Positions 1-64,000 of a DNA stretch of 64,000 nt are shown here, one piece after another; within the stretch, counting starts at the first letter, position 1; every line of letters begins with the position of its first letter. A model generated the notes under the pieces. The model was not told the DNA's origin. It saw only the letters and a list, made by a program, of their open reading frames with translations, and did no database searches. A program made the translations under genes and the position numbers. This stretch comes from a virus: positions 46,938 through 110,937 of the IMG/VR virus record IMGVR_UViG_3300007512_000012; one strand, given 5' to 3'.

Positions 1-54
1 CGGGAGGGCAACTGGTGGAACGTCCACCCTGAAGCCCTGGAGCCGACCACATGA
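1..54 (+). CDS. C-terminal end of an unidentified protein (partial)
   Basis: Frame 1 is open from the window edge and ends at TGA 52-54, giving a 17-residue tail that ends EALEPTT. Its stop overlaps the ATG of the next gene in an ATGA arrangement (51-54), typical of translational coupling. The rest lies outside the window, so no function can be given. Confidence 0.55.
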   Translation, partial: REGNWWNVHPEALEPTT

Positions 55-965
55 GCCGGATCACGGCATCGCAAGCCCTGGAGCTTCAGCACGAGCAGTT
101 CGCCTTCGCACAGAGCCACAAGGGCCTGCGCTACTGGACGAGCTTCTCGAAGATGGACAGCGAGGACGAGGCCCGGCCGTTCCAAGCGGTCGAGGTCGTC
201 ACCTTGAAGCTGGCCCCCACCTACCTCGTCGCCGAGGAGATGTACCAGCTCGCCCTGCACGCCGCCCGGTCCATGCCCGACGTGCCCCTCGCCGAAGGCG
301 ACCTCCCCAGCCCCTCTGGCTTCTGCCTGCTGGAGCAGCCCATCGTGGCCCCGGACGTACACGGCAAGCTGGTGTCGATGGCCGGGTTCACCTGGCACAT
401 CGCCATCCAGGGGGGCAAGAAGGGCGTCTTCTGGACCATCTACAGTGACACCCGTGACCCCCGCGACGACTACTACGACGCCGAGCTGATCGAAGGGATG
501 CCACGCCTCCTCCCGGTGGGCCGCAACATGGAGCTGTTCGGCGACCTCTCCCTCACCCTGGAAGAAGTCCAGGCCCGCCAAGGCGGGAGCGAGGAGACGA
601 TTGCCGAGGCCATCCTGCACATGCGGACCCTGCCCCTGTGCATCTTCACCCTGATGCAGCAGACCATCGTGGTGCAGACGCCGGAGAAGCCCCGGCGGCA
701 CGTCCGGCGGCGGCTCAAGCGCAAGGACTCCCCGCTGCACGAGAAGATGGTCAAGATCGTCCGGCTGCGGAGGGTTCGGCACCGGGAGACGCCGAAGGGC
801 GAGTCACAGCCCGTGGACTGGTCGCACCGCTGGGTCGTGAGCGGCCACTGGCGGCTTCAGCCGACCAACCAGGGGGTGAAGCGCATTTACATCATGCCCT
901 TCGTGAAAGGGCCGGAGGACAAGCCGTTGTTGATCAAGGAGACGGTCCACGTCCTCGACCGCTAG
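51..965 (+). CDS. Hypothetical protein, actinobacterial/actinophage-type
   Basis: 304 aa, ATG start overlapping the stop of the preceding partial gene. There is no signal peptide or membrane segment. Residues about 215-250 are very basic (RRHVRRRLKRK). The C-terminus carries a W-V-V-x-G-H-W-R-L-Q element followed by Y-I-M-P-F-V-K-G-P-E-D-K-P-L. I know this pattern from uncharacterised proteins of actinobacteria and their phages, and it is the main hint to the host; it does not give a function. The gene converges on the dCTP deaminase gene and the two stop codons overlap by 4 bp (962-965), leaving no room for a terminator between them. Confidence 0.8.
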   Translation: MSRITASQALELQHEQFAFAQSHKGLRYWTSFSKMDSEDEARPFQAVEVVTLKLAPTYLVAEEMYQLALHAARSMPDVPLAEGDLPSPSGFCLLEQPIVAPDVHGKLVSMAGFTWHIAIQGGKKGVFWTIYSDTRDPRDDYYDAELIEGMPRLLPVGRNMELFGDLSLTLEEVQARQGGSEETIAEAILHMRTLPLCIFTLMQQTIVVQTPEKPRRHVRRRLKRKDSPLHEKMVKIVRLRRVRHRETPKGESQPVDWSHRWVVSGHWRLQPTNQGVKRIYIMPFVKGPEDKPLLIKETVHVLDR

Positions 966-1678
966 TCGAGGGGGGACGGCCCCATCACCTCGTCCGAGTC
1001 CTGGTAGTGGTGCCCCTTGCCGTGCCCGTAGAGGTCGTCCACTTCCAGCAGTGGGTCACGGTGCAGGGGCTCACCATCCTCCTGCCGCCCACCGGCATCG
1101 ACGTACTGCGGGTCCAGCTTGCAGATGTCGGCGATGAAGTTGCAGTCCACCCGGTTGTGGATGAGGTGGGCCAGCCCGGCACCCCAGGCCGGGGTGAAGT
1201 AGACCTGGAACAGCCGGTCGCCCGGACGCACCAGCACCGGCTCCGTCGCCTCGATCTCCAGCGTCCAGCGGCCGTGGAAGCCGTTGTCGCCGACGCCCGC
1301 CGTCTTGTGGGCCTCGATGGACAGCCGACCGCAGGTGGACCTCCCGTCCAGGTGGGGGACGACCCCCCGGCAGTACGTCTCCTCCAGCGTCACGCCCAGG
1401 TAGAACTGGCCGGGCACGAGCACCCAACAGTCCCGGTAGCCGTCCTTGTCCACCTTCGGCACGTCGATGAGCGGCGGTGGATTCTTGGGGTCGAGAGCCA
1501 TCTGCAAGCCCTCGTACACCGGGTCGAACACCGGCACCCGCCCCTCCTTGGGGTGGTACATCTTGAGCGAGTCGCCGAGGCGGAGGTCGATGCTGTTCGG
1601 CCCGATGTTCACCGGGGCCGGGCTCACCTTGATGAGCCGGGCCCCGATGAGGGTCTTGATGGCAGGTCGGGTGAGCAC
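962..1678 (-). CDS. dcd: dCTP deaminase family protein
   Basis: 238 aa. GTG start at 1678, two bases after the stop of the vWA gene. The family deaminates dCTP to dUTP, feeding dTTP synthesis. Family signatures visible: N-I-G-P-N-S-I-D-L-R-L (25-35), D-G-R-S-T-C-G-R-L (111-119) for phosphate and base contacts, T-A-G-V-G-D-N-G-F-H-G (127-136), and T-L-E-I (139-142), whose E141 matches the catalytic glutamate. R-P-G-D-R-L-F-Q-V-Y-F (151-161) is the closing strand. The C-terminal 70 residues are polar and less family-like. A phage enzyme would expand pyrimidine pools during replication. A bifunctional dCTP deaminase/dUTPase is possible and cannot be separated by eye. Confidence 0.85.
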   Translation of the reverse strand: MLTRPAIKTLIGARLIKVSPAPVNIGPNSIDLRLGDSLKMYHPKEGRVPVFDPVYEGLQMALDPKNPPPLIDVPKVDKDGYRDCWVLVPGQFYLGVTLEETYCRGVVPHLDGRSTCGRLSIEAHKTAGVGDNGFHGRWTLEIEATEPVLVRPGDRLFQVYFTPAWGAGLAHLIHNRVDCNFIADICKLDPQYVDAGGRQEDGEPLHRDPLLEVDDLYGHGKGHHYQDSDEVMGPSPLD

Positions 1679-1680
1679 GC

Positions 1681-4149
1681 CTACGCCTGGAGCGCCTTGG
1701 CGGCTTCCAGGCCACGCTCCGTCGAGAAGTGCTCGGCCTTGGTGAACACGCCGAGGATCATCCCGGTGCCCGGCACCTTGTAGAAGGTGCCCTCCTTCTC
1801 GGCCTTCGCCAGCTTGACGGCCGGGAACGCCTCGACGAGCTGGTCGGCGGTCATGGCCGAGCCGAAGCCCTCGGGCATGAGGCCGGTGGCCCCGATGTAG
1901 AAGGCCAGCGGGGTCAGGTGCTCGGCGTACAGGGCGTCGATGGCCGCGTTGACCTGGCCCAGGGCCGCCTTGAACACGCCCAGCGCCTCGTCGGCGTCCA
2001 TGCCGCCCGCGAGCACGTCCATGAAGGCGTCCACGTCGGCGTGGGCGGCCTCCAGGGCGTCGCGCAGGGCCGCGTCGCTGCCGGTGCGCAGGAAGCCCTC
2101 GTAGATGGGGAAGGACAGCTCGTCCACCGCGTCGAGCTTCGTCCGGGCGGACAGGCTCTTGAGGGACCAGGCGTTGCCGTCCGCCCACCAGTCGGAGAGC
2201 TTCGGCTTCTTGACCTTCGTGCCGTCGCTGGCCGTCAGGTCGAAGCGCCGCTGGAGGTAGGCGTTGCCGCTCTTCAGCTTGCCGACGTTGGTGATGTCGG
2301 GCGTGCCGAGCTTCACCTTGTAGGACAGCTTGGTGTCCACCTCGCCCGTCGCGAGCGCCTGCGCCAGGTCGGCGTAGGGGGTCGTCGTCGGCGGGGTGAA
2401 GTACATGGCCGGGCTGATGTAGCAGGCCTTGAGGTCGGCGATCTGCTCGGCCGTCAGGGCCTCCGACGTGCCCGCCGTCAGGCCGGACAGGAGCTTCTGG
2501 AGGACGGTCAGCTTGGCGATGTCCTCGAACAGGTCCGGCACCATGTCGCCGAACTCCTGGTCGTAGTCCACCAGCGGCATGTCGCCCAGCGGGATGCTGA
2601 TCTCCTGGTTGGGGTCGAAGTCGCCCTGGACCAGCCCCATCGTCTTGAGCGCGGCGAAGCACCGCTTGTCGCTCGTGCGGAAGGGCAGCACCGCCACGTT
2701 GATCGCACCGTCGCCGACCAGCGTGTAGTTGCGGTAGCTCTTGAGGTCCAGCTTGATGCCCGCGACCTCCCCCACCGGGTTGCCGGTGGCCGTCTCCATG
2801 AGCTTGCCGTCCTCGACGAGCCGGATGTTGGCCGTGGCCGTGTCCCGGTTGATGTCGAAGCCGGACACCGCGACCGCCGTGTTGTCGCGGGGCGTCTGGA
2901 GCTTGTGGGTGGGCGGCTCGATGACGCCCTGGTCGTTGCGCTTGCCGGGCACGCGCTTCAGGCCCCGGCGGGTGTAGCCGTTGGCGAGCTTCGCGACGTT
3001 GACCCGGAGGCTGCCCCGGTAGGTGTTGAGCACCGACAGCAGGTCGAGCACGGCCGGGCCGGTATCCCCGAGGCCGTAGCCCGTGGTCAGGCTCTCGCCC
3101 TTGTCGCCGAGCAGGTAGGCCTCGATGTCGGTCGCCATCGACGCGACCTCGGAGGCGACGAGCGCACGGGCGTTGCGGTGGATGAGGCCGCCGATGCGGG
3201 TGCTGACCATCGCGAACTTCGCGGTGTTCAGGTTGCCCAGCGCGATCTGCGCCTTCGCGAAGGCGAGCAGGGCGGTCGGCTCGGTGAGGCCGTCGCAGAT
3301 GGGGCCGGAGGCCGCGTTGTAGGCCGCCTCGTCCACCTCCTTGTAGCGGTAGACGGTCGCGTCGTCGTCGCCGGAGAGGCCGCGCACGGTCAGGGGCTTG
3401 GTGCTGCCGAGCACCTTGCCGCCCTTCTTGCTGACGAAGGTCATGAAGTCGAAGCCGCCGATGCCCGCCTCGATGACCGGCGACATCTGCCCGGCCAGGA
3501 GGGTCTGCGTGTCGTGCAGGGCCTTGTAGACCTCGCGGGCGTTGCTGGCCTGCATCGACTTGCCGGACAGCCGGTTGGCGATGGCCGCCAGCAGGGCGAA
3601 GTCGCACCAGGAGCGGTAGCCGACCGTGTTGCAGAAGACGTTGGGGTGCCGCTCGATGGCCTCGACCGCCGCGACGATGCTCTGGGCCTCGCGGTAGGGC
3701 GACGGGTCGTTGGCGTAGCCGTCCGTGTGGAGGCTGATGCAGGTGACCTCGGCGTCGTCGATGAGCTTCTCGGCCTCGACGAGCGCCTGGCTCATGCCGG
3801 TGAGGCCGCGCACGCGGAGGTTGCGGATCTCGGCCAGGTGCGGGCTGCCGGGGGCCATCACCTCCTCGACCGTCACCTTCTCGAAGTGGACCCGGCAGTC
3901 GCCGTTGGACGAGTAGGTGAGCAGGCTGATCTTCATCGACGGGTCGTTGAACTCCTCCGCCGTGAAGACCTTCTCGATGACCGACTTCACCTGGTCGAGG
4001 TCGCCCCACATGGAGCCGCTCACGTCGAGGACGGCGATGTGGTGGCTCGGGGCCGTGGCCCCCGCACTCGGGTCGGGCGTCACGTCCTGGGACTCGACGG
4101 TGAAGAAGCGGACGGGCTTGCCGCCGTAGTTGTGCAGGGCGAACTTCAT
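1681..4149 (-). CDS. von Willebrand factor type A domain protein
   Basis: 822 aa. The vWA domain spans roughly residues 35-230. It has a complete MIDAS metal site: D-V-S-G-S-M at 42-47 (the DxSxS motif), a G-L-T-G-M-S loop supplying the threonine, and L-H-T-D-G-Y for the distal aspartate. vWA domains bind Mg2+ and mediate protein-protein contacts. The remaining 590 residues match no family I recognise. An SD (AAGGAGGTT) precedes the ATG. No MoxR-type ATPase partner, the usual companion of such proteins, is seen in the window. It may be an assembly, accessory virion or host-takeover protein; the role is unknown. Confidence 0.8.
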   Translation of the reverse strand: MKFALHNYGGKPVRFFTVESQDVTPDPSAGATAPSHHIAVLDVSGSMWGDLDQVKSVIEKVFTAEEFNDPSMKISLLTYSSNGDCRVHFEKVTVEEVMAPGSPHLAEIRNLRVRGLTGMSQALVEAEKLIDDAEVTCISLHTDGYANDPSPYREAQSIVAAVEAIERHPNVFCNTVGYRSWCDFALLAAIANRLSGKSMQASNAREVYKALHDTQTLLAGQMSPVIEAGIGGFDFMTFVSKKGGKVLGSTKPLTVRGLSGDDDATVYRYKEVDEAAYNAASGPICDGLTEPTALLAFAKAQIALGNLNTAKFAMVSTRIGGLIHRNARALVASEVASMATDIEAYLLGDKGESLTTGYGLGDTGPAVLDLLSVLNTYRGSLRVNVAKLANGYTRRGLKRVPGKRNDQGVIEPPTHKLQTPRDNTAVAVSGFDINRDTATANIRLVEDGKLMETATGNPVGEVAGIKLDLKSYRNYTLVGDGAINVAVLPFRTSDKRCFAALKTMGLVQGDFDPNQEISIPLGDMPLVDYDQEFGDMVPDLFEDIAKLTVLQKLLSGLTAGTSEALTAEQIADLKACYISPAMYFTPPTTTPYADLAQALATGEVDTKLSYKVKLGTPDITNVGKLKSGNAYLQRRFDLTASDGTKVKKPKLSDWWADGNAWSLKSLSARTKLDAVDELSFPIYEGFLRTGSDAALRDALEAAHADVDAFMDVLAGGMDADEALGVFKAALGQVNAAIDALYAEHLTPLAFYIGATGLMPEGFGSAMTADQLVEAFPAVKLAKAEKEGTFYKVPGTGMILGVFTKAEHFSTERGLEAAKALQA

Positions 4150-4209
4150 CTCGGGGAACCTCCTTGTGGTGCTGCCGGGTCTACTCGCTGGGGGCCAGAG
4201 CCGGTCCCC

Positions 4210-4593
4210 TCATCGACGAGCGCGCTTCGCCCGCTTCGCGGCCATCATCTCGTCGTGGACCTGCTCGAACCGCTTGACGCCGATGAGGTGCAGGCCGATC
4301 TCCTCCGCGTAGTTCTGGAGCATGTAGGGGCTCCAGGTGCCGCCGGGGATGCGCAGCCGCCGCGAGTCGATGACCTTCAGGTCGCCCTTGCGGCCCTCGA
4401 AGAAGATCGGGCTGCGGAAGATGAAGATCACCTGGTCGCCGCCCTTCGACAGGAACAGGAACGCCTCACCCTCCTCCAGGTCGCCGGGGTAGTGCCCCTC
4501 CTTGCTGAACAGGACCAGGTTCGTCGCCTCGCTGCGACTGAAGGAACAGCGGACCACGGCCTTCAGCCGCAGGCGCGTCTTGCCTTTGCTCAT
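4210..4593 (-). CDS. Hypothetical basic protein
   Basis: 127 aa, ATG at 4593 overlapping the TGA of the upstream gene (ATGA). Begins M-S-K-G-K-T-R-L-R-L and ends with a very basic tail (AAKRAKRARR), so nucleic-acid contact is possible. The middle looks like a small beta-rich fold. The overlap implies co-expression with the 208-aa gene. No family recognised. Confidence 0.7.
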   Translation of the reverse strand: MSKGKTRLRLKAVVRCSFSRSEATNLVLFSKEGHYPGDLEEGEAFLFLSKGGDQVIFIFRSPIFFEGRKGDLKVIDSRRLRIPGGTWSPYMLQNYAEEIGLHLIGVKRFEQVHDEMMAAKRAKRARR

Positions 4594-5216
4594 TCGATGC
4601 CTCCGATGTCGAACTCGTGGCGGGCGAGGACAGAGAGCTTCCCCTCCCGCGTCAGGTGCAGCTCCACGGCGTCGATGTCCTGCATCCACGCCTGGAGTGC
4701 CTTCATGTTCTTGAGGGTGCCGTTGGGGCCGTGCGGGGCATGGACCACCAGGTCGTTGCCCCCTTCCACTGGCTCCAGCAGGTCTTCGGGGTCCTCGTGC
4801 AGCATCTCCGGCGGGAGAGCCACCGCCTCGATGGCGTCCTCGGGGTCGAGGTTCTGGCCCTCGGCCTCCAGCTCGGCCTTGACGGCCAGCAGGACTTCGT
4901 TGCCCACGCTGCCGCCGAGCTGCTCCTTGCACGCCTTGTTCGCGGCGTACCCGGTGCCCCCGGCAGACATCACCTCACGGACGAGCGCCCGCTTCTTCGC
5001 GGCCAGCTCCCGGCGGGCCTCGCCTCGGGCCGCCTTCGCCTCCCGCTCGGCCTCCCGCTCGGCGGCCAGCTTCCGGGCCTTCGTCCCTTGCCGCCACTCA
5101 CCGAACTTCCGGGTGGCGACCCCGGAGCCGTACTCCTCGCGGAGAGTCGCGTTGATCTCCGCATTCGTCCGACCCTCATCGACCAGCTCGATTGCTCGCT
5201 GCCACTTCTCGTTCAA
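4590..5216 (-). CDS. Hypothetical protein with N-terminal helix-turn-helix-like region
   Basis: 208 aa. I place the start at TTG 5216 because AAGGAGGTG lies 5 bases upstream; the longer frame to 5288 has no SD and runs through a terminator hairpin. Residues 3-40 (WQRAIELVDEGRTNAEINA onward) read like a resolvase- or terminase-type helix-turn-helix. A charged Ala/Glu/Arg coiled coil follows (40-75), then a variable acidic C-terminal half. A DNA-binding adaptor role is inference; no family is assigned. Confidence 0.7.
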   Translation of the reverse strand: MNEKWQRAIELVDEGRTNAEINATLREEYGSGVATRKFGEWRQGTKARKLAAEREAEREAKAARGEARRELAAKKRALVREVMSAGGTGYAANKACKEQLGGSVGNEVLLAVKAELEAEGQNLDPEDAIEAVALPPEMLHEDPEDLLEPVEGGNDLVVHAPHGPNGTLKNMKALQAWMQDIDAVELHLTREGKLSVLARHEFDIGGIE

Positions 5217-5264
5217 CGGACACCTCCTTGCCGCACCGTTTACCCGGTAGACGCAGAAGTGTAT

Positions 5265-5281
5265 CCCCCGAAAATCGGGGG
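5265..5281 (-). terminator. Terminator hairpin after the 107-aa gene
   Basis: Perfect 7-bp GC-rich stem CCCCCGA/TCGGGGG with a 3-base loop, 16 bases past the stop at 5298 on the minus strand. There is no strong U-tract, as is common for terminators of high-GC organisms. Confidence 0.6.
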
Positions 5282-5297
5282 GTGTCAAATCGAAGGG

Positions 5298-5621
5298 CTA
5301 GTCCTGGCTGATTTTCGGGTCCTCGAAGGCCCACTTCTCGAAGATGTCGTCCTGCCGGATCGTGGGTCGCTTGCCCGTCAGGAGCCAGCGCAGCAGGTGG
5401 TACTCGCAGGGGACGTAGCCCTGCTGGTCCTGCTCGGAGAACCGGCGGCGGGGGTCGTACTTGAAGACGTTGATCCGGTGGGAGAGCCGCAGACCCGTGC
5501 GTGTCCAGTACAGGGGCTTGGGGCGAGCTGCGCTGATACCGAACCGGATGCCGCAGCAGGTGGGGATGCCGTGCTTGTGGCCTTCCTCGGCCCACGACCA
5601 CACTTCTCGCAGAAAGCTCAT
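5298..5621 (-). CDS. Hypothetical protein
   Basis: 107 aa from ATG 5621; a GTG two codons upstream is an alternative. Contains a G-I-P-T-C-C-G-I-R-F stretch (residues about 17-26) and one further cysteine, so metal binding is possible but incomplete. Compact and probably cytoplasmic. It lies in a run of small genes and ends in a strong terminator hairpin. No family recognised. Confidence 0.65.
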   Translation of the reverse strand: MSFLREVWSWAEEGHKHGIPTCCGIRFGISAARPKPLYWTRTGLRLSHRINVFKYDPRRRFSEQDQQGYVPCEYHLLRWLLTGKRPTIRQDDIFEKWAFEDPKISQD

Positions 5622-5682
5622 TCCCACCTGTCCGGTTCGCTGGTCCTCCTGCGTCTACCCCCTGAACGCGATGGAGGACCCC

Positions 5683-5832
5683 ATGAACGACGAGGACGTG
5701 CAGCCGCCGTCAGACGACCTGCTGGAGCGGGCTGTGGACTGGTTGCAGGACAACCGCGAGAGGCTGCCGGACGAGCTGGCCGAAGCGTTGATCGACCTGT
5801 GGATCGACCACCAGCACCCGCCGGACCCCTAG
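5683..5832 (+). CDS. Small acidic protein (49 aa) on the plus strand
   Basis: ATG at 5683 preceded by GGAGGA with 4-base spacing, which decides this start over the ATG at 5671. The acidic helix-forming sequence (DDLLERAVDWLQDN) suggests a small protein-binding factor. It is one of very few plus-strand genes and its stop overlaps the stop of the convergent Tat-signal gene by 4 bp. Function unknown; it could also be a chance frame, but the SD and amphipathic helix argue for a gene. Confidence 0.5.
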   Translation: MNDEDVQPPSDDLLERAVDWLQDNRERLPDELAEALIDLWIDHQHPPDP

Positions 5833-6176
5833 ATGTTCCAGGCCAGGGGCTTCGTGTAGGGGTCGCACTGGACCGAGTAGAACTCGGGAGGCGGGCGCAC
5901 CACCGCGTCGGCCGTGGCGATGTTGATCTCGCCCCCGTCCACCGGGGAGCCGTCCGGCTCGACCAGGCGGAAGATGTGCCCCTTCTTGAGCTGACCCCAC
6001 TCGGCCTTCGCCCACCCGGACATAGTGAACACCTGCACCTTCCGCAGCTCCGGGTCCGCGAGCACGGTGCGGGGGATGTCGAGGGACAGGGGCGGGGTCG
6101 AAGCCAGGCCGGTCGCGGGGACGGCGGCGGCGACCAGAGTTGCTGCGCTGGTGAGGATGAAGTCGCGTCGGTTCAC
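5829..6176 (-). CDS. Small exported protein with Tat-type signal peptide
   Basis: 115 aa. GTG start at 6176 chosen because AGGAGGTG lies 3-4 bases upstream and because it puts the signal peptide at the N-terminus. Residues 1-26 read V-N-R-R-D-F-I-L-T, a hydrophobic Ala/Val run, then V-P-A-T-G-L-A-S. This is an n-region twin arginine (R-R-D-F), h-region and AxA-like cleavage site, as in Tat signals. The mature 85-90 residues are unrecognised. Export of a folded protein by a phage is unusual; superinfection exclusion or envelope modification are possibilities. Confidence 0.65.
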   Translation of the reverse strand: MNRRDFILTSAATLVAAAVPATGLASTPPLSLDIPRTVLADPELRKVQVFTMSGWAKAEWGQLKKGHIFRLVEPDGSPVDGGEINIATADAVVRPPPEFYSVQCDPYTKPLAWNI

Positions 6177-6204
6177 GGGCACCTCCTGTGAGCACCCTAC
6201 CCGG

Positions 6205-7098
6205 CTACAGGAAGTTCCGGGGCGAGAGGACGCCACGACCGACGCGGGGACCGAAGGCCGAGCGGATGCCGATGCCGTAGCGGGGCTGCTGGAGCCCCCG
6301 GATGAACTTCACGGTCCGCTGCTTCGCCTCGGTGGCCTTGTCGAACTGCCCCTCGGCGTTCGACTTGAGGCTCTCGTACTTCGACGACTTCTCGATGGAG
6401 AGGCTGACGCCGCCGATGGAGTAGTCGAACTCCTCGTGGACCCAGTTGATGGCGAGGGCCATGAGGGCGAACATCATCGCCCCGTAGTGGATGGCGGTCT
6501 GCCAGTCGTTGCTGCCGCTCATCAGGCAGTCCAGGTCGCTGATGCCCGTCCGGGGCGGGAACATATTCCACCAGTCCAGAGCGCGCTCCAGGTAGGTGAA
6601 CAGCTCCTCGTCGGTCCAGACGTAGCCGAAGACCCGGTTGTACTCGCCGATGTCGCACTCGTGCTCGGGCGGGCGGAAGTGGTAGTTCCGGTCCGGGTTG
6701 TTGTCCCGCAGCATGATCCGCAGCGTGTTGATGAGCTGCTGCTCGACATCGCTGTACGGGCTCGCCGCGATCTCCGTGTCGGTGATGACCGCGAACTCCT
6801 GAACCACCTGCATGAGCGGGGTGCCCACGGCCTCGCGGATCGTCCACCGGATGCGGTAGGTCCCGACCGTCGCGTTCGCCGGGACCATCAGGGCCGCGTA
6901 GAACTCGCCCACGGCCGGGTTCTCGGGCACCCGGTCGGCCAGGCCGATGAGCACCTCCAGCTCGGGCGGGCCGGGGTCCACGTAGAAGATCGAGTAGGTG
7001 ATCTCCGCCGGGTTGATGGGGGCCTGGCTGGAGTCCTTGATGAAGATGTCCAGGTCGCCCCGGCCAATCTCATCGCCTCGGTGGAATGCGACGGCCAT
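6205..7098 (-). CDS. Putative virion structural (neck/tail) protein with N-terminal Ig-like domain
   Basis: 297 aa, ATG overlapping the preceding stop (TGATG). Residues 1-105 are beta-rich and resemble the 121-aa product at 7425-7790: both have a G-x-F-Y/T-Y-x-x-x-x-V/I-P-x-x-x-x-x-G pattern typical of Ig or transthyretin-like phage domains. Residues 105-297 are mainly helical and contain a hydrophobic A-M-M-F-A-L-M-A-L-A-I segment inside a helical bundle, then a basic tail. The position at the end of the structural run suggests a head-tail connector or baseplate role; this is inference. Confidence 0.65.
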   Translation of the reverse strand: MAVAFHRGDEIGRGDLDIFIKDSSQAPINPAEITYSIFYVDPGPPELEVLIGLADRVPENPAVGEFYAALMVPANATVGTYRIRWTIREAVGTPLMQVVQEFAVITDTEIAASPYSDVEQQLINTLRIMLRDNNPDRNYHFRPPEHECDIGEYNRVFGYVWTDEELFTYLERALDWWNMFPPRTGISDLDCLMSGSNDWQTAIHYGAMMFALMALAINWVHEEFDYSIGGVSLSIEKSSKYESLKSNAEGQFDKATEAKQRTVKFIRGLQQPRYGIGIRSAFGPRVGRGVLSPRNFL

Positions 7099-7412
7099 CA
7101 GTTCACCTGCACGTCTTCGGGCCAGACGATGGTGAGGCCCTCGCTCGGGGCCTCGATGAGGTCCACGGAGAGCCGGTCCCGAATCGACTCCAGGGCATCT
7201 TCATGCACCCGGAGCCGACAGACCACCTCGGCCATCAGGCGTGCCGGGGAGTAGTGGATGAAGTCGAGGAAGTAGGAGCGCCCCGTGTCCGCCAGCACCC
7301 GGAAGGCGTTCACCTCCTCGGACACCTCGGGGGGATCGTCCACCACGACCGGACAGTTCACGCGATGGTCGGCCAACGCTCTGCCTCCACTACCCAGATC
7401 CCATCGAAGCAT
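7098..7412 (-). CDS. Hypothetical protein in the structural cluster
   Basis: 104 aa from ATG 7412; a GTG one codon upstream is equally well placed for the AGGGGGT SD. Mixed alpha/beta with a C-terminal strand ending I-V-W-P-E-D-V-Q-V-N. The size and the location between two Ig-like proteins would suit a head completion or connector protein, but no family motif is visible. Confidence 0.6.
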   Translation of the reverse strand: MLRWDLGSGGRALADHRVNCPVVVDDPPEVSEEVNAFRVLADTGRSYFLDFIHYSPARLMAEVVCRLRVHEDALESIRDRLSVDLIEAPSEGLTIVWPEDVQVN

Positions 7413-7424
7413 CACCGGACCCCC

Positions 7425-7790
7425 TTACGGCACGAACTCGATGATGAGCCCCGTCGTGAAGGTCCCCGACCTGGTGGCGGCGATGAGGACGACCTCGTCG
7501 GCCTGCACGAGCAGGTTGCCTCCGCCGTCTTCCCCGTTCACCTCGTAGTACAGCATGTCGCCGTCCGTGAAGGTGTCGGGGATGGAGTAGACGTAGGTGA
7601 ACCGACCGACCTCGGCCGGGGTCACTGCGACCATCGCGGCGGCGTTCACGAGGACGTTCTTCGCCCCCGCCAGGCTGAAGGAGAAGATGGTGATCGTCGG
7701 GCCGACCGTGGGGTCGAACGGCGTGTTCGTCCCGTCCAAGAACCTGGCCTGGAAGGTGAAGTCGGTGTCGATGACCGCCTGCTTGCCCAC
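7425..7790 (-). CDS. Putative virion protein with Ig/transthyretin-like fold
   Basis: 121 aa, GTG start at 7790. Beta-rich throughout, with F-T-F-Q-A-R-F-L-D-G, then P-A-E-V-G-R-F-T-Y-V-Y-S-I-P, D-G-D-M-L-Y-Y-E-V and V-L-I-A-A at the end. This resembles receptor- or baseplate-associated Ig-like modules of tailed phages and the N-terminal domain of the neighbouring 297-aa protein. No enzymatic residues. The assignment to the virion is from context. Confidence 0.6.
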   Translation of the reverse strand: MGKQAVIDTDFTFQARFLDGTNTPFDPTVGPTITIFSFSLAGAKNVLVNAAAMVAVTPAEVGRFTYVYSIPDTFTDGDMLYYEVNGEDGGGNLLVQADEVVLIAATRSGTFTTGLIIEFVP

Positions 7791-7791
7791 G

Positions 7792-8037
7792 TCAGTCCTC
7801 CATGTGCGTCAGGGTCTTGAGGGCCTTGATCTCGTCAGCGTAGGTCATGGCCGCGACCTTCGCTCGACGGGTGAAGAACTGGTTCTTCAGGTCGCGGATG
7901 TTGTCGGGCTTGGTGAAGACGAACACCGTCCGGTCCCCATCCTTCTCCGTCCCCAGGAACTCCACGGCCGCCGTCTTGAGGAAGGCTGCGTAGTAGAGGT
8001 CGGCGGTCTTGTACTTGCCGTCGTTGGGCGTGCTCAT
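7792..8037 (-). CDS. DUF5659-like small protein
   Basis: 81 aa. ATG 8037 chosen because AGGAG lies 6 bases upstream. Y-K-T-A-D-L-Y-Y-A-A-F-L (9-20), a beta hairpin containing F-V-F-T-K-P, then N-I-R-D-L-K-N-Q-F-F-T (47-57) and a C-terminal helix. This resembles the small phage domain DUF5659 as I remember it; no function is known for that family. It is the first gene downstream of the bipartite motif at 8084-8107, from which it is probably transcribed. Confidence 0.65.
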   Translation of the reverse strand: MSTPNDGKYKTADLYYAAFLKTAAVEFLGTEKDGDRTVFVFTKPDNIRDLKNQFFTRRAKVAAMTYADEIKALKTLTHMED

Positions 8038-8083
8038 GTCGTGCTCCTGCATCGTCCATCCCCGATCGCGGGGAGGTAGTTCA

Positions 8084-8107
8084 GCTCTACCCACCGGAGG
8101 CTATAGG
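8084..8107 (-). promoter_or_regulatory. Bipartite late-promoter-like motif
   Basis: Minus strand reads CCTATA, 11 bases, GTAGAGC. Same architecture and spacing as seven other intergenic sites in the window. It sits between a terminator hairpin (8134-8166) and the start of the 81-aa gene. Confidence 0.6.
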
Positions 8108-8133
8108 CAGACGACCGCAGGACCAGAAACGCA

Positions 8134-8166
8134 ACGACCCGCAGACCGGGCAGGCCTGCGGGTCGT
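8134..8166 (-). terminator. Terminator after the 322-aa structural gene
   Basis: 11-bp perfect stem ACGACCCGCAG/CTGCGGGTCGT with an 11-base loop, followed on the minus strand by TGCGTTTC. It lies 35 bases beyond the stop at 8201 and directly before the motif at 8084-8107. Confidence 0.75.
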
Positions 8167-8200
8167 CACATGGAGGAGCGGGATGGCGACCCGCTGTCGA

Positions 8201-9169
8201 TCAGGCGAGGTTGTTGCCGAGGTGGTCGTAGGCCGCGATGGCCGGGGCGATGCCCGTGGCCGGGACGACGGTCTGATCCAGGTACGTCGCGCGGGGCCGC
8301 CAGGCCAGCACGTCGGCCGCCGCGTAGGCGTGGTTGTTGGTGTTCAGCAGCGTGATGCCCGGAGCCGCCGCGAGGCCCGAGATGACGCCCGAGGCCACCG
8401 ACAGGTTGAACGCCCCGGTCCGCACCAGGGTCGGCCGGGCCTGGTAGCCCGCGTCGTCCGCCGCGAGGAAGTCCCCGGAGGCGTAGAACTGGCCGTAGGT
8501 GGTCACGTCCGTCACGAGCTGCGCCGCGACGATGGCCTGCCGGGCCACGAGGCCGAGGAAGTCCGACGTGCCGCCCGTGTCGTCACCGACGATGGTCAGG
8601 AGCGGGACCCGGTAGATCTCGCCCGCCAGGATGCGCAGGATGTCCTCGACCGACCCGAAGGAGTCGGAGGTGGCCGCCGCCCCGTCCAGGTCGGTGTTCG
8701 CCACGACCGCCGACAGGATGACGTTGATCGCCGCCAGGGTGAGCGCGTTGCCCGCCGCAGCCGCCTGCATGATGTCGATGGCGAGCGCGTTGGCGTTGGC
8801 GAACGCGATCGGGTTGGTGCCCGCACCACCCGCACCACCGGGGTCGATGCGGTCCATGATGTAGGCCGCCAGGCCGAAGGCCGTCTGCTGGGTGGCCTGC
8901 ACGTTGTTGCCGCCTGCGGCGACGGACGTGCGGTCGTCGATGAAGTTGTGGGCGGCGGCCAAGGTGGTCTCCTTGGAGCCGCTCACGTAGGCCAGGCCGT
9001 TGACGACGGTCGCCCCCGGAACGCCGATCATCTCCGCGAGATAGACGTTCTGGTGCGTGCCGTCGTAGACGCCGTTCTTCTGGCCCGCGTTGGGGTGAAG
9101 ATCGTTGAGGTGAATCCCCACGCCGACGAGATCGTTCCGCCGAGGGATGATGAAGACGCGATTCGCCAT
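8201..9169 (-). CDS. Virion structural protein, member 1 of a tandem paralogue family
   Basis: 322 aa. Third in transcription order of three adjacent related genes. Shared landmarks: L-N-D-L-H-P-N-A-G-Q near residue 21-30, G-L-A-A-Y-I-M-D-R-I, N-T-D-L-D-G-A-A-A-T-S-D-S-F-G-S-V-E-D followed by I-L-R-I-L-A-G-E-I-Y-R-V-P, and a C-terminal Y-D-H-L-G-N-N-L. Ala/Gly/Thr-rich composition with no catalytic signature fits a virion shell or tail protein. It ends in a strong terminator. It could be a major tail or decoration protein; the exact role cannot be told. Confidence 0.7.
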   Translation of the reverse strand: MANRVFIIPRRNDLVGVGIHLNDLHPNAGQKNGVYDGTHQNVYLAEMIGVPGATVVNGLAYVSGSKETTLAAAHNFIDDRTSVAAGGNNVQATQQTAFGLAAYIMDRIDPGGAGGAGTNPIAFANANALAIDIMQAAAAGNALTLAAINVILSAVVANTDLDGAAATSDSFGSVEDILRILAGEIYRVPLLTIVGDDTGGTSDFLGLVARQAIVAAQLVTDVTTYGQFYASGDFLAADDAGYQARPTLVRTGAFNLSVASGVISGLAAAPGITLLNTNNHAYAAADVLAWRPRATYLDQTVVPATGIAPAIAAYDHLGNNLA

Positions 9170-9192
9170 TGTGAAGTTCCTCCGGGTTCAGC

Positions 9193-10119
9193 TCAGATGA
9201 CGTTGCCGAGCACGTCGTACACGACGACGGCCCGTGCGACACCCGTCGCGGGGACGTTGGCGGCAGCGATGGTCTGCGCCGGGGTAGCACCACCGCCGTA
9301 GGTGAACGCCGGGTTCAGGAACGTGAAGGTGGCGTCCTTCAGCTCGGCCAGCACCCCGTCCGTCGCGGACAGGTGCAGGTGGCCCGTGTCCACCACCTGG
9401 CGCACGTCGTTGAAGTTCGTGTCCTGAAGGCCCGTCTGCACGGCCGCCTGGCGGGGCTCGCCGGGGCGGATGTACGGGAAGGGCGACGTGGACGACCGGC
9501 CGCGCAGGGCACGAGCGGCCGTCTGCGTCGTGCGGACGCTGTCGGGCAGCTCGACGTTGGCGGCCGTGACGAACGCGCCCCGGACCACCGCGTCGAACAG
9601 ACCGGGGTTCGTCCGAACCTGCGACGCCGCCGGGAGACGCCACCGCTCACCCGCCAGGATGCGCAGGATCTCCTCGACCGTGCCGGTCGAGTTGCCGAGC
9701 GTGCCGTCGAGGTCGGAGCCCGCGACGCCCGCCGGGTTGTTGATGTGGACGTTGATCCGGGCCAGCGTCAGCGCGACACCGGCCGCCACGTCCGCCTCGA
9801 TGAGGCCGGAGATCGCCACCGCCTCGGCCGCCGTCAGCGACTCGTTGCCGCCCGTGTCCTCGACGTGGTCGAGGAGGTAGGCCGACAGGCCGTAGGTCAC
9901 GGCGGCGGTGTCGAGAGACGCACCACCGCCCGCACCGGCCACCGTCGCGACGGCGGCGTTCACGCCGTCGAGCAGGTAGTGCGTCGAGTAGTGCGTCTGC
10001 ACGTTGTCCTGCCCGTCGTAGGCGGGCGAGAACTGCGAGGCGTTCGGGCGAAGGTCGAGCACCTGGAGGAGGGAGTCGTCCAGGTCGTTCCGTGCGAGCA
10101 CGATGTAGGCGCGGGCCAT
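9193..10119 (-). CDS. Virion structural protein, member 2 of the tandem paralogue family
   Basis: 308 aa. Shares with its neighbours V-L-D-L-R-P-N-A-S-Q, G-L-S-A-Y-L-L-D-H-V-E, G-S-D-L-D-G followed by G-T-V-E-E-I-L-R-I-L-A-G-E-R-W-R-L-P, and V-V-Y-D-V-L-G-N at the end. It lacks the roughly 140-residue insertion present in the 448-aa paralogue, so it shows the basic form of the fold. Spacing of 15-23 bases to both neighbours implies one transcript. Confidence 0.7.
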   Translation of the reverse strand: MARAYIVLARNDLDDSLLQVLDLRPNASQFSPAYDGQDNVQTHYSTHYLLDGVNAAVATVAGAGGGASLDTAAVTYGLSAYLLDHVEDTGGNESLTAAEAVAISGLIEADVAAGVALTLARINVHINNPAGVAGSDLDGTLGNSTGTVEEILRILAGERWRLPAASQVRTNPGLFDAVVRGAFVTAANVELPDSVRTTQTAARALRGRSSTSPFPYIRPGEPRQAAVQTGLQDTNFNDVRQVVDTGHLHLSATDGVLAELKDATFTFLNPAFTYGGGATPAQTIAAANVPATGVARAVVVYDVLGNVI

Positions 10120-10134
10120 CAGGGTCCTCCAGAG

Positions 10135-11481
10135 TCAGACGAGAAGCGTGCCGTCATCGTCGTAGACGGTGACGAGACGCTGGTTGAGCAGCGGTGCCTG
10201 CCGCTGGAGCGCGAGCGGGCTCAGGGCCGAGCGACGGTCCACGAAGGCCTGCACGTCGGGGTCGGGGAACAGGTTGACGCCCGCCGCGAACTGGGCGAGC
10301 TGCCCGGTGTTGATCGACGCCTGGAAGTGGGTCGAGTCCAGCGTGTCGCGAGCATCGCCGATCTCGTTGTTCACCACGTCGCCGCCGCCGCCCGCGTTGA
10401 AGATCGGCTTGTTGTTGCCGCCGCTGGTCTTCAGCCACTTCACGTCGGCGGTCGTGGCCCCCCACTCCCCGGAATCCATGTCGGTGTCCCAGGTGGTGTT
10501 GGGCGTGGTGAAGCTGCCGCGCAGCGTGTTCGACCAGATGTGGGCCTGGTCGGGGGCCGTGACGGCCGTGAACTTCAGCCCCGCCGCCGGGAGGCGGTAG
10601 GTGCGGCCCGCGAGCACCGAGAGGAACTCCAGCACCGTGCCGACCGAGCCGCTCGTGGCCGCCGCGCCCGTCAGGTCCGCCCCGGCGTTCGCCGTGAGCA
10701 GCGCGACGATGGCCGCCAGGTTCATGTTGGCCGTGCCCGCGTCCACCGCCGCCATGATGGCCGCCGTGGTCGCGGCGATGTTCGCCGCCGTCCAGGCCTC
10801 GTTGGTCCGGGCCAGCCGGTTCGGGACCGGCAGGGTGATCCGGGTGGCCGCACCGACGCCCGCCAGGGCGAGGGTCAGGTCACCCGTGTTGCCGAGCTGG
10901 TTGTTCTCACCGCCGCCCGTGTCGAACACCGCGTCGAGCTGGACGACACCGGCACCCGGAGCCGTGCCGAGGACGTAGATGTTGCCGTTGAGGCCGCGCA
11001 TCGTGACCTTGGCCGCCGCCGCGTTGATCACGTTGTTGACCAGCTCGACCGCCGTGAGGGCCGCCGTGCCCTGGATCTGGCAGATGAAGGGGTCGCCCAC
11101 GGTTCCGGCCGTGGTCGCGTCCGTCGCGCCCGCCGAGAACTCGATGTAGATCACGCCGTCGATGACGATGCGGTCGAGGGCGTTCGGGTTCACCGCGAGG
11201 GTGATGTTCGCCGTCGCCTGCTCCAGCGCCCCCGGCTCGACCTTGTCCACCAGGTAGGCCCCGAGGCCGTCGAAGTTCTGGAGGTTGGCGACCGCCGGAG
11301 CACCCGCCACGACCCCCGTCACCAGATGGACCGCCGGGGCGTCCAGCACCGGACGCCGCAGGTAGCGGTTCTGCCCGGCCGGGAAGGTCGGGTTGTTGTG
11401 CTGCGACACGTTCGGCCACAGGTCCGTGATCTGGAGGACGCCCTCGGGGACGTTTGCGTTTGCCAGGCAGATGAACGGCAT
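10135..11481 (-). CDS. Virion structural protein, member 3 of the family, with inserted module
   Basis: 448 aa. Same framework as the two genes downstream (I-T-D-L-W-P-N-V-S-Q at 18-27; G-L-G-A-Y-L-V-D-K-V-E at 72-82; A-D-L-T-G-A-A-A-T-S-G-S-V-G-T-V-L-E-F-L with L-A-G-R-T-Y-R-L-P). Residues about 88-222 are extra. This insert begins with I-V-I-D-G-V-I-Y-I-E-F-S-A-G-A-T and resembles the insert in the 403-aa protein at 12345-13556. The gene is first in its unit, 50 bases downstream of the 11531-11554 motif. Confidence 0.72.
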   Translation of the reverse strand: MPFICLANANVPEGVLQITDLWPNVSQHNNPTFPAGQNRYLRRPVLDAPAVHLVTGVVAGAPAVANLQNFDGLGAYLVDKVEPGALEQATANITLAVNPNALDRIVIDGVIYIEFSAGATDATTAGTVGDPFICQIQGTAALTAVELVNNVINAAAAKVTMRGLNGNIYVLGTAPGAGVVQLDAVFDTGGGENNQLGNTGDLTLALAGVGAATRITLPVPNRLARTNEAWTAANIAATTAAIMAAVDAGTANMNLAAIVALLTANAGADLTGAAATSGSVGTVLEFLSVLAGRTYRLPAAGLKFTAVTAPDQAHIWSNTLRGSFTTPNTTWDTDMDSGEWGATTADVKWLKTSGGNNKPIFNAGGGGDVVNNEIGDARDTLDSTHFQASINTGQLAQFAAGVNLFPDPDVQAFVDRRSALSPLALQRQAPLLNQRLVTVYDDDGTLLV

Positions 11482-11530
11482 GATCGACTCTCCGTGTGGG
11501 CTCCAGAACCAGTCGCAGGCAGAGCACCCT

Positions 11531-11554
11531 CGCCTACTTCTCCCCGGCTATAGA
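11531..11554 (-). promoter_or_regulatory. Bipartite late-promoter-like motif
   Basis: Minus strand reads TCTATA, 11 bases, GTAGGCG, preceded by AATAGTTCC. Upstream of the 448-aa structural gene, in an 81-base gap between genes. Confidence 0.55.
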
Positions 11555-11562
11555 GGAACTAT

Positions 11563-12345
11563 TCAACCTCGGCCCAGAACTCCGTGGATCGAGTACGGAC
11601 AGCCACCGGCCGCCGCTGTGGCAAGGACCACGCCCTTCGTGGACCCCGAGTAGATCTGCACCTCATCACCCGCAGCGACCGTCTGCATGATCTGGTTCGG
11701 GCCGAGGGCGACGAGAAGATCCTTCGCCCCGTCCAGGTTGCGGAGCGTGAACTCCACCATCGGGACGGGGAAGACCAGGTAGAGCGGGCGGGGTGCCGCC
11801 GTCGTCAGGTCTTCGTCGAAGGGGGGCACGGCACCCGCCGCAACACCGACCACCGCCGAGGGGGCGATCCCCTGGAGGGTGAAGGTCGGCTTCGGCAGGG
11901 CGTGCATCGCAGCGGGAGGAACGACGTAGATCGCCCCGAGCACCGGGAGCGGACCAGGAACGGTCAGCAGCCCGACGCCGTTGCGGTTCTCCTGCACGCG
12001 CAAGAACAACCACCCCTCGTCCGGCGGGAGCCCGCCAGCGGGGGCGACGTAGTCGTCCATGTCGAACATCGCGTGCGTGGTTCCGCGAAGGTTCTCATCC
12101 ACCCGGCCCAGGCCCCTGCGTCGCAGGGCGGGCGAGATGAACTTCGTGTCGCGGTTCACCGTGAACATCGCGTTCGCACCACCACCACCCACGCCGCTCG
12201 CCGCCGGGTTGCCGTAGGCGTCGTCGGGGGTCTGTGCGCCCCAGAACTGGTAGGCCACGACCGCCGGGTCATTGGGCAGGTACGTGTGGATCAGGTGTGG
12301 AGCCCGCTCCAGCAGCCCTGCGTAGTTGTGGAAGGGATTCGCCAT
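11563..12345 (-). CDS. Virion structural protein, short paralogue of the 403-aa protein
   Basis: 260 aa. Aligns along its whole length with the product of the gene immediately upstream: N-Y-A-G-L-L-E-R (7-14), Y-Q-F-W-G-A (32-37), F-T-V-N-R (61-65), R-G-T-T-H (87-91), Q-E-N-R-N-G-V-G-L-L (118-127), then V-L-G-A-I-Y-V-V-P-P-A-A-M. No insertion lies between L-L (127) and V-L-G (135), where the longer paralogue carries about 140 extra residues. Its start overlaps the upstream stop (TGATG). Probable exposed virion component; role unknown. Confidence 0.72.
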   Translation of the reverse strand: MANPFHNYAGLLERAPHLIHTYLPNDPAVVAYQFWGAQTPDDAYGNPAASGVGGGGANAMFTVNRDTKFISPALRRRGLGRVDENLRGTTHAMFDMDDYVAPAGGLPPDEGWLFLRVQENRNGVGLLTVPGPLPVLGAIYVVPPAAMHALPKPTFTLQGIAPSAVVGVAAGAVPPFDEDLTTAAPRPLYLVFPVPMVEFTLRNLDGAKDLLVALGPNQIMQTVAAGDEVQIYSGSTKGVVLATAAAGGCPYSIHGVLGRG

Positions 12346-13556
12346 CAGACCGACTCCCCGGCGACCACGCCGTGCAGCGAGAAGGCAGCTCCGGCCACTC
12401 CGTCAGGGCAGGCCAGGCACACGAACTTCGTGGTCCCGTCCATCAGCGTGAGGAAGTCACCGGCCGGGATGTTGCGCATCATCTGGTACGGACCGAAGGA
12501 GACGAGCAGGTTCACCGCCGACAGGTTGCGGACGGCCAGCTCCTTGAGCTGCTTCGGGAACACCAGGAACAGAGCCCTCGGCCCGGCCAGCGTCAGATCC
12601 TCGCTGAGGTCCGGCGGAGCGCCTGCGACACTCGCTGTGCTTGAAGGCGCGGTGCCCTGGAGCGAGAAGCTCGGCTCGCGGGTGCCGAAGAAGGCTGCCG
12701 GGGGGACGCAGTAGACCGGCCCGAGGACCGGGTCGTTCGCGTTGGCGACCGCCACCAGCGTCCCGGCTGCCACCGAGGCGGCGTCCAGGGCGATGCGCGG
12801 GGCGTCGGCCGTCGTGATCGTGAAGGCCGCCACGCTGCCGGGCACCAGGGCCGGGGTCCCGTCCTCCGGCTGGATGACCACCACCGCCGAGGGCGCACCG
12901 GGGTTCGTCGCGAAGGTGTGGTAGCCCGCCGGGGCTGCCAGGTCGAGCTGCGCACCGACATCGGCCGCGTCGTTCAAGGCCGCCGTCAGGTTCGCTGCCG
13001 CGTCGTTGTCGCCCGCACCGAGCCCGATGATGAACTCGTCGGCCGGGACACCCGTCCGACCCGCGATGTTGTTGGCCCCGGCCTGGAACTGGAAGATCAG
13101 GCCCTTGATGACCAGCTCGTCCCCGGCCCCCACGGCGGCCAGCGTGACCGTCGTCTCGGGGATGCCGAGGTTCTGGAGGAGGCCGATGCCGTTCCGGTTC
13201 TCCTGCGCCCGCAGGAACATCCAGCCGGTGTCGGGCTCCAGGGGAACGCCCGCACCGATGTAGTCCTCCACGTCGTACAGCAGGTGGGTCGTGCCCCGCC
13301 TGACCTCCTCGATGAGGCCGAGCCGCTTGCGGCGGAGGGTGGGCGAGCGGAAGCTCGCTCCCCGGTTGACCGTGAACAGGGCCGCCCGACCCGTGCCGCC
13401 CACACCGCTGTCCAGCGGGTCGCCGTAGGCGTTGTCCACCGTGTCGGCACCCCAGAACTGGTAGCCCACCACCTCCGCCTGGTCGCGCACGTAGGCGTGG
13501 ACGAGGTTCTTCGACCTCTCCAGCAGACCGGCGTAGGTGTGGAGGGGCGAACTCAT
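12345..13556 (-). CDS. Virion structural protein, long paralogue with inserted module
   Basis: 403 aa. Residues 1-127 and about 276-403 match the 260-aa neighbour (Y-A-G-L-L-E-R-S; Y-Q-F-W-G-A-D; Q-E-N-R-N-G-I-G-L-L; V-L-G-P-V-Y-C-V-P-P-A-A-F; R-N-L-S-A-V-N-L-L-V-S-F-G-P-Y-Q). Residues about 137-275 are an inserted beta-rich domain beginning A-G-D-E-L-V-I-K-G-L-I-F-Q-F-Q-A-G-A. This is similar in pattern to the insert of the 448-aa protein. Its ATG overlaps the end of the zinc-ribbon gene by 4 bases. Confidence 0.72.
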   Translation of the reverse strand: MSSPLHTYAGLLERSKNLVHAYVRDQAEVVGYQFWGADTVDNAYGDPLDSGVGGTGRAALFTVNRGASFRSPTLRRKRLGLIEEVRRGTTHLLYDVEDYIGAGVPLEPDTGWMFLRAQENRNGIGLLQNLGIPETTVTLAAVGAGDELVIKGLIFQFQAGANNIAGRTGVPADEFIIGLGAGDNDAAANLTAALNDAADVGAQLDLAAPAGYHTFATNPGAPSAVVVIQPEDGTPALVPGSVAAFTITTADAPRIALDAASVAAGTLVAVANANDPVLGPVYCVPPAAFFGTREPSFSLQGTAPSSTASVAGAPPDLSEDLTLAGPRALFLVFPKQLKELAVRNLSAVNLLVSFGPYQMMRNIPAGDFLTLMDGTTKFVCLACPDGVAGAAFSLHGVVAGESV

Positions 13557-13954
13557 GCGCGCTTACCCCGGTTCTTCGCCGCGCGAGCACGCTTGTCGTA
13601 CTCGGTGGTGTCCTTGCCCTTCGAGGCGGCCAGCTTCCCGGCCTCGGTCCAGTTGTCCACCCGCTCGCCTTCGACGTTGGGGGCCAGGCCGAACTGCGGG
13701 CCGTCCATCTTGAGCTGGTGCTCGCGCTGTCCGACCCGAGCACGCCGCTCGGCCATCTGGCGCTTCACCTGGATGTTCTTGCCGGGCCACACGTCGCCCC
13801 GCAGGACTCCGCCGACGCCGGGGGCGATCTTCTTCTCGGCCGGGGCCTCGCAGTCCGGGCACACCTGCGGGGCGTTCCGGTTCGTGATGGACAGGGTTCG
13901 GAAGAAGGCGGTCCCGCACTCCTTGTCGCTGCACTCGTAGGCGTAGTCAGGCAT
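13553..13954 (-). CDS. FmdB-type zinc-ribbon protein
   Basis: 133 aa. ATG 13954 chosen because AGGAGGTG lies 7 bases upstream. The N-terminus M-P-D-Y-A-Y-E-C has the classic FmdB start, and C8-x4-C13 with C32-x2-C35 (C-P-D-C) form a zinc ribbon. The C-terminal half is basic and disordered (KNRGKRA end). FmdB-like ribbons are widespread regulators or nucleic-acid binders, and phages often encode one next to structural genes. It overlaps the end of the 963-aa gene by 8 bases. Confidence 0.75.
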   Translation of the reverse strand: MPDYAYECSDKECGTAFFRTLSITNRNAPQVCPDCEAPAEKKIAPGVGGVLRGDVWPGKNIQVKRQMAERRARVGQREHQLKMDGPQFGLAPNVEGERVDNWTEAGKLAASKGKDTTEYDKRARAAKNRGKRA

Positions 13955-16838
13955 CTCGTAGCACCTCCTGTGCTGCAAGATACCGAGCTGCCACGCGACG
14001 ACTGCTCTGCTCGAACTCGGGGTGCTCTGCGATCATCTCACCCAGACGCAGAGTATCGGCTAGATAGTGGAGATCGGGGCCGTCCCGGCCCTCGCTCCCC
14101 ATCCGCTTGCGGAACTTCGGGATGTCCCACCGCTTCGAGACGACGTGGTCGAACACCGCCAGGACGTGCTTGCAGGCCCGGTGCTGGCCGCTCGGGTCCT
14201 TCACCTTGGGCTTCGTCGCCAGGCCACGAGCCCGCCCGTAGAGGTAGTCGCCCTGCTTCGCGTGGAACTCCGGCCCCTGCCACTGCCAGAAGGGGCATGA
14301 GCAGCTCACCTTGACGTGGGCCTTCCGCATGTCGCGGACGTTGCCCTTGCGCAGCGCCTTGAGGCGGACCCGGTGTGCGCCCTTCGACCCCTGCACGTCG
14401 AACAGCCACACGGCGTTCTTCGAGTCCACGCGGGCGAGCCTGAGCTTGATGCCCCGGCTGCGGGCCACCAGGTCGGGGCCGCAGCCCTCGCGGATGTCGC
14501 GGATGAGGGCCGCCTGCCGCTGGATGTGCCCGGCCTCTTCACCAGGCAGGACCCGGCTGCCGGGCTCGCCCTTGACCTGGTCCTCGTGCGGGCCGAGCAG
14601 GCCGGGGTCGCCCGGCTTCTTCTTGCGGTCCCGCTTGCCCTTGCTCTTCGGCGTGCCCCGGTCGTACTTCGTGTCCGGGTCCATGTCCGGGGGCCGCTGC
14701 TCGCGGAAGAAGGTGGCGAGCACCTCGGAGGCGAGCTTGTTGACCGCCCCGTAGTAGAAGTCGTCGTCCTCGGGGTCGATGAGCTGGTCGTCGAGGGGCT
14801 CGTCTCCCCACCGCTTGTCGGTCGGGTGCATGAACTCCGACTCGATGGTGTAGAGGTTGACCAGGCTGTCGCCGATCTCCTCCGGGTCGCCATACGCCTC
14901 GATGCCGACCTCGGCGTCGATGAGGCCGAACATGGCGTCCTCGTCCTCCTCCGAGAGGAACCCGGCCACCACCAGGAACTCGCGCACGGGCATCGAGCGC
15001 AACATCCGGCTGCCAGGCTCCACCAGGTAGAAGTGGACCAGTCCGGTCATGCCGCTGATGTTGCGGACGTAGCCGAGCACCAGGTTGCCGTCTTCGGGTG
15101 CATCCGTCCGCACGAAGTCGCCCCCGAGGCCGATCTCCAGCACGAACGCGATGTCCGGGGCGGTGAGCACCTCACCGAGCCGCATCTTGAACCGCTCGGG
15201 GTGCTTGCGGCGAATCTGCTGCTGCTTCTTGAACTGCGGGTTCCGCTTGAGCCGCTTGTACCGCTTGCGCGACTGCTGCCGCGACTTCATCCGGTTGCGC
15301 TTGTAGCGCATCTTTGCCCGGATCTTGTCGATGCCTCGCTGCTTGCGACGCCGCTTGGTCGGCCGCCGCTTGAGCCGGAAGCCCGCGTAGGCCAGCCGGG
15401 TCAGCCAGGTGTCGAACAGGTCGTCGTCCTCGACGATGGGATCGTCCTCGCCGCCCTCGAACTCGAACACCTGGTCGAGGTAGGCGAACAGCTCGTCGGG
15501 GTCTTCGACGACGGCCTCGTCGAGGAACGTCCCGAGGCTCGCCGTGTCCCGGTCACCGTCGTCCCACTCGATGTGGACGGTGCCGAGCGGGCTCACCTCG
15601 ATGATCTCGCCCCACTCCTCCGTGGGGAAGTGCAGGAACGGGATCTCGACGGTGGCGTATGCCCTCTTCTTCGCCTTCTCCCGCTGCCGCTTGCTGCGCT
15701 CGGCGATGTTCCGGGCTCCGCCGCCAGGCCGCCGCTTGTGCCGCTGCGGCAGCTCCTCCCGCCACTCCTTGCGCTGGTTCCACATCCCGTGGTTGCGGAG
15801 CTGCCGCTGGCGGAGCTTCACCTTGCGGAGCTTCGGCCCCCGGTGCGTCCGATACCACTTGCGGTCGTACCGGGCGACCTGTGCCTTCTGCTCTCGCTCC
15901 CGCTGCTGGCCGGAGGGGTGGGGCGAGCGGTAGCGGGGCTTGTAGCTGATGGCCTCGCGGAACAACCACTCGTCGTCGAACTCGTCGAACTCGCCCTCGG
16001 CCGTCATGCCGGGCCGCCGGACAGGGCCTTCCGTCCGGGCCGGGGTCGTCGGGTGGGTCTTGCCGCCGTCGTACTGACCGCCAGGCACGCCCTTCGTCCG
16101 GGCCTTGTCCTTGTGGATCGAGCCGCCGGAGTCACTGCCGGACTCGCCAGGCACGTTGAAGGTCACGGGGCCTTCGACCGGCTTCTTGCGCGACCAGGGC
16201 GGGGAGGGCAGGCCACGGGTCGGGTACTTGCCCGTCCCCGAGGTGTCGCCCGTGTCGGACTTCGTGGGGGACGGGGTCTTCGTCCACGTCTGGACCCCGA
16301 ACTCCTTCTCCGGCTGGATGCCCGCATGTCGCGGGTGCAGGCCGCACATCTCCGGCCGGGGGTCCTTCATCCCCTTCCAGAACGTCGAGACGATACGGGC
16401 GACGCCCCGGTCGTTGACGAAGACCACCTGGAGGTCGCCGATGGTCTTGTCCACCCACTCGACGGGCTCGCCGTAGTTGGTGGCCCGCTGAAAGTCGTTC
16501 CACTGCCAGGACTTCTGCGACTTCCAGTCGTTGAGCTTCTTGCTGAAGTTCCGCAGGGCGACCCGCAGGTCACCGACCGTGATGCCCCGCTGGTCCATCC
16601 GGTACTGCGCGTGGGGCGTGATCTGCATCTGCTTGAAGATGCCGCCGCCCTTCTCGCGCTCCAGGTCGTAGACCTTGCGGGCCTCGGGGTTCGTGAGCTT
16701 GCGGCCGTGCTCGACCTTCTCGGCCAGGTCGTGCTTCAGCCGGGGGCTGCGCACCTCGTCCTCGATGCGCTCGACGACCTGGCAAGGGCCACCGGGCCAG
16801 CCGAGGCTCGGGCTGAGGTCTGCGGCACGCTCCCCCAT
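13947..16838 (-). CDS. Large virion-associated protein with toxin-like N-domain and SWIM zinc finger
   Basis: 963 aa. Residues 70-158 (H-A-Q-Y-R-M-D-Q-R-G-I-T, then V-E-W-V-D-K, V-V-F-V-N-D-R and I-V-S-T-F-W-K-G) resemble DUF4258 or RelE/BrnT-like small domains. Residues about 300-560 hold two highly basic Arg/Lys tracts separated by acidic segments. C846-x-C848 and C889-x-H891 form a SWIM finger (CxC-xn-CxH) with a 40-residue spacer, longer than usual. The tail contains R-V-A-A-R-Y-L (948-954), a motif recurring in other proteins here. It may be a DNA-binding internal virion protein or packaged effector. The domain calls come from motif reading only. Confidence 0.65.
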   Translation of the reverse strand: MGERAADLSPSLGWPGGPCQVVERIEDEVRSPRLKHDLAEKVEHGRKLTNPEARKVYDLEREKGGGIFKQMQITPHAQYRMDQRGITVGDLRVALRNFSKKLNDWKSQKSWQWNDFQRATNYGEPVEWVDKTIGDLQVVFVNDRGVARIVSTFWKGMKDPRPEMCGLHPRHAGIQPEKEFGVQTWTKTPSPTKSDTGDTSGTGKYPTRGLPSPPWSRKKPVEGPVTFNVPGESGSDSGGSIHKDKARTKGVPGGQYDGGKTHPTTPARTEGPVRRPGMTAEGEFDEFDDEWLFREAISYKPRYRSPHPSGQQREREQKAQVARYDRKWYRTHRGPKLRKVKLRQRQLRNHGMWNQRKEWREELPQRHKRRPGGGARNIAERSKRQREKAKKRAYATVEIPFLHFPTEEWGEIIEVSPLGTVHIEWDDGDRDTASLGTFLDEAVVEDPDELFAYLDQVFEFEGGEDDPIVEDDDLFDTWLTRLAYAGFRLKRRPTKRRRKQRGIDKIRAKMRYKRNRMKSRQQSRKRYKRLKRNPQFKKQQQIRRKHPERFKMRLGEVLTAPDIAFVLEIGLGGDFVRTDAPEDGNLVLGYVRNISGMTGLVHFYLVEPGSRMLRSMPVREFLVVAGFLSEEDEDAMFGLIDAEVGIEAYGDPEEIGDSLVNLYTIESEFMHPTDKRWGDEPLDDQLIDPEDDDFYYGAVNKLASEVLATFFREQRPPDMDPDTKYDRGTPKSKGKRDRKKKPGDPGLLGPHEDQVKGEPGSRVLPGEEAGHIQRQAALIRDIREGCGPDLVARSRGIKLRLARVDSKNAVWLFDVQGSKGAHRVRLKALRKGNVRDMRKAHVKVSCSCPFWQWQGPEFHAKQGDYLYGRARGLATKPKVKDPSGQHRACKHVLAVFDHVVSKRWDIPKFRKRMGSEGRDGPDLHYLADTLRLGEMIAEHPEFEQSSRRVAARYLAAQEVLRDA

Positions 16839-16840
16839 CG

Positions 16841-17248
16841 TCAGCTCCCCTTGAGCTGCGCCAGCAAGTAGCGGACGGCCACTCGGTCCATGACCAGGGC
16901 CTCGTGGGAGGCGTAGCGGTGCGCTCCGCCGCCGAAGGCGGGAAGGACCGCCTCGTCCACCTGGGTCTTGTCGTGAAGGGGCAGCCGGGCTTCGAGGAAC
17001 TTCTCGCCCATCTTCGTCAGGGCGAGCGACGTGCGGTCGAGGTCCAGCTCCAGCTTCTCCAGGCGACGGGGGGCCGCCTGGATGAGGTCGCCTGCCACCT
17101 GGTGCAGGTGGTCGGTGTGCTCAGACTGCTCGACGAGCTTCATCGCCCGGTTGACCAGGTGCTTGAGCCGGTGGGCCTCCACACGCGCAGCCACCACGCC
17201 CTCGGTGATGAGAGCCCAGGCTGCCTGGCTGCTCGCTGTCTTCGACAC
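16841..17248 (-). CDS. Hypothetical helical protein with C-terminal RVAxRYL motif
   Basis: 135 aa, GTG start at 17248. Mostly amphipathic helix (residues 14-90), suggesting a coiled-coil or bundle. The C-terminus reads D-R-V-A-V-R-Y-L-L-A-Q, the same element found at the end of the 963-aa protein directly downstream. First gene after the bipartite motif at 17276-17299. A small virion or scaffolding partner is plausible. Confidence 0.65.
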   Translation of the reverse strand: MSKTASSQAAWALITEGVVAARVEAHRLKHLVNRAMKLVEQSEHTDHLHQVAGDLIQAAPRRLEKLELDLDRTSLALTKMGEKFLEARLPLHDKTQVDEAVLPAFGGGAHRYASHEALVMDRVAVRYLLAQLKGS

Positions 17249-17275
17249 GGGGGCTCCTCCGGTAGGCCGGTTCGG

Positions 17276-17299
17276 CTTCTACCTTCCGCCCCTCATAGG
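17276..17299 (-). promoter_or_regulatory. Bipartite late-promoter-like motif
   Basis: Minus strand reads CCTATG, 11 bases, GTAGAAG, preceded by CTAGTCCT. It starts 28 bases upstream of the GTG at 17248. Confidence 0.6.
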
Positions 17300-17316
17300 A
17301 GGACTAGCGCCCTCGG

Positions 17317-18720
17317 TCAGGCGCGCTTCTCGGCCGCTGCCGCCTGCTTGGTCAGCTTGCTGCGGATCTGCGCGGCGACCTTCGGCGACTCCTTGTCGCA
17401 GATGGCCTCGATGGCCTCGGGCCAGTCGCCGTAGAAGTCCACGGCCTCCTCCACCCGCTTGTGCCAGTTGCGGCGGGTGGACCAGCCCTCGACGATCTCG
17501 GCGATCTCCTCGTCCTCGGTCTTCGCCGGGGGCGGGGCCGGTCGCGTGCGGCCCGCGACGGCGGCGTCCGGCAGCAGGGCGGCCAGGTCGTCTCCGGCCG
17601 TCGTGACCTCGACATCGCCCGTCGCCCCGCCCTCGCCGACGTGGTCGATGCCGACGTTGCCCTCGGCCGGGACCTGCGTGGAGCCCTGGCCCCGGACCGC
17701 CTGCGCCTGGTGGGTCTGCGTGTCGTCGGGGACGACCACCGCACCGGCCTCGCGGTTCTGCGGGGTCTTCGCGACCGCCCGACCGACCTGCACCGGCTGA
17801 CGCCGGGCGGCCTTCGTGACGTTCACGGCCTTGACCTCGCCCGCCTCGACGACGCCGTCGCCGACCGTGGCACCGGACGAGAACTTGTACTCCTTGCCCA
17901 CCGGGACGCCCCCGGCGTCGTCGGCGATGACCTGGTACTTGCCGCCCTTGCCCGCCCGGCGACCACCCTGGTCGGCCGTGTCGTGCCGCGTGCCGCCCAT
18001 CTCATCCCGCGTCTTCGCGGGGTCGGCCTCCTCCAGGGCGGCCTGCCTCGCTGCGATGCGGTCGCGGTTGATGCGCTCGGCTCGGGCCACCTCCGCCCGC
18101 TCGGACGGCGACGCGGCCGGGGCGTTGCCCGTGCCCGCCTGGTGGACCGGGGTGGCCTTCACGAACTGCTGCTCCTTCTCGGCGTCCTCCATGAAGATGT
18201 CCTCGACATCCGGGGACACCTCGGCAGCGTGCTCGGCTCCCGACGCGCTCATGTCCACGTCCAGGGCCTCGGTCGGCTCGGCGGCGGCGGCGGTGATGCC
18301 GAGGTCGGCCTTCCGCTGTGCCCGCTGCGCACGCAGCTCGGCCAGGCGGTTGCGGTCGCCCGAAGACGCGGCCTCGCGGATCTGCTTGGCCTCGCCCATC
18401 GTGCCGATGACCGCCTCCTCCTCGGCCGCCTCGCCCATCTCGAAGGTGTCCCCGCGCTCGCGGGCCTCCGGGGTCGCGTGGCTGACCTGCACCCCGGCGG
18501 GCTTCGCCTGGTAGGTGGTGGTCTGGTCTTCCGCGACGACGAACCAGTCGCCCAGGAGGCTCTGGAGCTGCGGGACCGCGTACTCGACGCCCGCGTAGCG
18601 CACGGTCTGGCCGTCGTAGTCGAACTCATCGGCCTCGGCGATGTCCATTTCGTACTTGCCGACGTGGATCTTGTTCGTCGCCCGGTACGTCTTGAACTGG
18701 CCTCGCTTGAACTTGCTCAT
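17317..18720 (-). CDS. Putative virion protein with disordered Ala/Gly-rich middle
   Basis: 467 aa. Residues 1-65 form a compact basic and aromatic domain (S-K-F-K-R-G-Q-F-K-T-Y-R-A-T, then F-D-Y-D-G-Q-T-V-R-Y-A-G). I recall similar N-terminal domains in other large phages, without a function. Residues about 80-400 are low in hydrophobics and rich in Ala, Glu, Gly and Asp, so probably disordered. The last 65 residues are helical (I-V-E-G-W-S-T-R-R-N-W onward). Located next to the capsid genes; a capsid-associated or linker role is inference. Confidence 0.65.
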   Translation of the reverse strand: MSKFKRGQFKTYRATNKIHVGKYEMDIAEADEFDYDGQTVRYAGVEYAVPQLQSLLGDWFVVAEDQTTTYQAKPAGVQVSHATPEARERGDTFEMGEAAEEEAVIGTMGEAKQIREAASSGDRNRLAELRAQRAQRKADLGITAAAAEPTEALDVDMSASGAEHAAEVSPDVEDIFMEDAEKEQQFVKATPVHQAGTGNAPAASPSERAEVARAERINRDRIAARQAALEEADPAKTRDEMGGTRHDTADQGGRRAGKGGKYQVIADDAGGVPVGKEYKFSSGATVGDGVVEAGEVKAVNVTKAARRQPVQVGRAVAKTPQNREAGAVVVPDDTQTHQAQAVRGQGSTQVPAEGNVGIDHVGEGGATGDVEVTTAGDDLAALLPDAAVAGRTRPAPPPAKTEDEEIAEIVEGWSTRRNWHKRVEEAVDFYGDWPEAIEAICDKESPKVAAQIRSKLTKQAAAAEKRA

Positions 18721-18788
18721 CTAGATCGTCCTCCGCCTGGAGTATGGCCCCATGAACGGGGTGGAACCTGTGAACCCTACCCGGCCAC

Positions 18789-19064
18789 TCACAGACCTTC
18801 CTCGCGAGCAGCAGAAACGCTACCCGCCTGGATGTCTGCTTCCAGCGCACCACTGATCTTGTCGCGGATGACGGGCAAGAAGACCTTGCGGACCGGGACC
18901 CTCGCAACGACCTTCGCCTGCCGCTCACTGGCCGAGTAGACCAGGAACTCCAGCAGGCACCGGCCATCCGCCGTGTCGTTGAACCGGAAGGCGTTGGCGA
19001 ACACACCGAAGGCCAGGCGGGGGTCCACAACCACCTCGCAGACGACCCGATCCTGTCTCGGCAT
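18789..19064 (-). CDS. Hypothetical small protein
   Basis: 91 aa, ATG at 19064. Alternating beta and alpha pattern (V-V-C-E-V-V-V-D-P, then F-R-F-N-D-T-A-D-G-R, L-L-E-F-L-V-Y, V-V-A-R-V-P-V-R-K-V-F-L-P-V-I). Possibly a small structural or regulatory protein. It lies 12 bases after the coiled-coil gene. No family recognised. Confidence 0.6.
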   Translation of the reverse strand: MPRQDRVVCEVVVDPRLAFGVFANAFRFNDTADGRCLLEFLVYSASERQAKVVARVPVRKVFLPVIRDKISGALEADIQAGSVSAAREEGL

Positions 19065-19076
19065 GTCGGCTCCCGG

Positions 19077-19715
19077 CTACTGGGCCTCCTTCCACTCCGC
19101 CAGAGCCTCCGCCAGATCATCCGATCCGTCCGGGGGGCTGTCCGCGTCGAGCAGGAAGCCTTCAGCCTCCTGCACTACCCGCAGAAGTCGGTCCATCTTG
19201 CGGCTGGTCTCCTCGATGTGGTCGCCCGTCAGGCTCTCGTCCAGCCGCCGCAGGACATCGACGACATCGCGGGGCGCTCCGTCCGAAGGCATCTCGCGAA
19301 GAACCGCCAGCGTCTCGCGCGCAGCGACCAGGTGGTCCCTCGGGGCCAGCAGGAGCCCCAGCCGCCTGTTGATGCCGTCGAGGACTTTGCTGTGCTCCGC
19401 GATGAGGGCCGTCAGGTGCTCCCTCTGCTTCTGGTGCTCGGCCTCCAGCTCGTCCTTCGTCTTGCGGAACTCCAGCTCCATCTGGCGGGCACGCTCCTCC
19501 CGAGCGTTCGCCTGCTGCCAGAGCTGCTGCTTGATGTCGCCCGCGAGCGATGCCGTGGTGTCGAGGTTGTCGGCGAAATCGCCCAAGCTCGACAGGAGCT
19601 TCCCAAGCGCCCCTGCCCCGTCCTGAACGTCACGCGGCAGGGTGACGTTCCCGCTGTACTGCGCATTCGTCAGGGCTTCACCGAGATCCCGCATCATCGT
19701 GCCGAAGTCGCTCAC
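19077..19715 (-). CDS. Coiled-coil protein of unknown function
   Basis: 212 aa. GTG 19715 chosen because GGAGG lies 8 bases upstream; the longer frame to 19766 has no SD. Residues about 60-125 form a long charged coiled coil (EERARQMELEFRKTKDELEA) and a second helical stretch spans 150-195. The tail is acidic. It could be a scaffold, spacer or tail-assembly factor. It is divergently oriented from the nucleotidase gene, with 118 bases between them. Confidence 0.6.
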   Translation of the reverse strand: MSDFGTMMRDLGEALTNAQYSGNVTLPRDVQDGAGALGKLLSSLGDFADNLDTTASLAGDIKQQLWQQANAREERARQMELEFRKTKDELEAEHQKQREHLTALIAEHSKVLDGINRRLGLLLAPRDHLVAARETLAVLREMPSDGAPRDVVDVLRRLDESLTGDHIEETSRKMDRLLRVVQEAEGFLLDADSPPDGSDDLAEALAEWKEAQ

Positions 19716-19833
19716 GGGTTGCCCCTCCGATGTCTGATTGAACGCGGTCGTTCCGAGCATGGGCATGGGCCATCTACTCCCTGCCCCGCCTCACGGAACC
19801 CCCTGGCCGGGTAGAACAAGGCAGGAGAACACC

Positions 19834-20436
19834 ATGACCAAGCCCCACGAACTCGTCGCCCTCATCGACATGGACGGCACCGTCGCCGACTTCGACGGAG
19901 CCATGCGACGGGACCTCGCCACCCTCACCAGCCCCGGCGAGCAGGTGATCGCCGCCGGACCGGACGACTCCGACGAGCCGCTCTGGCTGAAGGCCCGCAA
20001 GAAGCTCACCAAGACCCAGCCGGGCTGGTGGCGGAACCTGCCCGTGTACGGCATCGGGATGGCGGCCTACACCCACCTGCGCGTCGGGGATGTGCTCGCG
20101 GCACCACTCGACCTTCTCGGTCCACGCCTGCGTGCTGCGGTACGGCCCCTTGGTCAGGACCATCATCGTGAAGCCCGCGTCGCGCAGGTGACCATCACCG
20201 AGGACAAGGGCCTGGTCTACGGCAAGGTGCTGGTAGACGACTGGCCCGCCTACGGCATCCGCTGGTTGGAGTGGCGGCCTCGTGGCCTGCTGGTGGTCCC
20301 GGCCTGGCCCTGGAACACGCTCGACCAGTACCCCGAGCACCTACACCCGAACATCATCCGGCTCACCGGGGACTGGCCCACGGAGCTTCCCCTGCTGCTG
20401 GAGCGCATCGCGGCCATCAAGGAGAGCGCACGCTGA
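19834..20436 (+). CDS. 5'(3')-deoxyribonucleotidase-like HAD protein, disrupted by an internal inversion
   Basis: 200 aa, ATG with AGGAG 6-7 bases upstream. HAD motif I is intact (L-I-D-M-D-G-T-V-A-D-F-D, nucleophile D12, acid D14), and so are T-E-D-K-G-L-V-Y-G (lysine motif) and V-L-V-D-D-W (motif IV). Residues 81-119, where motif II should be, read as Leu/Arg-rich nonsense. The reverse complement of exactly this stretch (20074-20190) translates in the same frame to a proper nucleotidase core containing M-M-V-L-T-K-G-P-Y-R and A-W-T-E-K-V-E-W-C. The deposited orientation should be catalytically dead and the flipped one complete. The family dephosphorylates deoxynucleoside monophosphates. Candidate phase-variable gene or sequencing artefact. 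Confidence 0.8.
   Translation: MTKPHELVALIDMDGTVADFDGAMRRDLATLTSPGEQVIAAGPDDSDEPLWLKARKKLTKTQPGWWRNLPVYGIGMAAYTHLRVGDVLAAPLDLLGPRLRAAVRPLGQDHHREARVAQVTITEDKGLVYGKVLVDDWPAYGIRWLEWRPRGLLVVPAWPWNTLDQYPEHLHPNIIRLTGDWPTELPLLLERIAAIKESAR
20074..20190. repeat. Candidate intragenic invertible segment with 10-bp inverted repeats
   Basis: CACCTGCGCG at 20074-20083 and its exact reverse complement CGCGCAGGTG at 20181-20190 bound a 97-bp centre. The whole unit is 117 bp, exactly 39 codons, and both orientations are open in the nucleotidase frame. Only the flipped orientation encodes the conserved HAD motif II region. No recombinase gene lies beside it. Confidence 0.75.
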
Positions 20437-20439
20437 TCG

Positions 20440-20940
20440 GGGCGTCTTAAACGACGAAACCCACCGGCCTCCCGAAGGGGCTACGGTGGGTCCGCAGATG
20501 ACTGTCACCGGCTGCGGCCTTGTGGGGCCGTTCCCGATGTTGTCCCCGTCCTCCCTTGGGAGGCCGACTTCCGCAACCGCTCTCGCGGGCTGCTTCCGCC
20601 AGACCGAGTCAGGTGAAGGTGATGGTCCCTTCTTCCTCGGCGTGGGTTTCGACCGGAGTTTCCTCCAGCCAGGTATTGGGCTTGAACCCCTCTACCCTGA
20701 CCCCTTGTTCAAGAGGGGTCCCATCGTTGAGGCCAGCGGCTAACTGACCCCCTACTCTGCCGCCTGCTCCCCTTGCCACGGGGTCGGCCTGCGGTAGAGG
20801 CCCCGCCGGGTTTCCCCTTTGGAGCGCGCCAGGATGGCTGTCCTGGCTTCCGGTTCGGGGTGACTGCGGTGCCTAGTCCCGTCTGCCTCGAACCGTGCCG
20901 CTCGGGTCTCCCCGTGCAGCGAGGGAGGTTCTAAACGACC
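20440..20940 (-). ncRNA. Large structured non-coding RNA candidate (about 0.5 kb)
   Basis: No convincing ORF in about 540 bases. Read on the minus strand the segment is dense in stems closed by canonical RNA tetraloops: GGAG-GAAA-CTCC (20655-20666), GGG-GAAA-CCC (20808-20817), CCGC-GAGA-GCGG (20577-20588), CGGG-GAGA-CCCG (20903-20914), and C-TTCG-G in the hairpin 20460-20490. On the plus strand these loops become TTTC, TCTC and CGAA, so minus is favoured. Further stems include GCCAGGA/TCCTGGC and ACCCCT/AGGGGT. Direct repeats TAAACGAC lie at both ends (20448-20455, 20932-20939). It does not match tRNA, tmRNA or RNase P as I know them. Style recalls large ornate phage RNAs such as GOLLD, but identity is not shown. 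Confidence 0.6.
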
Positions 20941-20964
20941 TGGACTCGGGGGTCAAGCGGTTCC

Positions 20965-21267
20965 CGAACTTTTTTCGTCAGCGACGAGTTCGGCGGGTGC
21001 GTGCCCGGAGGATTCGGTCAGCGTGTGCCTCGATGGCCCGGTTGATCCGGTTGTCGCTGAAGAAGGGGATCGGCTCTCCCCGGAGCATCCGGTGGGCCAG
21101 GGTCTTGATCTTCCCGAAGCGCATCATCCCGTCCAATCAGTTGTCGATGATGAGGGCGGCCAGCAGGTAGGTGATCGTGCGCGTCGTCATGCTCGGGTTC
21201 TCCAATCCGTTCTGCCCCTACTACTGGCCTGCTCCGGCGGCTGAGCCCCGAGATCGAAAAAAGTTCG
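20965..21267. repeat. 303-bp segment bounded by 13-bp perfect inverted repeats
   Basis: CGAACTTTTTTCG at 20965-20977 and its reverse complement CGAAAAAAGTTCG at 21255-21267. The left repeat abuts the stop of the broken small ORF and the right one lies inside the loop of the hairpin 21241-21276. No target-site duplication is seen. It could be a second invertible segment, a tiny terminal-repeat element, or paired regulatory sites. Confidence 0.5.
20978..21190 (-). pseudogene. Small ORF interrupted by an in-frame TGA
   Basis: ATG at 21190 (GGAG 9 bases upstream) begins M-T-T-R-T-I-T-Y-L-L-A-A-L-I-I-D-N and meets TGA at 21137-21139. The same frame then continues L-D-G-M-M-R-F-G-K-I-K-T-L-A-H-R-M and on through 52 codons to the stop at 20978, ending in a basic tail (RARTRRTRR). 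The downstream part reads like a real helical basic protein and could restart at ATG 21127 or 21124, or at TTG 21136. The options are a nonsense mutation (for example TGG to TGA), two short genes, or recoding. No family recognised. Confidence 0.45.
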
Positions 21268-21276
21268 AGGGCTCAG
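21241..21276. other. Strong 8-bp hairpin with A/T-rich loop
   Basis: CTGAGCCC (21241-21248) pairs with GGGCTCAG (21269-21276), and inner bases CGA/TCG extend the stem around an A6/T6 loop. On the plus strand it is followed by AAAAA, so it is not a typical terminator on either strand. It may be a protein-binding site or part of the inverted-repeat element. Confidence 0.45.
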
Positions 21277-21462
21277 AAAAAGCCGCTGGTCGGTGGTGAT
21301 GGTGAAGGCAGGAAGCGAGGCCCCGACAGCCCTTCCCCTCCTGCCGCCACGACGAAGGAGGCCGGATGAAGTGACGACCGATGCGACAGAATCCATTCCG
21401 TCTGACGGCCCCCGGTAGTACCCCTGCCGGGGTGTCCGTCGTTGTGGGGAGCCGAAACGACA

Positions 21463-21494
21463 GCACCCCCGGAGGCCGAAGCCGCCGGGGGTGC
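21463..21494 (-). terminator. Terminator hairpin downstream of the major capsid gene
   Basis: 10-bp perfect stem GCACCCCCGG/CCGGGGGTGC, extended on the minus strand by GGC-TTCG-GCC with a UUCG tetraloop, then TGTCGTTTC. It is the second of two tandem hairpins after the capsid gene. Confidence 0.75.
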
Positions 21495-21512
21495 GTCGAG
21501 TGGTGTCCCGAA

Positions 21513-21538
21513 GGAGCGGCCGGGTCACCGACCGCTCC
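21513..21538 (-). terminator. First hairpin after the major capsid gene
   Basis: Stem GGAGCGG/CCGCTCC with a 12-base loop, 15 bases past the capsid stop codon. With the hairpin at 21463-21494 it forms a tandem terminator, as expected for a very highly transcribed gene. Confidence 0.6.
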
Positions 21539-21552
21539 TCACCGGCCCGCTA

Positions 21553-22425
21553 CTAGCGGGTGACGGTCAGGCGGGCGAGGCCGCGCGGGTTGTAGGCCCC
21601 GAGGCCCAGGTTCTCGAAGATCGAGAAGCCGATCATCCGGCGCTTCGGGTCGTCGGCCGACAGGACCGTCAGCTCGGTGCGGACCGGGATGCGGCCGAAC
21701 ATCTCCGGCTCGCAGCACAGGTACACCGTGCCGTTGGGCACGAGGCGGCTGGTGACGACGTTGGCCCCGTAGATGACCCCCTGGAGGCCCGTCTTCAGGA
21801 GCGTCGCCTGCGACTCGATGTCGAGGATGTCGCGGCCGAACTTGCGGATGTCCGCGTAGTCCCGCGCGTTCATGTAGATGCGGGCGACCCGGAGGTCGTG
21901 CCGCTCGATGAGCGCGAAGGCGTCCGCCAGCACCGCGCCCGAGATCGGGGCGATGACGGGGATGTCGGCGTTGAGCTGACCCGGCAGGGAGTCGAAGCCC
22001 GCCGTGGCGACGGCGTCGAGGACGGCGAAGACGCGCTCGTCCTCGGCGGCCTGGATCTGCGCCCGGCCGAGGTCCTGGGACCGCTCGATCAGGTCGAAGC
22101 GGCGCTCCTTGATCTGGGTGAGCGGGATCTCCGGGTTCGACGCGATCTCGAAGAGCGGGAAGATCACCCGGCGCGGCTTGGTGACCGCGAGGATGTTCTG
22201 GCCCTCTTCGCCGACCACGTAGGCGGTGATGTCGGGGTCCTTGTCGTAGATGGGCAGCGCACCGTCGGGGAGCTGCTCGACCAGGAAGGTCTTGCGGCCC
22301 ACGGCGGCGTAGTCCCGCCGCGTGCGGAGGGGCTGCGTCATCGACGCGGCGAGCTTGGCGCGACCCTGCGGGGTCTTGATGTACTCGCCGATGATCTTCT
22401 GCTTGACGGCGTTGGTGGCGTTCAT
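21553..22425 (-). CDS. Major capsid protein (HK97-fold)
   Basis: 290 aa, a compact HK97-type length without a delta domain. The N-terminal 40 residues are a helical, basic arm. V-E-Q-L-P-D-G-A-L-P-I-Y, V-T-K-P-R-R-V-I-F-P-L-F-E-I and the spine-helix region D-L-I-E-R-S-Q-D-L-G-R-A-Q with E-D-E-R-V-F-A-V-L-D-A-V match capsid proteins of large myophage-like groups. The end G-L-G-A-Y-N-P-R-G-L-A-R is typical. It is the last gene of the order portal, protease, scaffold, decoration, capsid and is followed by two terminators. I am confident of the role though not of the subfamily. Start ATG with an AGGAGGACC SD. Confidence 0.82.
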   Translation of the reverse strand: MNATNAVKQKIIGEYIKTPQGRAKLAASMTQPLRTRRDYAAVGRKTFLVEQLPDGALPIYDKDPDITAYVVGEEGQNILAVTKPRRVIFPLFEIASNPEIPLTQIKERRFDLIERSQDLGRAQIQAAEDERVFAVLDAVATAGFDSLPGQLNADIPVIAPISGAVLADAFALIERHDLRVARIYMNARDYADIRKFGRDILDIESQATLLKTGLQGVIYGANVVTSRLVPNGTVYLCCEPEMFGRIPVRTELTVLSADDPKRRMIGFSIFENLGLGAYNPRGLARLTVTR

Positions 22426-22438
22426 GTCCTGGTCCTCC

Positions 22439-23128
22439 TCAGATGCGCTGGTCGTAGACCAGGTCGCCCTGGACGGCGTCGGGGACCATCTTCACGGTCC
22501 CGATGACGGTGGGAAGGGACATCGCGCCTCCGGCAGCGATGACGGGGGCGGCCAGCGCGGCGAAGTTCGCCAGCATGTCCACACCCTCCCACGTCTGCTC
22601 CGTCGAGACGGCGGCGTAGTCGGCGGCGATGATGTTGGTCAGGTAGCCGTTCCGCGAGGCGAAGAGGGCCTGGCCGACGTTGTAGGCGGTGAGCGCGTTG
22701 CCCAGGTTCAAGCCCGTCAGGACGGAGTCCTCGAACAGCGTGTTGCCGAACGTGCCCTGCCCCGAGACGTAGGGACCCTTGCCGGACGCGGTGCCGGGGG
22801 TGTTCTCGAAGGCGTTGCCGTTCGCGCTGTTGATGAAGACGCCGAGGATGCCGACGTTCGCGGTGCCGACCGCCGCCGGTCCGCCGATGAAGTTGGACCC
22901 GCCGCCCGCGTCACCGCGCGAGAAGCACACGGAGCCGGAGAGGACGCCCGTGAGGGTCTGGTCCACCTGGGCCGTGATGGTCGCCACGGCGACGACCTGG
23001 GGGGGGTTGGTCTGGGTGAACGAGTCGTCGGTCAGGACGCCGATGCTGTTCGCGATCCCGAGGTTCAGGATGCGCAGCGCGCTGCTCGACTCCGTCCATC
23101 CACCGCTTGCCTGTCCGAGCAGAGGCAT
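22439..23128 (-). CDS. Probable capsid decoration or head protein
   Basis: 229 aa. Gly/Ala/Thr/Asn-rich, beta-sheet-like, no enzymatic motif, low charge (V-V-A-V-A-T-I-T-A-Q-V-D-Q-T-L onward). Immediately upstream of the major capsid gene, 13 bases apart, so co-transcribed at high level. Many phages place the decoration protein here. It could instead be a minor head or tail-tube protein. First gene after the bipartite motif at 23237-23260. Confidence 0.65.
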   Translation of the reverse strand: MPLLGQASGGWTESSSALRILNLGIANSIGVLTDDSFTQTNPPQVVAVATITAQVDQTLTGVLSGSVCFSRGDAGGGSNFIGGPAAVGTANVGILGVFINSANGNAFENTPGTASGKGPYVSGQGTFGNTLFEDSVLTGLNLGNALTAYNVGQALFASRNGYLTNIIAADYAAVSTEQTWEGVDMLANFAALAAPVIAAGGAMSLPTVIGTVKMVPDAVQGDLVYDQRI

Positions 23129-23236
23129 GATGCCCTCCTACTCCCTGTTTCCAGGGCTGGGTTTCTGGATGACCCACCCGCCAGGCGGTTGAGCCTCGAA
23201 GTTCGGCCGAGACGCCACCGTGGCGACGCGACCTCT

Positions 23237-23260
23237 TGTCTATATGCAGCGGGGTATCGG
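23237..23260 (-). promoter_or_regulatory. Bipartite late-promoter-like motif upstream of the capsid operon
   Basis: Minus strand reads CCGATA, 11 bases, ATAGACA, preceded by ACTATTTAG. A weaker match than the others but with identical spacing, and placed directly behind two terminator hairpins. Confidence 0.5.
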
Positions 23261-23269
23261 CTAAATAGT

Positions 23270-23292
23270 GGGGGTTCCTCGAAGAAACCCCC
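23270..23292 (-). terminator. Second terminator hairpin after the EF-hand gene
   Basis: 7-bp stem GGGGGTT/AACCCCC with a 9-base loop containing TTCG, followed on the minus strand by CACTATTT. With the hairpin at 23300-23332 it separates the scaffold/protease unit from the capsid unit. Confidence 0.65.
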
Positions 23293-23299
23293 TTTGCCA

Positions 23300-23332
23300 C
23301 CCACCTCCCCCCGATTCACGGGAGGAGGTGGG
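23300..23332 (-). terminator. First terminator hairpin after the EF-hand gene
   Basis: 9-bp perfect stem CCCACCTCC/GGAGGTGGG with a 15-base loop, 19 bases past the stop codon of the acidic protein. Confidence 0.65.
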
Positions 23333-23351
23333 GGAGGGGTTCAGCGACCGA

Positions 23352-24869
23352 TCAGGAGAAGCTGCCGCTCACGTCCGGGTCGGAGGCCCAGAGGTTCGAC
23401 AGCTCGGCGATCTCGTTGCCGCCGCTGGAGGCGACCTTCGGGACCTGGCCGACCGACTTGACGCCCTTGGACGCCTTGCGGGCCTGCGGCTGGAGGATGG
23501 CCGCGAGGCTGGCCTCCTTGTCGCTGCCCTCGTCGTCGCCCTCGTCCTCGTCCTCGGAGCCGAAGACCTCGTTGAAGGCGGCCTTGTCGGCGGCCGTCAG
23601 CTCGGTCCCGTCCGAGAGGCCCATCGGGTCGAAGCCGGTGGCGAAGAACTCGGCGTCGGAGGCCTCCTTGTCGGAGCCGCCCTCGTCCTCGTCGTCGTCG
23701 CCGCCCTCGTCGTCGGAGCCCTCGTCGTCACCGCCCTCGTCGTCGGAGCCCTCGTCCTCGTCGTCCTCGGACTTCTTGGCGGCCTCCTTGTCGGAGCCCT
23801 CCTCGTCGTCCTCGTCGTCGGAGGCGTTCTTCGAGGCCATCACGTCGCCGCAGGCGATCTCGCCGTCGTCCACCAGCTCGTCGTCCATGCCGTACTGCAT
23901 GGCCTGGAGCATCTCCAGCTCGTCGTCGTCGAACTCGGCGACGTGGCCGAAGGCGGTCTTGTCGGACGCCTCCTTGTCGGAGCCCTCGTCGTCGTCGGAC
24001 TCGTCCTCGGAGCCCTCCTTCTTCTTGGCCTCGCACATCTCCTGCATCTTGCCGTCGAGCTTCTCGCAGCCCGCGAGGACCTCGGCCCGAGCGATGATGC
24101 CGTCGTTGTCGGTGTCGAGGGACGCGAACATGGCGCGGGGGCCGGTCCAGTCCTCGGCCGTCACGAAGCCGTCGCCGTCCAGGTCGAAGGCGTCGAACAT
24201 CGCCATGACGGGGTTCGCGGCCTTGTCCGAGACGGCCGCCTCTTCCTTCTTCGCCTCCTGCTCGGACTTGCCGGAGGTGCCGAGGGTCTCGCCGCCGGGG
24301 TCGTTCTGGTCGGCGCTCTTGAGCGCCTTCAGCTCGGCCTCCATCGCGGCCAGGCGGGCCTCCATCGGGTCCAGGGCCGGGGCCTCGTCCTCGGGGAACA
24401 TCCCGAGCAGCTCCTCCTCCATCGAGAGGAAGTCGCCGCCGAGGCGCTCGACCGAGGCCTCCAGGGCGGTGTCGTCCATGCTCATGTAGCCGAACGCCTG
24501 GTTCTCGATGTCGTCCCACGACGCGGTCTTGCCGAGCGTGGCCCGCGCGAGCACGAGGCACTTGGCCGACTTGCGCCGGACGAGCTGCATCAGGTTGGCC
24601 TGGCGGCCGACCTGCCCGGTGTGGGCCGGGTGGTCCTGGTCCTCGACCCCGTAGCCGGGCGTCGCGGGCGGGCCGCTGTCCCCGTAGGGCGGCGGGTGAA
24701 CGTCCTCGGCGAACTCCGAGGGGCCGCCGATGTTGTAGTCGTCCTTGCCCGGATCGTCCTGGGTGTGGGCCGGGTGGTCCTGGTCCTCGACTCCGTAGCC
24801 GGGGGTTGCGGGGGGAGCAGCCGCCTCACGGTCGAGGGCCGCCCACGTCATGCGCTGACGAGTGCTCAT
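23352..24869 (-). CDS. Acidic scaffold-like protein with two EF-hands
   Basis: 505 aa from ATG 24869, overlapping the protease stop (ATGA). Residues 19-36 and 67-84 are an exact 18-residue duplication (PPATPGYGVEDQ and on). Two canonical EF-hand loops follow: 229-240 (D-L-D-G-D-G-F-V-T-A-E-D) and 252-263 (D-T-D-N-D-G-I-I-A-R-A-E), spaced as an EF pair. Residues about 285-470 are extremely acidic Asp/Glu/Ser tracts with four G-S-D-K-E-A units. The position between protease and capsid gene, together with the acidity, suggests an internal scaffold. Calcium-binding EF-hands in such a protein are uncommon. It could also be a virion-packaged protein. Confidence 0.7.
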   Translation of the reverse strand: MSTRQRMTWAALDREAAAPPATPGYGVEDQDHPAHTQDDPGKDDYNIGGPSEFAEDVHPPPYGDSGPPATPGYGVEDQDHPAHTGQVGRQANLMQLVRRKSAKCLVLARATLGKTASWDDIENQAFGYMSMDDTALEASVERLGGDFLSMEEELLGMFPEDEAPALDPMEARLAAMEAELKALKSADQNDPGGETLGTSGKSEQEAKKEEAAVSDKAANPVMAMFDAFDLDGDGFVTAEDWTGPRAMFASLDTDNDGIIARAEVLAGCEKLDGKMQEMCEAKKKEGSEDESDDDEGSDKEASDKTAFGHVAEFDDDELEMLQAMQYGMDDELVDDGEIACGDVMASKNASDDEDDEEGSDKEAAKKSEDDEDEGSDDEGGDDEGSDDEGGDDDEDEGGSDKEASDAEFFATGFDPMGLSDGTELTAADKAAFNEVFGSEDEDEGDDEGSDKEASLAAILQPQARKASKGVKSVGQVPKVASSGGNEIAELSNLWASDPDVSGSFS

Positions 24870-26332
24870 CGCTTCGTCTCCTTGCCTGTGGCGACTGCCA
24901 GGGATGGGTTCCTGCTCCCGTTGCGATCCTGGCCTCGCCGCGAGATGAGCTTGCCGAGCTTGATCAAGGTCTGTGCCTCGGCGGTTGTGGGCTTGCGGCC
25001 GAGCGCCGCTCGACAAGCCCGGAGGAATTGACTCGACGAGCTGTACTCGCCGATGTCGCCGAGCTGCGCAGCAGCCCGGTACACAGGCACGGGGATCTCC
25101 ACCCCGTACTCCGCGTGCAGTAGGGCCACCTTGTCCATCAGGTCGGTGTCGCTCGAAGCGTGCCGACAGAGGAAAGCCACAGTGGCGTCGTACACCGCCG
25201 CCTGCTTGACCACGTTGTCGTTGGGAGCCGCCGAAGACTCCTCGGGACCGAGGGCCTCGTCGAGGTCCTTCTGGTCCATGTCCTTCTTGAGCTTCTTCTT
25301 GACCCGATCCCGCATGTGATCGGTCAGCTCACGTTCCATGTCGTCGAACGGGCCGCCCTCGTCCTTCTTCTCGGCCGGGGCGTCCACGTCGTCGTCTTCG
25401 TCGCCCCACCCGGCCATGAAGTGGTCGCCGCCGAAGGCGAGGGCAGCGGCCTTGCGGCGGGTGCCCTTCGTCCACTCCTCCGGGGGAGTCGCGAGGATGG
25501 CCGAGGCGGCCTTGCCGAGCTTGTCGCCCTGGTGGATGGCGAGCACGTTGCGGAGGACCGCGCCCGTGAAGGCGGGGGTGCCGACCCAGGACGCCTCGAT
25601 GAAGTGGACGCCGCCGGTCGGGTCGAGGCTCGGGTGACCGCACAGCTCCGCGACGCGGTGCTGACGCCCCTGCTCGTCGAAGAAGACGTTCCCCTTCTCG
25701 TACTTGATGTGGGGGCACATCTCCGTCTCGTCGGCGGCCCAGTGCCCGCACTTCGTGCAGATGGTGCCATCGACGGTGCAGCCCATCGACAGGGTGCCCA
25801 TCTTGCCGGACTCGATGGCCTCGACCAGGTCCGCGTGCTTGCGGTCCGTGGCGATGAGGATGTCCACGTAGACCGAGTCGCCGATGTCGCGAGCGACCGC
25901 GTCGATGACCCGGCCCTTCGACAGCTCCTCGACCTGGACGTGCTCGACGAAGTTCTGCGCCCCGATGAAGGTCCGGTAGCTCTTGAGCAGAACGTCCCGG
26001 TCCCAGGCGTCGAGGTTGTTGTTGATGAACTTGTCGCAGCCGAGCTTGACCCGGAACTTGCCGTACTTCCGGTTGATCCTGAAGCCGCCCTCGGAGTGCT
26101 TGCCGAGCTTCGTGTTCGGCGGCTCGAAGGTGTCCACCGACGCCACGATGGTCGCGTGGGTCAGCAGGTAGTCGCTCGGGTTGAAGGGCTTGCCGAAGAT
26201 CTCCGACGCGCGGTCGATGAGGTTCTCCGACACCTCCGCAGCGGCCTTGGCGGCCGTGCGAACCTTCGCCCAGCCCGCACGTCCGACGTGCGGGGTGACG
26301 ACCTCAGCCCTGGCGTACTTCAGGAAGGCCAT
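24866..26332 (-). CDS. Prohead maturation protease
   Basis: 488 aa. Residues about 115-215 carry the pattern I know from large myophage capsid proteases: S-Y-R-T-F-I-G-A-Q-N-F-V-E-H (H131 probable catalytic His), K-G-R-V-I-D-A, V-Y-V-D-I-L-I-A-T-D, then E-S-G-K-M-G-T-L-S-M-G-C with S182 as probable nucleophile. A zinc cluster follows (C192, C195, C206, H208). The C-terminal 270 residues are charged and helical and may act as a scaffold-fused domain. Genes for portal, scaffold and capsid flank it. Catalysis is inferred from motifs; the charge relay is not shown. Confidence 0.7.
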   Translation of the reverse strand: MAFLKYARAEVVTPHVGRAGWAKVRTAAKAAAEVSENLIDRASEIFGKPFNPSDYLLTHATIVASVDTFEPPNTKLGKHSEGGFRINRKYGKFRVKLGCDKFINNNLDAWDRDVLLKSYRTFIGAQNFVEHVQVEELSKGRVIDAVARDIGDSVYVDILIATDRKHADLVEAIESGKMGTLSMGCTVDGTICTKCGHWAADETEMCPHIKYEKGNVFFDEQGRQHRVAELCGHPSLDPTGGVHFIEASWVGTPAFTGAVLRNVLAIHQGDKLGKAASAILATPPEEWTKGTRRKAAALAFGGDHFMAGWGDEDDDVDAPAEKKDEGGPFDDMERELTDHMRDRVKKKLKKDMDQKDLDEALGPEESSAAPNDNVVKQAAVYDATVAFLCRHASSDTDLMDKVALLHAEYGVEIPVPVYRAAAQLGDIGEYSSSSQFLRACRAALGRKPTTAEAQTLIKLGKLISRRGQDRNGSRNPSLAVATGKETKR

Positions 26333-27234
26333 CAGGCAGCCTCCACCGGGTTGCCGTCGAGGTCGCAGGCCAGGACTCGGTCGCTGCCGTCACCGTCGAA
26401 GCCGAAGCTCTTGCGGTACTCGGAGTCGTCCGGGTCCACCACGATCTCGAAGCTGTGCCCGACACCACCGATCTTGCCGATGTACGCGAGCATCCGGGCC
26501 ATCGACTCGGCCCCGTCGCCGTTGCCGCTGAACTTCACCGTGAGGGTGCGCTCGTCGGCTGCCGACTTCACCTGCTGGACCAGGTCGAACCCCTGGTCCA
26601 TCGTGCCGTCCCACTCCGCCTGCAAGTCGTTCTGCTGGCCGTCGTCGTTGGGCTCGTAGGCCGGGTCGCCGATGATCTGGTCCCGCTTGATGAGGAACAT
26701 GCAGTGCGGGCACCCGAGCAGGCGGTGGCTCTGGCCGTCCACCCGCTTGTAGTTCGCCGGGCGGAGGTGGATGGGGTTGCCCTCGTCGTCGGCCTTGCAC
26801 TTCGGGCAGGCGTACTTCCCGCCGTCCAGTTCGGCCTTCGTGCCCCGGTAGTGGCGGTCCTTGCTGGCCCAGTAGAGGGCCGACTTGATCCAGGCGTGGC
26901 TGATCCGGTCGATGGACAGGCGGGCAGCCGACTTCGCCACAGGCCCACCAGGCACGCTCACGGTCCCCGCCCCGCCGGGAACCGTGCTGTGCTCTGGATC
27001 GGGCGTCTTCGTGATGATGTCGGTCACCCTCTGCACGTCTTCGACCGGGTAGCGGCCGGAACCCCACGGGAAGTCGATGTCCACCTGGCCGATGCCAGGC
27101 CACACCGCAGTCACCGTCCCCGCCTGCGACTCGTCCGTCGCTCCACCCGCAAGCGGGTACGCCAGGTCACCAACAGCGAACTCGGAGGCCCGCTGCTGGT
27201 AATCGACGAAGACGGTGGCGTGGCGATTCCCCAC
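26332..27234 (-). CDS. Head-module protein with central zinc ribbon
   Basis: 300 aa, GTG start at 27234 with AGGAGG upstream. Residues 10-75 look like a small beta-barrel (V-G-D-L-A-Y-P-L onward, G-T-V-T-A-V-W-P-G-I-G-Q-V-D-I-D-F). A zinc ribbon is formed by C-P-K-C and C-P-H-C about 33 residues apart (roughly 145-182). The C-terminal 80 residues resemble a small alpha/beta domain. The stop overlaps the protease start. Role in capsid assembly is inferred from position only. Confidence 0.65.
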   Translation of the reverse strand: MGNRHATVFVDYQQRASEFAVGDLAYPLAGGATDESQAGTVTAVWPGIGQVDIDFPWGSGRYPVEDVQRVTDIITKTPDPEHSTVPGGAGTVSVPGGPVAKSAARLSIDRISHAWIKSALYWASKDRHYRGTKAELDGGKYACPKCKADDEGNPIHLRPANYKRVDGQSHRLLGCPHCMFLIKRDQIIGDPAYEPNDDGQQNDLQAEWDGTMDQGFDLVQQVKSAADERTLTVKFSGNGDGAESMARMLAYIGKIGGVGHSFEIVVDPDDSEYRKSFGFDGDGSDRVLACDLDGNPVEAA

Positions 27235-27260
27235 GGTACGACCTCCTGGTCCGAGGCCGG

Positions 27261-27995
27261 TCAGGCCGCCTTCGCGATCCCCGCGACGATGTCGGCCATC
27301 TTGGCGAGCTTGTCGGCGGCGGCCGGGGGCACGTCGCCCGCGAGGTGCGGCATGACGTGCGCGGCGGCCCGCGTCAGCGTGGCGAGGCGCTCGGCGTCCT
27401 CGGAGCCCTCCAGCAGCCGGGTCTGGAACTGGAGCACGTCGAGTCCGGCGGCGGCCAGCCGCTCGCCGAGGGTCTTGACGGCCTCGTGATCGCTGGCGGC
27501 GCAGCGGGTCGCGGCACCGTTGATGTCCATGTAGAGCGCGGCGAGCTTCTTGCCGTTCTCCAGGGCCGCCTGCACGCCGGGCCGGGCCGTCTGCCGGTCG
27601 GAGCCGCCGGGCAGCTCGCCGCCCTCCTGCTTCTCGCGCAGCTCGCGGTTCTCCTGCTGGCTGAAGTGGCCGCCCATGTAGGACTCGTCGGCCTCCTGCT
27701 CCTTCGGGCCGGACTTCTCCTCGCCGATCTGCTCGGGGTCCTCGCCGATGTGCTTGCCCTCGTCGAACACGTCGTCACCCGTGAGGGCGGTCTTGCGCTC
27801 GGTGGCGAGCTTCTCGATGTCGATCTCGGCCCGCTTGGCGATGTGGTCCGACAGGAGGTCGCACTGGAAGCCGAACTTCTGCGCGATCTCCGGCTTGATG
27901 CCGAAGGACTCGGCGTTCTTCTGGATGAGATCCGCTGCCTTGTCGAGGATGTTCCCCGCGTCGAGCGCGGCCTGCTTGCTGAGCTTCTGGGCCAT
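27261..27995 (-). CDS. Hypothetical helical head-module protein
   Basis: 244 aa. Almost entirely helical: N-terminal A-A-L-D-A-G-N-I-L-D-K-A-A-D-L-I, a polar Glu/Gly-rich linker (residues 75-135), then a second helical bundle ending I-V-A-G-I-A-K-A-A. No family recognised. First gene after the 28055-28078 motif and followed by the zinc-ribbon and protease genes, so likely part of the head assembly unit. Confidence 0.65.
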   Translation of the reverse strand: MAQKLSKQAALDAGNILDKAADLIQKNAESFGIKPEIAQKFGFQCDLLSDHIAKRAEIDIEKLATERKTALTGDDVFDEGKHIGEDPEQIGEEKSGPKEQEADESYMGGHFSQQENRELREKQEGGELPGGSDRQTARPGVQAALENGKKLAALYMDINGAATRCAASDHEAVKTLGERLAAAGLDVLQFQTRLLEGSEDAERLATLTRAAAHVMPHLAGDVPPAAADKLAKMADIVAGIAKAA

Positions 27996-28054
27996 GTCGG
28001 TGTTTCCTCCGTGTCCGAAACGGGGTGGACAGCACAGGGCGCACGGTCGGCCCT

Positions 28055-28078
28055 TCGCTATAACCCTCCCCGTATAGG
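28055..28078 (-). promoter_or_regulatory. Bipartite late-promoter-like motif
   Basis: Minus strand reads CCTATA, 11 bases, ATAGCGA, preceded by AATCTTTCT. Lies 60 bases upstream of the 244-aa gene. Confidence 0.55.
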
Positions 28079-28109
28079 AGAAAGATTGAAAAAACTCCCT
28101 GGGTGGTTC

Positions 28110-31100
28110 TCAGGCCACCAGGTCTTGCTCGTCCTCCGAAAGAACCGCTTTTTCCATCGCCGTGAACTCATCAGGCGACATCTGCTCGATTCTTTTTCGC
28201 TCGGCGGGGTCCTTCACATTTTCGAGAAAGTCCCGCTTCCGCTCCTCGGGCGACCGCTCCGGTCGCACTGAAGGGTCGTCCAGCAGCGAGAGGTCTGCCC
28301 CACCGGCCACGGCCCGCAGCACTGCAACCGCCGTGTCCTGCGCGTCGGGCTCCACGTCCATGTCGTCGATGGCGTCGGCCGTCGCCTCGGCCTGTGCCCG
28401 GACCACAGCTTCCCGCGACCGCTTCATGCACTCGGCCTGCGTCTTGCCCTCCTCCAGGCACGCCTGGAGGGCCTCATCGACCGCCGAATCCACGGCCTCG
28501 CGGGTCTTGTCCTCCACCTCGTCCGCCGTCTGGTCGAACAGCTCGGGGAGGTTGGCGGGGTCCCGCTTCTTCCTGGTGATGGCCGCCGCGACGCCCTGCA
28601 CGGTGGTCATGTGCATCACGCCCATGTCGCGGATCATGGCCCGCAGGTACTCCTGCACCTCGGGAGCCATGTCCGGGTTGTCGGCGAGCGCCTTGACCAG
28701 CGGCTCCCACGAGGTGCCCTCGGAGATCGCCGCCAGGCCCTCGTCGTCGAGCTTGCCCATCGCGTCGCGGACAGCCGCCCGGCCCTCCGCCGCGTAGACC
28801 TTCGACGAGTCCTTCAGGAACAACACCTCGGCGTTGCCCTGCTTGACCATCTGCTTGAGCACCAGCTTGAGCTTGCTGTTGAGCGGCTCCCGCACCAGGC
28901 GGCCGTCCGGGTGCTTCGCGTCGAAGTCCTCGTCGTTGAGCACCGCCGCCGCGTGGATGCCGTCGATGATCGCGTTCAGCTCGTCGTGCTCGGGGCTGCC
29001 CTTCTCGAAGTCACCGAGCTTCGCCGCCGCGTCCTCGGCCACCTGCCTTCGCTGGTCCGGGCTCACCCGCCGGTAGAGCTTCATCGCCTGCATCGCCCGT
29101 TCGGTCCGGGCGTCATCGTCGAGCTGCTCGGAGGAGAGGGGCTGGCCGCCGACGTTGGTGGGGTCGAGCAGCAGGGCCTCCTGGGCCTTCGCCTGGACCA
29201 CGGCCTCGGCCAGCTCGTCGATGTCGTCCCCGTCCACGCCCTTGAAGGGGTCCTTCGCGATGTCCTTCATCGCCGACACCGTCACGCCGAAGTCGTCGAA
29301 CAGCTCGCGGAGCTGCTTCATCTCCGCCTTGTACGCCGCATGGAACTCGGCCGAGTCGGCCTTCTCCATGAGCAGCAGAGCCGTCTCCTCCGTGATGACC
29401 TTGTCCCCGTAGAGCTTCTCGGCCAGGTCGGTGATCTCGGCCGTGAACTTCTCCTTGTCGGCCTTCGCCTGCTCCTTCTTCTTGGCCTCGTCCTCCTTGG
29501 CCTTCTCGGCCACGGCTTCCTCGGCCTCCTCCGGGGAGTCGGCGTCGCCCTTCGCGTAGGCCTCGGCCTTCGCCTTCGAGTCCTTGTCCTTGCCGAAGTC
29601 GTTGCGCACCTGGCCCTTCGCGTTCATCGCGTTCCAGGTGCCGTCGTCGGACGGCCACACGTCGCCGGGCTTGCGCTTCTGGCTCGGCTCGCCCTCGGCC
29701 ATCAGCCAGCGGAGAGCGACGCGGTTGGCGGCCAGGGTCGCCCGCTTCTTGTAGTTGTTGCTCAGGTCCCGGTCGCCGTCCGCCCCGAAGCCCTCGATGT
29801 CCGGGTCGTCCTCCTTCATCCGGTTCCGGCGGAGATCGCGACGCGGGGGCTTCTTCGTGGGGTTGCGGCGGTTGAGGCGCTCGACCTCCTCCTCTTCCTT
29901 CTCGGCCTTCGACTTCGTGGCCCGCCGGGTCATCAGGGTGTGCCCCTGCTCCCGACCTGTCTCCACGAACCCTCGCTGCTTGAGCATCCGAACCGCGTGC
30001 GGGTTCACCGCATCGAGGCAGAACTGGATGTCGGGGAACGGCTCGACCAGGTCGTCGTACTGGCTGATGGCGATGTCCATCAGCTTCCCTCCGAGCCCCC
30101 TTCGCTGCCAGCCATCCGGGTCCACGACGATGTCGAAGGCGTAGCACTCCTGGTCACCCGAATCCGACGAGTCGAACAAGGCAGCCACGAGCTTGCCCCC
30201 GGCCTCGTACCCCGCCACGAAGTCCATGTGCGACAAGATGTTGATCCCGGCCTTCTGTGCCAGCTTCCACGGGTCGGAACCTCGCGGAGCCCGCCAGACC
30301 AGGCGGGGAGACGCCCCCTCGACGAACCACCTGGCGGCCAGGCGACGGGTGGCCTGCTTGTAGAGCTGCCGCTTGCCGATGAGCTGCCAGGACAGGCCGA
30401 TCTTCCCGTCCTCTGCGTTGCCGAGGTAGCCCGCCCCCTGAAGCTCGGTGACCACGTCGGGCATCACCGGGTAGCCCCGCCAGGTGAACGTGCCGTCGTC
30501 CGCCACCAGGATGTGCTCGGCACCCCCGGCGGCCCGGTCCATGTCGTTGATGAGCGCCCACTCGTAGGCGGTCAGGCTGGAGATCAGCCCCTCGAAGCCC
30601 ACCAGGCTGACCAGCGGGTCCGGGCTGGTGTAGCCCACCTCCTCCGGCCAGGCGTTGTAGATGGAGATGATGGCGACCTTGTCGGCCGCGAGGCGCATCG
30701 GGTGACGAAGACCGTAGACGCCGTGCGCCCGGTTCCGCCGCTTCTCCGACTGCATCGAGCCCTTCGCCATGCTGTACCACTGGCGGCCGGTCCGCCAGAC
30801 GTAGCCGATGAGCCCGCCGCCGAGGTCCTTCTCGGGGTCCTCGTTCACGCTGGTCATCTCGGACTCGCCCCACCCGAAGACCGCGACGATCTCGTCGGCT
30901 CGGCCGAGGATCTGCCGCAGGCCCCACGAGAGCCGCCCCTGCTTGTCGAGCTTCTCCTTGACCGTGCCGTCCCGCATGAAGGTGTCTTCGAGGCCCGGCA
31001 CGAGGTACTGGCTGCGGAGCGTGCTGGCCTCGTGCCCCACCTCCTTGGCCGCCTCATCGAGCGCCTGCTGGAACTCCTTCTTGAGCTTCTGCTCCCGCTC

Positions 31101-34100
31101 CTTCTTGTCGGTCGGGAGCTTGCCGCCCTTGCCCCGGATGGCCTTGAGCCGGGTCTGGACTTCGCGGTTGGCGTGCAGCCCCCGGATGTCCTTCGCGGTG
31201 ATGCCGTGGGGCTTCAGGTAGGCGTTCACGTCGCCTGCCTCGACGCCCTCGAACACGGGGTCGGTGCCGGACTTGCCCTTCAGGGCCTCGCGGAGCCCGC
31301 TGACCAGGCCGGAGTCGCTGGTGGTCTTCGTCTGGCTCACCCCGGACTTGCCGACGTACTTGATGGTCGCCTTGCCGCCGGAGAGGGTGACGTGCTTCGC
31401 CTGCCAGCCGGTGACCCCGAAGTGGCCGTCCTTCGCCGAACCGGGGTTGCCGACCCGCTCGTAGGTGTCGTTCATCAGGCCCACGGCCAGGGCGCACAGC
31501 CGGGTCTTCTCGTCCTTCGACTTGAGGTCCTTGCCGATCTGGCCGCGCAGCTTGTCGAGGTTCTGCCGGAGCTTCTCGACCTTCTTCGCCTTCTCGCGGT
31601 TGCGGTGCTGGACCTGGCCCTCGCTGTACTCGTAGACCGTGACCTGCTCGCCCTTCTGGTTCTTGACCTTCTTCTTCGTGCCCTTGGCCGCCGTCTTCAG
31701 GCCGCCGGGCAGGGTCGGTGCCCGGAGCACGGCGATGACGTTGCCGGAGGAGGGGAAGTCGCGCGCGAGGCTCTTCCACACCCGCCCGGCAGCGGTGCTG
31801 GTGCCGGAGCCGCCGGAGCACTCGTAGGGCATGAACAGGAAGGGGCCGACCTTCTTGAACCACTCGACCATGACGGCCAGGTACATCGCCTTGCCGATGC
31901 CGAGGCCCTGCTTGCTCTCGTCGGTGATGAACGCCTTGTAGACCTGGAGGGCTCGGGTGTTCGTCCGCTCCTCCCCGTCGCTCGCCACCCACCGAGGTCG
32001 GCTGGTGTCCTCGACCTGCGGGTACTTCGCCAGCAGCTTCAGGACATCCCGCCCACACGTCTCCCGCTCGGGGTAGCGCATCACGCTGGCGTGGAGCCCG
32101 CCGATGGGGGCTCGGCCGTAGTAGACGCCTGCGAGGATGGCGTCGCTGTCGGACTTGACCCGGTACTTGACCTTGTTGCCCTCGTGCTCCATCAGCGGGG
32201 TGTTCGGGCCGAACCGCTGCGCGTACCGGGAGGCCACCCGGTCCACGAGCATCCTGTGGATCTCGACCTCGCCCGCTTCACCGCGAGGCAGGGCCGGGCG
32301 GCCCTGGCCGTAGAGCGGCATCGTGCTGTCCACCGGAGACGGCTGCGTCTCGGCCAGCAGGTGCAACGGAACGATCGTCTCCTCCTCCCCGGACGCCTGC
32401 ACGGCGTCGGCGAACTGCCTGTTGAACAGCAGGGCGAGGGAGTCGATGGGGACGCTCTTCGTGATGTCGTCGGCACCGACTTCGAGGACGACGCGGTGCA
32501 TGGTCGCCTGGTTGTAGCGGTCGCACAGCCGCCGGATGGCCGCGTTGGCCTCCTTCGACTGCCCCACAGCGTCCACAGCCTCGTTGAGCGAGTCCTGCAC
32601 CATCTGCGCGAGGGCGTCCTCGGTCAGCTCGCCGCCCACCTTGCTGACGCCGAACCGGGCTTCGAGCTTCTTGTCGAGCAGCTTGGTGGCCTCGGCGACC
32701 ACCTTCTTCGCGAAGATGTAGCCGGGCGGGGGCGGGATCGCGACGTACATGGCGGCGTTGATGCCGCCCTTCATCACCTCGCGGATGAGCAGCCGAGCGA
32801 TGCGGGCACGCTCCTTCGGGTCTGGCACGTCGCCCTTGAGGAGCTTCGCCACCCCGGAGGCCACGTCCTTGCCCCGCTCGACCTTCCGCTTGATGACCTT
32901 CTTCGCGATAGCCGCTGCACCGCTGACGGCCGACCGCAGCTTCCCGCGCTTCGGCTTGTCATCCTCGGCCTCGGGCGCGTCGTCGGTGACGGTGTGGTTC
33001 TTCGGGTCAGCTCCAGGGTGCTCCCGCAGGTACTCCTTGCGGGCCTCGTCCGTGCCGAACTCACGAGCGGACTTCTCCGCCTTGTCGCGGGCGGCCTGGT
33101 CCTTGTCGTAACGGACCTTGAAGAGCTTGACCTCCTTCTTGGCCCCCTGCCCGCCCTGGTCCTTCTTCGGACGCTTGCGAACGATGACCGTGGGGTCGCC
33201 CTTCTCGTTCTCGCCGAAACCCTCGATGCGGCCGGGGCTGTTGAGGTACTTGCCCGTGAACAGCGGGTCGCCGATCTCCAGCTCGAACTTCTTCGCCGTG
33301 CGGGACAGCGGGTACGTCTCGGGCTTCGCCATCCCCCACACCGCCAGGCCCTCGACCGTCCACGAACCCGTGGGCACCTGGCCCTCGTACTTCGAGTCGA
33401 GCCCGTCCAGGTAGGCGAGGGTGATGTGCGGGTTGTAGATGAGGAGCGAGCGGTCCTTCAGGGCGAACCCGGCATCGGTCAGCCGAACCCGGATGCCGTC
33501 TCGAAGCTGGTCCATGTACCCGTCGAACCGCACCGGGCAGTACGCCACTCGGCGTTCCTTCTCCGGGTGCTCGAAGTAGTCGAGGGGCTGGATGGTGGCC
33601 CGCATCGGCCGGTACTGGCTGGCCTCGGCCTGCACGGCTGCCAGGAACTCGGCCTCTCGCCCGCGCACGTCCCCCACGTAGAGCAGCGTGCAGTGGGGCG
33701 GGCTGTCGTCCTCGTCGCCGAGGCTCGGGAACTTCGCGGCCAACTCCTCCGGCAGCGGGAGCATCAGCCCCACCTTCGCCCCGGAGCCCTTCACGGCCGC
33801 CGTGCGAGCTGCCTTCCAGCCCTGGCTCCGCCGCTCGTCGGTCGGCAGGCCGACCTCCTGGCCGGAGTCGAAGCCGATGTAGGCCCACCCGTCGCCCGCC
33901 TCGATGCTCGTCACCTGGTCGCCCTCATCGGGGAACCAGGTCGGGGCCATCGCCGCCGTGCGGCCACCCTGAAGGTCGAGCCTGACGCGCTGCGTCAGCC
34001 GCCGCTTGTCGGTCACGAGGGACGGACTGTCGAGCAGGTGACGGCGAGCCAGGTCGGTGACCTGGCTGATCTGGCCGCCCCGGAGCCCGAACTCCTTGAT

Positions 34101-36527
34101 GAGCGACCGCATGTCCAGCACCTTGCCGGGCTGCTTGAGGGCCGCGATGAACTGGTCGGTGGCGTCAAACGACAGGTCCACCGCGATCTCCCGCAGGCGG
34201 GCGACCTGGTAGCGGTCGAGGAACCCGAGCCGCTTCCCGCTCGGGAGCCCCATGTCCATCATCGCGAACAGGGCATCCGAGCGCGTCTCATCGGCCACGT
34301 TGAACAGGGCGTTCGCCATCGCCCCGTTGCTCTGCGCGATGTCCTTGATCTCGTCGAGCAGCCCGAGCCGCTGCATCTCCTCCAGAGCCTTCTTCGCAGT
34401 GGGCTCCCGCAGGAGATCGACGAGCATGGTGCTCAGGTGGCCCGGCTTGATGTTCTTGAGCTTGCCCTTGTGCCGCCGGATGGCCGCCTCGGTGTCGGGC
34501 GTCAGCTTGAAGCCGTACTTCACGATGAACTTGATGGCCCGGACCATGCGGGTCGCGTCGTCGGTGAAGGTCTTGTCCGGGCTGGACGGGCACTTCATCG
34601 AGCCCGCCGCCAGGTCGGCGAGCCCGCACCCGGTCAGGTCGATGATCTCGGCCTTGTCCGGGCCGTTCGCCAGGTCTTGCAGCCGCCACATCAGCGTGTT
34701 GTGGACCACCACCCCGTTCGCCACGAAAGCAGGCTCGACCCCCTCGCCCATCGAGATGTCGAATACGTCCTGCTGCCCCGCATCCTCAACCGACGTGACC
34801 TCGACGTACTGGTAACCGAGGTCGAACAACCGCTGGAGCTTGGCAAACTCGTCCGGGCTGATGGCCTTGAGGCTCGCCAGGAACCCGTCGAAACCCCCTC
34901 GGGCATGAGCATCGTGGAGAAGCCGCTGAACCTTCCGAACAGGCTCATGGACATCGGGGAGGGTTCTGAACCCATCCCCGTCCGTGGCGTAGACGGCCCG
35001 GCTGGTGTCCTGCTTCCGCCCGGCAAGGAACCCCCGAATGTACTCTGCGGGGATGCCGTAGCGGTTGCGGGCTTTGTTGTCCCGCCGGGTGTAATCGAAC
35101 CCCTTGGTGACCATCCACGGTTGGATTTTCTCCCACAGGAGAGCCGAATCCACAGCGTTGATGTAGACGAACCTGCCCTTCACCTTGCTCAAAATGCCGT
35201 GAGCACCGAGAAGCACCTGCAACTGCTGGCGAACATGGGGGGACGCCGAGCAGTAGGTGATACGCCCCGTCTCGGGCCGGATCGAGCCGTCACCCTCCAG
35301 ATAGGCCGCAAGAAACGCCCACTGACTTCGCTCGTCAGCTTGCAGGATGGACCACGGGACGATCTTGTGGTGGGAGGCTGACTTGCCGTCCTTGGACCCC
35401 CCGCAGTACAGGCCGAGGTCTTCCAGCCATCCGACCACGGCCTTGCTGTCGGCGTAGATGTCGTAGCCGTCTGCGCTGGCGACAAACTCCACCCCACGCA
35501 AGATGCGGACGGACCCCTTCTCGACCACCTTGTTGCGGGAGGGCTGGAACCCGAAGGTGGCGTGGAAGCACTCGACGTAGTGGGAGATGAGGGCTGGATC
35601 AGAGTTGCTGAACGACACCCGCTTGTGGGTGTTCGACCCCTCGGCCACGATGCACCCGATCAGGAACGCCAGTTCGGGCGTCATCCTCTCAGGCTTGCGG
35701 ACATCCTTGAGTCGCCCACGCTTGGGCTGTACCGGATCGGGCAGGTCGAGAGCAAGGGGCGTCCGCCTCGCCACCTGCCGCACGGGCACACAGAGCAGGT
35801 CACCTTCCTCAAGCTGGTCCGCCTGAACCCACTCGTGGTCGTGGCCCCGAAGGACCAGAACCGGATGGTGGGGCGTGCAGGAGAAAGAATGACCCCACTC
35901 AGTCGTCACCCGCAGGGTGGGGGCGTAGCCGCTGTACTGCCACCCCACAGCAGTCGAAGGGCCGTCCTGCCCCGCCACGGTCAACCGGATGTCCTGATGA
36001 TCCCCCCCGTCACGAGAGGCGATCTGGTCGATGCGGAGGATGCCCTTCTCAGTAGGGATTAGGGTGTCCCCGGCCATGCAGTTGAAGGTGAACTCGCGGC
36101 GACGGGCGTCGTCCTCGATGGTCGCCTTCTCGACGTGCGTGGGCTTGTACCCGCCGTCCGTGTAGGACTCGATGCGGGCGTTGGCGATCTCGATGTCCTC
36201 GCCCTGGAGGTTCTCCTCCCCGAGCATCCAGTCGCCCACGATGTGCAGCAGGGCGACGCCGTAGTCGTTGGTCTGGATGCGGGTCTTCGCGGGGATGGCC
36301 TTGGCGACCTCCTTGGCGAACCAGTCGGAGTCCTTGCCGCGCAGGGCCACCGAGTCGATGACCACGTCGATGTCCTTGATCGGGCGGCGGATGACGAAGT
36401 TGCGGACGGCCCCGCCCACGACGTAGACGTGCCTGCCGACCCCCAGGCGCTTCGCCAGGTCCGACAAGAACTTCATCAGCGCCAGGGACGCCGAGCTGCT
36501 CATCGCGATGTGGGTCGGCACTGCCAC
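28110..36527 (-). CDS. Giant multidomain (polyvalent-type) protein with intein
   Basis: 2805 aa, one uninterrupted frame. Domains in order: class II tRNA nucleotidyltransferase-like (V-V-G-G-A-V-R-N 36-43, D52-x-D54, R-R-E-F-T-F-N 143-149, resuming at 611 to about 850), split by an intein (150-610); 2H phosphoesterase (H945-C-T and H1034-I-T); GNAT-like (G-L-G-I-G-K 1541-1546); topoisomerase IB (R1691, K1727, R1782, H1832, Y1841, spacing as in poxvirus enzymes); second GNAT (R-R-G-L-G-G-K 2142-2148; N-P-H-A-V-R 2175-2180); then helical tail. RVAxR(Y/W) motifs at 1430, 2062 and 2269 lie near domain borders. Its place between portal and protease genes fits polyvalent proteins, which are thought to enter the host with phage DNA. 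tRNA repair, acetylation and DNA relaxation are inferred activities. Confidence 0.8.
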   Translation of the reverse strand: MAVPTHIAMSSSASLALMKFLSDLAKRLGVGRHVYVVGGAVRNFVIRRPIKDIDVVIDSVALRGKDSDWFAKEVAKAIPAKTRIQTNDYGVALLHIVGDWMLGEENLQGEDIEIANARIESYTDGGYKPTHVEKATIEDDARRREFTFNCMAGDTLIPTEKGILRIDQIASRDGGDHQDIRLTVAGQDGPSTAVGWQYSGYAPTLRVTTEWGHSFSCTPHHPVLVLRGHDHEWVQADQLEEGDLLCVPVRQVARRTPLALDLPDPVQPKRGRLKDVRKPERMTPELAFLIGCIVAEGSNTHKRVSFSNSDPALISHYVECFHATFGFQPSRNKVVEKGSVRILRGVEFVASADGYDIYADSKAVVGWLEDLGLYCGGSKDGKSASHHKIVPWSILQADERSQWAFLAAYLEGDGSIRPETGRITYCSASPHVRQQLQVLLGAHGILSKVKGRFVYINAVDSALLWEKIQPWMVTKGFDYTRRDNKARNRYGIPAEYIRGFLAGRKQDTSRAVYATDGDGFRTLPDVHEPVRKVQRLLHDAHARGGFDGFLASLKAISPDEFAKLQRLFDLGYQYVEVTSVEDAGQQDVFDISMGEGVEPAFVANGVVVHNTLMWRLQDLANGPDKAEIIDLTGCGLADLAAGSMKCPSSPDKTFTDDATRMVRAIKFIVKYGFKLTPDTEAAIRRHKGKLKNIKPGHLSTMLVDLLREPTAKKALEEMQRLGLLDEIKDIAQSNGAMANALFNVADETRSDALFAMMDMGLPSGKRLGFLDRYQVARLREIAVDLSFDATDQFIAALKQPGKVLDMRSLIKEFGLRGGQISQVTDLARRHLLDSPSLVTDKRRLTQRVRLDLQGGRTAAMAPTWFPDEGDQVTSIEAGDGWAYIGFDSGQEVGLPTDERRSQGWKAARTAAVKGSGAKVGLMLPLPEELAAKFPSLGDEDDSPPHCTLLYVGDVRGREAEFLAAVQAEASQYRPMRATIQPLDYFEHPEKERRVAYCPVRFDGYMDQLRDGIRVRLTDAGFALKDRSLLIYNPHITLAYLDGLDSKYEGQVPTGSWTVEGLAVWGMAKPETYPLSRTAKKFELEIGDPLFTGKYLNSPGRIEGFGENEKGDPTVIVRKRPKKDQGGQGAKKEVKLFKVRYDKDQAARDKAEKSAREFGTDEARKEYLREHPGADPKNHTVTDDAPEAEDDKPKRGKLRSAVSGAAAIAKKVIKRKVERGKDVASGVAKLLKGDVPDPKERARIARLLIREVMKGGINAAMYVAIPPPPGYIFAKKVVAEATKLLDKKLEARFGVSKVGGELTEDALAQMVQDSLNEAVDAVGQSKEANAAIRRLCDRYNQATMHRVVLEVGADDITKSVPIDSLALLFNRQFADAVQASGEEETIVPLHLLAETQPSPVDSTMPLYGQGRPALPRGEAGEVEIHRMLVDRVASRYAQRFGPNTPLMEHEGNKVKYRVKSDSDAILAGVYYGRAPIGGLHASVMRYPERETCGRDVLKLLAKYPQVEDTSRPRWVASDGEERTNTRALQVYKAFITDESKQGLGIGKAMYLAVMVEWFKKVGPFLFMPYECSGGSGTSTAAGRVWKSLARDFPSSGNVIAVLRAPTLPGGLKTAAKGTKKKVKNQKGEQVTVYEYSEGQVQHRNREKAKKVEKLRQNLDKLRGQIGKDLKSKDEKTRLCALAVGLMNDTYERVGNPGSAKDGHFGVTGWQAKHVTLSGGKATIKYVGKSGVSQTKTTSDSGLVSGLREALKGKSGTDPVFEGVEAGDVNAYLKPHGITAKDIRGLHANREVQTRLKAIRGKGGKLPTDKKEREQKLKKEFQQALDEAAKEVGHEASTLRSQYLVPGLEDTFMRDGTVKEKLDKQGRLSWGLRQILGRADEIVAVFGWGESEMTSVNEDPEKDLGGGLIGYVWRTGRQWYSMAKGSMQSEKRRNRAHGVYGLRHPMRLAADKVAIISIYNAWPEEVGYTSPDPLVSLVGFEGLISSLTAYEWALINDMDRAAGGAEHILVADDGTFTWRGYPVMPDVVTELQGAGYLGNAEDGKIGLSWQLIGKRQLYKQATRRLAARWFVEGASPRLVWRAPRGSDPWKLAQKAGINILSHMDFVAGYEAGGKLVAALFDSSDSGDQECYAFDIVVDPDGWQRRGLGGKLMDIAISQYDDLVEPFPDIQFCLDAVNPHAVRMLKQRGFVETGREQGHTLMTRRATKSKAEKEEEEVERLNRRNPTKKPPRRDLRRNRMKEDDPDIEGFGADGDRDLSNNYKKRATLAANRVALRWLMAEGEPSQKRKPGDVWPSDDGTWNAMNAKGQVRNDFGKDKDSKAKAEAYAKGDADSPEEAEEAVAEKAKEDEAKKKEQAKADKEKFTAEITDLAEKLYGDKVITEETALLLMEKADSAEFHAAYKAEMKQLRELFDDFGVTVSAMKDIAKDPFKGVDGDDIDELAEAVVQAKAQEALLLDPTNVGGQPLSSEQLDDDARTERAMQAMKLYRRVSPDQRRQVAEDAAAKLGDFEKGSPEHDELNAIIDGIHAAAVLNDEDFDAKHPDGRLVREPLNSKLKLVLKQMVKQGNAEVLFLKDSSKVYAAEGRAAVRDAMGKLDDEGLAAISEGTSWEPLVKALADNPDMAPEVQEYLRAMIRDMGVMHMTTVQGVAAAITRKKRDPANLPELFDQTADEVEDKTREAVDSAVDEALQACLEEGKTQAECMKRSREAVVRAQAEATADAIDDMDVEPDAQDTAVAVLRAVAGGADLSLLDDPSVRPERSPEERKRDFLENVKDPAERKRIEQMSPDEFTAMEKAVLSEDEQDLVA
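34698..36080 (-). mobile_element. Intein with LAGLIDADG homing endonuclease
   Basis: 461 residues, C150 to N610 of the host protein. Block A is C-M-A-G-D-T-L-I-P-T-E-K-G, block B contains C-T-P-H-H-P (TxxH), and two dodecapeptide-like motifs are L-I-G-C-I-V-A-E-G and L-A-A-Y-L-E-G-D-G. Block F/G ends V-F-D-I-S, F-V-A-N-G-V-V-V-H-N, with Thr as +1 extein residue. All splicing residues are present, so it should be active. Insertion falls exactly inside the conserved R-R-E-F-T-F-N/T-L-M-W motif of the nucleotidyltransferase domain, which is typical of intein target choice. Confidence 0.9.
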
Positions 36528-36542
36528 CAGTCGCTCCTACGT

Positions 36543-36566
36543 CTTCTGTCGAAGACGGTTCATAGG
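36543..36566 (-). promoter_or_regulatory. Bipartite late-promoter-like motif
   Basis: Minus strand reads CCTATG, 11 bases, ACAGAAG, preceded by GGTCGTTTG, which closely matches the sequence before the 8084-8107 site. Lies 15 bases upstream of the giant gene. Confidence 0.5.
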
Positions 36567-36581
36567 CAAACGACCGCCCGC

Positions 36582-38297
36582 CTACCCGAACCGGCCGCCG
36601 CCCTCTTCCTGTGGCTTCTCGTACTTCAGCCCGAGGTACTCGGCGATCTTCTCGGCGAAGTCGCTGTTCTCCGCCAGGGCGTCGCCGACCCGCGAGTAGA
36701 GGCCACGGAACAGCTCGTTGAACGTCGCGTCCTGCACGGTGCCCACGTCCTGCATGAGCTTCTCGCGCACCGTCACCGGGTCGAGGTTCAGGTGTTCGAG
36801 GATCGTGTCGATGTCCAGCGAGCCCTTCTGGTAGAGGTTCATCAGGGCGTCGAACGTCTCGGTGTTGTCGCGGAACGACAGCCGGGTGAACGACAAGCGG
36901 GGGACGATGACCTGGAGGTTGCCGTCCTCGTCTTCCTCGACGAACCCCATGCGGGCGCACATCGGCCGGAAGAACTGCTCCTCCACCAACCCCTGCAACG
37001 TCTCCCGGTTGAGCATGAACCGCTGGTTGATGACCTCCAGGTTGATGCGGTCACCGGAGTAGCTGGACTCGCCGGAGAGCAGGCTCTCGGTGACCCCGAG
37101 GCCCGCGTACATCTGGCGGTCGGTGAAGTCGAAGACCCACGACCAGTCGGGGAGCCGCTGGTCCGCCCCCATCTCCTCCCACGTCACCTGGAAGTTGGTG
37201 ATGATGGAGAAGTCGGGGTCCTGAAGGGCCAGGTCCACCTGCTCGCGGAGGTCCTCGGTCTGCTCCGCGTTCATGTCCTCGGCGTAGATGAGCCGGTAGG
37301 GCGTCATGTGCCGCGAGGCGATGGACGTGAGGCTCTGGCGGACCTTGTCGCGGAAGACGAGCGTCCGCAGGCAGCGGAGCAGGATGCTCTTGCCACGGGG
37401 CTCATACTGCGACTTCTTGCGGGCCATCAGGTAGTAGAACGACCCCGCCTCCGGGTCCGTGTTCAGCGGGATGTTCTGCCCCTCGGCGATGGCCGCCACC
37501 ACGTCCTCGGGCATCGAGTTCACGACGCGGGCCGCGTGGGGGTCCCCGGAGGCTGCTCGGTTGATGACCGCCTTCGTCTTCGAGTCGGGGATCAGCTCGA
37601 TGAGCTTCTCGTCCGTGAAGGGGAAGCTCTCGACGTGGATCTGCTCGGGGGGCAGGCAGCGGATGGCCGTCCAGCCCTTGTAGTTCTTCTTGAGCCAGGC
37701 CGCCATGCGCTCGTTGGCGTCCTCGTGCCGGACCTTGCGCTCGACGATCTCACCGTCCTTGGTGATCTCGCGGACGATCTCGAACTCGATGTCCTCCGGC
37801 ATGTCCGGCGAGGTGTCCTCGCAGAAGATGTGGGCCTCGCCGAGCAGGTTCCACTCGTGGTTGATCTCCATCAGCCGGTGAAGGAGCCCCTGCCGCTTCG
37901 CCCAGTTCTCGCAGAAGCGAAGCGACGCAGAGGCGAGCTTCTCGTTGCGGGCCTTCGGCTTGCGGAGGCGGACCTTCGAGAGCGGCAGCTCGTCGAGCAG
38001 GTCGATGGCCTGGCCGACGAAGGGGTCGTGGTCGTAGAAGAAGCGGTAGAAGTTGCGCTTCTCGTCGTCGCTCTGCGGCAGTTCGAGGAAGTCGGTGGAC
38101 AGCTCGGGCGAGTAGAAGTTGCCGCCCGCCCCCATCATGGAGCCGCCCGCAGCACCGCCGTAGCCGCCGCCGACACCGCACGCGGCGGCCTTCATCGACG
38201 ACGTGACGATCTTCGTGGGCTTGCCCACCGTCACACCCTTCCGGTCTGCCACCTTGCGGACGACCGTCGTGTCGTCGGGGTCGTTCGACCTAGCCAT
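36582..38297 (-). CDS. Portal protein
   Basis: 571 aa, the usual length. N-terminal 60 residues are Gly-rich and disordered. Then F-Y-R-F-F-Y-D-H-D-P-F-V-G-Q-A-I-D-L-L-D, E-W-N-L-L-G-E-A-H-I-F (clip/wing region), R-C-L-R-T-L-V-F-R-D-K-V-R-Q-S, and the stem-crown region G-V-T-E-S-L-L-S-G-E-S-S-Y-S-G-D. These match portals of large myophage-like genomes. The portal is the dodecameric DNA gate of the procapsid and docks the terminase. TerL lies two small genes upstream. Its ATG overlaps the preceding gene by 8 bases. Confidence 0.85.
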   Translation of the reverse strand: MARSNDPDDTTVVRKVADRKGVTVGKPTKIVTSSMKAAACGVGGGYGGAAGGSMMGAGGNFYSPELSTDFLELPQSDDEKRNFYRFFYDHDPFVGQAIDLLDELPLSKVRLRKPKARNEKLASASLRFCENWAKRQGLLHRLMEINHEWNLLGEAHIFCEDTSPDMPEDIEFEIVREITKDGEIVERKVRHEDANERMAAWLKKNYKGWTAIRCLPPEQIHVESFPFTDEKLIELIPDSKTKAVINRAASGDPHAARVVNSMPEDVVAAIAEGQNIPLNTDPEAGSFYYLMARKKSQYEPRGKSILLRCLRTLVFRDKVRQSLTSIASRHMTPYRLIYAEDMNAEQTEDLREQVDLALQDPDFSIITNFQVTWEEMGADQRLPDWSWVFDFTDRQMYAGLGVTESLLSGESSYSGDRINLEVINQRFMLNRETLQGLVEEQFFRPMCARMGFVEEDEDGNLQVIVPRLSFTRLSFRDNTETFDALMNLYQKGSLDIDTILEHLNLDPVTVREKLMQDVGTVQDATFNELFRGLYSRVGDALAENSDFAEKIAEYLGLKYEKPQEEGGGRFG

Positions 38298-38838
38298 CGC
38301 TCACCTCGCGTGCGAGCCGCAAGAAGATGGTCTGGACGTAGGCGTCGTTGTCCGCCTCACCCTGCTGGCGAGCCAGCTCGACCGCTCGCCGCCACAGTTC
38401 ACCTTCAGCCGACTGCTCTGGAGCTTCCGGCTCCACCTTCTGCTGCACAGGCTCCTCGTCTTCCAGGTTGACGGTGCGGCCCTCCAGAAAGCCGAGGACG
38501 GCCGCCAGCCGCTCCTGGTACTCCCGCCCCCGCCGCCTGGTCCGGGTGACGCCACCCGAACGCTCTCGGCCTTCGAGCCAGGAGCAGAGTGCGCGAGCCT
38601 CCTGCCTGATGTCCACGTCGCTCGCGTAGCCGTCCAGGTGTCCGATGGAGCGGAGGAGCCTCTCGGCTCGGGCCAGGCGGTCCTGCTTCTCCCTGAACAG
38701 CTCCGCGTCGGGGTTCCGCCGCCTGGCGGCCCTCCCGCACACGTCCAGCGCCGCCCGAACCGAGCCGACAGCCCGCTTCAGGTGCGTGTTCAGGTCCCGG
38801 TCGGCAGCCGTCCGGGCAGTGGCTCGCAGGCCGGGCAT
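38290..38838 (-). CDS. Hypothetical helical protein before the portal gene
   Basis: 182 aa, basic N-terminal half and acidic linker (NLEDEEPVQQKVEPEAPEQ). Long helices (residues 15-75 and 95-125) suggest a coiled-coil packaging accessory. No family recognised. Tightly packed between the 84-aa gene and the portal gene, so part of the DNA-packaging unit. Confidence 0.65.
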   Translation of the reverse strand: MPGLRATARTAADRDLNTHLKRAVGSVRAALDVCGRAARRRNPDAELFREKQDRLARAERLLRSIGHLDGYASDVDIRQEARALCSWLEGRERSGGVTRTRRRGREYQERLAAVLGFLEGRTVNLEDEEPVQQKVEPEAPEQSAEGELWRRAVELARQQGEADNDAYVQTIFLRLAREVSDG

Positions 38839-39093
38839 CTAGCTCCACTTCTCCTTCTTCGTCAGGTAGCCGTGCTTGAGCGCCACCTTCATCACGGTCT
38901 TCAGGAGGTTGATGTCCTCCACCGAGCCGTTGAACACGCTCTTCCACGAGCCACCAGCTCTTGAGAATACCCGTGCAACGCGGTCGAACTCCTCCGGCCG
39001 GGGGCTGGCCTTCCCGCCGAGCGCGACCGTCACCAGCTTCATCATGAAGCGGTGGTCAGCCCGGAGCGGCCACGAGGGGTTGGGGTTGGGCAC
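38839..39093 (-). CDS. Hypothetical small basic protein
   Basis: 84 aa, GTG start at 39093, three bases after the TerL stop. Helical and basic (F-M-M-K-L-V-T-V-A-L; I-N-L-L-K-T-V-M-K-V-A-L-K-H-G-Y). Might be a packaging accessory; no family recognised. Confidence 0.6.
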   Translation of the reverse strand: MPNPNPSWPLRADHRFMMKLVTVALGGKASPRPEEFDRVARVFSRAGGSWKSVFNGSVEDINLLKTVMKVALKHGYLTKKEKWS

Positions 39094-39096
39094 GAG

Positions 39097-41151
39097 TCAC
39101 CTCCCTCCCCGGCCGCGTGAGCGACCCCGGATCAGGGACCGCTGGCGGTCGGGGCTCGAACCACCGAGCCGAGAGCGGGCCATCGCCTTGCGCCGGGCCT
39201 TCGCCAGCTCGGTCGGCGACGCCTGGCCCTTGTGGCGGCCCTTCTTGCGCGAGGTGCCCGCGATGTACTTCCGCTTGCCCATGTGCTGGGTGGCCTCCCA
39301 CACCATGCGGACCAGGGCGTCGGAGTAGTCGTCGTACTTGTCGGGCTGGTTGGGGGCCTCGACCGTCACGATGTACTTGCTGTGCGTCTCCGCCTGAAGC
39401 TCCAGCAGCTCCTCGATGTAGTCGGCGTGGGCGTTCGGGTTCTCCGGGTTGGGCTGGTCGAACAGCACCAGCTTTTGCTCGAACATCAGGGTCTTGAAGT
39501 TGGCGAAGATCTGGCTGGTGAGCTGCTTCGTGAAGAAGACCGACTCGCACTGCGTCAGGCCGCGCTTGTGCAAGGCCGTCTCGAAGGGGATGCCCGCCCA
39601 CTGGTCGAACATGCCCTTCTCGATGTAGAAGCGGCGGCTCAGGGCGTACAGCCAGGCGGTGATGTCGTCGAAGGACAGCCGCTCCAGGTCTTCGTAGTCG
39701 CCCTCACCTGCCCGGATGCGCTCGATGTAGTCGAGGACGATCCGGTGCTCCTCGTCGATGTGGCCGATGGCGACCGCGCAGTAGTCGCCGTCCACCAGGC
39801 CCGCCGAGATGTCGATGCCCATGAAGTGCGGGGCACGCAGCGGGGCCTTCTGCGCGGGCCGGAGCATCGGGTCCACGCAACGCAGCAGCGGCCCCGGCTT
39901 CAGCCAGCCCTTCGTCCGGTCCGTGAACTCGGCCCCGAACTCCGTGAAGAAGCTGTCCGGGTCGGTGGCGTACTCCTCCGCGAGGAACGTCGCCTCGACC
40001 GTGGGGTTCACCTCCCACGTCGGGGCCTGGATGCAGAGCATGTTCCGCGACTCCAGGCCGCCGGAGTAGCCCTGCCTGAACTTGCGGAAGAAGAAGCCCT
40101 GCTTCCCGAGGGGGGACGAGATCGAGAGGATGCGCCCCTCGACCTTGCCGATGGCCCGCCGCCGGTTGCGGGGGTCCTTCGGCGAGAAGGCCGCCAGCGA
40201 CGGCTTGACGGCCCGGTAGATCGTGAGCGCGTCGCTCTGGCCCACGTCGTTGAAGTGAGCCAGCTCGTCGAGGATGATGACGATGTTGCCTGCACCGCGC
40301 AGGCCCTTCGCCACGCACGACTTGAAGCTGACCTTGATGGTCGCCTTGGCCGTGGGGTCGTCCACGTACCGGCCGAACCGGCTGATGTCCTCCGGCGACT
40401 GGAACTTCGCGTAGGACATCGTGTTGTTGGCGGTGTAGGGCTTGTAGAAGGCGCAGTTCGAGAAGTGGCCGCTGGCCTCGTTGTAGAGCAGACCCGCCTG
40501 GTCCTTGTCCGTCGCCACGCTGATGAGCTGGATGACGTTGGTCTTCGGGATGCCGTAGTACCGCTGCGGGTTGTCCTTGAGGATGAGCTTGTAGACCTCG
40601 TAGGCCATCACGCAGGCGCAGATGAAGGTCTTGCCGGAACGACGGCCGATGGAGAGCACCAGCTCGCGGCGCTCCCGGCCAGGCACCACCTCCTTGATGT
40701 TGCTGCGGCCCTCGGCGTACAGGAACCGGAGGTACTCGGCCTCCGTCATGTAGCGGGGGTTCTCCCGCCGCCAGTCGGTGATCTTGACCCGGAACTTGTA
40801 GAAGCCGGTCTCGTCCTCCATCGCGTCCGGGTAGTCGAGCGGCTCCTCCGGCTCGACTTCATCGGGCAGGAGATCGATCAGCTCGCCGGGCTCGTCCTCA
40901 TCCTCGTCGTCCGGCAGGAACGCGATCTCGTCGTAGTTCGGGTGGTCGGACGGGACCTTCTTCGTGAGGTCCAGGCCCCACGGGTTGTCGTCGAGGGGGA
41001 TGCCGTAGTGGGCCTTCAGGATGACCCGCTGCACGGGATACAAGGGGATGTTGAGTCCCCAGGACGACTCCACGAACTCGATGATGTTCGCTGGCTGCTG
41101 CCCTGTTCGCTCTTGCTTTCCCGCTGCGAGGGCGATGTCCGCCAAGCTCAT
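39097..41151 (-). CDS. terL: Terminase large subunit
   Basis: 684 aa. ATPase domain: Walker A G-R-R-S-G-K-T-F (169-176), Walker B I-V-I-I-L-D-E (290-296), coupling motif S-I-S-S-P-L-G (343-349). The nuclease domain starts at M-G-I-D-I-S (D447 as first acidic residue of the RNase-H-like fold), with further acidic residues in D-Y-S-D-A-L-V-R near 620. An unusually acidic insertion at 80-115 and a very basic Arg-rich tail are present. The enzyme cuts and pumps concatemeric DNA into the procapsid through the portal. The candidate small subunit is encoded directly upstream. Confidence 0.92.
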   Translation of the reverse strand: MSLADIALAAGKQERTGQQPANIIEFVESSWGLNIPLYPVQRVILKAHYGIPLDDNPWGLDLTKKVPSDHPNYDEIAFLPDDEDEDEPGELIDLLPDEVEPEEPLDYPDAMEDETGFYKFRVKITDWRRENPRYMTEAEYLRFLYAEGRSNIKEVVPGRERRELVLSIGRRSGKTFICACVMAYEVYKLILKDNPQRYYGIPKTNVIQLISVATDKDQAGLLYNEASGHFSNCAFYKPYTANNTMSYAKFQSPEDISRFGRYVDDPTAKATIKVSFKSCVAKGLRGAGNIVIILDELAHFNDVGQSDALTIYRAVKPSLAAFSPKDPRNRRRAIGKVEGRILSISSPLGKQGFFFRKFRQGYSGGLESRNMLCIQAPTWEVNPTVEATFLAEEYATDPDSFFTEFGAEFTDRTKGWLKPGPLLRCVDPMLRPAQKAPLRAPHFMGIDISAGLVDGDYCAVAIGHIDEEHRIVLDYIERIRAGEGDYEDLERLSFDDITAWLYALSRRFYIEKGMFDQWAGIPFETALHKRGLTQCESVFFTKQLTSQIFANFKTLMFEQKLVLFDQPNPENPNAHADYIEELLELQAETHSKYIVTVEAPNQPDKYDDYSDALVRMVWEATQHMGKRKYIAGTSRKKGRHKGQASPTELAKARRKAMARSRLGGSSPDRQRSLIRGRSRGRGGR

Positions 41152-41164
41152 GGCGTGCCCCCTC

Positions 41165-41845
41165 CTAGACGGATCGCTTCATCCGGGTCTTCGCTTCGTT
41201 CTTCCAGTCCTCATCCACCATCGAGGAGAACTTCGCGAAGACCGTCTCCACCTGCTCAGGGCGCAGACGAGCGGCGTTCATGGACTCCCTGAAGGTGTCC
41301 ATGATCATCTTGAACAGGACCGCGAAGCCGGGCGACTCCAGGTCGATCGTGCGGCTGGTGAGCTGGTCCTTGCGCTTGAGCCACGTCTCGGCCGTGGCCC
41401 GGAGGGCCTGGACTCGCTTCGACGAGAGCCCCGAGGTGTCCTTGCCCTCGCGGGCAGCTTCCTCGCGCTCGAACTTCAGGCTGGCCTGCTCCTCGCCGAG
41501 ACCGACGATGATGGCCTGGAGCAGGTCGGTGGACTCGGGGTCGGCCCGCATCTGCGCGAGGATGTCGTCGGCGTCCATCGCCGACTGCTTGCGCTGAAGG
41601 ATGGCGGCGACGGTCGCGTTGGCGGGGCCGACGTTGGTGGCCGAGGGCTTGCCCGGCTTCCCCTTCATCACGATGGGGTCGCCGTTCTTCTTCGTCTGGA
41701 TCTGGTCGGTGTCGGCCAGGTCGGCGATGGCCTTGTACTTCGTCTCGCCCTTCGCCGTGAGGACGCGGACGCGAGTGGCGCTCGGCGGGATCTTCGCCAG
41801 AAGGTCCGCCCGCCGCTGCTTGTCGGTCTTGCTCTTGCGCGGCAT
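41165..41845 (-). CDS. Candidate terminase small subunit
   Basis: 226 aa. Basic N-terminus (P-R-K-S-K-T-D-K-Q-R-R), a small strand pair, and a helical C-terminal two-thirds (L-L-Q-A-I-I-V-G-L-G-E-E-Q, then A-T-A-E-T-W-L-K-R-K). It ends 14 bases before TerL, the normal place of TerS. No clear helix-turn-helix, so the assignment is by synteny and general character. It could be an unrelated packaging factor. Confidence 0.5.
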   Translation of the reverse strand: MPRKSKTDKQRRADLLAKIPPSATRVRVLTAKGETKYKAIADLADTDQIQTKKNGDPIVMKGKPGKPSATNVGPANATVAAILQRKQSAMDADDILAQMRADPESTDLLQAIIVGLGEEQASLKFEREEAAREGKDTSGLSSKRVQALRATAETWLKRKDQLTSRTIDLESPGFAVLFKMIMDTFRESMNAARLRPEQVETVFAKFSSMVDEDWKNEAKTRMKRSV

Positions 41846-41853
41846 GGGGACTC

Positions 41854-42399
41854 CTACGTGAACACAGGCTCATCGGGGTGGGGGTCGCCCCGATCCATGA
41901 AGCCCGCGTTGTTCAGGGCACCCAGGGTGAACGCGCTCGCGGCTCCCCACTCGACCACCTCGATGCGGTGGTCATCCCCGTGGCCGGAGTTCGTGGTGAC
42001 GGTCACGGTGTCCACACCGTCCGACGTGCCAGTGTACCCCGGCAGGGCGGTGATGGCCCCGGCCAGGTTGGCCGCCAGGGCGATGTCGTTGGCCCCCACG
42101 AGGAAGTCCACGCCTGGCCGCAGCTCGGCCTCGCCGACCCGGATGAGGTGGAAGCCAGGCGTGCAGTTGGCCTGGACGACCGTGATGTCGGCGGTGGCCT
42201 GGAGGACCGTGAGGCCGTCGTTGTCCATGCGCCCGACGAGCCCGGAGCCGTTGCCCCGCGTGATCCACTGGAACTCCTTGGACTCGCGGATCGGAAGCGG
42301 CTGCCCGATGGCCTTGATGTTGTGGCTCGGGTCGGTCCCACCCGGATGCACGGGGACGTGAACCTGGAAGGCCGGGCCGGTCCTGAACTTGTCCGCCAT
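41854..42399 (-). CDS. Virion protein related to the inserted structural modules
   Basis: 181 aa. Second half (L-R-P-G-V-D-F-L-V-G-A-N-D-I-A-L-A-A-N-L, T-S-D-G-V-D-T-V-T-V-T-T) resembles the modules inserted in the 403- and 448-aa structural proteins. They share the pattern xxGxxFxxGAN, then Ala/Asn/Leu helix, then alternating strands. N-terminal 85 residues are a separate beta domain. Likely virion surface or tail component; no enzyme motif. Confidence 0.6.
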   Translation of the reverse strand: MADKFRTGPAFQVHVPVHPGGTDPSHNIKAIGQPLPIRESKEFQWITRGNGSGLVGRMDNDGLTVLQATADITVVQANCTPGFHLIRVGEAELRPGVDFLVGANDIALAANLAGAITALPGYTGTSDGVDTVTVTTNSGHGDDHRIEVVEWGAASAFTLGALNNAGFMDRGDPHPDEPVFT

Positions 42400-42408
42400 C
42401 TCGACCTC

Positions 42409-44655
42409 CTACAGGTGCAGCCCGCCGAACAACACGTCGCCGATGTCCTCGGTGATGGCCGGTTCGTCCACCTCGACGCTCATGCTCCCGTCGAGGTTGA
42501 ACTCGCCGGGGTTGAACAGCGACGCGGTGATCTCGTGGTCGGGCGCGTTGGCGACCTGGATCATCTGCTGCTTGAAGGTCGCCGCGTCGGCGGGGAGCTG
42601 GTGCATCAGCTCCTTGCCGTACTTCGTGCAGACGCCGTTGGCGTTCGCCAGGGCGCAGCCCGAGCAGCGGCTCATCGCCTTCACGAAGGGCACCTGGTTG
42701 GCCCGGTGGGCCGCCGCCGCCTTCTCGCAGCCCTTCGTGCCGGTCTTCGAGGCGTAGGCCGCCGCGTCCACGTACAGGTGCCCGGCCAGGCCCTCGTGCT
42801 CCTCCCGCAGCATCGCGATGAGGCCCTCGCCTGCCGCCCGGAGGGGGCTGGCGAACCGGACGTGCATCAGGGCGGTCAGGTCGTCCCCGGTCAGCCCCTC
42901 CGACATCTTCTGCCGGACCCAGCGGGCCATCGAGCGGAACTCGGCGACCTTGATGCCGCTGGCTGCCGACGCCTGGCGCATGGCCTCCTCGTCGGCCGCG
43001 AGCTTCTTGGTCGCCACCCGCTGCTGGAGAGCTGCCGTGCGGACGGCCCCGCCGTACTCCTTCGCGGGCTTCGCGGCGGCCATCTTGACCTTGCGGGTGC
43101 CCGAGGCGTTGGCGTAGGCCGTGGCGACCTTGAGCACCATCTCGGGCGTCGCCTCGGCTGCCGCCGTGCGGGCCTCGTCCACGGTGATCTGGCCCGCCTG
43201 CGCCATCCTCGCGACGGTGGCGTGGGCCTTCTTCATCTGCGCGGCGGCCAGTTCGGCCTGCTTGAGCTGCGCCCAGGCCGCGTCACGGCCCGCCTGGCGG
43301 TGAGCCGTCACCTGCGTCCCGACGCCGCCGTACATGGCCTCTCGGGGCATCTGGTTGGCCCTGGCGAGCTTCTCGGCCGCCTTGCGGAGGTCGGCCGGGT
43401 TGGCGTCGGACTTCGCGATGCGCAGGGCGTCCTGCTTCGAGATGAGCCCGGCGTCGGCCGCCTTCTTCACGAGCTTCAGGGCCGCCGTGCGGGCCTTCGC
43501 CTGGTCGTCGCGGGCGATGACCTGCTGCACCTGGCGGGGAGCCTTCGCAGCGGCCTGCTTGGCCTCGGCGAGGGTCACCCGGTCGGCCGGGGGGGTGTGG
43601 ACCGGCTTCGTGGCGACCACCGGAGCGGCCTCCTTCGGGCCGGTCAGGAAGGCGAGCTGGAGGGTCTTCTTCGGGTCGTCTCCGACGCTGGCGACCTTGT
43701 AGCCCGCCGCCCGCAGGTGCGGGAGGTACTGGCGCAGGGCCTTCCGCCACGGGACCTCGCTGACCATCTGCATCGAGAGCTTCGAGGCGATGCGCGGGTT
43801 GTCGGTGATGACGTACCGGGCGGTGCGGGCGAGCTTCTTCAGCTCCTTCGCCCACTTGCCGTTGTGCAGGCCGGGGAAGGCGGAGGCCCGCACGAAGACC
43901 TTGCCCGCGACCCCGTGCTCCTCGGCGATGCGGGTCGTCGCCTGCTCGGCGGCCTGCTTCGGCAGGTGGGCGTGCAGGTAGCGGCTGATCTCGGTCATCG
44001 ACCGGCCGTAGTGCGACAGGCGCACGGCCTTCTTGATGTGCCAGGCAGCTTCAGCGGCGGACTTCTCGACGCCTGGCGTCGCCGGGACCCCGCTCTCGAT
44101 GGACTTCTCGTAGTCGGCGACGGCCTTGTCCCGGTTCGGGACCAGGGCCAGGCCATCGGTGCGCCGGTTGACGCCCCACGCCTCCTCCAGCTCCAGGGTG
44201 GACTTCAGCGGGGGCTTGTCGGGCCGAAGCTCCTTCGGCAGCCGCTCCGGGTCCTGCTCCTGAGTGGGGTCGAGCCAGGCCAGGTCCGCCATGCTCGCCG
44301 CCTGGCGGACGTTCTCGGCCATGTGCAGGGCACCCTCCTCCGGGGAGAGCATCTGCGAGAGGTCGAAATCGCCCTCGTCGTCCACGAAGGACAGGCCGAG
44401 CCCGTCGTCCGCGCTCTTGCTGTCGGACACGAGACCGTCCGGCAGGGCGGACATGCCGGTGGACTGCGCGGGGGTGATCGGGCCGGACATGCCGGACTGG
44501 TCGCCTCGGCTCCGGGTGCCCTCGCCGAGCGTCTGGTCGTGGTGGAAGCCGTCGAGCCCGTAGTTGGAGCCCTCGGTCCAGGTGAACTCGTCCGCCGGAA
44601 GGTCGGAGTCGGCCATGATGATGTCGGCCCAGGAGGCCAGCTTCTTGTTGCTCAT
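42409..44655 (-). CDS. Large helical virion-associated protein with Cys cluster
   Basis: 748 aa from ATG 44655, with GGAGG 6 bases upstream. The first 170 residues are acidic and disordered, and the middle (200-560) is dominated by Ala/Lys helices. Near residues 655-700 a pattern C-E-K-A-A-A-A-H-R, then R-C-S-G-C-A-L-A-N-A-N-G-V-C-T-K-Y-G-K could bind zinc or an iron-sulphur cluster. K-V-F-V-R-A-S-A-F-P-G-L-H-N-G-K-W (about 252-268) looks like a conserved alpha/beta core. May be an internal or ejection protein; no known enzyme. It lies between packaging and tail-like genes. Confidence 0.6.
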   Translation of the reverse strand: MSNKKLASWADIIMADSDLPADEFTWTEGSNYGLDGFHHDQTLGEGTRSRGDQSGMSGPITPAQSTGMSALPDGLVSDSKSADDGLGLSFVDDEGDFDLSQMLSPEEGALHMAENVRQAASMADLAWLDPTQEQDPERLPKELRPDKPPLKSTLELEEAWGVNRRTDGLALVPNRDKAVADYEKSIESGVPATPGVEKSAAEAAWHIKKAVRLSHYGRSMTEISRYLHAHLPKQAAEQATTRIAEEHGVAGKVFVRASAFPGLHNGKWAKELKKLARTARYVITDNPRIASKLSMQMVSEVPWRKALRQYLPHLRAAGYKVASVGDDPKKTLQLAFLTGPKEAAPVVATKPVHTPPADRVTLAEAKQAAAKAPRQVQQVIARDDQAKARTAALKLVKKAADAGLISKQDALRIAKSDANPADLRKAAEKLARANQMPREAMYGGVGTQVTAHRQAGRDAAWAQLKQAELAAAQMKKAHATVARMAQAGQITVDEARTAAAEATPEMVLKVATAYANASGTRKVKMAAAKPAKEYGGAVRTAALQQRVATKKLAADEEAMRQASAASGIKVAEFRSMARWVRQKMSEGLTGDDLTALMHVRFASPLRAAGEGLIAMLREEHEGLAGHLYVDAAAYASKTGTKGCEKAAAAHRANQVPFVKAMSRCSGCALANANGVCTKYGKELMHQLPADAATFKQQMIQVANAPDHEITASLFNPGEFNLDGSMSVEVDEPAITEDIGDVLFGGLHL

Positions 44656-45239
44656 GGGGAGCCTCCGTCGTCCATCTCGGCTTCCTCGCCCTCGGCCCAC
44701 TCCTCCGGGTCCTCTCGGATCTCGTCCACGTCGTCCATGATCTGCTTGACCTCGCCGCGCTCACGCGGGTTGCCACCAGAGTCATCGACATCCGGGTGCC
44801 AGTGGACCGCCTGCATCTCGTCGTAGATGGTGTCGGTCACGGCCGAGAGGGCCTCGTCGCAGTTGGCGAGCTGCTTGCGGATGTCCTTGATGGGCATCAC
44901 GTAGCCCTTGCCGCCCAGGTTGCCGTCCGGGCTGATGCGCTGCGAGCGGATCTTCGTGAACGTGGATCGGGCCGTCTGGATGTGCCCGAGGGCCATCAGG
45001 GCGGAGCGGAGCACCTTCGCCAGCGGCTTGAGGTGCTTCGCGTTGAAGGCGTAGTCCGGGTCGATGCTGCGCTCGGACGCCTGCGGCGGGTTCCAGCCCC
45101 ACTCGTTGTGGTCGCCTCCCCGGTCCTTGATGAACCGGACCTCGCCCGCCGTCTTCGTCCGAGCCGTCCGCACGGACGCCCGCACGTACCGACGAGCCAG
45201 CCGGTCGATGGCTTCCTTCATCTGGCGGTTGTCGGACAC
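44652..45239 (-). CDS. Hypothetical protein with N-terminal RLARRYV motif
   Basis: 195 aa. GTG 45239 chosen because GGAGGTG lies 8 bases upstream. R-L-A-R-R-Y-V at 13-19 belongs to the recurring RVAxRYL-type motif. The rest is helical with an acidic, probably disordered tail (DPEEWAEGEEAEMDDGG). The stop overlaps the start of the 748-aa gene (ATGA). First gene after the 45257-45280 motif. Confidence 0.6.
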   Translation of the reverse strand: MSDNRQMKEAIDRLARRYVRASVRTARTKTAGEVRFIKDRGGDHNEWGWNPPQASERSIDPDYAFNAKHLKPLAKVLRSALMALGHIQTARSTFTKIRSQRISPDGNLGGKGYVMPIKDIRKQLANCDEALSAVTDTIYDEMQAVHWHPDVDDSGGNPRERGEVKQIMDDVDEIREDPEEWAEGEEAEMDDGGSP

Positions 45240-45256
45240 GAGCGGCTCACCTCCGG

Positions 45257-45280
45257 CTTCTACAGGACTCGGGATATAGG
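45257..45280 (-). promoter_or_regulatory. Bipartite late-promoter-like motif
   Basis: Minus strand reads CCTATA, 11 bases, GTAGAAG, preceded by GGTATCCAG. Lies 18 bases upstream of the GTG at 45239. Confidence 0.6.
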
Positions 45281-45295
45281 CTGGATACCAGCGGC

Positions 45296-45928
45296 CTACA
45301 CCTTCAGCGGGTTGCCGTCCTCCGAGAACAGGCGCTCGATGACGAACTCCCCGTCGCTCTCCTTGAAGGACCACAGATCCTTCGTCGCCTTGTGGACCAG
45401 GTCGTCCGACCCGTTCTTCGCCTGCTCGAACAGCGACGACAGGTCGCCGAACGAGACGAAGCTCATCCGCACCGCACCGGCCCGCTTCTTGTTCACCCCC
45501 GCCAGGCGGAGGTGCTCGGGGTGGACCGGCAGGAAGATGCCGTCGTCCCAGGCGACCATGACCATGCCGTCGTGCGCGGTCACGTCGCCGTTGGCCGAGC
45601 GGACGGTGACCACCGTGCCCTCGTCCGCCGGGACGGTGGCGTAGGCCAGCACCGAGCCGAGGTTGTGCTTGAAGGCCACCCGCGTCCCGGCCTCGACCGG
45701 GAGCTTCAGGGCGTTGGCCGCCCGCGAGGCGTCGGTCAGCTCGCGGAGAGCTGTCGTCGAGGCACCCTCGATGGTCCGGCCCTGGAGCACATGGTCGATG
45801 GCCCCGGTGTCGCCCCAGTGGATGTCGCCACCCACCTCGTCGCGGCCCGGCAAGAAGCTCGCGTGAGCCTCCTTGCGCACCTTGGTCGGGAGCTGCTCAT
45901 CGTCGGGGAGGAAGTCTGTCAAGTCCAC
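45296..45928 (-). CDS. Hypothetical phage protein
   Basis: 210 aa, GTG start at 45928. Contains a small beta-barrel-like region (G-T-V-V-T-V-R-S-A-N-G-D-V, M-V-M-V-A-W-D-D-G-I-F-L-P-V-H-P-E-H-L) reminiscent of KOW or SH3 folds, then M-S-F-V-S-F-G-D-L and a C-terminal L-F-S-E-D-G-N-P-L-K-V. I associate that tail with uncharacterised proteins of large phages. Virion association is inferred from context. Confidence 0.6.
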   Translation of the reverse strand: MDLTDFLPDDEQLPTKVRKEAHASFLPGRDEVGGDIHWGDTGAIDHVLQGRTIEGASTTALRELTDASRAANALKLPVEAGTRVAFKHNLGSVLAYATVPADEGTVVTVRSANGDVTAHDGMVMVAWDDGIFLPVHPEHLRLAGVNKKRAGAVRMSFVSFGDLSSLFEQAKNGSDDLVHKATKDLWSFKESDGEFVIERLFSEDGNPLKV

Positions 45929-45936
45929 GAGTCACC

Positions 45937-47208
45937 TCACACGTCGATGCGGATGGCCGTCCAGCCGACCGTCATGGTCTGGTTGGTGGCGAAGTTGATG
46001 CGGAAGCCCGTGACGGCCTTGAGCGTGATCCAGGGCGTCTCGTCGTTGGCGGGCTGCGATGGAACTTCGAGGAAGACCTGGAAGCTGGCGTCGCTCATCG
46101 GGATGTCGAAGGTCACGTCCGCCGTCGTCGCGGCAGCGAACGCGATGGTCCCCTGGAGCTTCGGCAGGTCGAGCACCGCTCCCGCGTTGGCGGCGGTGAT
46201 GGCCTTGACCAGGGTGTTCTCGGCCCCGACCGTGACCGTCTCCTGAACGTCGAGTTCCTCCACGGCGCAGTTGCGGAAGATCGCCGCCTGGTCGCCGGAG
46301 AGGACCGTCGCGGGCAGGGAGCAGCCCTCGAACAGCAGCGAGCCGTCGCCGTCCAGGTCCACCTGCACCGGGGTCGCCAGCAGCGTCGTCGCGGCGATGG
46401 GGCCGCAGTCGATGAACCTGTAGGCGTTGCCCGTGTTCACCGGCTCGTCGTTGGCGTCGTCGTACCGCAGGCTGATGGCCCCCAGGAGCCGGACGCCCTT
46501 CGCCTGGAACCAGGACACCTCTTCGAGCAGGAGCAGGCCGAGGTTGGTGCTCTCGGTCCACTGGCCGCCGACCACCTCGACGTTGTTGACCGCCGTGGCC
46601 CACAGCGTCCGGTTGCCCGCCGCCGCGTTGGGGTTCAGGTCGCAGTCGATGAGCGAGAGCATCGAGCTGCCGACCGTCGAGCCCGCCGCCCCCACGATAC
46701 GGACGCACGCCTTGTTGGTGTGCGCGTTCGTGATGGTGAAGCCCTGGATGATCGTCGAGAGCGGGATCGTGCCGAGCTGCGCGGAGATGATGACTGTGTG
46801 GTCGTTGCCGACCGCGTCGGGCGTGGCTTCGAGGGCCGAACGGATGGTGGGCTTGCCGATGCCGACCAGGCGCACACCGTCGCGGACGATGTTGACGGTC
46901 TCGTCGTACACGCCCGGCAGGACCAGGACGATGTACGGGTTCGCCGCACTCGCGGCTGCGGGCACTGCGTCCAGGGCGTCCTGAATCGCGGTCGCCCCGG
47001 TGTAGGCCGCACCTGCCCCGCTCGTGCCCACGATGAGCACGTTGGGGATGTTCCGCAGCCCGGCGAGCTGCGACAGGGTGAGCGGGGTCGTGACCACGGC
47101 GTCCTGAAACGCCAGGCCGTCCGTGGCCGCGTCGCGATTGATCCTCCGAGTCCCGGCTGCGCTGGGCTCGATGTCGATCTGGTCGATGAGGAAGGGATCT
47201 TGCGCCAT
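45937..47208 (-). CDS. Beta-helix virion protein (tail spike or fibre-like)
   Basis: 423 aa. Residues about 70-330 have the pectate-lyase-like right-handed beta-helix pattern: A-I-Q-D-A-L-D-A-V, Y-I-V-L-V-L-P-G-V-Y-D-E-T-V-N-I, V-R-L-V-G-I-G-K-P-T-I, then I-I-Q-G-F-T-I-T-N-A and repeating short strands. The last 70 residues (V-T-F-D-I-P-M, F-Q-V-F-L-E, T-G-F-R-I-N-F-A, V-G-W-T-A-I) are a beta-sandwich also found twice in the next gene. A host-surface-binding tail spike is likely. No depolymerase active site could be identified. Confidence 0.68.
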   Translation of the reverse strand: MAQDPFLIDQIDIEPSAAGTRRINRDAATDGLAFQDAVVTTPLTLSQLAGLRNIPNVLIVGTSGAGAAYTGATAIQDALDAVPAAASAANPYIVLVLPGVYDETVNIVRDGVRLVGIGKPTIRSALEATPDAVGNDHTVIISAQLGTIPLSTIIQGFTITNAHTNKACVRIVGAAGSTVGSSMLSLIDCDLNPNAAAGNRTLWATAVNNVEVVGGQWTESTNLGLLLLEEVSWFQAKGVRLLGAISLRYDDANDEPVNTGNAYRFIDCGPIAATTLLATPVQVDLDGDGSLLFEGCSLPATVLSGDQAAIFRNCAVEELDVQETVTVGAENTLVKAITAANAGAVLDLPKLQGTIAFAAATTADVTFDIPMSDASFQVFLEVPSQPANDETPWITLKAVTGFRINFATNQTMTVGWTAIRIDV

Positions 47209-47216
47209 CGTCTACC

Positions 47217-47906
47217 TCACACGAACACGTCGTAGCCGACATCGGCATCCGCCCCGACTGCGGGGACGTGGCCGAGTTCGATGGTGAACCCCGTCTTGAG
47301 CTTGAGGGCCGTGGGGACGTGGGCGTCGAAGAACCCGCGAGGCTCCAGCAGGACGCGGTAGGCAGCCGTCGAGAGCGGTGTGGTGAAGACCACCGCCAGC
47401 GAGCCGCCGTCCGCGTTCGTGATGGTGACGACCCCGGAGAGGTCGCTCGTCTGACCCGTCTTGACCAGCACCGAGTAGCCGACCGTCTTCGGATCAGCGA
47501 GGGTCCCGTAGGTGGTCGCGGCCGTAGCCGTGAACCCGGTGGTGGTCTTCGCCGCCGCTTCGAGGACGGTGGCATCCGGGGTGGTGAACACGACGCGGTA
47601 GTTCGTGTTGTTCAGCACCCCGCCGGGGATGACGACCGCCTGCGTGGTCTGGCCGGTGAAGACGACGTTGCCGCTGTCCACCTCGGTCTCCTGCTGGAGC
47701 AGAGCCACCAGCTCGGTCGCCTCCTTCACGTCGTCCATCACAGCCTGGGGCATGGCTGTGAACGGATCGCAGATCCCGCCGGTCGGCGTGCGGAAGTTCC
47801 GCACGCTCACGACACCCTGGGCGTCCACCACCACGTCGAAGTAGTAGGTCTGCCCGCCCGAGCTGGACGAGTAGGTGTGGACGGACTGCTGGCGGGTCAA
47901 CGCCAT
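47217..47906 (-). CDS. Virion protein with two copies of a beta-sandwich domain
   Basis: 229 aa. Residues about 80-150 and 155-229 repeat the same layout: V-V-F-T-T-P, Y-R-V-V/L, K-T-T-T-G-F-T or K-L-K-T-G-F-T-I, and a final V-G-Y-S-V-L-V or V-G-Y-D-V-F-V. This matches the C-terminal domain of the adjacent beta-helix protein. The N-terminal 75 residues contain a tail-associated strand-rich part. Probably a fibre or baseplate subunit that acts with the spike. Confidence 0.62.
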   Translation of the reverse strand: MALTRQQSVHTYSSSSGGQTYYFDVVVDAQGVVSVRNFRTPTGGICDPFTAMPQAVMDDVKEATELVALLQQETEVDSGNVVFTGQTTQAVVIPGGVLNNTNYRVVFTTPDATVLEAAAKTTTGFTATAATTYGTLADPKTVGYSVLVKTGQTSDLSGVVTITNADGGSLAVVFTTPLSTAAYRVLLEPRGFFDAHVPTALKLKTGFTIELGHVPAVGADADVGYDVFV

Positions 47907-47920
47907 CGCGGGCTACCTCC

Positions 47921-48397
47921 TCAGGCGCTCGCCCGCAGGGCTCGCAGCTCGGCCAGGCGCTCCGCCTGGTACTCCTCCAGCGAGCTGTACTTGCTGCGGT
48001 CCACGCCGTCCGGCCACCGCTGCTGGATGTACTTCTTGTTGTACTCGGACTTGTTCTTGGCGGAGCCGGTGTCGGGCTTCTTCTGGCCGCCGGGGCCGCC
48101 GTTCGTCGTGACGTAGCAGCGGTCCGCCTCGTTGCCCGTCTCGTAGAAGCACTTGCCCTTGCCCTTGTTGTCGCCGAGCCACTTGCCGGGGTCCTTGACG
48201 TTCTTGGCGTAGTCCGGGTTCGTCTTCGGGTTGTGCGGGTTGAACTGCCGCCCGGCGAACATCTCGTCCAGGTCCCCTGCGAGCATCTCGTCGCCGCAGG
48301 CGCAGGAGGCGTGCCGCCGCAGGAGGGGGACGATGAAGGGCCGCGTCTCGGGAACCTCCGAGGCGATGCGCTTGAGGGTCTGCTTGATCGTGCTCAT
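47921..48397 (-). CDS. Hypothetical protein with ETRPFIVPLLRR motif
   Basis: 158 aa from ATG 48397. N-terminal helix L-K-R-I-A-S-E-V-P-E-T-R-P-F-I-V-P-L-L-R-R is a short element I recall from several proteins of large phages. C-A-C and two later cysteines (near 90 and 100) could bind metal. The rest is polar, Lys/Asn/Gly-rich and probably disordered. No function known. Confidence 0.6.
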   Translation of the reverse strand: MSTIKQTLKRIASEVPETRPFIVPLLRRHASCACGDEMLAGDLDEMFAGRQFNPHNPKTNPDYAKNVKDPGKWLGDNKGKGKCFYETGNEADRCYVTTNGGPGGQKKPDTGSAKNKSEYNKKYIQQRWPDGVDRSKYSSLEEYQAERLAELRALRASA

Positions 48398-48411
48398 GTG
48401 TGCTCGCTCCT

Positions 48412-48723
48412 TCACCAGATTCCGGTGGTCTCGAAGCCCCGCTTCTCGAACCACTCGCCGAGGGCCTTCAAACCGTCGTGATCTCGGGACCAGAGTTCCA
48501 GTCCGTCGAAGTCGGCCTTGATGCCGAGGTCGGCCACTCGGGGAACCCCCTTCATGGCGACCTTGCCATCACGGAACGAGTACAGGAGGTTCGCGATGTT
48601 GCGGATCTCCTTCGCGCCGTAGAGCACCCTGATCCGATATTCGGGGAAGGAGACGGCACGGAGCCACCGCTGGGCGACCCGCTTCGTCATCAACACCCGC
48701 TTGTCGGAACTGGCCTTGGTCAT
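48412..48723 (-). CDS. Hypothetical small protein with RVAQRWL motif
   Basis: 103 aa. R-V-A-Q-R-W-L at 15-21 belongs to the recurring motif family, followed by an alpha/beta domain (Y-R-I-R-V-L-Y-G-A-K-E-I-R-N-I-A-N, G-L-E-L-W-S-R-D-H-D-G-L, W-F-E-K-R-G-F). Compact and probably globular. Lies directly downstream of a bipartite motif. Confidence 0.6.
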   Translation of the reverse strand: MTKASSDKRVLMTKRVAQRWLRAVSFPEYRIRVLYGAKEIRNIANLLYSFRDGKVAMKGVPRVADLGIKADFDGLELWSRDHDGLKALGEWFEKRGFETTGIW

Positions 48724-48741
48724 GGGCTGACGCCCTCCTAT

Positions 48742-48765
48742 GCTCTACCTGACCGGCGGCATAGG
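48742..48765 (-). promoter_or_regulatory. Bipartite late-promoter-like motif
   Basis: Minus strand reads CCTATG, 11 bases, GTAGAGC, preceded by TTAGTTCG. Lies 19 bases upstream of the 103-aa gene. Confidence 0.6.
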
Positions 48766-48786
48766 CGAACTAACGCCGAGGCCCGG

Positions 48787-49389
48787 CTAGTCGATGACGT
48801 GCGTCCACCGGCCGTCCCAGGCCGGGCGCTTGACCTCGCGGAGGATGTTCAGGTTCGCGGCGATGGTGTCGAACATCGCGGCCAGGTCGGCCAGGTCGTC
48901 GTGGGTCTTCATCCGCTTGACCGCCCGGATGAAGCGGTGCCGCACGAGGCCCTGCGTGACGCCGAGGCGCTTGGCGACCTCGCTCTGGCAGGTCGTCTCC
49001 CACATGAGGACCATGATCTTCGCGTCGAGCGGGTCGGGGAGGAAGCCGGTCATGGCCTCCTCCAGCTCGGGCTTCGTGATGTCGGGGAGGCGGAGGAGGA
49101 ACTGGATGCGGTCGGTCGCGCGCTTGAGCCGGTAGCAGACCGTGGGCTGGCTGACGCCGAAGATGTTGGCGATGTCGGTCTGGTTCAGGTGCCGGAAGTA
49201 GTACAGGTCCACGAAGTCCGCTTCGCGCGGCGGGAGCTGGTCGAGCAACGCCCGGACCCGCTCGATCTTCGCCAGGGACTCCTCGTCGGGCTCGGTGAAG
49301 ACCGACGCCATGTGCGACATCGAGTCCTCGTTCGAGAAGCGGGTCTCGATGTCATTGGGGTCGATCATCTGATGCCCGGACCAGGCCAT
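48787..49389 (-). CDS. Sigma factor-like regulator with two region-4-type HTH domains
   Basis: 200 aa from ATG 49389, GGAG 4 bases upstream. The first helix-turn-helix lies at about 48-92 (L-P-P-R-E-A-D-F-V-D-L-Y-Y-F, then T-D-I-A-N-I-F-G-V-S-Q-P-T-V), a close match to sigma-70 region 4. A second lies at about 121-160 (S-E-V-A-K-R-L-G-V-T-Q-G-L-V-R-H-R-F). No region 2 for the -10 element is visible. It may recognise promoters with RNA polymerase, or act as a plain DNA-binding regulator. It is located next to the NusG-like gene, with its own promoter candidate. Likely switches host polymerase to phage genes. Confidence 0.72.
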   Translation of the reverse strand: MAWSGHQMIDPNDIETRFSNEDSMSHMASVFTEPDEESLAKIERVRALLDQLPPREADFVDLYYFRHLNQTDIANIFGVSQPTVCYRLKRATDRIQFLLRLPDITKPELEEAMTGFLPDPLDAKIMVLMWETTCQSEVAKRLGVTQGLVRHRFIRAVKRMKTHDDLADLAAMFDTIAANLNILREVKRPAWDGRWTHVID

Positions 49390-49439
49390 GCTACTCCACG
49401 AGGTCAAAAGCTCAGATCCAGAAGCACCAGCAGACCCTT

Positions 49440-49470
49440 ACTATACCAAAACCCCCCGTTGGTCTATCAA
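49440..49470 (-). promoter_or_regulatory. Sigma-70-like promoter of the regulator gene
   Basis: Minus strand carries TTGATA (49465-49470) and an extended -10 TGG-TATAGT (-10 at 49440-49445) with 19-base spacing, about 50 bases before the ATG at 49389. It is one of the few AT-rich spots in the window. Host-type promoter, consistent with early expression. Confidence 0.5.
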
Positions 49471-50009
49471 TCCCCCACTTGTTCCTCGATGAAGATGCGG
49501 GGAACGGTGGCTACAACCTCCAGGGATCGCAGCCGGATTCGGATGAAGGCGTTGTCCTCGTCCAGGCCGCACACCCGCCCTTCGAGTCCACGGTAGGCCC
49601 CCTGGGTGATGTTCACCATCGCGTGCAGCGGGACCTCGGCCGTGACCATCCTGCGCAGCTCGTCGCGCATGGCCTCGACCTGGAAGTTCGGGACCACGGA
49701 GAGGCACCGCATCCGGTGTGGACCCGTCCGGCTGCTCATCACCTGGTTGATGTAGGGCTCCCGCTCCAGGGCGTAGTACGCCACGTCGTCGAGCCCGGAG
49801 GCCACGAAGGCGTAGCCCTCGACCAGGTGGATCGGGACGACTCGGTTGTTCTTGCGGAACAGGGCGACGGGGACGAAGACCTCGTGGTCCTCGTCCACCT
49901 GGAGATCCCGGCGGATGTGCGCGGCGAGGGTGCCCTCTACCGCGTAGACCTCCCCGCTGCGAGCCAGTTCGAGCGTGACCCACGTCCTCTCGTCACGGCG
50001 ATCTCCCAT
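49467..50009 (-). CDS. NusG-like transcription elongation/antitermination factor
   Basis: 180 aa from ATG 50009 (GGAG 7 bases upstream), overlapping the end of dnaX by 17 bases. Residues 8-125 follow the NGN domain layout (W-V-T-L-E-L-A-R-S-G-E, F-V-P-V-A-L-F-R-K, H-L-V-E-G-Y-A-F-V-A). Residues 132-150 (V-N-I-T-Q-G-A-Y-R-G-L-E-G-R-V) are the KOW motif. NusG binds the RNA polymerase clamp and suppresses pausing. A phage copy may promote late transcription or replace the host factor. Confidence 0.72.
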   Translation of the reverse strand: MGDRRDERTWVTLELARSGEVYAVEGTLAAHIRRDLQVDEDHEVFVPVALFRKNNRVVPIHLVEGYAFVASGLDDVAYYALEREPYINQVMSSRTGPHRMRCLSVVPNFQVEAMRDELRRMVTAEVPLHAMVNITQGAYRGLEGRVCGLDEDNAFIRIRLRSLEVVATVPRIFIEEQVGD

Positions 50010-51408
50010 CACCGGACTCCAGGTCGGTGAGGGTTCGGCCGAGAAGCCGGGCGAACTCGTTGGGCTTGAGGGCGGATGATTCGGGACTCCCGGTCGTTTC
50101 CTTGGCGGTACGCTCACGCTTCACCGCTGCGGGTCCACGCATCGCAGACACCCACAGATGATCCTGCTCGGGGATCGTACCGTCCTGGGCCGTCCCCTCC
50201 CGCACCGTAGGTGAAACCGCCATCGACCCGGAAGACTCAGCCGCCTTCGGCATCTTCGGCGGCGGGGCCGCCGCCTGTGTAGGGGGGACCGGGGGCGCGG
50301 CACCTCCGACCGCCTGGACCTGGAGAACCGCCTGCGGCTGGCTCACCGAGCCGCCGACGTGGTGCAGGTGGCCGATGTCCATGAGCAGCATCGAGGGGGT
50401 CGGGCGGCCAGGCCGCGAGGCGAACCGGCTCGCGTACCCGAGCAGGGCAGCCCCCTTGGAGGCCCCCAGGGCCGCCAGGCGCTCCTTGCCCCAGTAGCCG
50501 GGCACCTTCTCCCCGAGGGAGGCCCGGAAGGCCAGCATGGCCGCCTCAGACAGCTTCCGGTAGCAGGAGACGGGGGAGGCCCGCGTCATGATCTTCTTCG
50601 CGGCCTCGAAGGCGGCGGGGAGGTCGGAGCCGATGGCCTCCAGCAGGTCGATGTAGGCGGCGTTCAGGTCGAGGTGCAGGTAGGCGGCGACGTTGTCCTT
50701 CGTCACCCCGCCGAGCATGGAGACGCCCTCGATGGCCTTGAGCGCGTCGCGGATGTGGCACTCGGTGATCTCCGCGACGAGGGTGAGCATGTCCGGCTCG
50801 AACTCGATCTCCTCCTGCTCGCAGACGAACTGGAGCCGGGTGGCGATCACGTCGGGCGGCTGCGGCTGGACCACGAAGGCGGGGGCGCACCGGGACAGGA
50901 CCGTCGCCCGCATCTTCTCGGGCTCGGTCGTACAGAAGATGCAGGTGAGCTGCTTGTCCTCGCTGCCGGGCAGGTTGTCTTCCAGCGGCTTCAGCAGGGC
51001 GTCCAGGGCGTCCTTCGAGAGCTGGTGGGACTCGTCGAACAGGTAGATCCGCCGCTTGCCGCTGATGGTGGCGTACTGGATCTCGTCGGTGATCGCAGTC
51101 ACGTCCGCCTTGCCGGAGTTGGTCGCGGCATCGACCTCGGTGAAGTCCGCCGACGAGTCGTCGGCCAGCAGGCCGAGGCAGGACTGGCACTCGTTGCAGG
51201 GGTTCCCCTCTCGCGGCTCCTCGCACAGCAGCGCACGAGCGAGGATGCGGCCGAGGGTGGTCTTGCCGGAGCCGTGGCCGCCGCAGAACAGGTAGCTCTG
51301 CCGGAAGCCCCGGCCCTGTGCGACGTACTGCCGCAAGATGGCGATGTTGGCGTCCTGCCCGAGCACGTCGTCGTAGTTCTTCGGGCGGTACTTGATGTCC
51401 AGGCTCAC
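49993..51408 (-). CDS. dnaX: DNA polymerase III gamma/tau-like clamp loader
   Basis: 471 aa, GTG start at 51408. Opens with L-D-I-K-Y-R-P-K-N-Y-D-D-V-L-G-Q, a DnaX hallmark. Walker A G-G-H-G-S-G-K-T (43-50), zinc cluster C-N-E-C-Q-S-C (71-77) with C62 upstream, DExx box D-E-S-H (125-128), and sensor region F-C-T-T-E-P-E-K followed by L-S-R-C. The Pro/Ala-rich linker after residue 370 leads to a short tail, so it is shorter than bacterial tau. It loads the phage sliding clamp (55443-56594). Other loader subunits are not in the window, so it may act as a homo-oligomer or with host delta subunits. Confidence 0.88.
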   Translation of the reverse strand: MSLDIKYRPKNYDDVLGQDANIAILRQYVAQGRGFRQSYLFCGGHGSGKTTLGRILARALLCEEPREGNPCNECQSCLGLLADDSSADFTEVDAATNSGKADVTAITDEIQYATISGKRRIYLFDESHQLSKDALDALLKPLEDNLPGSEDKQLTCIFCTTEPEKMRATVLSRCAPAFVVQPQPPDVIATRLQFVCEQEEIEFEPDMLTLVAEITECHIRDALKAIEGVSMLGGVTKDNVAAYLHLDLNAAYIDLLEAIGSDLPAAFEAAKKIMTRASPVSCYRKLSEAAMLAFRASLGEKVPGYWGKERLAALGASKGAALLGYASRFASRPGRPTPSMLLMDIGHLHHVGGSVSQPQAVLQVQAVGGAAPPVPPTQAAAPPPKMPKAAESSGSMAVSPTVREGTAQDGTIPEQDHLWVSAMRGPAAVKRERTAKETTGSPESSALKPNEFARLLGRTLTDLESGDGRSP

Positions 51409-51429
51409 GGCTGTCCTCCTGTGCCCCGT

Positions 51430-51804
51430 CTACCCCGTGAAGGGGTCGGCAGAGCCCTCCTTCCACACGCCGATGTACGCCTGGAACTGTCCGTGCTCGG
51501 TGATCCCGAGCAGCACCGGCCCGTACTGCTCGGTCAGGTCGATGAGCTTCTGCTTGAGCTGCTCCCGCGACAGAGCCGGTTCGTCGTCTCGCCCGAAGCC
51601 GCTGGTGTCCACGAACAACGTGGTGATGCGGTAGAGCCGCTGGTCGAAGTCGGTCTTCGCGTCCCCGACGAACGGCACCTGTGCATCTTCAGGCGGCCAC
51701 GCGAAGTCGGACCCCGCCGCCACTCGGAGCAGCGGGGTCCGATCGCGTCGAGTCGCCTGTGCGGCCTCGGCATTCATCTGGATGATGGTGTCGAGGTCCC
51801 ACAT
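51430..51804 (-). CDS. Hypothetical protein in the replication cluster
   Basis: 124 aa. N-terminal helix, then an alpha/beta domain (Q-R-L-Y-R-I-T-T-L-F-V-D-T-S-G-F-G, L-T-E-Q-Y-G-P-V-L-L-G-I-T). The ending resembles a small ferredoxin-like fold. No family recognised. Lies just upstream of dnaX, 21 bases away, and presumably co-expressed. Confidence 0.62.
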   Translation of the reverse strand: MWDLDTIIQMNAEAAQATRRDRTPLLRVAAGSDFAWPPEDAQVPFVGDAKTDFDQRLYRITTLFVDTSGFGRDDEPALSREQLKQKLIDLTEQYGPVLLGITEHGQFQAYIGVWKEGSADPFTG

Positions 51805-51807
51805 AGG

Positions 51808-52278
51808 TCAGGGCGACGACTCGCCGAACAGCTCCTCGATCAGGTTGGGCTCGGGCGTGGAGCCGCTCGTCCGCCAGAAGCCGTAGTTCTCGACCTCCTC
51901 GCGGAAGAAGCTCACGTCCGGCAGGCGGACCGAGCACTTCGTCTTGCCGGACTCGGGGTTCTCCTCCACCCGGCAGGCGCAGAGATGGTGGAACAGCAGG
52001 GCCTCCTGCTCCGAGGCCCCCATCGCCTGCCACTGGTCGGCGGCGAGGGTGATGACGAACTTCCAGTCCTTCTCGCCGTCCACGACGCCGAGAAGGGCGT
52101 TGGCCTTGCTCGTCTTCCCGGCGATGACCTGCTCCCCGTTCACCGTCCCCTTCTCCTTGAAGACGATGAGGATCTCGTCGTCCACGAGGGCGAGATCGGA
52201 GAGGTTCGCGTTGTTGGCGATCAGGGTCTCCATCAGCTTGTAGACCTCGCCGCCAGCCTTCCAGGGTCCATCGGACAT
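51808..52278 (-). CDS. Phage metallopeptidase-like protein with degenerate active site
   Basis: 156 aa. Layout follows the putative phage metallopeptidase family (PF18894 as I recall): D-E-I-L-I-V-F-K, A-D-Q-W-Q-A-M-G-A-S-E-Q-E-A-L-L, F-H-H-L-C-A-C and V-R-L-P-D-V-S-F-F-R-E-E-V-E-N-Y-G-F-W. The family usually has H-E-x-x-H after A-L-L; here it reads H-H-L-C-A, so the catalytic Glu and second His are replaced. It may be inactive, or a zinc-binding adaptor. Sits between primase and dnaX genes. Confidence 0.6.
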   Translation of the reverse strand: MSDGPWKAGGEVYKLMETLIANNANLSDLALVDDEILIVFKEKGTVNGEQVIAGKTSKANALLGVVDGEKDWKFVITLAADQWQAMGASEQEALLFHHLCACRVEENPESGKTKCSVRLPDVSFFREEVENYGFWRTSGSTPEPNLIEELFGESSP

Positions 52279-52290
52279 CTCGTGCTCCTT

Positions 52291-53013
52291 CTACTGGAAG
52301 GCCCGCCGCACTCCTGCGACGCCTCCCTGGTTCCAGATTTCGCCGGGGTCCTTGCCCCGGTAGCGAATGCTCACCGCTTTCACATCTACCCGCTCAAGGC
52401 GCTTCAGGGCTCCCCACCGCTCCTTGCCGTTGTCGTCGATGAACCCGTGGGTGCCATGCTGCCCCGCCTCGTCGTTGTCGTACACCATCCGCACCCACCC
52501 TCGGCAGAAGCGGCGGAGGAACTCGACGTGCTTGTCGGTGAGCTTCGCCCGCAGGCTGGCGAGCACCACGTCGCTCTCGGGGATGACCCACTCCATCGCG
52601 AAGAGGTCGAAGAACCCCTCGACGATCCACACGTCCGCCCCGTCCCAGATGCGCTGCATCGTCTCCGGGGTCAGGCCGAGCCAGAGAGGGTGCCACCCGG
52701 CCTCGGGCAGCAGGTAGCGGGTGACCTTCTTCTCGGGGAGGCGGCGGCCCTCGAACCCGAGGATGCGGCCTCGGGCACTGAACAGCGGCCAGACGGCCCA
52801 GCCTTCCAGGTGCTCGCCGACGCCCTTGCCGCCGTACTCCAGGGACGAGTACCGCTCGCGGAACGTCGGGTCGGGGGAGGGCTCCGACAACACCTGCCAG
52901 GTCTTGATCCCGTGCCGGGCGATGGACTCCTCCGAGGCTCCCCGGCCGAGGAAGTACCCCTCGTGGGCTTCAGCCAGCGGGAGGTTCGGCAGGTGGTTCG
53001 TCAGCCAGGTCAT
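52291..53013 (-). CDS. DnaG-type primase (TOPRIM domain)
   Basis: 240 aa. TOPRIM core: V-W-I-V-E-G-F-F-D-L-F-A (about 128-139) with the conserved Glu, S-L-R-A-K-L-T, and V-R-M-V-Y-D-N-D-E-A-G (about 173-183) with the D-x-D metal motif. Upstream, Y-F-L-G-R-G-A-S-E-E-S-I and G-R-I-L-G-F-E-G-R-R-L resemble the DnaG N-terminal RNA-polymerase subdomain. No zinc-binding domain and no helicase are fused, so it is shorter than bacterial DnaG. It makes RNA primers for replication. Its annotated start overlaps the upstream gene by 44 bases; a later start is possible. Confidence 0.78.
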   Translation of the reverse strand: MTWLTNHLPNLPLAEAHEGYFLGRGASEESIARHGIKTWQVLSEPSPDPTFRERYSSLEYGGKGVGEHLEGWAVWPLFSARGRILGFEGRRLPEKKVTRYLLPEAGWHPLWLGLTPETMQRIWDGADVWIVEGFFDLFAMEWVIPESDVVLASLRAKLTDKHVEFLRRFCRGWVRMVYDNDEAGQHGTHGFIDDNGKERWGALKRLERVDVKAVSIRYRGKDPGEIWNQGGVAGVRRAFQ

Positions 53014-53659
53014 CGGGGGCGGGTCCTCGGGCGATGGCGATGCCGCGTGCGGCGTTGTGGACCACCCCCGCGTACTGCTTCGTCGTCACCTGCACCACCA
53101 GCCCGACGAAGGAACGGTCCTTCGGCACCACGATGATCGTGTCGTCCGGCACCCACGAAGAAGGCCGGAACGGGAGGCCAGTGCTTTCGATGAGCGGGCG
53201 AAGCTCAGGCGGCATCAGGTCCACTGGCTCTACCCGCTGGCCGTCCTCCTCGACCCCCTCCCCTTCATCGGTGGGGTCGAGCAGTGCCACCTCGGTCGCC
53301 TGGTGGGCTCGGGGGGTCAGCAGCTCCAACGGCCCCAGCTCGTAGAACTCGACGTGCGCGATGGCCTCCCGCAGCCCCTCGATGGTCAGCGGGTGGGAGT
53401 TGCCCCACTGCTGCTGCCGACCCATCGCCTCCACGGCCTCGACGATCTCGGCGAAGAACGCCCCCACCGTCATGTTCCGCACGGCGGCCTTCACGACGGG
53501 TCCGGGGTGGGCCTCGTTGATCCACATGACCGAGGACGAGGACGACACCAGGTACGGGGCCGTCTCCTCTGCGACGGTGAACTCCAGCATCAGCGGGACG
53601 GTGCCCCGCCGCTTCATGGCCTGCGAGGCGAGTCGCTGGAACAACAGCAGGTGGCTCAT
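52970..53659 (-). CDS. Hypothetical protein in the replication cluster
   Basis: 229 aa from ATG 53659, overlapping the upstream stop (TGATG). Begins M-S-H-L-L-L-F-Q-R-L-A-S-Q-A-M. An alpha/beta core follows and the C-terminal third has V-P-D-D-T-I-I-V-V-P-K-D-R-S-F-V-G-L-V-V-Q-V. The Pro/Ala/Asp tail is disordered. No family recognised; co-transcribed with primase. Confidence 0.62.
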   Translation of the reverse strand: MSHLLLFQRLASQAMKRRGTVPLMLEFTVAEETAPYLVSSSSSVMWINEAHPGPVVKAAVRNMTVGAFFAEIVEAVEAMGRQQQWGNSHPLTIEGLREAIAHVEFYELGPLELLTPRAHQATEVALLDPTDEGEGVEEDGQRVEPVDLMPPELRPLIESTGLPFRPSSWVPDDTIIVVPKDRSFVGLVVQVTTKQYAGVVHNAARGIAIARGPAPDDLADEPPAEPPAG

Positions 53660-54147
53660 CAGCCCCCTCCCAACTTCTTGCGGAGCGACGGCCACCAACC
53701 TGACGGCTCGGAGTCCTCGTCGTCCTCAGCTTCTTCGAGGGCAGCCTCGACATCGGCCTCGCTGGGCATCTCGTCGGGGTCGTCGAGCACCCACATCAAG
53801 GCGGCCACGTCGGGGAAGCTCGCTGCGATGAGGCCCCTGTTGCCGGACTGCACGATGGCGTGGAACTCCGACTTCACCTGGGCCTTGGTCTTGAGCGGCT
53901 CCCACAGGGGGCACTCGCGGGCCATGTCGTCGCAGCCGGGGAGCCGGGAGTCGCAGGGGACCATGCGGGACTGACCGGAGGCGTTGAGGACCCCGCAGAG
54001 GTTGACGCACACGCCGTCCGCCAGCTCCCACTCCCGGTTGTGGCAGCAGGTGTCCGGGCGCTGCTTGAACAGCGCACGCAGCCGCTTCTGGAGGTGCCGG
54101 TAGGTCACCTGCTTGAGCTGATGTCGGATCTGGCTCTGTGACCGCAT
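53659..54147 (-). CDS. Cysteine-rich protein of unknown function
   Basis: 162 aa. N-terminal 30 residues basic. Residues 34-79 contain seven cysteines (C34, C35, C47, C51, C65, C72, C79) with H36, ending A-R-E-C-P-L-W. This pattern of N-terminal C-x-N, L-C, C-D and C-P-x-W/F is one I recall from uncharacterised phage proteins and may bind an iron-sulphur cluster or zinc. The tail is acidic (EEAEDDEDSEPSG). Possibly a DNA-metabolism cofactor protein. Confidence 0.62.
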   Translation of the reverse strand: MRSQSQIRHQLKQVTYRHLQKRLRALFKQRPDTCCHNREWELADGVCVNLCGVLNASGQSRMVPCDSRLPGCDDMARECPLWEPLKTKAQVKSEFHAIVQSGNRGLIAASFPDVAALMWVLDDPDEMPSEADVEAALEEAEDDEDSEPSGWWPSLRKKLGGG

Positions 54148-54176
54148 GGCCTTCCTATCCTCTGTGGCCCGTCACC

Positions 54177-54797
54177 CTACCCGCCGTCCTCGTCGAAGAG
54201 CCCGTCGATGGCGTCGAGTTCGTCCTGCACCGCCTCGACGGGGATGCCGGAGAAGGCCGCAGCCACCGTGTCCAGGTTCAGCACCGCCTCGATCTTGCCG
54301 AGGGTGTCGCTGTCGGCCTGGTCCACCAGCTTCTTGATCTTCGTCCGGCGGACGGCCAGGTCCGAGACGATGGGGTCCGGGCGGTTCTGGAACACCTTGT
54401 CGAGGATGCGCTGGGTGAGCGACGACCTGTCGAGCTGATACCACCAGATGCCGCCGTCGCCCCGCTCCTTCGTGTACCGGAGCGGCCCCCACACGTCACC
54501 CTGGAGTTCGCGCAGACGGCGGGTGCCCTCCTGGCCCCCACCACCCTCGGCGGGCGAGCGGTTGATCTGGACGTTGCTGTACTTCTTGCCGTCCAGGGTC
54601 AGCAGGAGCACCCGCTGACGGCTGTTGGAGAGCCGGTCGAAGTCGGTGGGGTGGCTGTAGGTCGAGCCGACGTTCAAGCCGAGGGGAGGGGGCGTCTGAG
54701 CCGTCACCTGCGAGGCGAGGGGCTTCTCCGGCGGCTTGGGGTCGTCGTCCTCGAACAGGAAGGCCAGATCGTCGTCATCGTCCCACAGCCCGCTCAT
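54177..54797 (-). CDS. Hypothetical protein
   Basis: 206 aa. Acidic start M-S-G-L-W-D-D-D-D-D-L-A-F-L-F-E-D-D could be a short protein-docking tail. A beta-rich middle (R-V-L-L-L-T-L-D-G-K-K-Y, G-G-I-W-W-Y-Q-L-D-R) is followed by a helical end. The start overlaps the stop of the SbcC-like C-half by 4 bases, so the two may be partners. Confidence 0.62.
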   Translation of the reverse strand: MSGLWDDDDDLAFLFEDDDPKPPEKPLASQVTAQTPPPLGLNVGSTYSHPTDFDRLSNSRQRVLLLTLDGKKYSNVQINRSPAEGGGGQEGTRRLRELQGDVWGPLRYTKERGDGGIWWYQLDRSSLTQRILDKVFQNRPDPIVSDLAVRRTKIKKLVDQADSDTLGKIEAVLNLDTVAAAFSGIPVEAVQDELDAIDGLFDEDGG

Positions 54798-55432
54798 CGC
54801 ATCCTCTCGAACCGCGCCCCTGTCTTCGTCCGCACGATGCGGTAGGCCCGGTTCGAGGCATCCACCAGGGCCGGATTGTGGGTGACCAGCAGGATGTCGA
54901 TGTCCAGCCGCTCGCAGATGAGCTGGAGGAACTCGCCCATGTTCTGGACGTAGTTGCCGTCGAACGCGGGCAGGCTCTCGTCGAGCAGGAGCAGGGGCCG
55001 CAGCCCTCGCCGCTTCATCACGATGATGCGCAGGAGCACCGACATGACGGTGGCGACGGCTCCCCCGAAGGCGTCGTTGGGGACGCCCCGGATGATGGTG
55101 CCGTCCTGGCGTTCCTGCACCGTCACCAGGTCCACGCTGACCTTGCCCCGGAGGATGTTCACCTCGGACTCGACGGAGAGCTTCTGGTCGTGGAACACGG
55201 CCTGAAGGCCCTCGGTCATCAGCTTCTCGACGACCTCGACCCCGGCGGTGACCTCCTTGTCGATGAGGGTGCGCAGGATGCCCTGCACCAGAGCAAGAAG
55301 CTCTGCCTCGTCCTCCAAGTCCTTGATGGCCTTGCGGGTGTCGGCGACCCGCTGAACAGCGGCATCACGGGCACCAGCGAGCCGGTCCGCCTGCGAGCGC
55401 AGGCGGGTCACGTCGGGGAGAGGCTGAAGCAA
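54794..55432 (-). CDS. SbcC/Rad50-like ATPase, C-terminal half
   Basis: 212 aa. Coiled coil at 8-45, then the C-terminal ATPase lobe: signature-like N-D-A-F-G-G-A-V-A-T-V-M-S (119-131), Walker B L-L-L-L-D-E-S (147-153), D-loop and H-loop V-T-H-N (183-186). There is no Walker A; this lies in a separate gene at 60958-62055. SbcC/Rad50 proteins need both lobes, so the two gene products probably assemble into one ATPase with SbcD. The split falls where the zinc hook joins the two coiled-coil arms. Function: repair and recombination-linked DNA end processing, as T4 gp46/47. Confidence 0.72.
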   Translation of the reverse strand: MLQPLPDVTRLRSQADRLAGARDAAVQRVADTRKAIKDLEDEAELLALVQGILRTLIDKEVTAGVEVVEKLMTEGLQAVFHDQKLSVESEVNILRGKVSVDLVTVQERQDGTIIRGVPNDAFGGAVATVMSVLLRIIVMKRRGLRPLLLLDESLPAFDGNYVQNMGEFLQLICERLDIDILLVTHNPALVDASNRAYRIVRTKTGARFERMR

Positions 55433-55442
55433 GAGCCCTCCG

Positions 55443-56594
55443 TCAGCGCAGCCAGGCGAGGATGGTCAGGTAGTCCACCTCGTCGTGCGACGACTTGAAC
55501 TGGACGTAGCCCCGGTCGCCCCGGACGTTGAGGCCGAACTCGATCTCGTCGCCCTTCCACGAGCCCAGCACCTTCGACAGGCAGAAGTGGTCGAGCGCGA
55601 AGCCGGTGTCCGGCATGTCGTCGGCCCCGTCCGCCACCGACATCGAGACGCACTCGACGGGGAGCTTGGTCGCCTTCCCGGCCGTGGTCATCATCGACAG
55701 GACGACGGTGTTGTCCTCCTCGCCCTCGACGAACCGCAGCCGGTTGTCCTCCCACGAGGCCCCGGACACGAGGAAGCCGATGGCCTGCTCCACGTCCGCC
55801 TTGTTGAGCGTCCAGGTGCGCTGGTCCGGCTCGCCCATCTTGGCCTTGAGGCCGGGGAACGGCTTCTGGAACCGGCTCTCGCCGAAGACCGCCCCGTCGC
55901 CCCGGCGGAGGATGAGCATCCGCTCGTGCTCCAGCACCTCGACATCGGTGCCGTCGAAGGTGCCGAGGAACGCGAGGACGCCGTTCACGTCCTTCGTGTG
56001 GACCCGCATCTTCGACTCGTCGAGGCCCTCGACCTTGACGAGCGCGACGGACTTCTTGTCCGACGAGAACAGGATGCCCTTCTGCACCTCGCAGAGGCAC
56101 ATATCGGGCTTCTTCGCCTCGTCCGTGGACGCGAACAGCCGGGAGTAGCTCAGGGCCGACGCCAGCCGCTCGGCCGCCACGGTGGCGGTGAGCTTCGACT
56201 CCTCCAGCGTCTTCGACCAGGTGAACCGCTTGTCCGGCTGGAGGGTCTGGAAGAGCTGCTTGCCCTTCGGGGCCTTCGCGACCACCTCGCCCTCGTCCTC
56301 GTCGAAGCTGAAGGTCAGGGCCGCCTCGGTGACGTGGGAGAGCCACTGCTTGAGCCGCTTGCCCTCGATGGTGAACGTGCCCTTCTGACCGGGGTCCGCC
56401 ACCTTGCCCTTGATGGGGCAGGAGGAGAACACGCGGCCGGAGCAGGTGACCACCTCGACGCCATAGCCGTCCTTCTTCGTCCCCGTCCGCCGGAACACGT
56501 AGTGGGAGGTGATGTCCGTCCCGCTGCTGGACAGGCTCGGGGTCACGACCTGAAGGGCTGCTTCGAGGTCTTGCTTCGCCACCTGGAATCTCAT
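55443..56594 (-). CDS. dnaN: Sliding clamp (DNA polymerase III beta-like)
   Basis: 383 aa, the length of bacterial beta clamps. Begins M-R-F-Q-V-A-K-Q-D-L-E-A-A-L-Q-V-V, typical of DnaN, followed by three repeats of the clamp fold. The third repeat closes with Y-L-T-I-L-A-W-L-R, in place of the usual Y-x-M-P-M-R-L. Divergent in sequence, as phage clamps often are. Partner of the DnaX-like loader encoded 4 kb downstream on the same strand. It tethers polymerase and may also license late transcription. The call rests on length, ends and neighbours. Confidence 0.72.
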   Translation of the reverse strand: MRFQVAKQDLEAALQVVTPSLSSSGTDITSHYVFRRTGTKKDGYGVEVVTCSGRVFSSCPIKGKVADPGQKGTFTIEGKRLKQWLSHVTEAALTFSFDEDEGEVVAKAPKGKQLFQTLQPDKRFTWSKTLEESKLTATVAAERLASALSYSRLFASTDEAKKPDMCLCEVQKGILFSSDKKSVALVKVEGLDESKMRVHTKDVNGVLAFLGTFDGTDVEVLEHERMLILRRGDGAVFGESRFQKPFPGLKAKMGEPDQRTWTLNKADVEQAIGFLVSGASWEDNRLRFVEGEEDNTVVLSMMTTAGKATKLPVECVSMSVADGADDMPDTGFALDHFCLSKVLGSWKGDEIEFGLNVRGDRGYVQFKSSHDEVDYLTILAWLR

Positions 56595-56604
56595 CGACGC
56601 ACTC

Positions 56605-56868
56605 CTACACGAACGGGGCGAGCTTGCCCTCGGCTGCTGTGATGTCCTTCTCGAACGCGGTCACGGCCTTGTCGTACCGCTTCTCCAACTGCGCGATGGC
56701 AGCATCGAGCTTGTCCGGGGGGACGCCCCGTTCGACGCACTCGGCCTCGACCGCTACCACGTCTTCCTGTGCCGCCGAGAGGCGACCCTGGAGACGCTGC
56801 ACCCTCTGGTTGGCCTCGTCTCGACGCTTGATGGCGGCCTGGAGCCGCTTGTGGTTGTGGTCGCTCAT
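56605..56868 (-). CDS. Small coiled-coil protein
   Basis: 87 aa from ATG 56868. Continuous heptad-like helix with a G-V-P-P-D-K-L break near 49-54, giving a helix-turn-helix hairpin. This shape resembles a piece of an SbcC coiled-coil arm. As it lies between the clamp and nuclease genes, within the interval separating the two SbcC halves, it might be a third part of that machine; this is speculation. Confidence 0.6.
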   Translation of the reverse strand: MSDHNHKRLQAAIKRRDEANQRVQRLQGRLSAAQEDVVAVEAECVERGVPPDKLDAAIAQLEKRYDKAVTAFEKDITAAEGKLAPFV

Positions 56869-56875
56869 GGGCCTT

Positions 56876-57925
56876 CTACTCGTCGCTGGTGACGATGGAC
56901 CCCCCCGGACCCATGCCGAACTGGACGAAGCCGACCTGGCCGTCGAAGAAGGCCTCGCTGGACTTCTTGTTCCGGCGGTTCGCCTTCTTCTGCGCGATGC
57001 GCTCGGGGCAGACCGTCTCGAAGTCGCAGAAGCGGCACTGGCTCGGCACGGGGTTGGCCGGGAACTTCTCGCGCTGCATCCCCCGCAGAGCGTCCCGAGC
57101 CCGCGTCGCGATGCCCTTGAGGTCGTCGCGGTCGAACTCGATCCACTCGACCCCCTGCTCAATCTCGTTGGCCCCCGTGGGCATCCCGTCCTCCCCGATC
57201 TCGGGGATGGTCTCGCCGTCCACGTCGAGCTTCTCGGCCCCGTAGGGGTAGCGGAAGTAGATGAAGCCCAGCCGGTCGGGCATCCGGCGGTAGGACAGGT
57301 AGAAGCAGAGGGCGTACCAGCGGAGCTGGTCGGGGTCGGTGTACGTGATGAGCTTCTGGGGCTGGCCCTTGCGCTTCGGCCCCTTGTACCGGCGGCTGTT
57401 CTTGCCGTCGAGGATGCTGATCTCGTCCTTGCCGTCCACCGACCGGCGGATGATGAGGTCGGCCCGGCCGCCGATGGGCGTCCACTTGTTGACGTAGCAG
57501 GTGAGGTCCACCTCGGAGCGGGCGTAGGGGCCGAGCAGCCGGTGGTGCCGCATCGTCTTCAGGTAGCCCCGGATGCCCGCCTCGATGGTGTCCCACATCT
57601 CGTCACGAGGAGGAGCGAGCCGCCAGTCGATGTGCTTGCTGATGCACAGGCGGCTGAAGTCCTTGCGGGCCTTCTCCAGCAGGCGGTCCACCAGCCCGTG
57701 CTTGTGCTTCCACTCCTCGTCGTTGTAGAGCCACTCCCAGAAGTTCGCGAGCACGATGCCCATCACGGCGTGGTGCTCGGACCGCTTCACGGGCCTCTTC
57801 TTCGGCCGACCCGGTCCCTGACCGAGATCGATGGTGGGCCACCCTCGACCCCACAAGAACCCCTGCGGGCAGTTCTCGTAGGAGGTCATGCTCGACCAGT
57901 ACAGCGTGAATCGTCGCGTGCTCAT
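56876..57925 (-). CDS. Cas4/RecB-family PD-(D/E)XK nuclease with Fe-S cysteines
   Basis: 349 aa from ATG 57925. The nuclease core shows G-G-R-A-D-L-I-I, I-S-I-L-D-G-K-N (D-x-K motif) and Q-L-R-W-Y-A-L (Q-x-x-x-Y). C19 (Y-E-N-C-P) near the N-terminus plus C-R-F-C and V-C near residue 310 form the four-cysteine cluster seen in Cas4, AddB and Dna2-like exonucleases. No helicase motifs are fused. It likely degrades or resects DNA ends in recombination-dependent replication with RecA and SbcCD. No Cas1/Cas2 or CRISPR array is present, so an adaptation role is not supported. Confidence 0.82.
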   Translation of the reverse strand: MSTRRFTLYWSSMTSYENCPQGFLWGRGWPTIDLGQGPGRPKKRPVKRSEHHAVMGIVLANFWEWLYNDEEWKHKHGLVDRLLEKARKDFSRLCISKHIDWRLAPPRDEMWDTIEAGIRGYLKTMRHHRLLGPYARSEVDLTCYVNKWTPIGGRADLIIRRSVDGKDEISILDGKNSRRYKGPKRKGQPQKLITYTDPDQLRWYALCFYLSYRRMPDRLGFIYFRYPYGAEKLDVDGETIPEIGEDGMPTGANEIEQGVEWIEFDRDDLKGIATRARDALRGMQREKFPANPVPSQCRFCDFETVCPERIAQKKANRRNKKSSEAFFDGQVGFVQFGMGPGGSIVTSDE

Positions 57926-57967
57926 CAACACCCCAGCGTCTCTCGTTCGTCTACCCGCTTGGGGCGA

Positions 57968-58744
57968 TCACGAACCCCGCCCGGCCTCCATCGCCTTGAA
58001 CTCGTCGAAGGTGGTGAACATCATCGCCATGTCCCCGTCCGAGGGCACCTGGACTGGGTACTCGCCGATCTCCGAGAAGACATCGAACCCGTCCGTGGCG
58101 ATGTGGCCGAACTGCGTCTTCTGATGGAACTCGCAGAGCAGCTCGACCCCGTTGTCCGTCCGGGGGACCCCGATGATGGGCGTGAGTACCACAGTCACCA
58201 GGGTCACGCCCGACCGTAGCTCGGGGTCGAGCAGCATGAACTTGCGGTCGCTGAACGCCTGGAACTTCGCGTGAAGCTCCTGCGCGCACCGCATGAACTC
58301 GGCCTGGCGGTTCTCCGCAGCGTCGAAGCCGGAGTGGAACAGGTACGAGGGGTTGCGGGGCATCGCCTGGCCGGGGAGATCGCCGGGCACCTGGTCCTTG
58401 ACCAGGCTGCTGACGATGACGCCCTCCTGCCGCCTGTAGCGGATGGCCTCGTCGTCGCCCCCGTCGCCGCGCTTCTGGCGGGCGTCGGCCTCGGCGAACA
58501 CCTGGCCTGCGTCCATCCCGTCATCGCTGCCCTGGACATCCACGTCACCGTGGCCTGCCCAGCCCATCGCCTTGCGCACGCTCTTCTTGAGCGTGTCCTT
58601 GACGACCAGGTGGCGGAGATCCTCGTCGATCTCCAGCCCCTCCATCATCTGCTGGCGGAGGCGACGCAGCTTCTCGGGGTCAACGTGCTCGACCAGAGCT
58701 TTGCGCTGGACGACGACATGGCGGTAGACGGGCCGGGCTTCCAT
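57968..58744 (-). CDS. Hypothetical protein in the recombination cluster
   Basis: 258 aa. N-terminal helices (M-E-A-R-P-V-Y-R-H-V-V-V-Q-R-K-A), a polar Gly/Asp-rich linker (65-100), then an alpha/beta domain with V-T-L-V-T-V-V-L-T-P-I-I-G and F-D-V-F-S-E-I-G-E-Y. No recognisable motif. Expressed with the nuclease gene, from which it is separated by 42 bases. Confidence 0.62.
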   Translation of the reverse strand: MEARPVYRHVVVQRKALVEHVDPEKLRRLRQQMMEGLEIDEDLRHLVVKDTLKKSVRKAMGWAGHGDVDVQGSDDGMDAGQVFAEADARQKRGDGGDDEAIRYRRQEGVIVSSLVKDQVPGDLPGQAMPRNPSYLFHSGFDAAENRQAEFMRCAQELHAKFQAFSDRKFMLLDPELRSGVTLVTVVLTPIIGVPRTDNGVELLCEFHQKTQFGHIATDGFDVFSEIGEYPVQVPSDGDMAMMFTTFDEFKAMEAGRGS

Positions 58745-58788
58745 CGGGGCTCCTTTGCACGGAGCACCCTACCCACAAGCCCACCAGG

Positions 58789-59139
58789 TCAGTGCAGGAC
58801 GGGCTCGTCCTCGTCCTTCTTGCCGAAGATGCGGTCCCAGTTGGCCGCGAACTGCTCGTGCGACACCGACATCGGCTTCCGGCCGCCGCTGCCCTGGGGG
58901 GCCGGAGCCTCGTACAACGTCTCGCAGTCGAACGCGGGGCTGTCTTCGCGGGGCTTCATGTGGATGAGGTCGGCACCGGGCGGGAGAGGCACCCCGTCCT
59001 TCGCGGGCATCAGGACGCCGAGGGACGCCTCCTTCGGACCGGAGTCGTCGCCGCGAATGCGCAGCAGGTGGGGCCGTCCCTGGTCGTCGGGGGCGAGTGG
59101 GATGGCGATCTCGCGAGTTGTCTTGCTGTCATCGCTCAT
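58789..59139 (-). CDS. Hypothetical acidic protein
   Basis: 116 aa. Pro/Asp-rich, with a short beta core (H-L-L-R-I-R-G-D-D, A-S-L-G-V-L-M-P) and a C-terminal helix (F-A-A-N-W-D-R-I-F-G-K) similar in style to partner-binding tails. No family recognised. Confidence 0.6.
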   Translation of the reverse strand: MSDDSKTTREIAIPLAPDDQGRPHLLRIRGDDSGPKEASLGVLMPAKDGVPLPPGADLIHMKPREDSPAFDCETLYEAPAPQGSGGRKPMSVSHEQFAANWDRIFGKKDEDEPVLH

Positions 59140-59156
59140 GGGGCACCTCCCCCAGA

Positions 59157-59339
59157 CTACTCGGTCCCGCCTGCTCCTGAGCCCCTTTCCGCGTGGTAGG
59201 CCTTGCAGTTGCCGCAGTAGCGGTGGTCCACATCGTTACGGTTGTACGACTTCATGTCGCACCGCAAGCAGGTGATGGTGAACCCGCCAAGGGCCTTCTC
59301 GTCCGGTTCGATGACGTAGCCCTCGGTGATCTCGTCCAT
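59157..59339 (-). CDS. Small zinc-ribbon protein
   Basis: 60 aa. T-C-L-R-C (24-27) and Y-C-G-N-C (42-45) form a four-cysteine zinc ribbon around M-K-S-Y-N-R-N-D-V. Small proteins with the same arrangement occur often in phage and bacterial genomes, without known function. The start shares its last base with the SbcD stop (TGATG), suggesting coupled translation. Confidence 0.7.
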   Translation of the reverse strand: MDEITEGYVIEPDEKALGGFTITCLRCDMKSYNRNDVDHRYCGNCKAYHAERGSGAGGTE

Positions 59340-60337
59340 CAGGAGACACCCTCGGCTTCGAGGTAGAGCAGCGTCCGCTCACGCACCGGCTCGGGCATGT
59401 CCATCCCGCGCACCTCGTCGAGCAGGGGCGGGCGGGTCTTCTGCTCGAAGGTCGCCTTCACCGACTCGACGAAGGCGTCCACGGTCATCTCCCTGGCCTC
59501 CTGCCGGGTCCGGCCTTCCAGGTCGAACACCTCGTCGGCGGGCTGCACGTCCAGGGCACGCCGCTCGACGGTGAACCCCTTCTTGTCGAAGCGGAGGATC
59601 GCCACCTCGGGGACGCGGGCCACGTCGTCCTGCGACAACGCTCCTCGGGTCAGGCTCCCGATGTTGACGATGGCCTTGCGGCCCTTCTCGTAGACGCCCT
59701 GGTTCTTGTGCCAGTGGCCGAAGCACCACACGTCGGGGTCCAGGTTGAGGATGTCGGCGTAGCGCACGATGTCCTCGGAGCCGAACATCTCCCCGCCCGC
59801 CTGGCTGGCGAGCAGGTGGGCAGCCACCACCAGATGACGTTCCTTGCCCTTCGTGATGGTCGTCAGCCGGTTCATGTCGTAGCTCTTGCCGTGGTACGGC
59901 ACGCCGACGACCCGGACGCTGTTGACCCGGACGCTGGGCTCCCCATCCGGGTGCTCGAACTCCTCGAAGGTGTGGCCCTCATCCTCGTCGAGCAGCCGGA
60001 ACACGCCCGTCTCGAACAGGACGCCGAGCGGGGCCTCGTTGATGTAGTCCCCGTCGCCGTACTTCACGTCGTGGTTGCCGTTGCGCACGGCGTACACCGG
60101 GCAGGGGTACTCGGAGTGGACCGCCGCGACCCGCTGGATCAGCTCGTGGGACGTGCGGCTGGGCGTCTTGATGTGGAAGAAGTCTCCACCATCGAGGACG
60201 GCCGCAGCCCCCACCTCCCGAGCGATCTCGCCGACCTGGCGGAGCTTCCCGAGCACCGTCTCGGCCCAGTCATCGGTCCGAGACTGCGGCGACTTCACCG
60301 CCAGATGCACGTCCGTTCGCCAGACCAGCGTGATCAT
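59339..60337 (-). CDS. SbcD/Mre11-like DNA nuclease
   Basis: 332 aa. Calcineurin-like metallophosphoesterase motifs in order: T-D-V-H (D9, H11), D-G-G-D-F-F-H (49-55), G-N-H-D (87-90), V-V-A-A-H-L-L, and F-G-H-W-H-K-N. These hold the two Mn2+ ions of Mre11-type nucleases. It partners with the Rad50-like ATPase halves encoded at 54794-55432 and 60958-62055, forming a complex equivalent to T4 gp47/gp46 that resects DNA ends and opens hairpins. The C-terminal 80 residues would carry the ATPase-binding helices. Confidence 0.85.
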   Translation of the reverse strand: MITLVWRTDVHLAVKSPQSRTDDWAETVLGKLRQVGEIAREVGAAAVLDGGDFFHIKTPSRTSHELIQRVAAVHSEYPCPVYAVRNGNHDVKYGDGDYINEAPLGVLFETGVFRLLDEDEGHTFEEFEHPDGEPSVRVNSVRVVGVPYHGKSYDMNRLTTITKGKERHLVVAAHLLASQAGGEMFGSEDIVRYADILNLDPDVWCFGHWHKNQGVYEKGRKAIVNIGSLTRGALSQDDVARVPEVAILRFDKKGFTVERRALDVQPADEVFDLEGRTRQEAREMTVDAFVESVKATFEQKTRPPLLDEVRGMDMPEPVRERTLLYLEAEGVS

Positions 60338-60340
60338 CGG

Positions 60341-60961
60341 CTACCCCTTCGCGGCCAGCGTGGTGTGCCGCTCGTAGCTCCGGCGGATGGACCGGATGAA
60401 CCCGCCCACCTTGGTCGCGTAGGTCGTCGAGCCGTTGTACTCGCGCAGCACCCGGCACATGGTCGGGGTCCGCCTCTGGCCCCACTTGCAGGCGTCCTTG
60501 CCCGTGTGCAGGCCCCAGTGGCGGCGGTGCTTCTTGAGCACCCGCGAGCGGGCGAGCCGGATGGCCCGGACCCCGGCTCTCTCCGGGTTGATGCAGCCGC
60601 CCTTGCCGTCGTCCAGGTCGCCGTAGGGCTTGCAGTGGTAGCCGGGGATGACCTGCATCCGGCCGACCTCCCCGTCCCCGCCCTTGCCGACGTTCTGGCG
60701 GAAGTTCGACTCGTTGTAGGCGATGGCGATGGACGCGAAGGTCACGTCCTCCCCGTGCGGGGCGGCCAGGGTCGCGATCTCGACGCACGAGGCGAGGCGT
60801 CGCTGGATCTTCGGGTGGCTGAAGTCGCCCTTCTCGGCGTACTTGCCCTCCACGTAGCGCATGTCCTTGAGGACCATCGAGGCAGCCTCGCAGGCCTCCT
60901 GCGGGTCCACAGCCTCGGGTGCGACGACGACCAGGGCGGCGAGCAGAATGGCGGACATCAT
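60341..60961 (-). CDS. Secreted lytic transglycosylase (SLT domain)
   Basis: 206 aa from ATG 60961 with AAGGAG upstream. Residues 1-18 are a signal peptide (M-M-S-A-I-L-L-A-A-L-V-V-V-A-P-E-A). SLT fold: F-A-S-I-A-I-A-Y-N-E-S-N-F with catalytic E84, then G-E-V-G-R-M-Q-V-I-P-G (97-107) and R-A-I-R-L-A-R. It cleaves peptidoglycan. The signal peptide would deliver it to the cell wall without a tail. It could be an endolysin-type lysis enzyme, although it sits between SbcD and SbcC genes, far from any holin I can see. The start overlaps the SbcC N-half stop (ATGA). Confidence 0.8.
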   Translation of the reverse strand: MMSAILLAALVVVAPEAVDPQEACEAASMVLKDMRYVEGKYAEKGDFSHPKIQRRLASCVEIATLAAPHGEDVTFASIAIAYNESNFRQNVGKGGDGEVGRMQVIPGYHCKPYGDLDDGKGGCINPERAGVRAIRLARSRVLKKHRRHWGLHTGKDACKWGQRRTPTMCRVLREYNGSTTYATKVGGFIRSIRRSYERHTTLAAKG

Positions 60962-62055
60962 GGCGTAGCTCCTTCTGCGGCTTCCTGCCGCATCTCCGTT
61001 CCACAGGTGGGGCACTGACCGATTTCCGCCAGAGCCGCACTCGCAGCGGTCGTGGCTTCTACCAGTTGTGCCTGCCCCTGATCCAAATCAGTCTGCCGAG
61101 CCACCACCGCGTTCTCCGCCTGCCTGAGCCTGTCGCGGAGCCCTTCGAGCACCTGAAGGGCTGCCAGCACGCGCTCGGGGCGGCTTTCGTCCACCTCCAC
61201 CAGCACGTCGTCGATGCCCGCGTACTTGTCCACCTCGGACCGAGCCGCGACCAGCCGGTCACGAAGCCCACGAAGGTCATCCAGCTCGTCCTGAAGCTCC
61301 AGCACCGATGAGGCGTCGGGAACCTCGATGTCGGCCACCGGCTCCAGCTTCTCGACCTCGGCACGGGCATCGACGAGCTTGTCGTTCAGGTGGACCAGCC
61401 GCTCCACCGCCCGGCGGACCGTCTCGACCTTCGTCCGCTTGGTCGCCAGGGCCTCCACAGCGACCAGGGCGTCGTCGAGGCCGTCGAACGCCTGCGCCTC
61501 GGCCTCGTGCTCCACCAGGTCGCTCGCCCGCACCTTGAGGGCAGCGGCGGCCTGGCGGCGGTCGCTCTCGGATGCACGGAGAGCCCGGTTGAGCTGGCCC
61601 ACCCGCTCCACGTCGGCGACGGCCTCGGCAACCGCCGACCCCGGCCGGTCGAGCAAGAACACCTGGCCGGTGAACTGCGGGGCGACGGTGGGCCACACGT
61701 CCTGGCCGCCCGCCTGGATGGGGACGACCCCGAACGCGGCCACCTCGTCGGGGACGGCCGAGCCAGGGTGGATCGGGTCGCCGTCGTTGATGACGTAGGT
61801 GGGCCGGTCGCGCTTGCCGGTCCCCTTCTCCCAGCGGACCTTGCCGTCCTCGCCGAAGTCCACCTCGACGGAGCACCGCTTCTCGCCGTGGCGGATGAAG
61901 GCGGTGCCCCCGGTGTTCTGGAAGACGCCTCGAACAGCCCGCTGGAGCGCAGTCTTGCCCGAGTTGTTCGTCCCGTGGACCGCCGTGAAGCGGGCCACTT
62001 CGACTTCAGCCTCTCGGATCGACTGGAAGTTCTGGACTCGGATCGTGACGGGCAT
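60958..62055 (-). CDS. SbcC/Rad50-like ATPase, N-terminal half with zinc hook
   Basis: 365 aa. N-terminal lobe: I-R-V-Q-N-F-Q-S-I-R-E-A and Walker A G-T-N-N-S-G-K-T (28-35). Residues about 150-340 form the ascending coiled coil. It ends with C-P-T-C (348-351), the CxxC zinc-hook motif, just 14 residues before the stop. No Walker B or signature is present; these are in the product of 54794-55432. So the gene encodes exactly the first arm of a Rad50-type protein. The ORF upstream is RecA and downstream is the transglycosylase. Likely acts with SbcD. Confidence 0.75.
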   Translation of the reverse strand: MPVTIRVQNFQSIREAEVEVARFTAVHGTNNSGKTALQRAVRGVFQNTGGTAFIRHGEKRCSVEVDFGEDGKVRWEKGTGKRDRPTYVINDGDPIHPGSAVPDEVAAFGVVPIQAGGQDVWPTVAPQFTGQVFLLDRPGSAVAEAVADVERVGQLNRALRASESDRRQAAAALKVRASDLVEHEAEAQAFDGLDDALVAVEALATKRTKVETVRRAVERLVHLNDKLVDARAEVEKLEPVADIEVPDASSVLELQDELDDLRGLRDRLVAARSEVDKYAGIDDVLVEVDESRPERVLAALQVLEGLRDRLRQAENAVVARQTDLDQGQAQLVEATTAASAALAEIGQCPTCGTEMRQEAAEGATP

Positions 62056-62072
62056 GGGTCACCCTACCCCCG

Positions 62073-63287
62073 TCAGTCGGTTACGAAGCCCAGGGCCTCA
62101 TCCACGTCGTCCTCGTCGTCCTGCACGGCCTTGACGGAGTTCTTGCCCCCGGCCCGGATGGCCGTGACCACCTTCTCGGCCAGCTCGTCGTAGGCCCCCG
62201 CCGTCGAGAGGATGTCCTCCTTGAAGTTCAGGGCACCCTGCGAGCGGACGGACGTGCCGTTGCCCATCTCGAAGGCGTACCAGGCCCCGCCCTTCACCAC
62301 GATGCCGTGGGCCACGCCGACCGCGATCAGGTCGCGGACGTTGTCGATGCCCTCGCCGAAGGTGATGTGGTACTCGGCCTCCCGCTGCTGGCTGTTGGAC
62401 ACCTTCGACTTCTTGATGGTGGCCTTGATGAGGGCCGACGTGGCCCGCTCGATCTGCTTGTGGGTCAGGGCGTCGTAGTCCTTCGACTTGAGGCTCTTCA
62501 CCCGGCGGAAGCTCACGCGGATGTTGCTGTAGAACTTCCACGCCTCGCCGCCCTGGTGGGTGCTGCCGTCACCGCCGTAGCCGCCCGTGTTGATCTTCTT
62601 GCGAAGCTGGGACAGGCCCATGATGTGGCTGCCGGACTCGGCGATGTCCCCGGCGAGCTGCGGCAGGACCAGGGACCACTTCGCGGCCACCAGCCCGACC
62701 CGGCCCATCTCGCCCTTGTCTTCGAGGGCCTGCTTGCGGATGGCCTTCGGCACCCCGGCACCCACGCTGTCGAGGATGATGAGGTCCACCCCGGCCCGAG
62801 CGCAGGCGAACAGGACGGAGAGCCCGGCCTCCAGCGTGTTCGGCTGGACCAGGTAGAAGCGGTCGGGGTCCTCCACCGGGCACCCGAGCGCGGAGGCGTA
62901 GTCGAGGCTGATGGCGTGCTCCCAGTCGATGAAGCACACCAGCCCACCGTTCGCACAGACAGCCGCAGCGGCCTCCAGGGCGACGGTGGTCTTGCCGCTC
63001 GACTCGTGGCCGAAGATGTTGCTGATCATCCCCTTCGGCCAGCCGGGGCACGGGGGGACGCCCTGCTTGTTGAGGGCTCCGCCGATGAGGTAGTCGAGCA
63101 CGACCGACCCGGAGGTGATGTGCGGGCGGCTCTCCGTGAGCTGGTTGCTGTCCACCGTGACGGTGGGGTCGTCGTCCTTGAGCACCTTCTTGACGACGGT
63201 GCGAACGGACGCCAGCGCGGAGGCCGAAGGCTTCGCCGACTTCTTCCGGGTCGCCTTCTTCCGGGTCGTGGTCTTCTTCTCAGCCAT
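62073..63287 (-). CDS. recA: RecA-family recombinase
   Basis: 404 aa. ATG 63287 chosen because the longer frame is Arg/Ser-rich and overlaps the RuvC gene. The first 25 residues are a Lys/Thr-rich tail. T-S-G-S-V-V-L-D-Y-L-I-G-G-A-L, Walker A G-H-E-S-S-G-K-T-T (93-101), and Walker B L-I-I-L-D-S-V-G-A-G follow, then a DNA-binding loop region I-M-G-L-S-Q-L-R-K-K-I. Phage-type, with an acidic C-terminus. It forms filaments on ssDNA for strand exchange, serving recombination-dependent replication with SbcCD, the Cas4-like nuclease and RuvC. Confidence 0.9.
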   Translation of the reverse strand: MAEKKTTTRKKATRKKSAKPSASALASVRTVVKKVLKDDDPTVTVDSNQLTESRPHITSGSVVLDYLIGGALNKQGVPPCPGWPKGMISNIFGHESSGKTTVALEAAAAVCANGGLVCFIDWEHAISLDYASALGCPVEDPDRFYLVQPNTLEAGLSVLFACARAGVDLIILDSVGAGVPKAIRKQALEDKGEMGRVGLVAAKWSLVLPQLAGDIAESGSHIMGLSQLRKKINTGGYGGDGSTHQGGEAWKFYSNIRVSFRRVKSLKSKDYDALTHKQIERATSALIKATIKKSKVSNSQQREAEYHITFGEGIDNVRDLIAVGVAHGIVVKGGAWYAFEMGNGTSVRSQGALNFKEDILSTAGAYDELAEKVVTAIRAGGKNSVKAVQDDEDDVDEALGFVTD

Positions 63288-63948
63288 CGTCGTCCTCGTC
63301 TCCTGCCCACCGGAAGAACCGCTCGTCCTCGCGGTAGAGGATGCCCTTCTTCTCGGTCTGGCCTGCACGCTTGCCGCGCTTGTAGGTGTGGATCTTCCTG
63401 AACTGCTTCCGCTCGGTTGGAGTCAGGTCTTGCTCACCGACTACCCCGTCCAGGTGCAACCAGAACCGGGCCGCCGAACGCGCAACCCAGTAGGCGTCTG
63501 CCTCGTTGTGGTTCCACCGGCCGACTCCTCCGGTCGCCTCCCGAGCCGCCTCCACCATGTCCGGCTTGCCCATGACCCAGAGCTTCCCGCCCGGCGACGG
63601 CCGGTCGAGGAAGGTGCGGGCGTGGGCCTTCACCTGCGGGGGCGCGAAGAACACGAGGTCCACCTTCGCCGCCCGCAGAGCCTCGCAGGTGTAGAGGAAC
63701 AACCCGTACATCCCTTCGGACCACAGGTCGTTGAAGATCGGGTATTCGCAGCCGACGCGCGTGACCCCGAGCCGCTCCACGAGGGCGGCTACGTTCGACC
63801 GCATCTCGATGTAGCGGTCGATGAACAACATCTTGGCGGAGGTCTGGAACCGCCCCCTCTCGGGGCACAGATCACGGCCCTCCGCCTCGGTGTCGTGAAC
63901 CGCCCACCCGAAGTTGGTGAGGGACGGGTCCAGCCCGAGCACGCGCAT
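63280..63948 (-). CDS. ruvC: RuvC-like Holliday junction resolvase
   Basis: 222 aa. RNase H fold with catalytic residues D7 (L-G-L-D-P-S-L-T-N-F-G), E68 (V-G-C-E-Y-P) and D151 (N-H-N-E-A-D-A-Y), as in RuvC. Basic and acidic C-terminal extension of 45 residues. Resolves branched DNA before packaging and in recombination. The stop overlaps the RecA start by 8 bases. A strong SD (GAGGAG) stands 6 bases before the ATG. Confidence 0.82.
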   Translation of the reverse strand: MRVLGLDPSLTNFGWAVHDTEAEGRDLCPERGRFQTSAKMLFIDRYIEMRSNVAALVERLGVTRVGCEYPIFNDLWSEGMYGLFLYTCEALRAAKVDLVFFAPPQVKAHARTFLDRPSPGGKLWVMGKPDMVEAAREATGGVGRWNHNEADAYWVARSAARFWLHLDGVVGEQDLTPTERKQFRKIHTYKRGKRAGQTEKKGILYREDERFFRWAGDEDDDG

Positions 63949-63965
63949 GGGGATCTCCTCGACGC

Positions 63966-63999
63966 CTCGGGGGGCGGACCATCAGGCCCGCCCCCCGAG
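63966..63999 (-). terminator. Strong hairpin upstream of the resolvase gene
   Basis: 12-bp perfect stem CTCGGGGGGCGG/CCGCCCCCCGAG with a 10-base loop, 18 bases before the start of the RuvC-like gene. Probably the terminator of a gene beyond the window, though it may also act in the leader of the resolvase mRNA. Confidence 0.6.
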
Positions 64000-64000
64000 T

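Follow-up and report, generated by a model that had tools for sequence, protein, structure and literature searches.

The phage DNA window analysed here (64,000 nucleotides, positions 46,938 to 110,937 of IMG/VR record IMGVR_UViG_3300007512_000012) carries a gene for an NT5C-type nucleotidase in which an internal segment of 117 bp lies inverted between two perfect 10-bp inverted repeats. The same arrangement is found in two contigs of the phage, and the protein as encoded has lost the signature of its family. The explanation that we favour, and hold to be probable, is a recent repeat-mediated microinversion that probably arose by template switching and put a dispensable cargo gene out of function. 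This is most likely a known kind of mutation, caught here in a striking form.

Organization of the Nucleotidase Gene

The features of the gene are listed in Table 1. The start was placed at an internal ATG (19834), with an AGGAG sequence recognised by eye at positions 19823-19827. No promoter or terminator was found in a scan of the region 19600-20700. The inverted-repeat arms have an outer span of 117 bp and reach 16 nt (88% identity) when two mismatches are allowed. Read in the present frame, the sequence 20074-20190 makes no sense; motif I, the lysine motif and the DD motif flank it in the right order. Its reverse complement, HLRDAGFTMMVLTKGPYRSTQAWTEKVEWCREHIPDAQV, is stop-free. Because 117 bp correspond to 39 codons, reading frame and length are kept in the inverted state, and the spacing of the segment to both gene flanks is that found in the homologue L006. 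The breakpoints of the inversion fall within the perfect arms and the length is exactly conserved.

Table 1. Coordinates of the nucleotidase gene and of its inverted internal segment in the window.
Feature	Position	Strand	Basis or content
Nucleotidase gene, NT5C type	19834..20436	+	ORF open from end to end; homologues; inverted internal segment
Motif I, DMDGT, intact	19867..19881	+	Sequence and homologue alignment
Left inverted-repeat arm, CACCTGCGCG	20074..20083	+	Sequence, repeat search
Inverted 117-bp segment	20074..20190	-	Minus strand encodes the nucleotidase core: motif II (VLTKGP) and WTEKVEWCREH
Right inverted-repeat arm, CGCGCAGGTG	20181..20190	+	Sequence, repeat search
Lysine codon of TITEDK (motif III), intact	20206..20208	+	Sequence, alignments
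DD codons (motif IV; VDD), intact	20236..20241	+	Sequence, alignments

The original prediction, made from the DNA letters without database searches, had described a nucleotidase gene with intact motif I, lysine motif and motif IV, interrupted exactly at 20074-20190 by a segment whose flipped translation provides a fitting in-frame core. This description is borne out in all its parts. The homologues of the gene belong to the NT5C-type 5'(3')-deoxyribonucleotidases, the sequences DMDGT, TITEDK and VDD stand at aligned places, the boundaries and their perfect 10-bp repeats are exact to the base, and the flipped reading finds the homologues that the present reading does not (see below). It had also been pointed out that both orientations stay open. 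The observation is correct, yet of little distinctive value: an open in-register antisense frame exists in 96% of 2,570 windows of 39 codons, and openness in both directions is thus the default at this GC content.

The Conserved Orientation of the Segment

Homologues of the nucleotidase were drawn from viral contigs and genome contigs, and 31 of them were compared, leaving out the window's own twin (L045). Among the entries collected, L026, L033, L037 and L044 duplicate the genes L006, L004, L003 and L005, respectively; L042 and L043 are almost identical. The flipped 39-residue peptide matches 30 of the 31 homologues at E ≤ 3e-7 (best match 68% identity over 38 residues, E 3.5e-18; weakest matching E 2.8e-7); the one missed, L046, shares 25% identity with the query. 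With the 39 residues of the present reading, none of the 31 was matched at E ≤ 0.01. When a smaller search of five proteins was carried out with the present peptide it retrieved, besides itself, L005 with a weak match (E 0.005) and two others above E 1. All ten invariant A1 columns that fall in the segment are kept by the flipped peptide; the present reading, placed in the same register, retains a single one, occupied by an alanine.

The opposite orientation is also seen in DNA. The genome of the nearest homologue (G005) aligns with the gene flanks on the plus strand (82.4% over 102 bp and 81.4% over 70 bp) and with the segment on the minus strand (84.8% over 79 bp). The core is uninverted in this genome, which does not carry the same arms. 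A close relative with the same arms in opposite orientation was not found among the homologues, and the immediate ancestor is unseen. Since 30 of the 31 homologues and the DNA match to G005 carry the opposite orientation, the present inverted state is, judged from these comparisons, the derived one and the flipped form the conserved (ancestral) one, as had been anticipated. Residues 81-119 of the present protein are matched by none of the 31 homologues at E ≤ 0.01, and the present orientation is seen in none of them.

Codon Composition and Age of the Inversion

The nucleotide composition of the segment bears the mark of a coding sequence read from the wrong strand. The GC contents at the first, second and third codon positions are 1.00/0.46/0.62 for the segment as it stands and 0.62/0.46/1.00 once flipped, compared to 0.66/0.46/0.94 in the gene flanks; G or C occupies 39 of the 39 third positions of the flipped reading. 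With a codon score trained on ORFs whose GC3 is above GC1, only 0.19% (5) of the 2,570 windows of 39 codons in likely genes, a set that contains windows of the nucleotidase gene itself, score as badly as the present segment. An earlier codon score that favoured the present orientation was discarded; its training set, composed of the longest ORFs, held many antisense ORFs.

The flipped core is not more decayed than its flanks, the mean identity to 30 homologues (L046 left out) being 0.502 for the core and 0.444 for the flanks. The excess of 0.058 lies within the range found for the homologues themselves (-0.032 to 0.146). Identities of the present core, drawn from alignments with free end gaps that covered few residues, were not used in this comparison. 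By this measure the inversion event is recent, or else the segment frequently takes the other orientation.

Predicted Effect on the Enzyme

The homologue L006 matches the Pfam family PF06941 (NT5C) with 42.8 bits (cut-off 24.8 bits), as well as PHROG 420 (function unknown) and PHROG 2643 (5'-3' deoxyribonucleotidase). The window protein as encoded has no Pfam or PHROG match, and the PF06941 family model failed on it. Searched with the PF06941 profile, the complete 110.9-kb record (G000) and the second contig of the phage (G001, see below) yielded no copy, whereas G002 and G005 were positive. PADLOC gave no match for either L006 or the window protein.

Alignment to the solved cytosolic 5'(3')-deoxyribonucleotidase 4l57 pairs the threonine of LTKGP in the flipped translation with that of CTSPL, in agreement with the fit to this enzyme family that had been proposed. 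We take the threonine of CTSPL/VLTKGP to be that of motif II, in the numbering of motifs that we assume throughout. It can be read on the minus strand only, and the encoded protein lacks it in the stretch from motif I to motif III. The gene thus resembles those of the NT5C 5'(3')-deoxyribonucleotidases (PF06941; PDB 4l57, 2i7d; PHROG 2643) by motifs I, III and IV, which are found on its plus strand, but it differs from them by a motif II that lies on the minus strand, leaving the encoded protein without it. With the motif II codon on the wrong strand, one of ten invariant columns retained and the family match lost, the protein as encoded is very probably devoid of nucleotidase activity.

The Inversion in a Second Contig

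A scan of IMG/VR with an internal 27-mer, which possibly skips the record of the window itself and those very close to it, identified only G001 (IMGVR_UViG_3300008954_000049; 64,702 b). This contig spans the whole window and carries the segment in the same orientation, so that the two contigs of the phage that were found are both in one orientation. They differ at four places: two substitutions, one cluster of changes at 34064-34076 and one 12-bp tandem duplication.

These differences bear on the rival explanation of an assembly or library artefact, according to which a fold-back chimera was formed at the short inverted repeats in the contig and the gene is really intact in the phage. The original prediction held an assembly error to be its main alternative. 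We keep it as a rival and consider it unlikely. The arms are short and GC-rich, as such an event would have it, and both contigs stop at one base, for which reason they could share data. Nevertheless, two contigs with real differences agree in the inversion, which weakens this explanation, and two matched chimeric junctions would be required to produce it. With k above 10, a de Bruijn assembler can build such a contig only from reads that cross both junctions.

Three further observations were made when comparing the contigs. Both contigs, that of the window's record and G001, terminate at one and the same base (window position 64000); either the genome truly ends there, or the two assemblies broke at the same point. 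The 12-bp tandem duplication of G001, absent from the window, is located at 58806. In the cluster 34064-34076 the minus strand reads GGC CAG ATC AGC in the window and CAG CAG ATC GCA in G001; one half of the change lengthens a palindrome arm from 6 to 9 bp (perfect) in the window's record, as quasipalindrome correction would. With a single relative found to polarise the change, it is no more than a candidate for a second template-switch event.

Inverted Repeats and Mechanism of Inversion

The 110,937-b record contains 68 inverted-repeat pairs with arms of at least 10 bp and a span of 60-300; 20 simulated sequences held 58 on average (44-73). Such pairs are therefore present at about chance frequency. 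Conversely, the probability that a random inversion with a span of 60-300 falls on one of the 68 pairs is ~2.5e-6 (68 of 110,937 x 241), and repeats and inversion are thus very probably causally linked. Inside likely genes there are 471 in-frame pairs with arms of at least 8 bp, among which 38 have arms of at least 10 bp; 21 of these 38 are open when flipped and 8 gain codon score. The nucleotidase pair shows the largest gain in codon score among the pairs open after flipping; the other high-scoring pairs are mostly not open once flipped. A second candidate inversion with 8-bp arms, at positions 28283-28369 of the 110.9-kb record, was rejected, since the reading frame there is composed like an antisense one. 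Folded as a single strand, the region of the nucleotidase inversion does no better than shuffled sequences (z -0.70), which argues against a strong hairpin driving the inversion.

The following course of events would account for these data. The phage, which has T4-like replication and recombination genes, would have carried an accessory NT5C-type deoxyribonucleotidase gene that contained, by chance, two short inverted repeats, and the 97-bp spacer between them would have been inverted recently. The likeliest route is polymerase template switching, in which synthesis would move to the complementary strand at one arm and return at the other. An identical scar would be left if the arms had instead undergone strand annealing or been resolved as a cruciform. 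Template switching would account for an inversion that is exact in length with breakpoints in the arms, and it requires no recombinase. Motif II would have been taken out of the protein in this way, leaving a full-length product that is very probably inactive. The loss may have been tolerated because the gene occupies a variable cargo spot and has no match in a collinear relative (see Genome Setting), and the inverted form may have become fixed in the population. Reversal by the same chemistry would be possible at a low rate; nothing points to a programmed switch.

There are precedents for events of this kind. In PMC8604942 the first proposal of template switching is traced to phages (Ripley 1982), and T4 rII is named; spacer inversions in yeast coding genes were found there only with arms longer than 9 bp. 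The yeast template-switch cases (Abraham and Hazkani-Covo 2021, PMC8604942) share with the nucleotidase gene perfect arms of at least 10 bp, an inverted spacer, a location inside a protein-coding gene and a conserved length, and some of them are reversible. They differ by their extent: substitutions of 2-5 bp that replace at most two residues in yeast, compared to a 97-bp spacer and the removal of a catalytic motif in the phage. Microinversions at palindromes of chloroplast genomes are, as described in PMC3123225, likewise small and have palindromic flanks able to form stem-loops, but the present one is in a phage coding gene and in one lineage. The bird microinversions that this paper studied showed no link to stem-loops.

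Search for a Recombinase and the Possibility of a Switch

The original prediction interpreted the segment as an intragenic invertible switch that turns the enzyme on or off. In such an inverton a host recombinase, or a phage one that escaped recognition, would flip the segment reversibly. The clean inversion between inverted repeats, in frame both ways, and the flipped reading without decay are what this mechanism would produce, and arms of 10 bp are among the shortest in the 10-40 nt range that PMC11892184 gives for the inverted repeats flanking invertons. The switch finds no support in the other data, and we regard it as quite improbable. Profiles of serine recombinase, tyrosine recombinase, large serine recombinase and IS110-type transposase (PF00239, PF00589, PF07508 and PF02371) found nothing in the 110.9-kb record (possibly incomplete), in G001 or in G005, their controls being positive in 10, 14, 3 and 4 of 14 genomes. 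The recombinase that was to be looked for elsewhere in the genome was therefore not found with these four profiles, and neither integrase nor invertase was named when 50 of the 74 likely ORFs were scanned against PHROG. Furthermore, the repeat is of a kind present at chance frequency, its open antisense frame is the default, both contigs have a single orientation, none of the 31 homologues has the present one, and the 10-bp arm sequence occurs at only two other places in the 110.9 kb, one on each strand. That recurrent template switching, or a host recombinase, operates a reversible switch, the phage population having in part an active and in part an inactive nucleotidase, has a similarly low probability in our estimate.

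Intragenic invertons (Chanin et al. 2024, as cited in PMC11868660 and PMC11892184) likewise consist of an inversion within a gene and short inverted repeats, but there is here no evidence of coexisting orientations and no recombinase was found. Reviews and bacterial studies made up most of what literature searches on intragenic invertons retrieved, and a single review came up for invertons in connection with phage genomes. A last explanation, that selection maintains the present orientation as a new and functional protein core, would agree with the open frame and the intact flanks and is highly improbable in view of 39 residues without homologue at E ≤ 0.01 among 31, a codon use like that of a non-coding strand and a missing catalytic threonine.

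The preferred reading, a repeat-mediated microinversion, would if real provide a clean natural case of a phage gene turned off in one step by a microinversion between 10-bp repeats that are there by chance, the inverted sequence being still entirely readable on the opposite strand. Frames mostly stay open after such inversions in a GC-rich genome, so that gene callers would list the product as an intact protein without a family match. Screening genes for in-frame homology on the reverse strand could reveal more such cases. If both orientations were present in the population, the segment would represent an intragenic inverton in a phage metabolic gene.

Genome Setting

PHROG matches in the window include the major head protein (21556-22491), the portal (36585-38300) and the large terminase (39100-41178), and also a clamp loader, a clamp, an exonuclease/SbcC-like protein and a UvsX-like recombinase. 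Thymidylate synthase and endonuclease VII are encoded outside the window. The genome G006 (IMGVR_UViG_3300035698_003705) is collinear with the window from ~6.2 to 63.9 kb (6208-63943, about 58 kb; L062-L065), with a protein identity of roughly 25-88% per piece and a GC content of 45% compared to 68% in the window. At E ≤ 1e-8 all 294 tblastx pieces share a single relative orientation, and no piece begins within 18700-21555. The search was repeated at E ≤ 10, a threshold meant to catch short flipped pieces, using as control the nucleotidase against G005, in which the inversion is visible at the same settings. Six of 313 pieces were then in the other orientation, none of them within 600 b of its collinear place, and no other inversion was seen along the collinear comparison. 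The tblastx pieces of G005 (at least 2,042, in both directions and mostly composition-driven) were kept out of the orientation count, and a tblastn search with composition-filtered G006 ORFs was set aside, the filter being unsuited to 45% GC.

G006 gave no match to the nucleotidase (A1) in a search run without positive control. Other plus-strand ORFs are found at the place of the gene, one of them with a DPPY motif like that of DNA methyltransferases (identified by eye). Since G006 is collinear, has no nucleotidase match and carries other plus-strand ORFs there, the nucleotidase gene is, on the basis of this alignment, a plus-strand cargo gene in a variable spot (18735-21556) upstream of the major head gene, within a minus-strand structural region.

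Elsewhere in the window, the minus-strand segment 28113-36536, which adjoins the portal gene, is a single open frame of about 2,800 amino acids. Judged by eye from motifs, its parts are presumably tRNA nucleotidyltransferase-like with an intein-like insert, 2H-phosphoesterase-like, acetyltransferase-like and topoisomerase IB-like.
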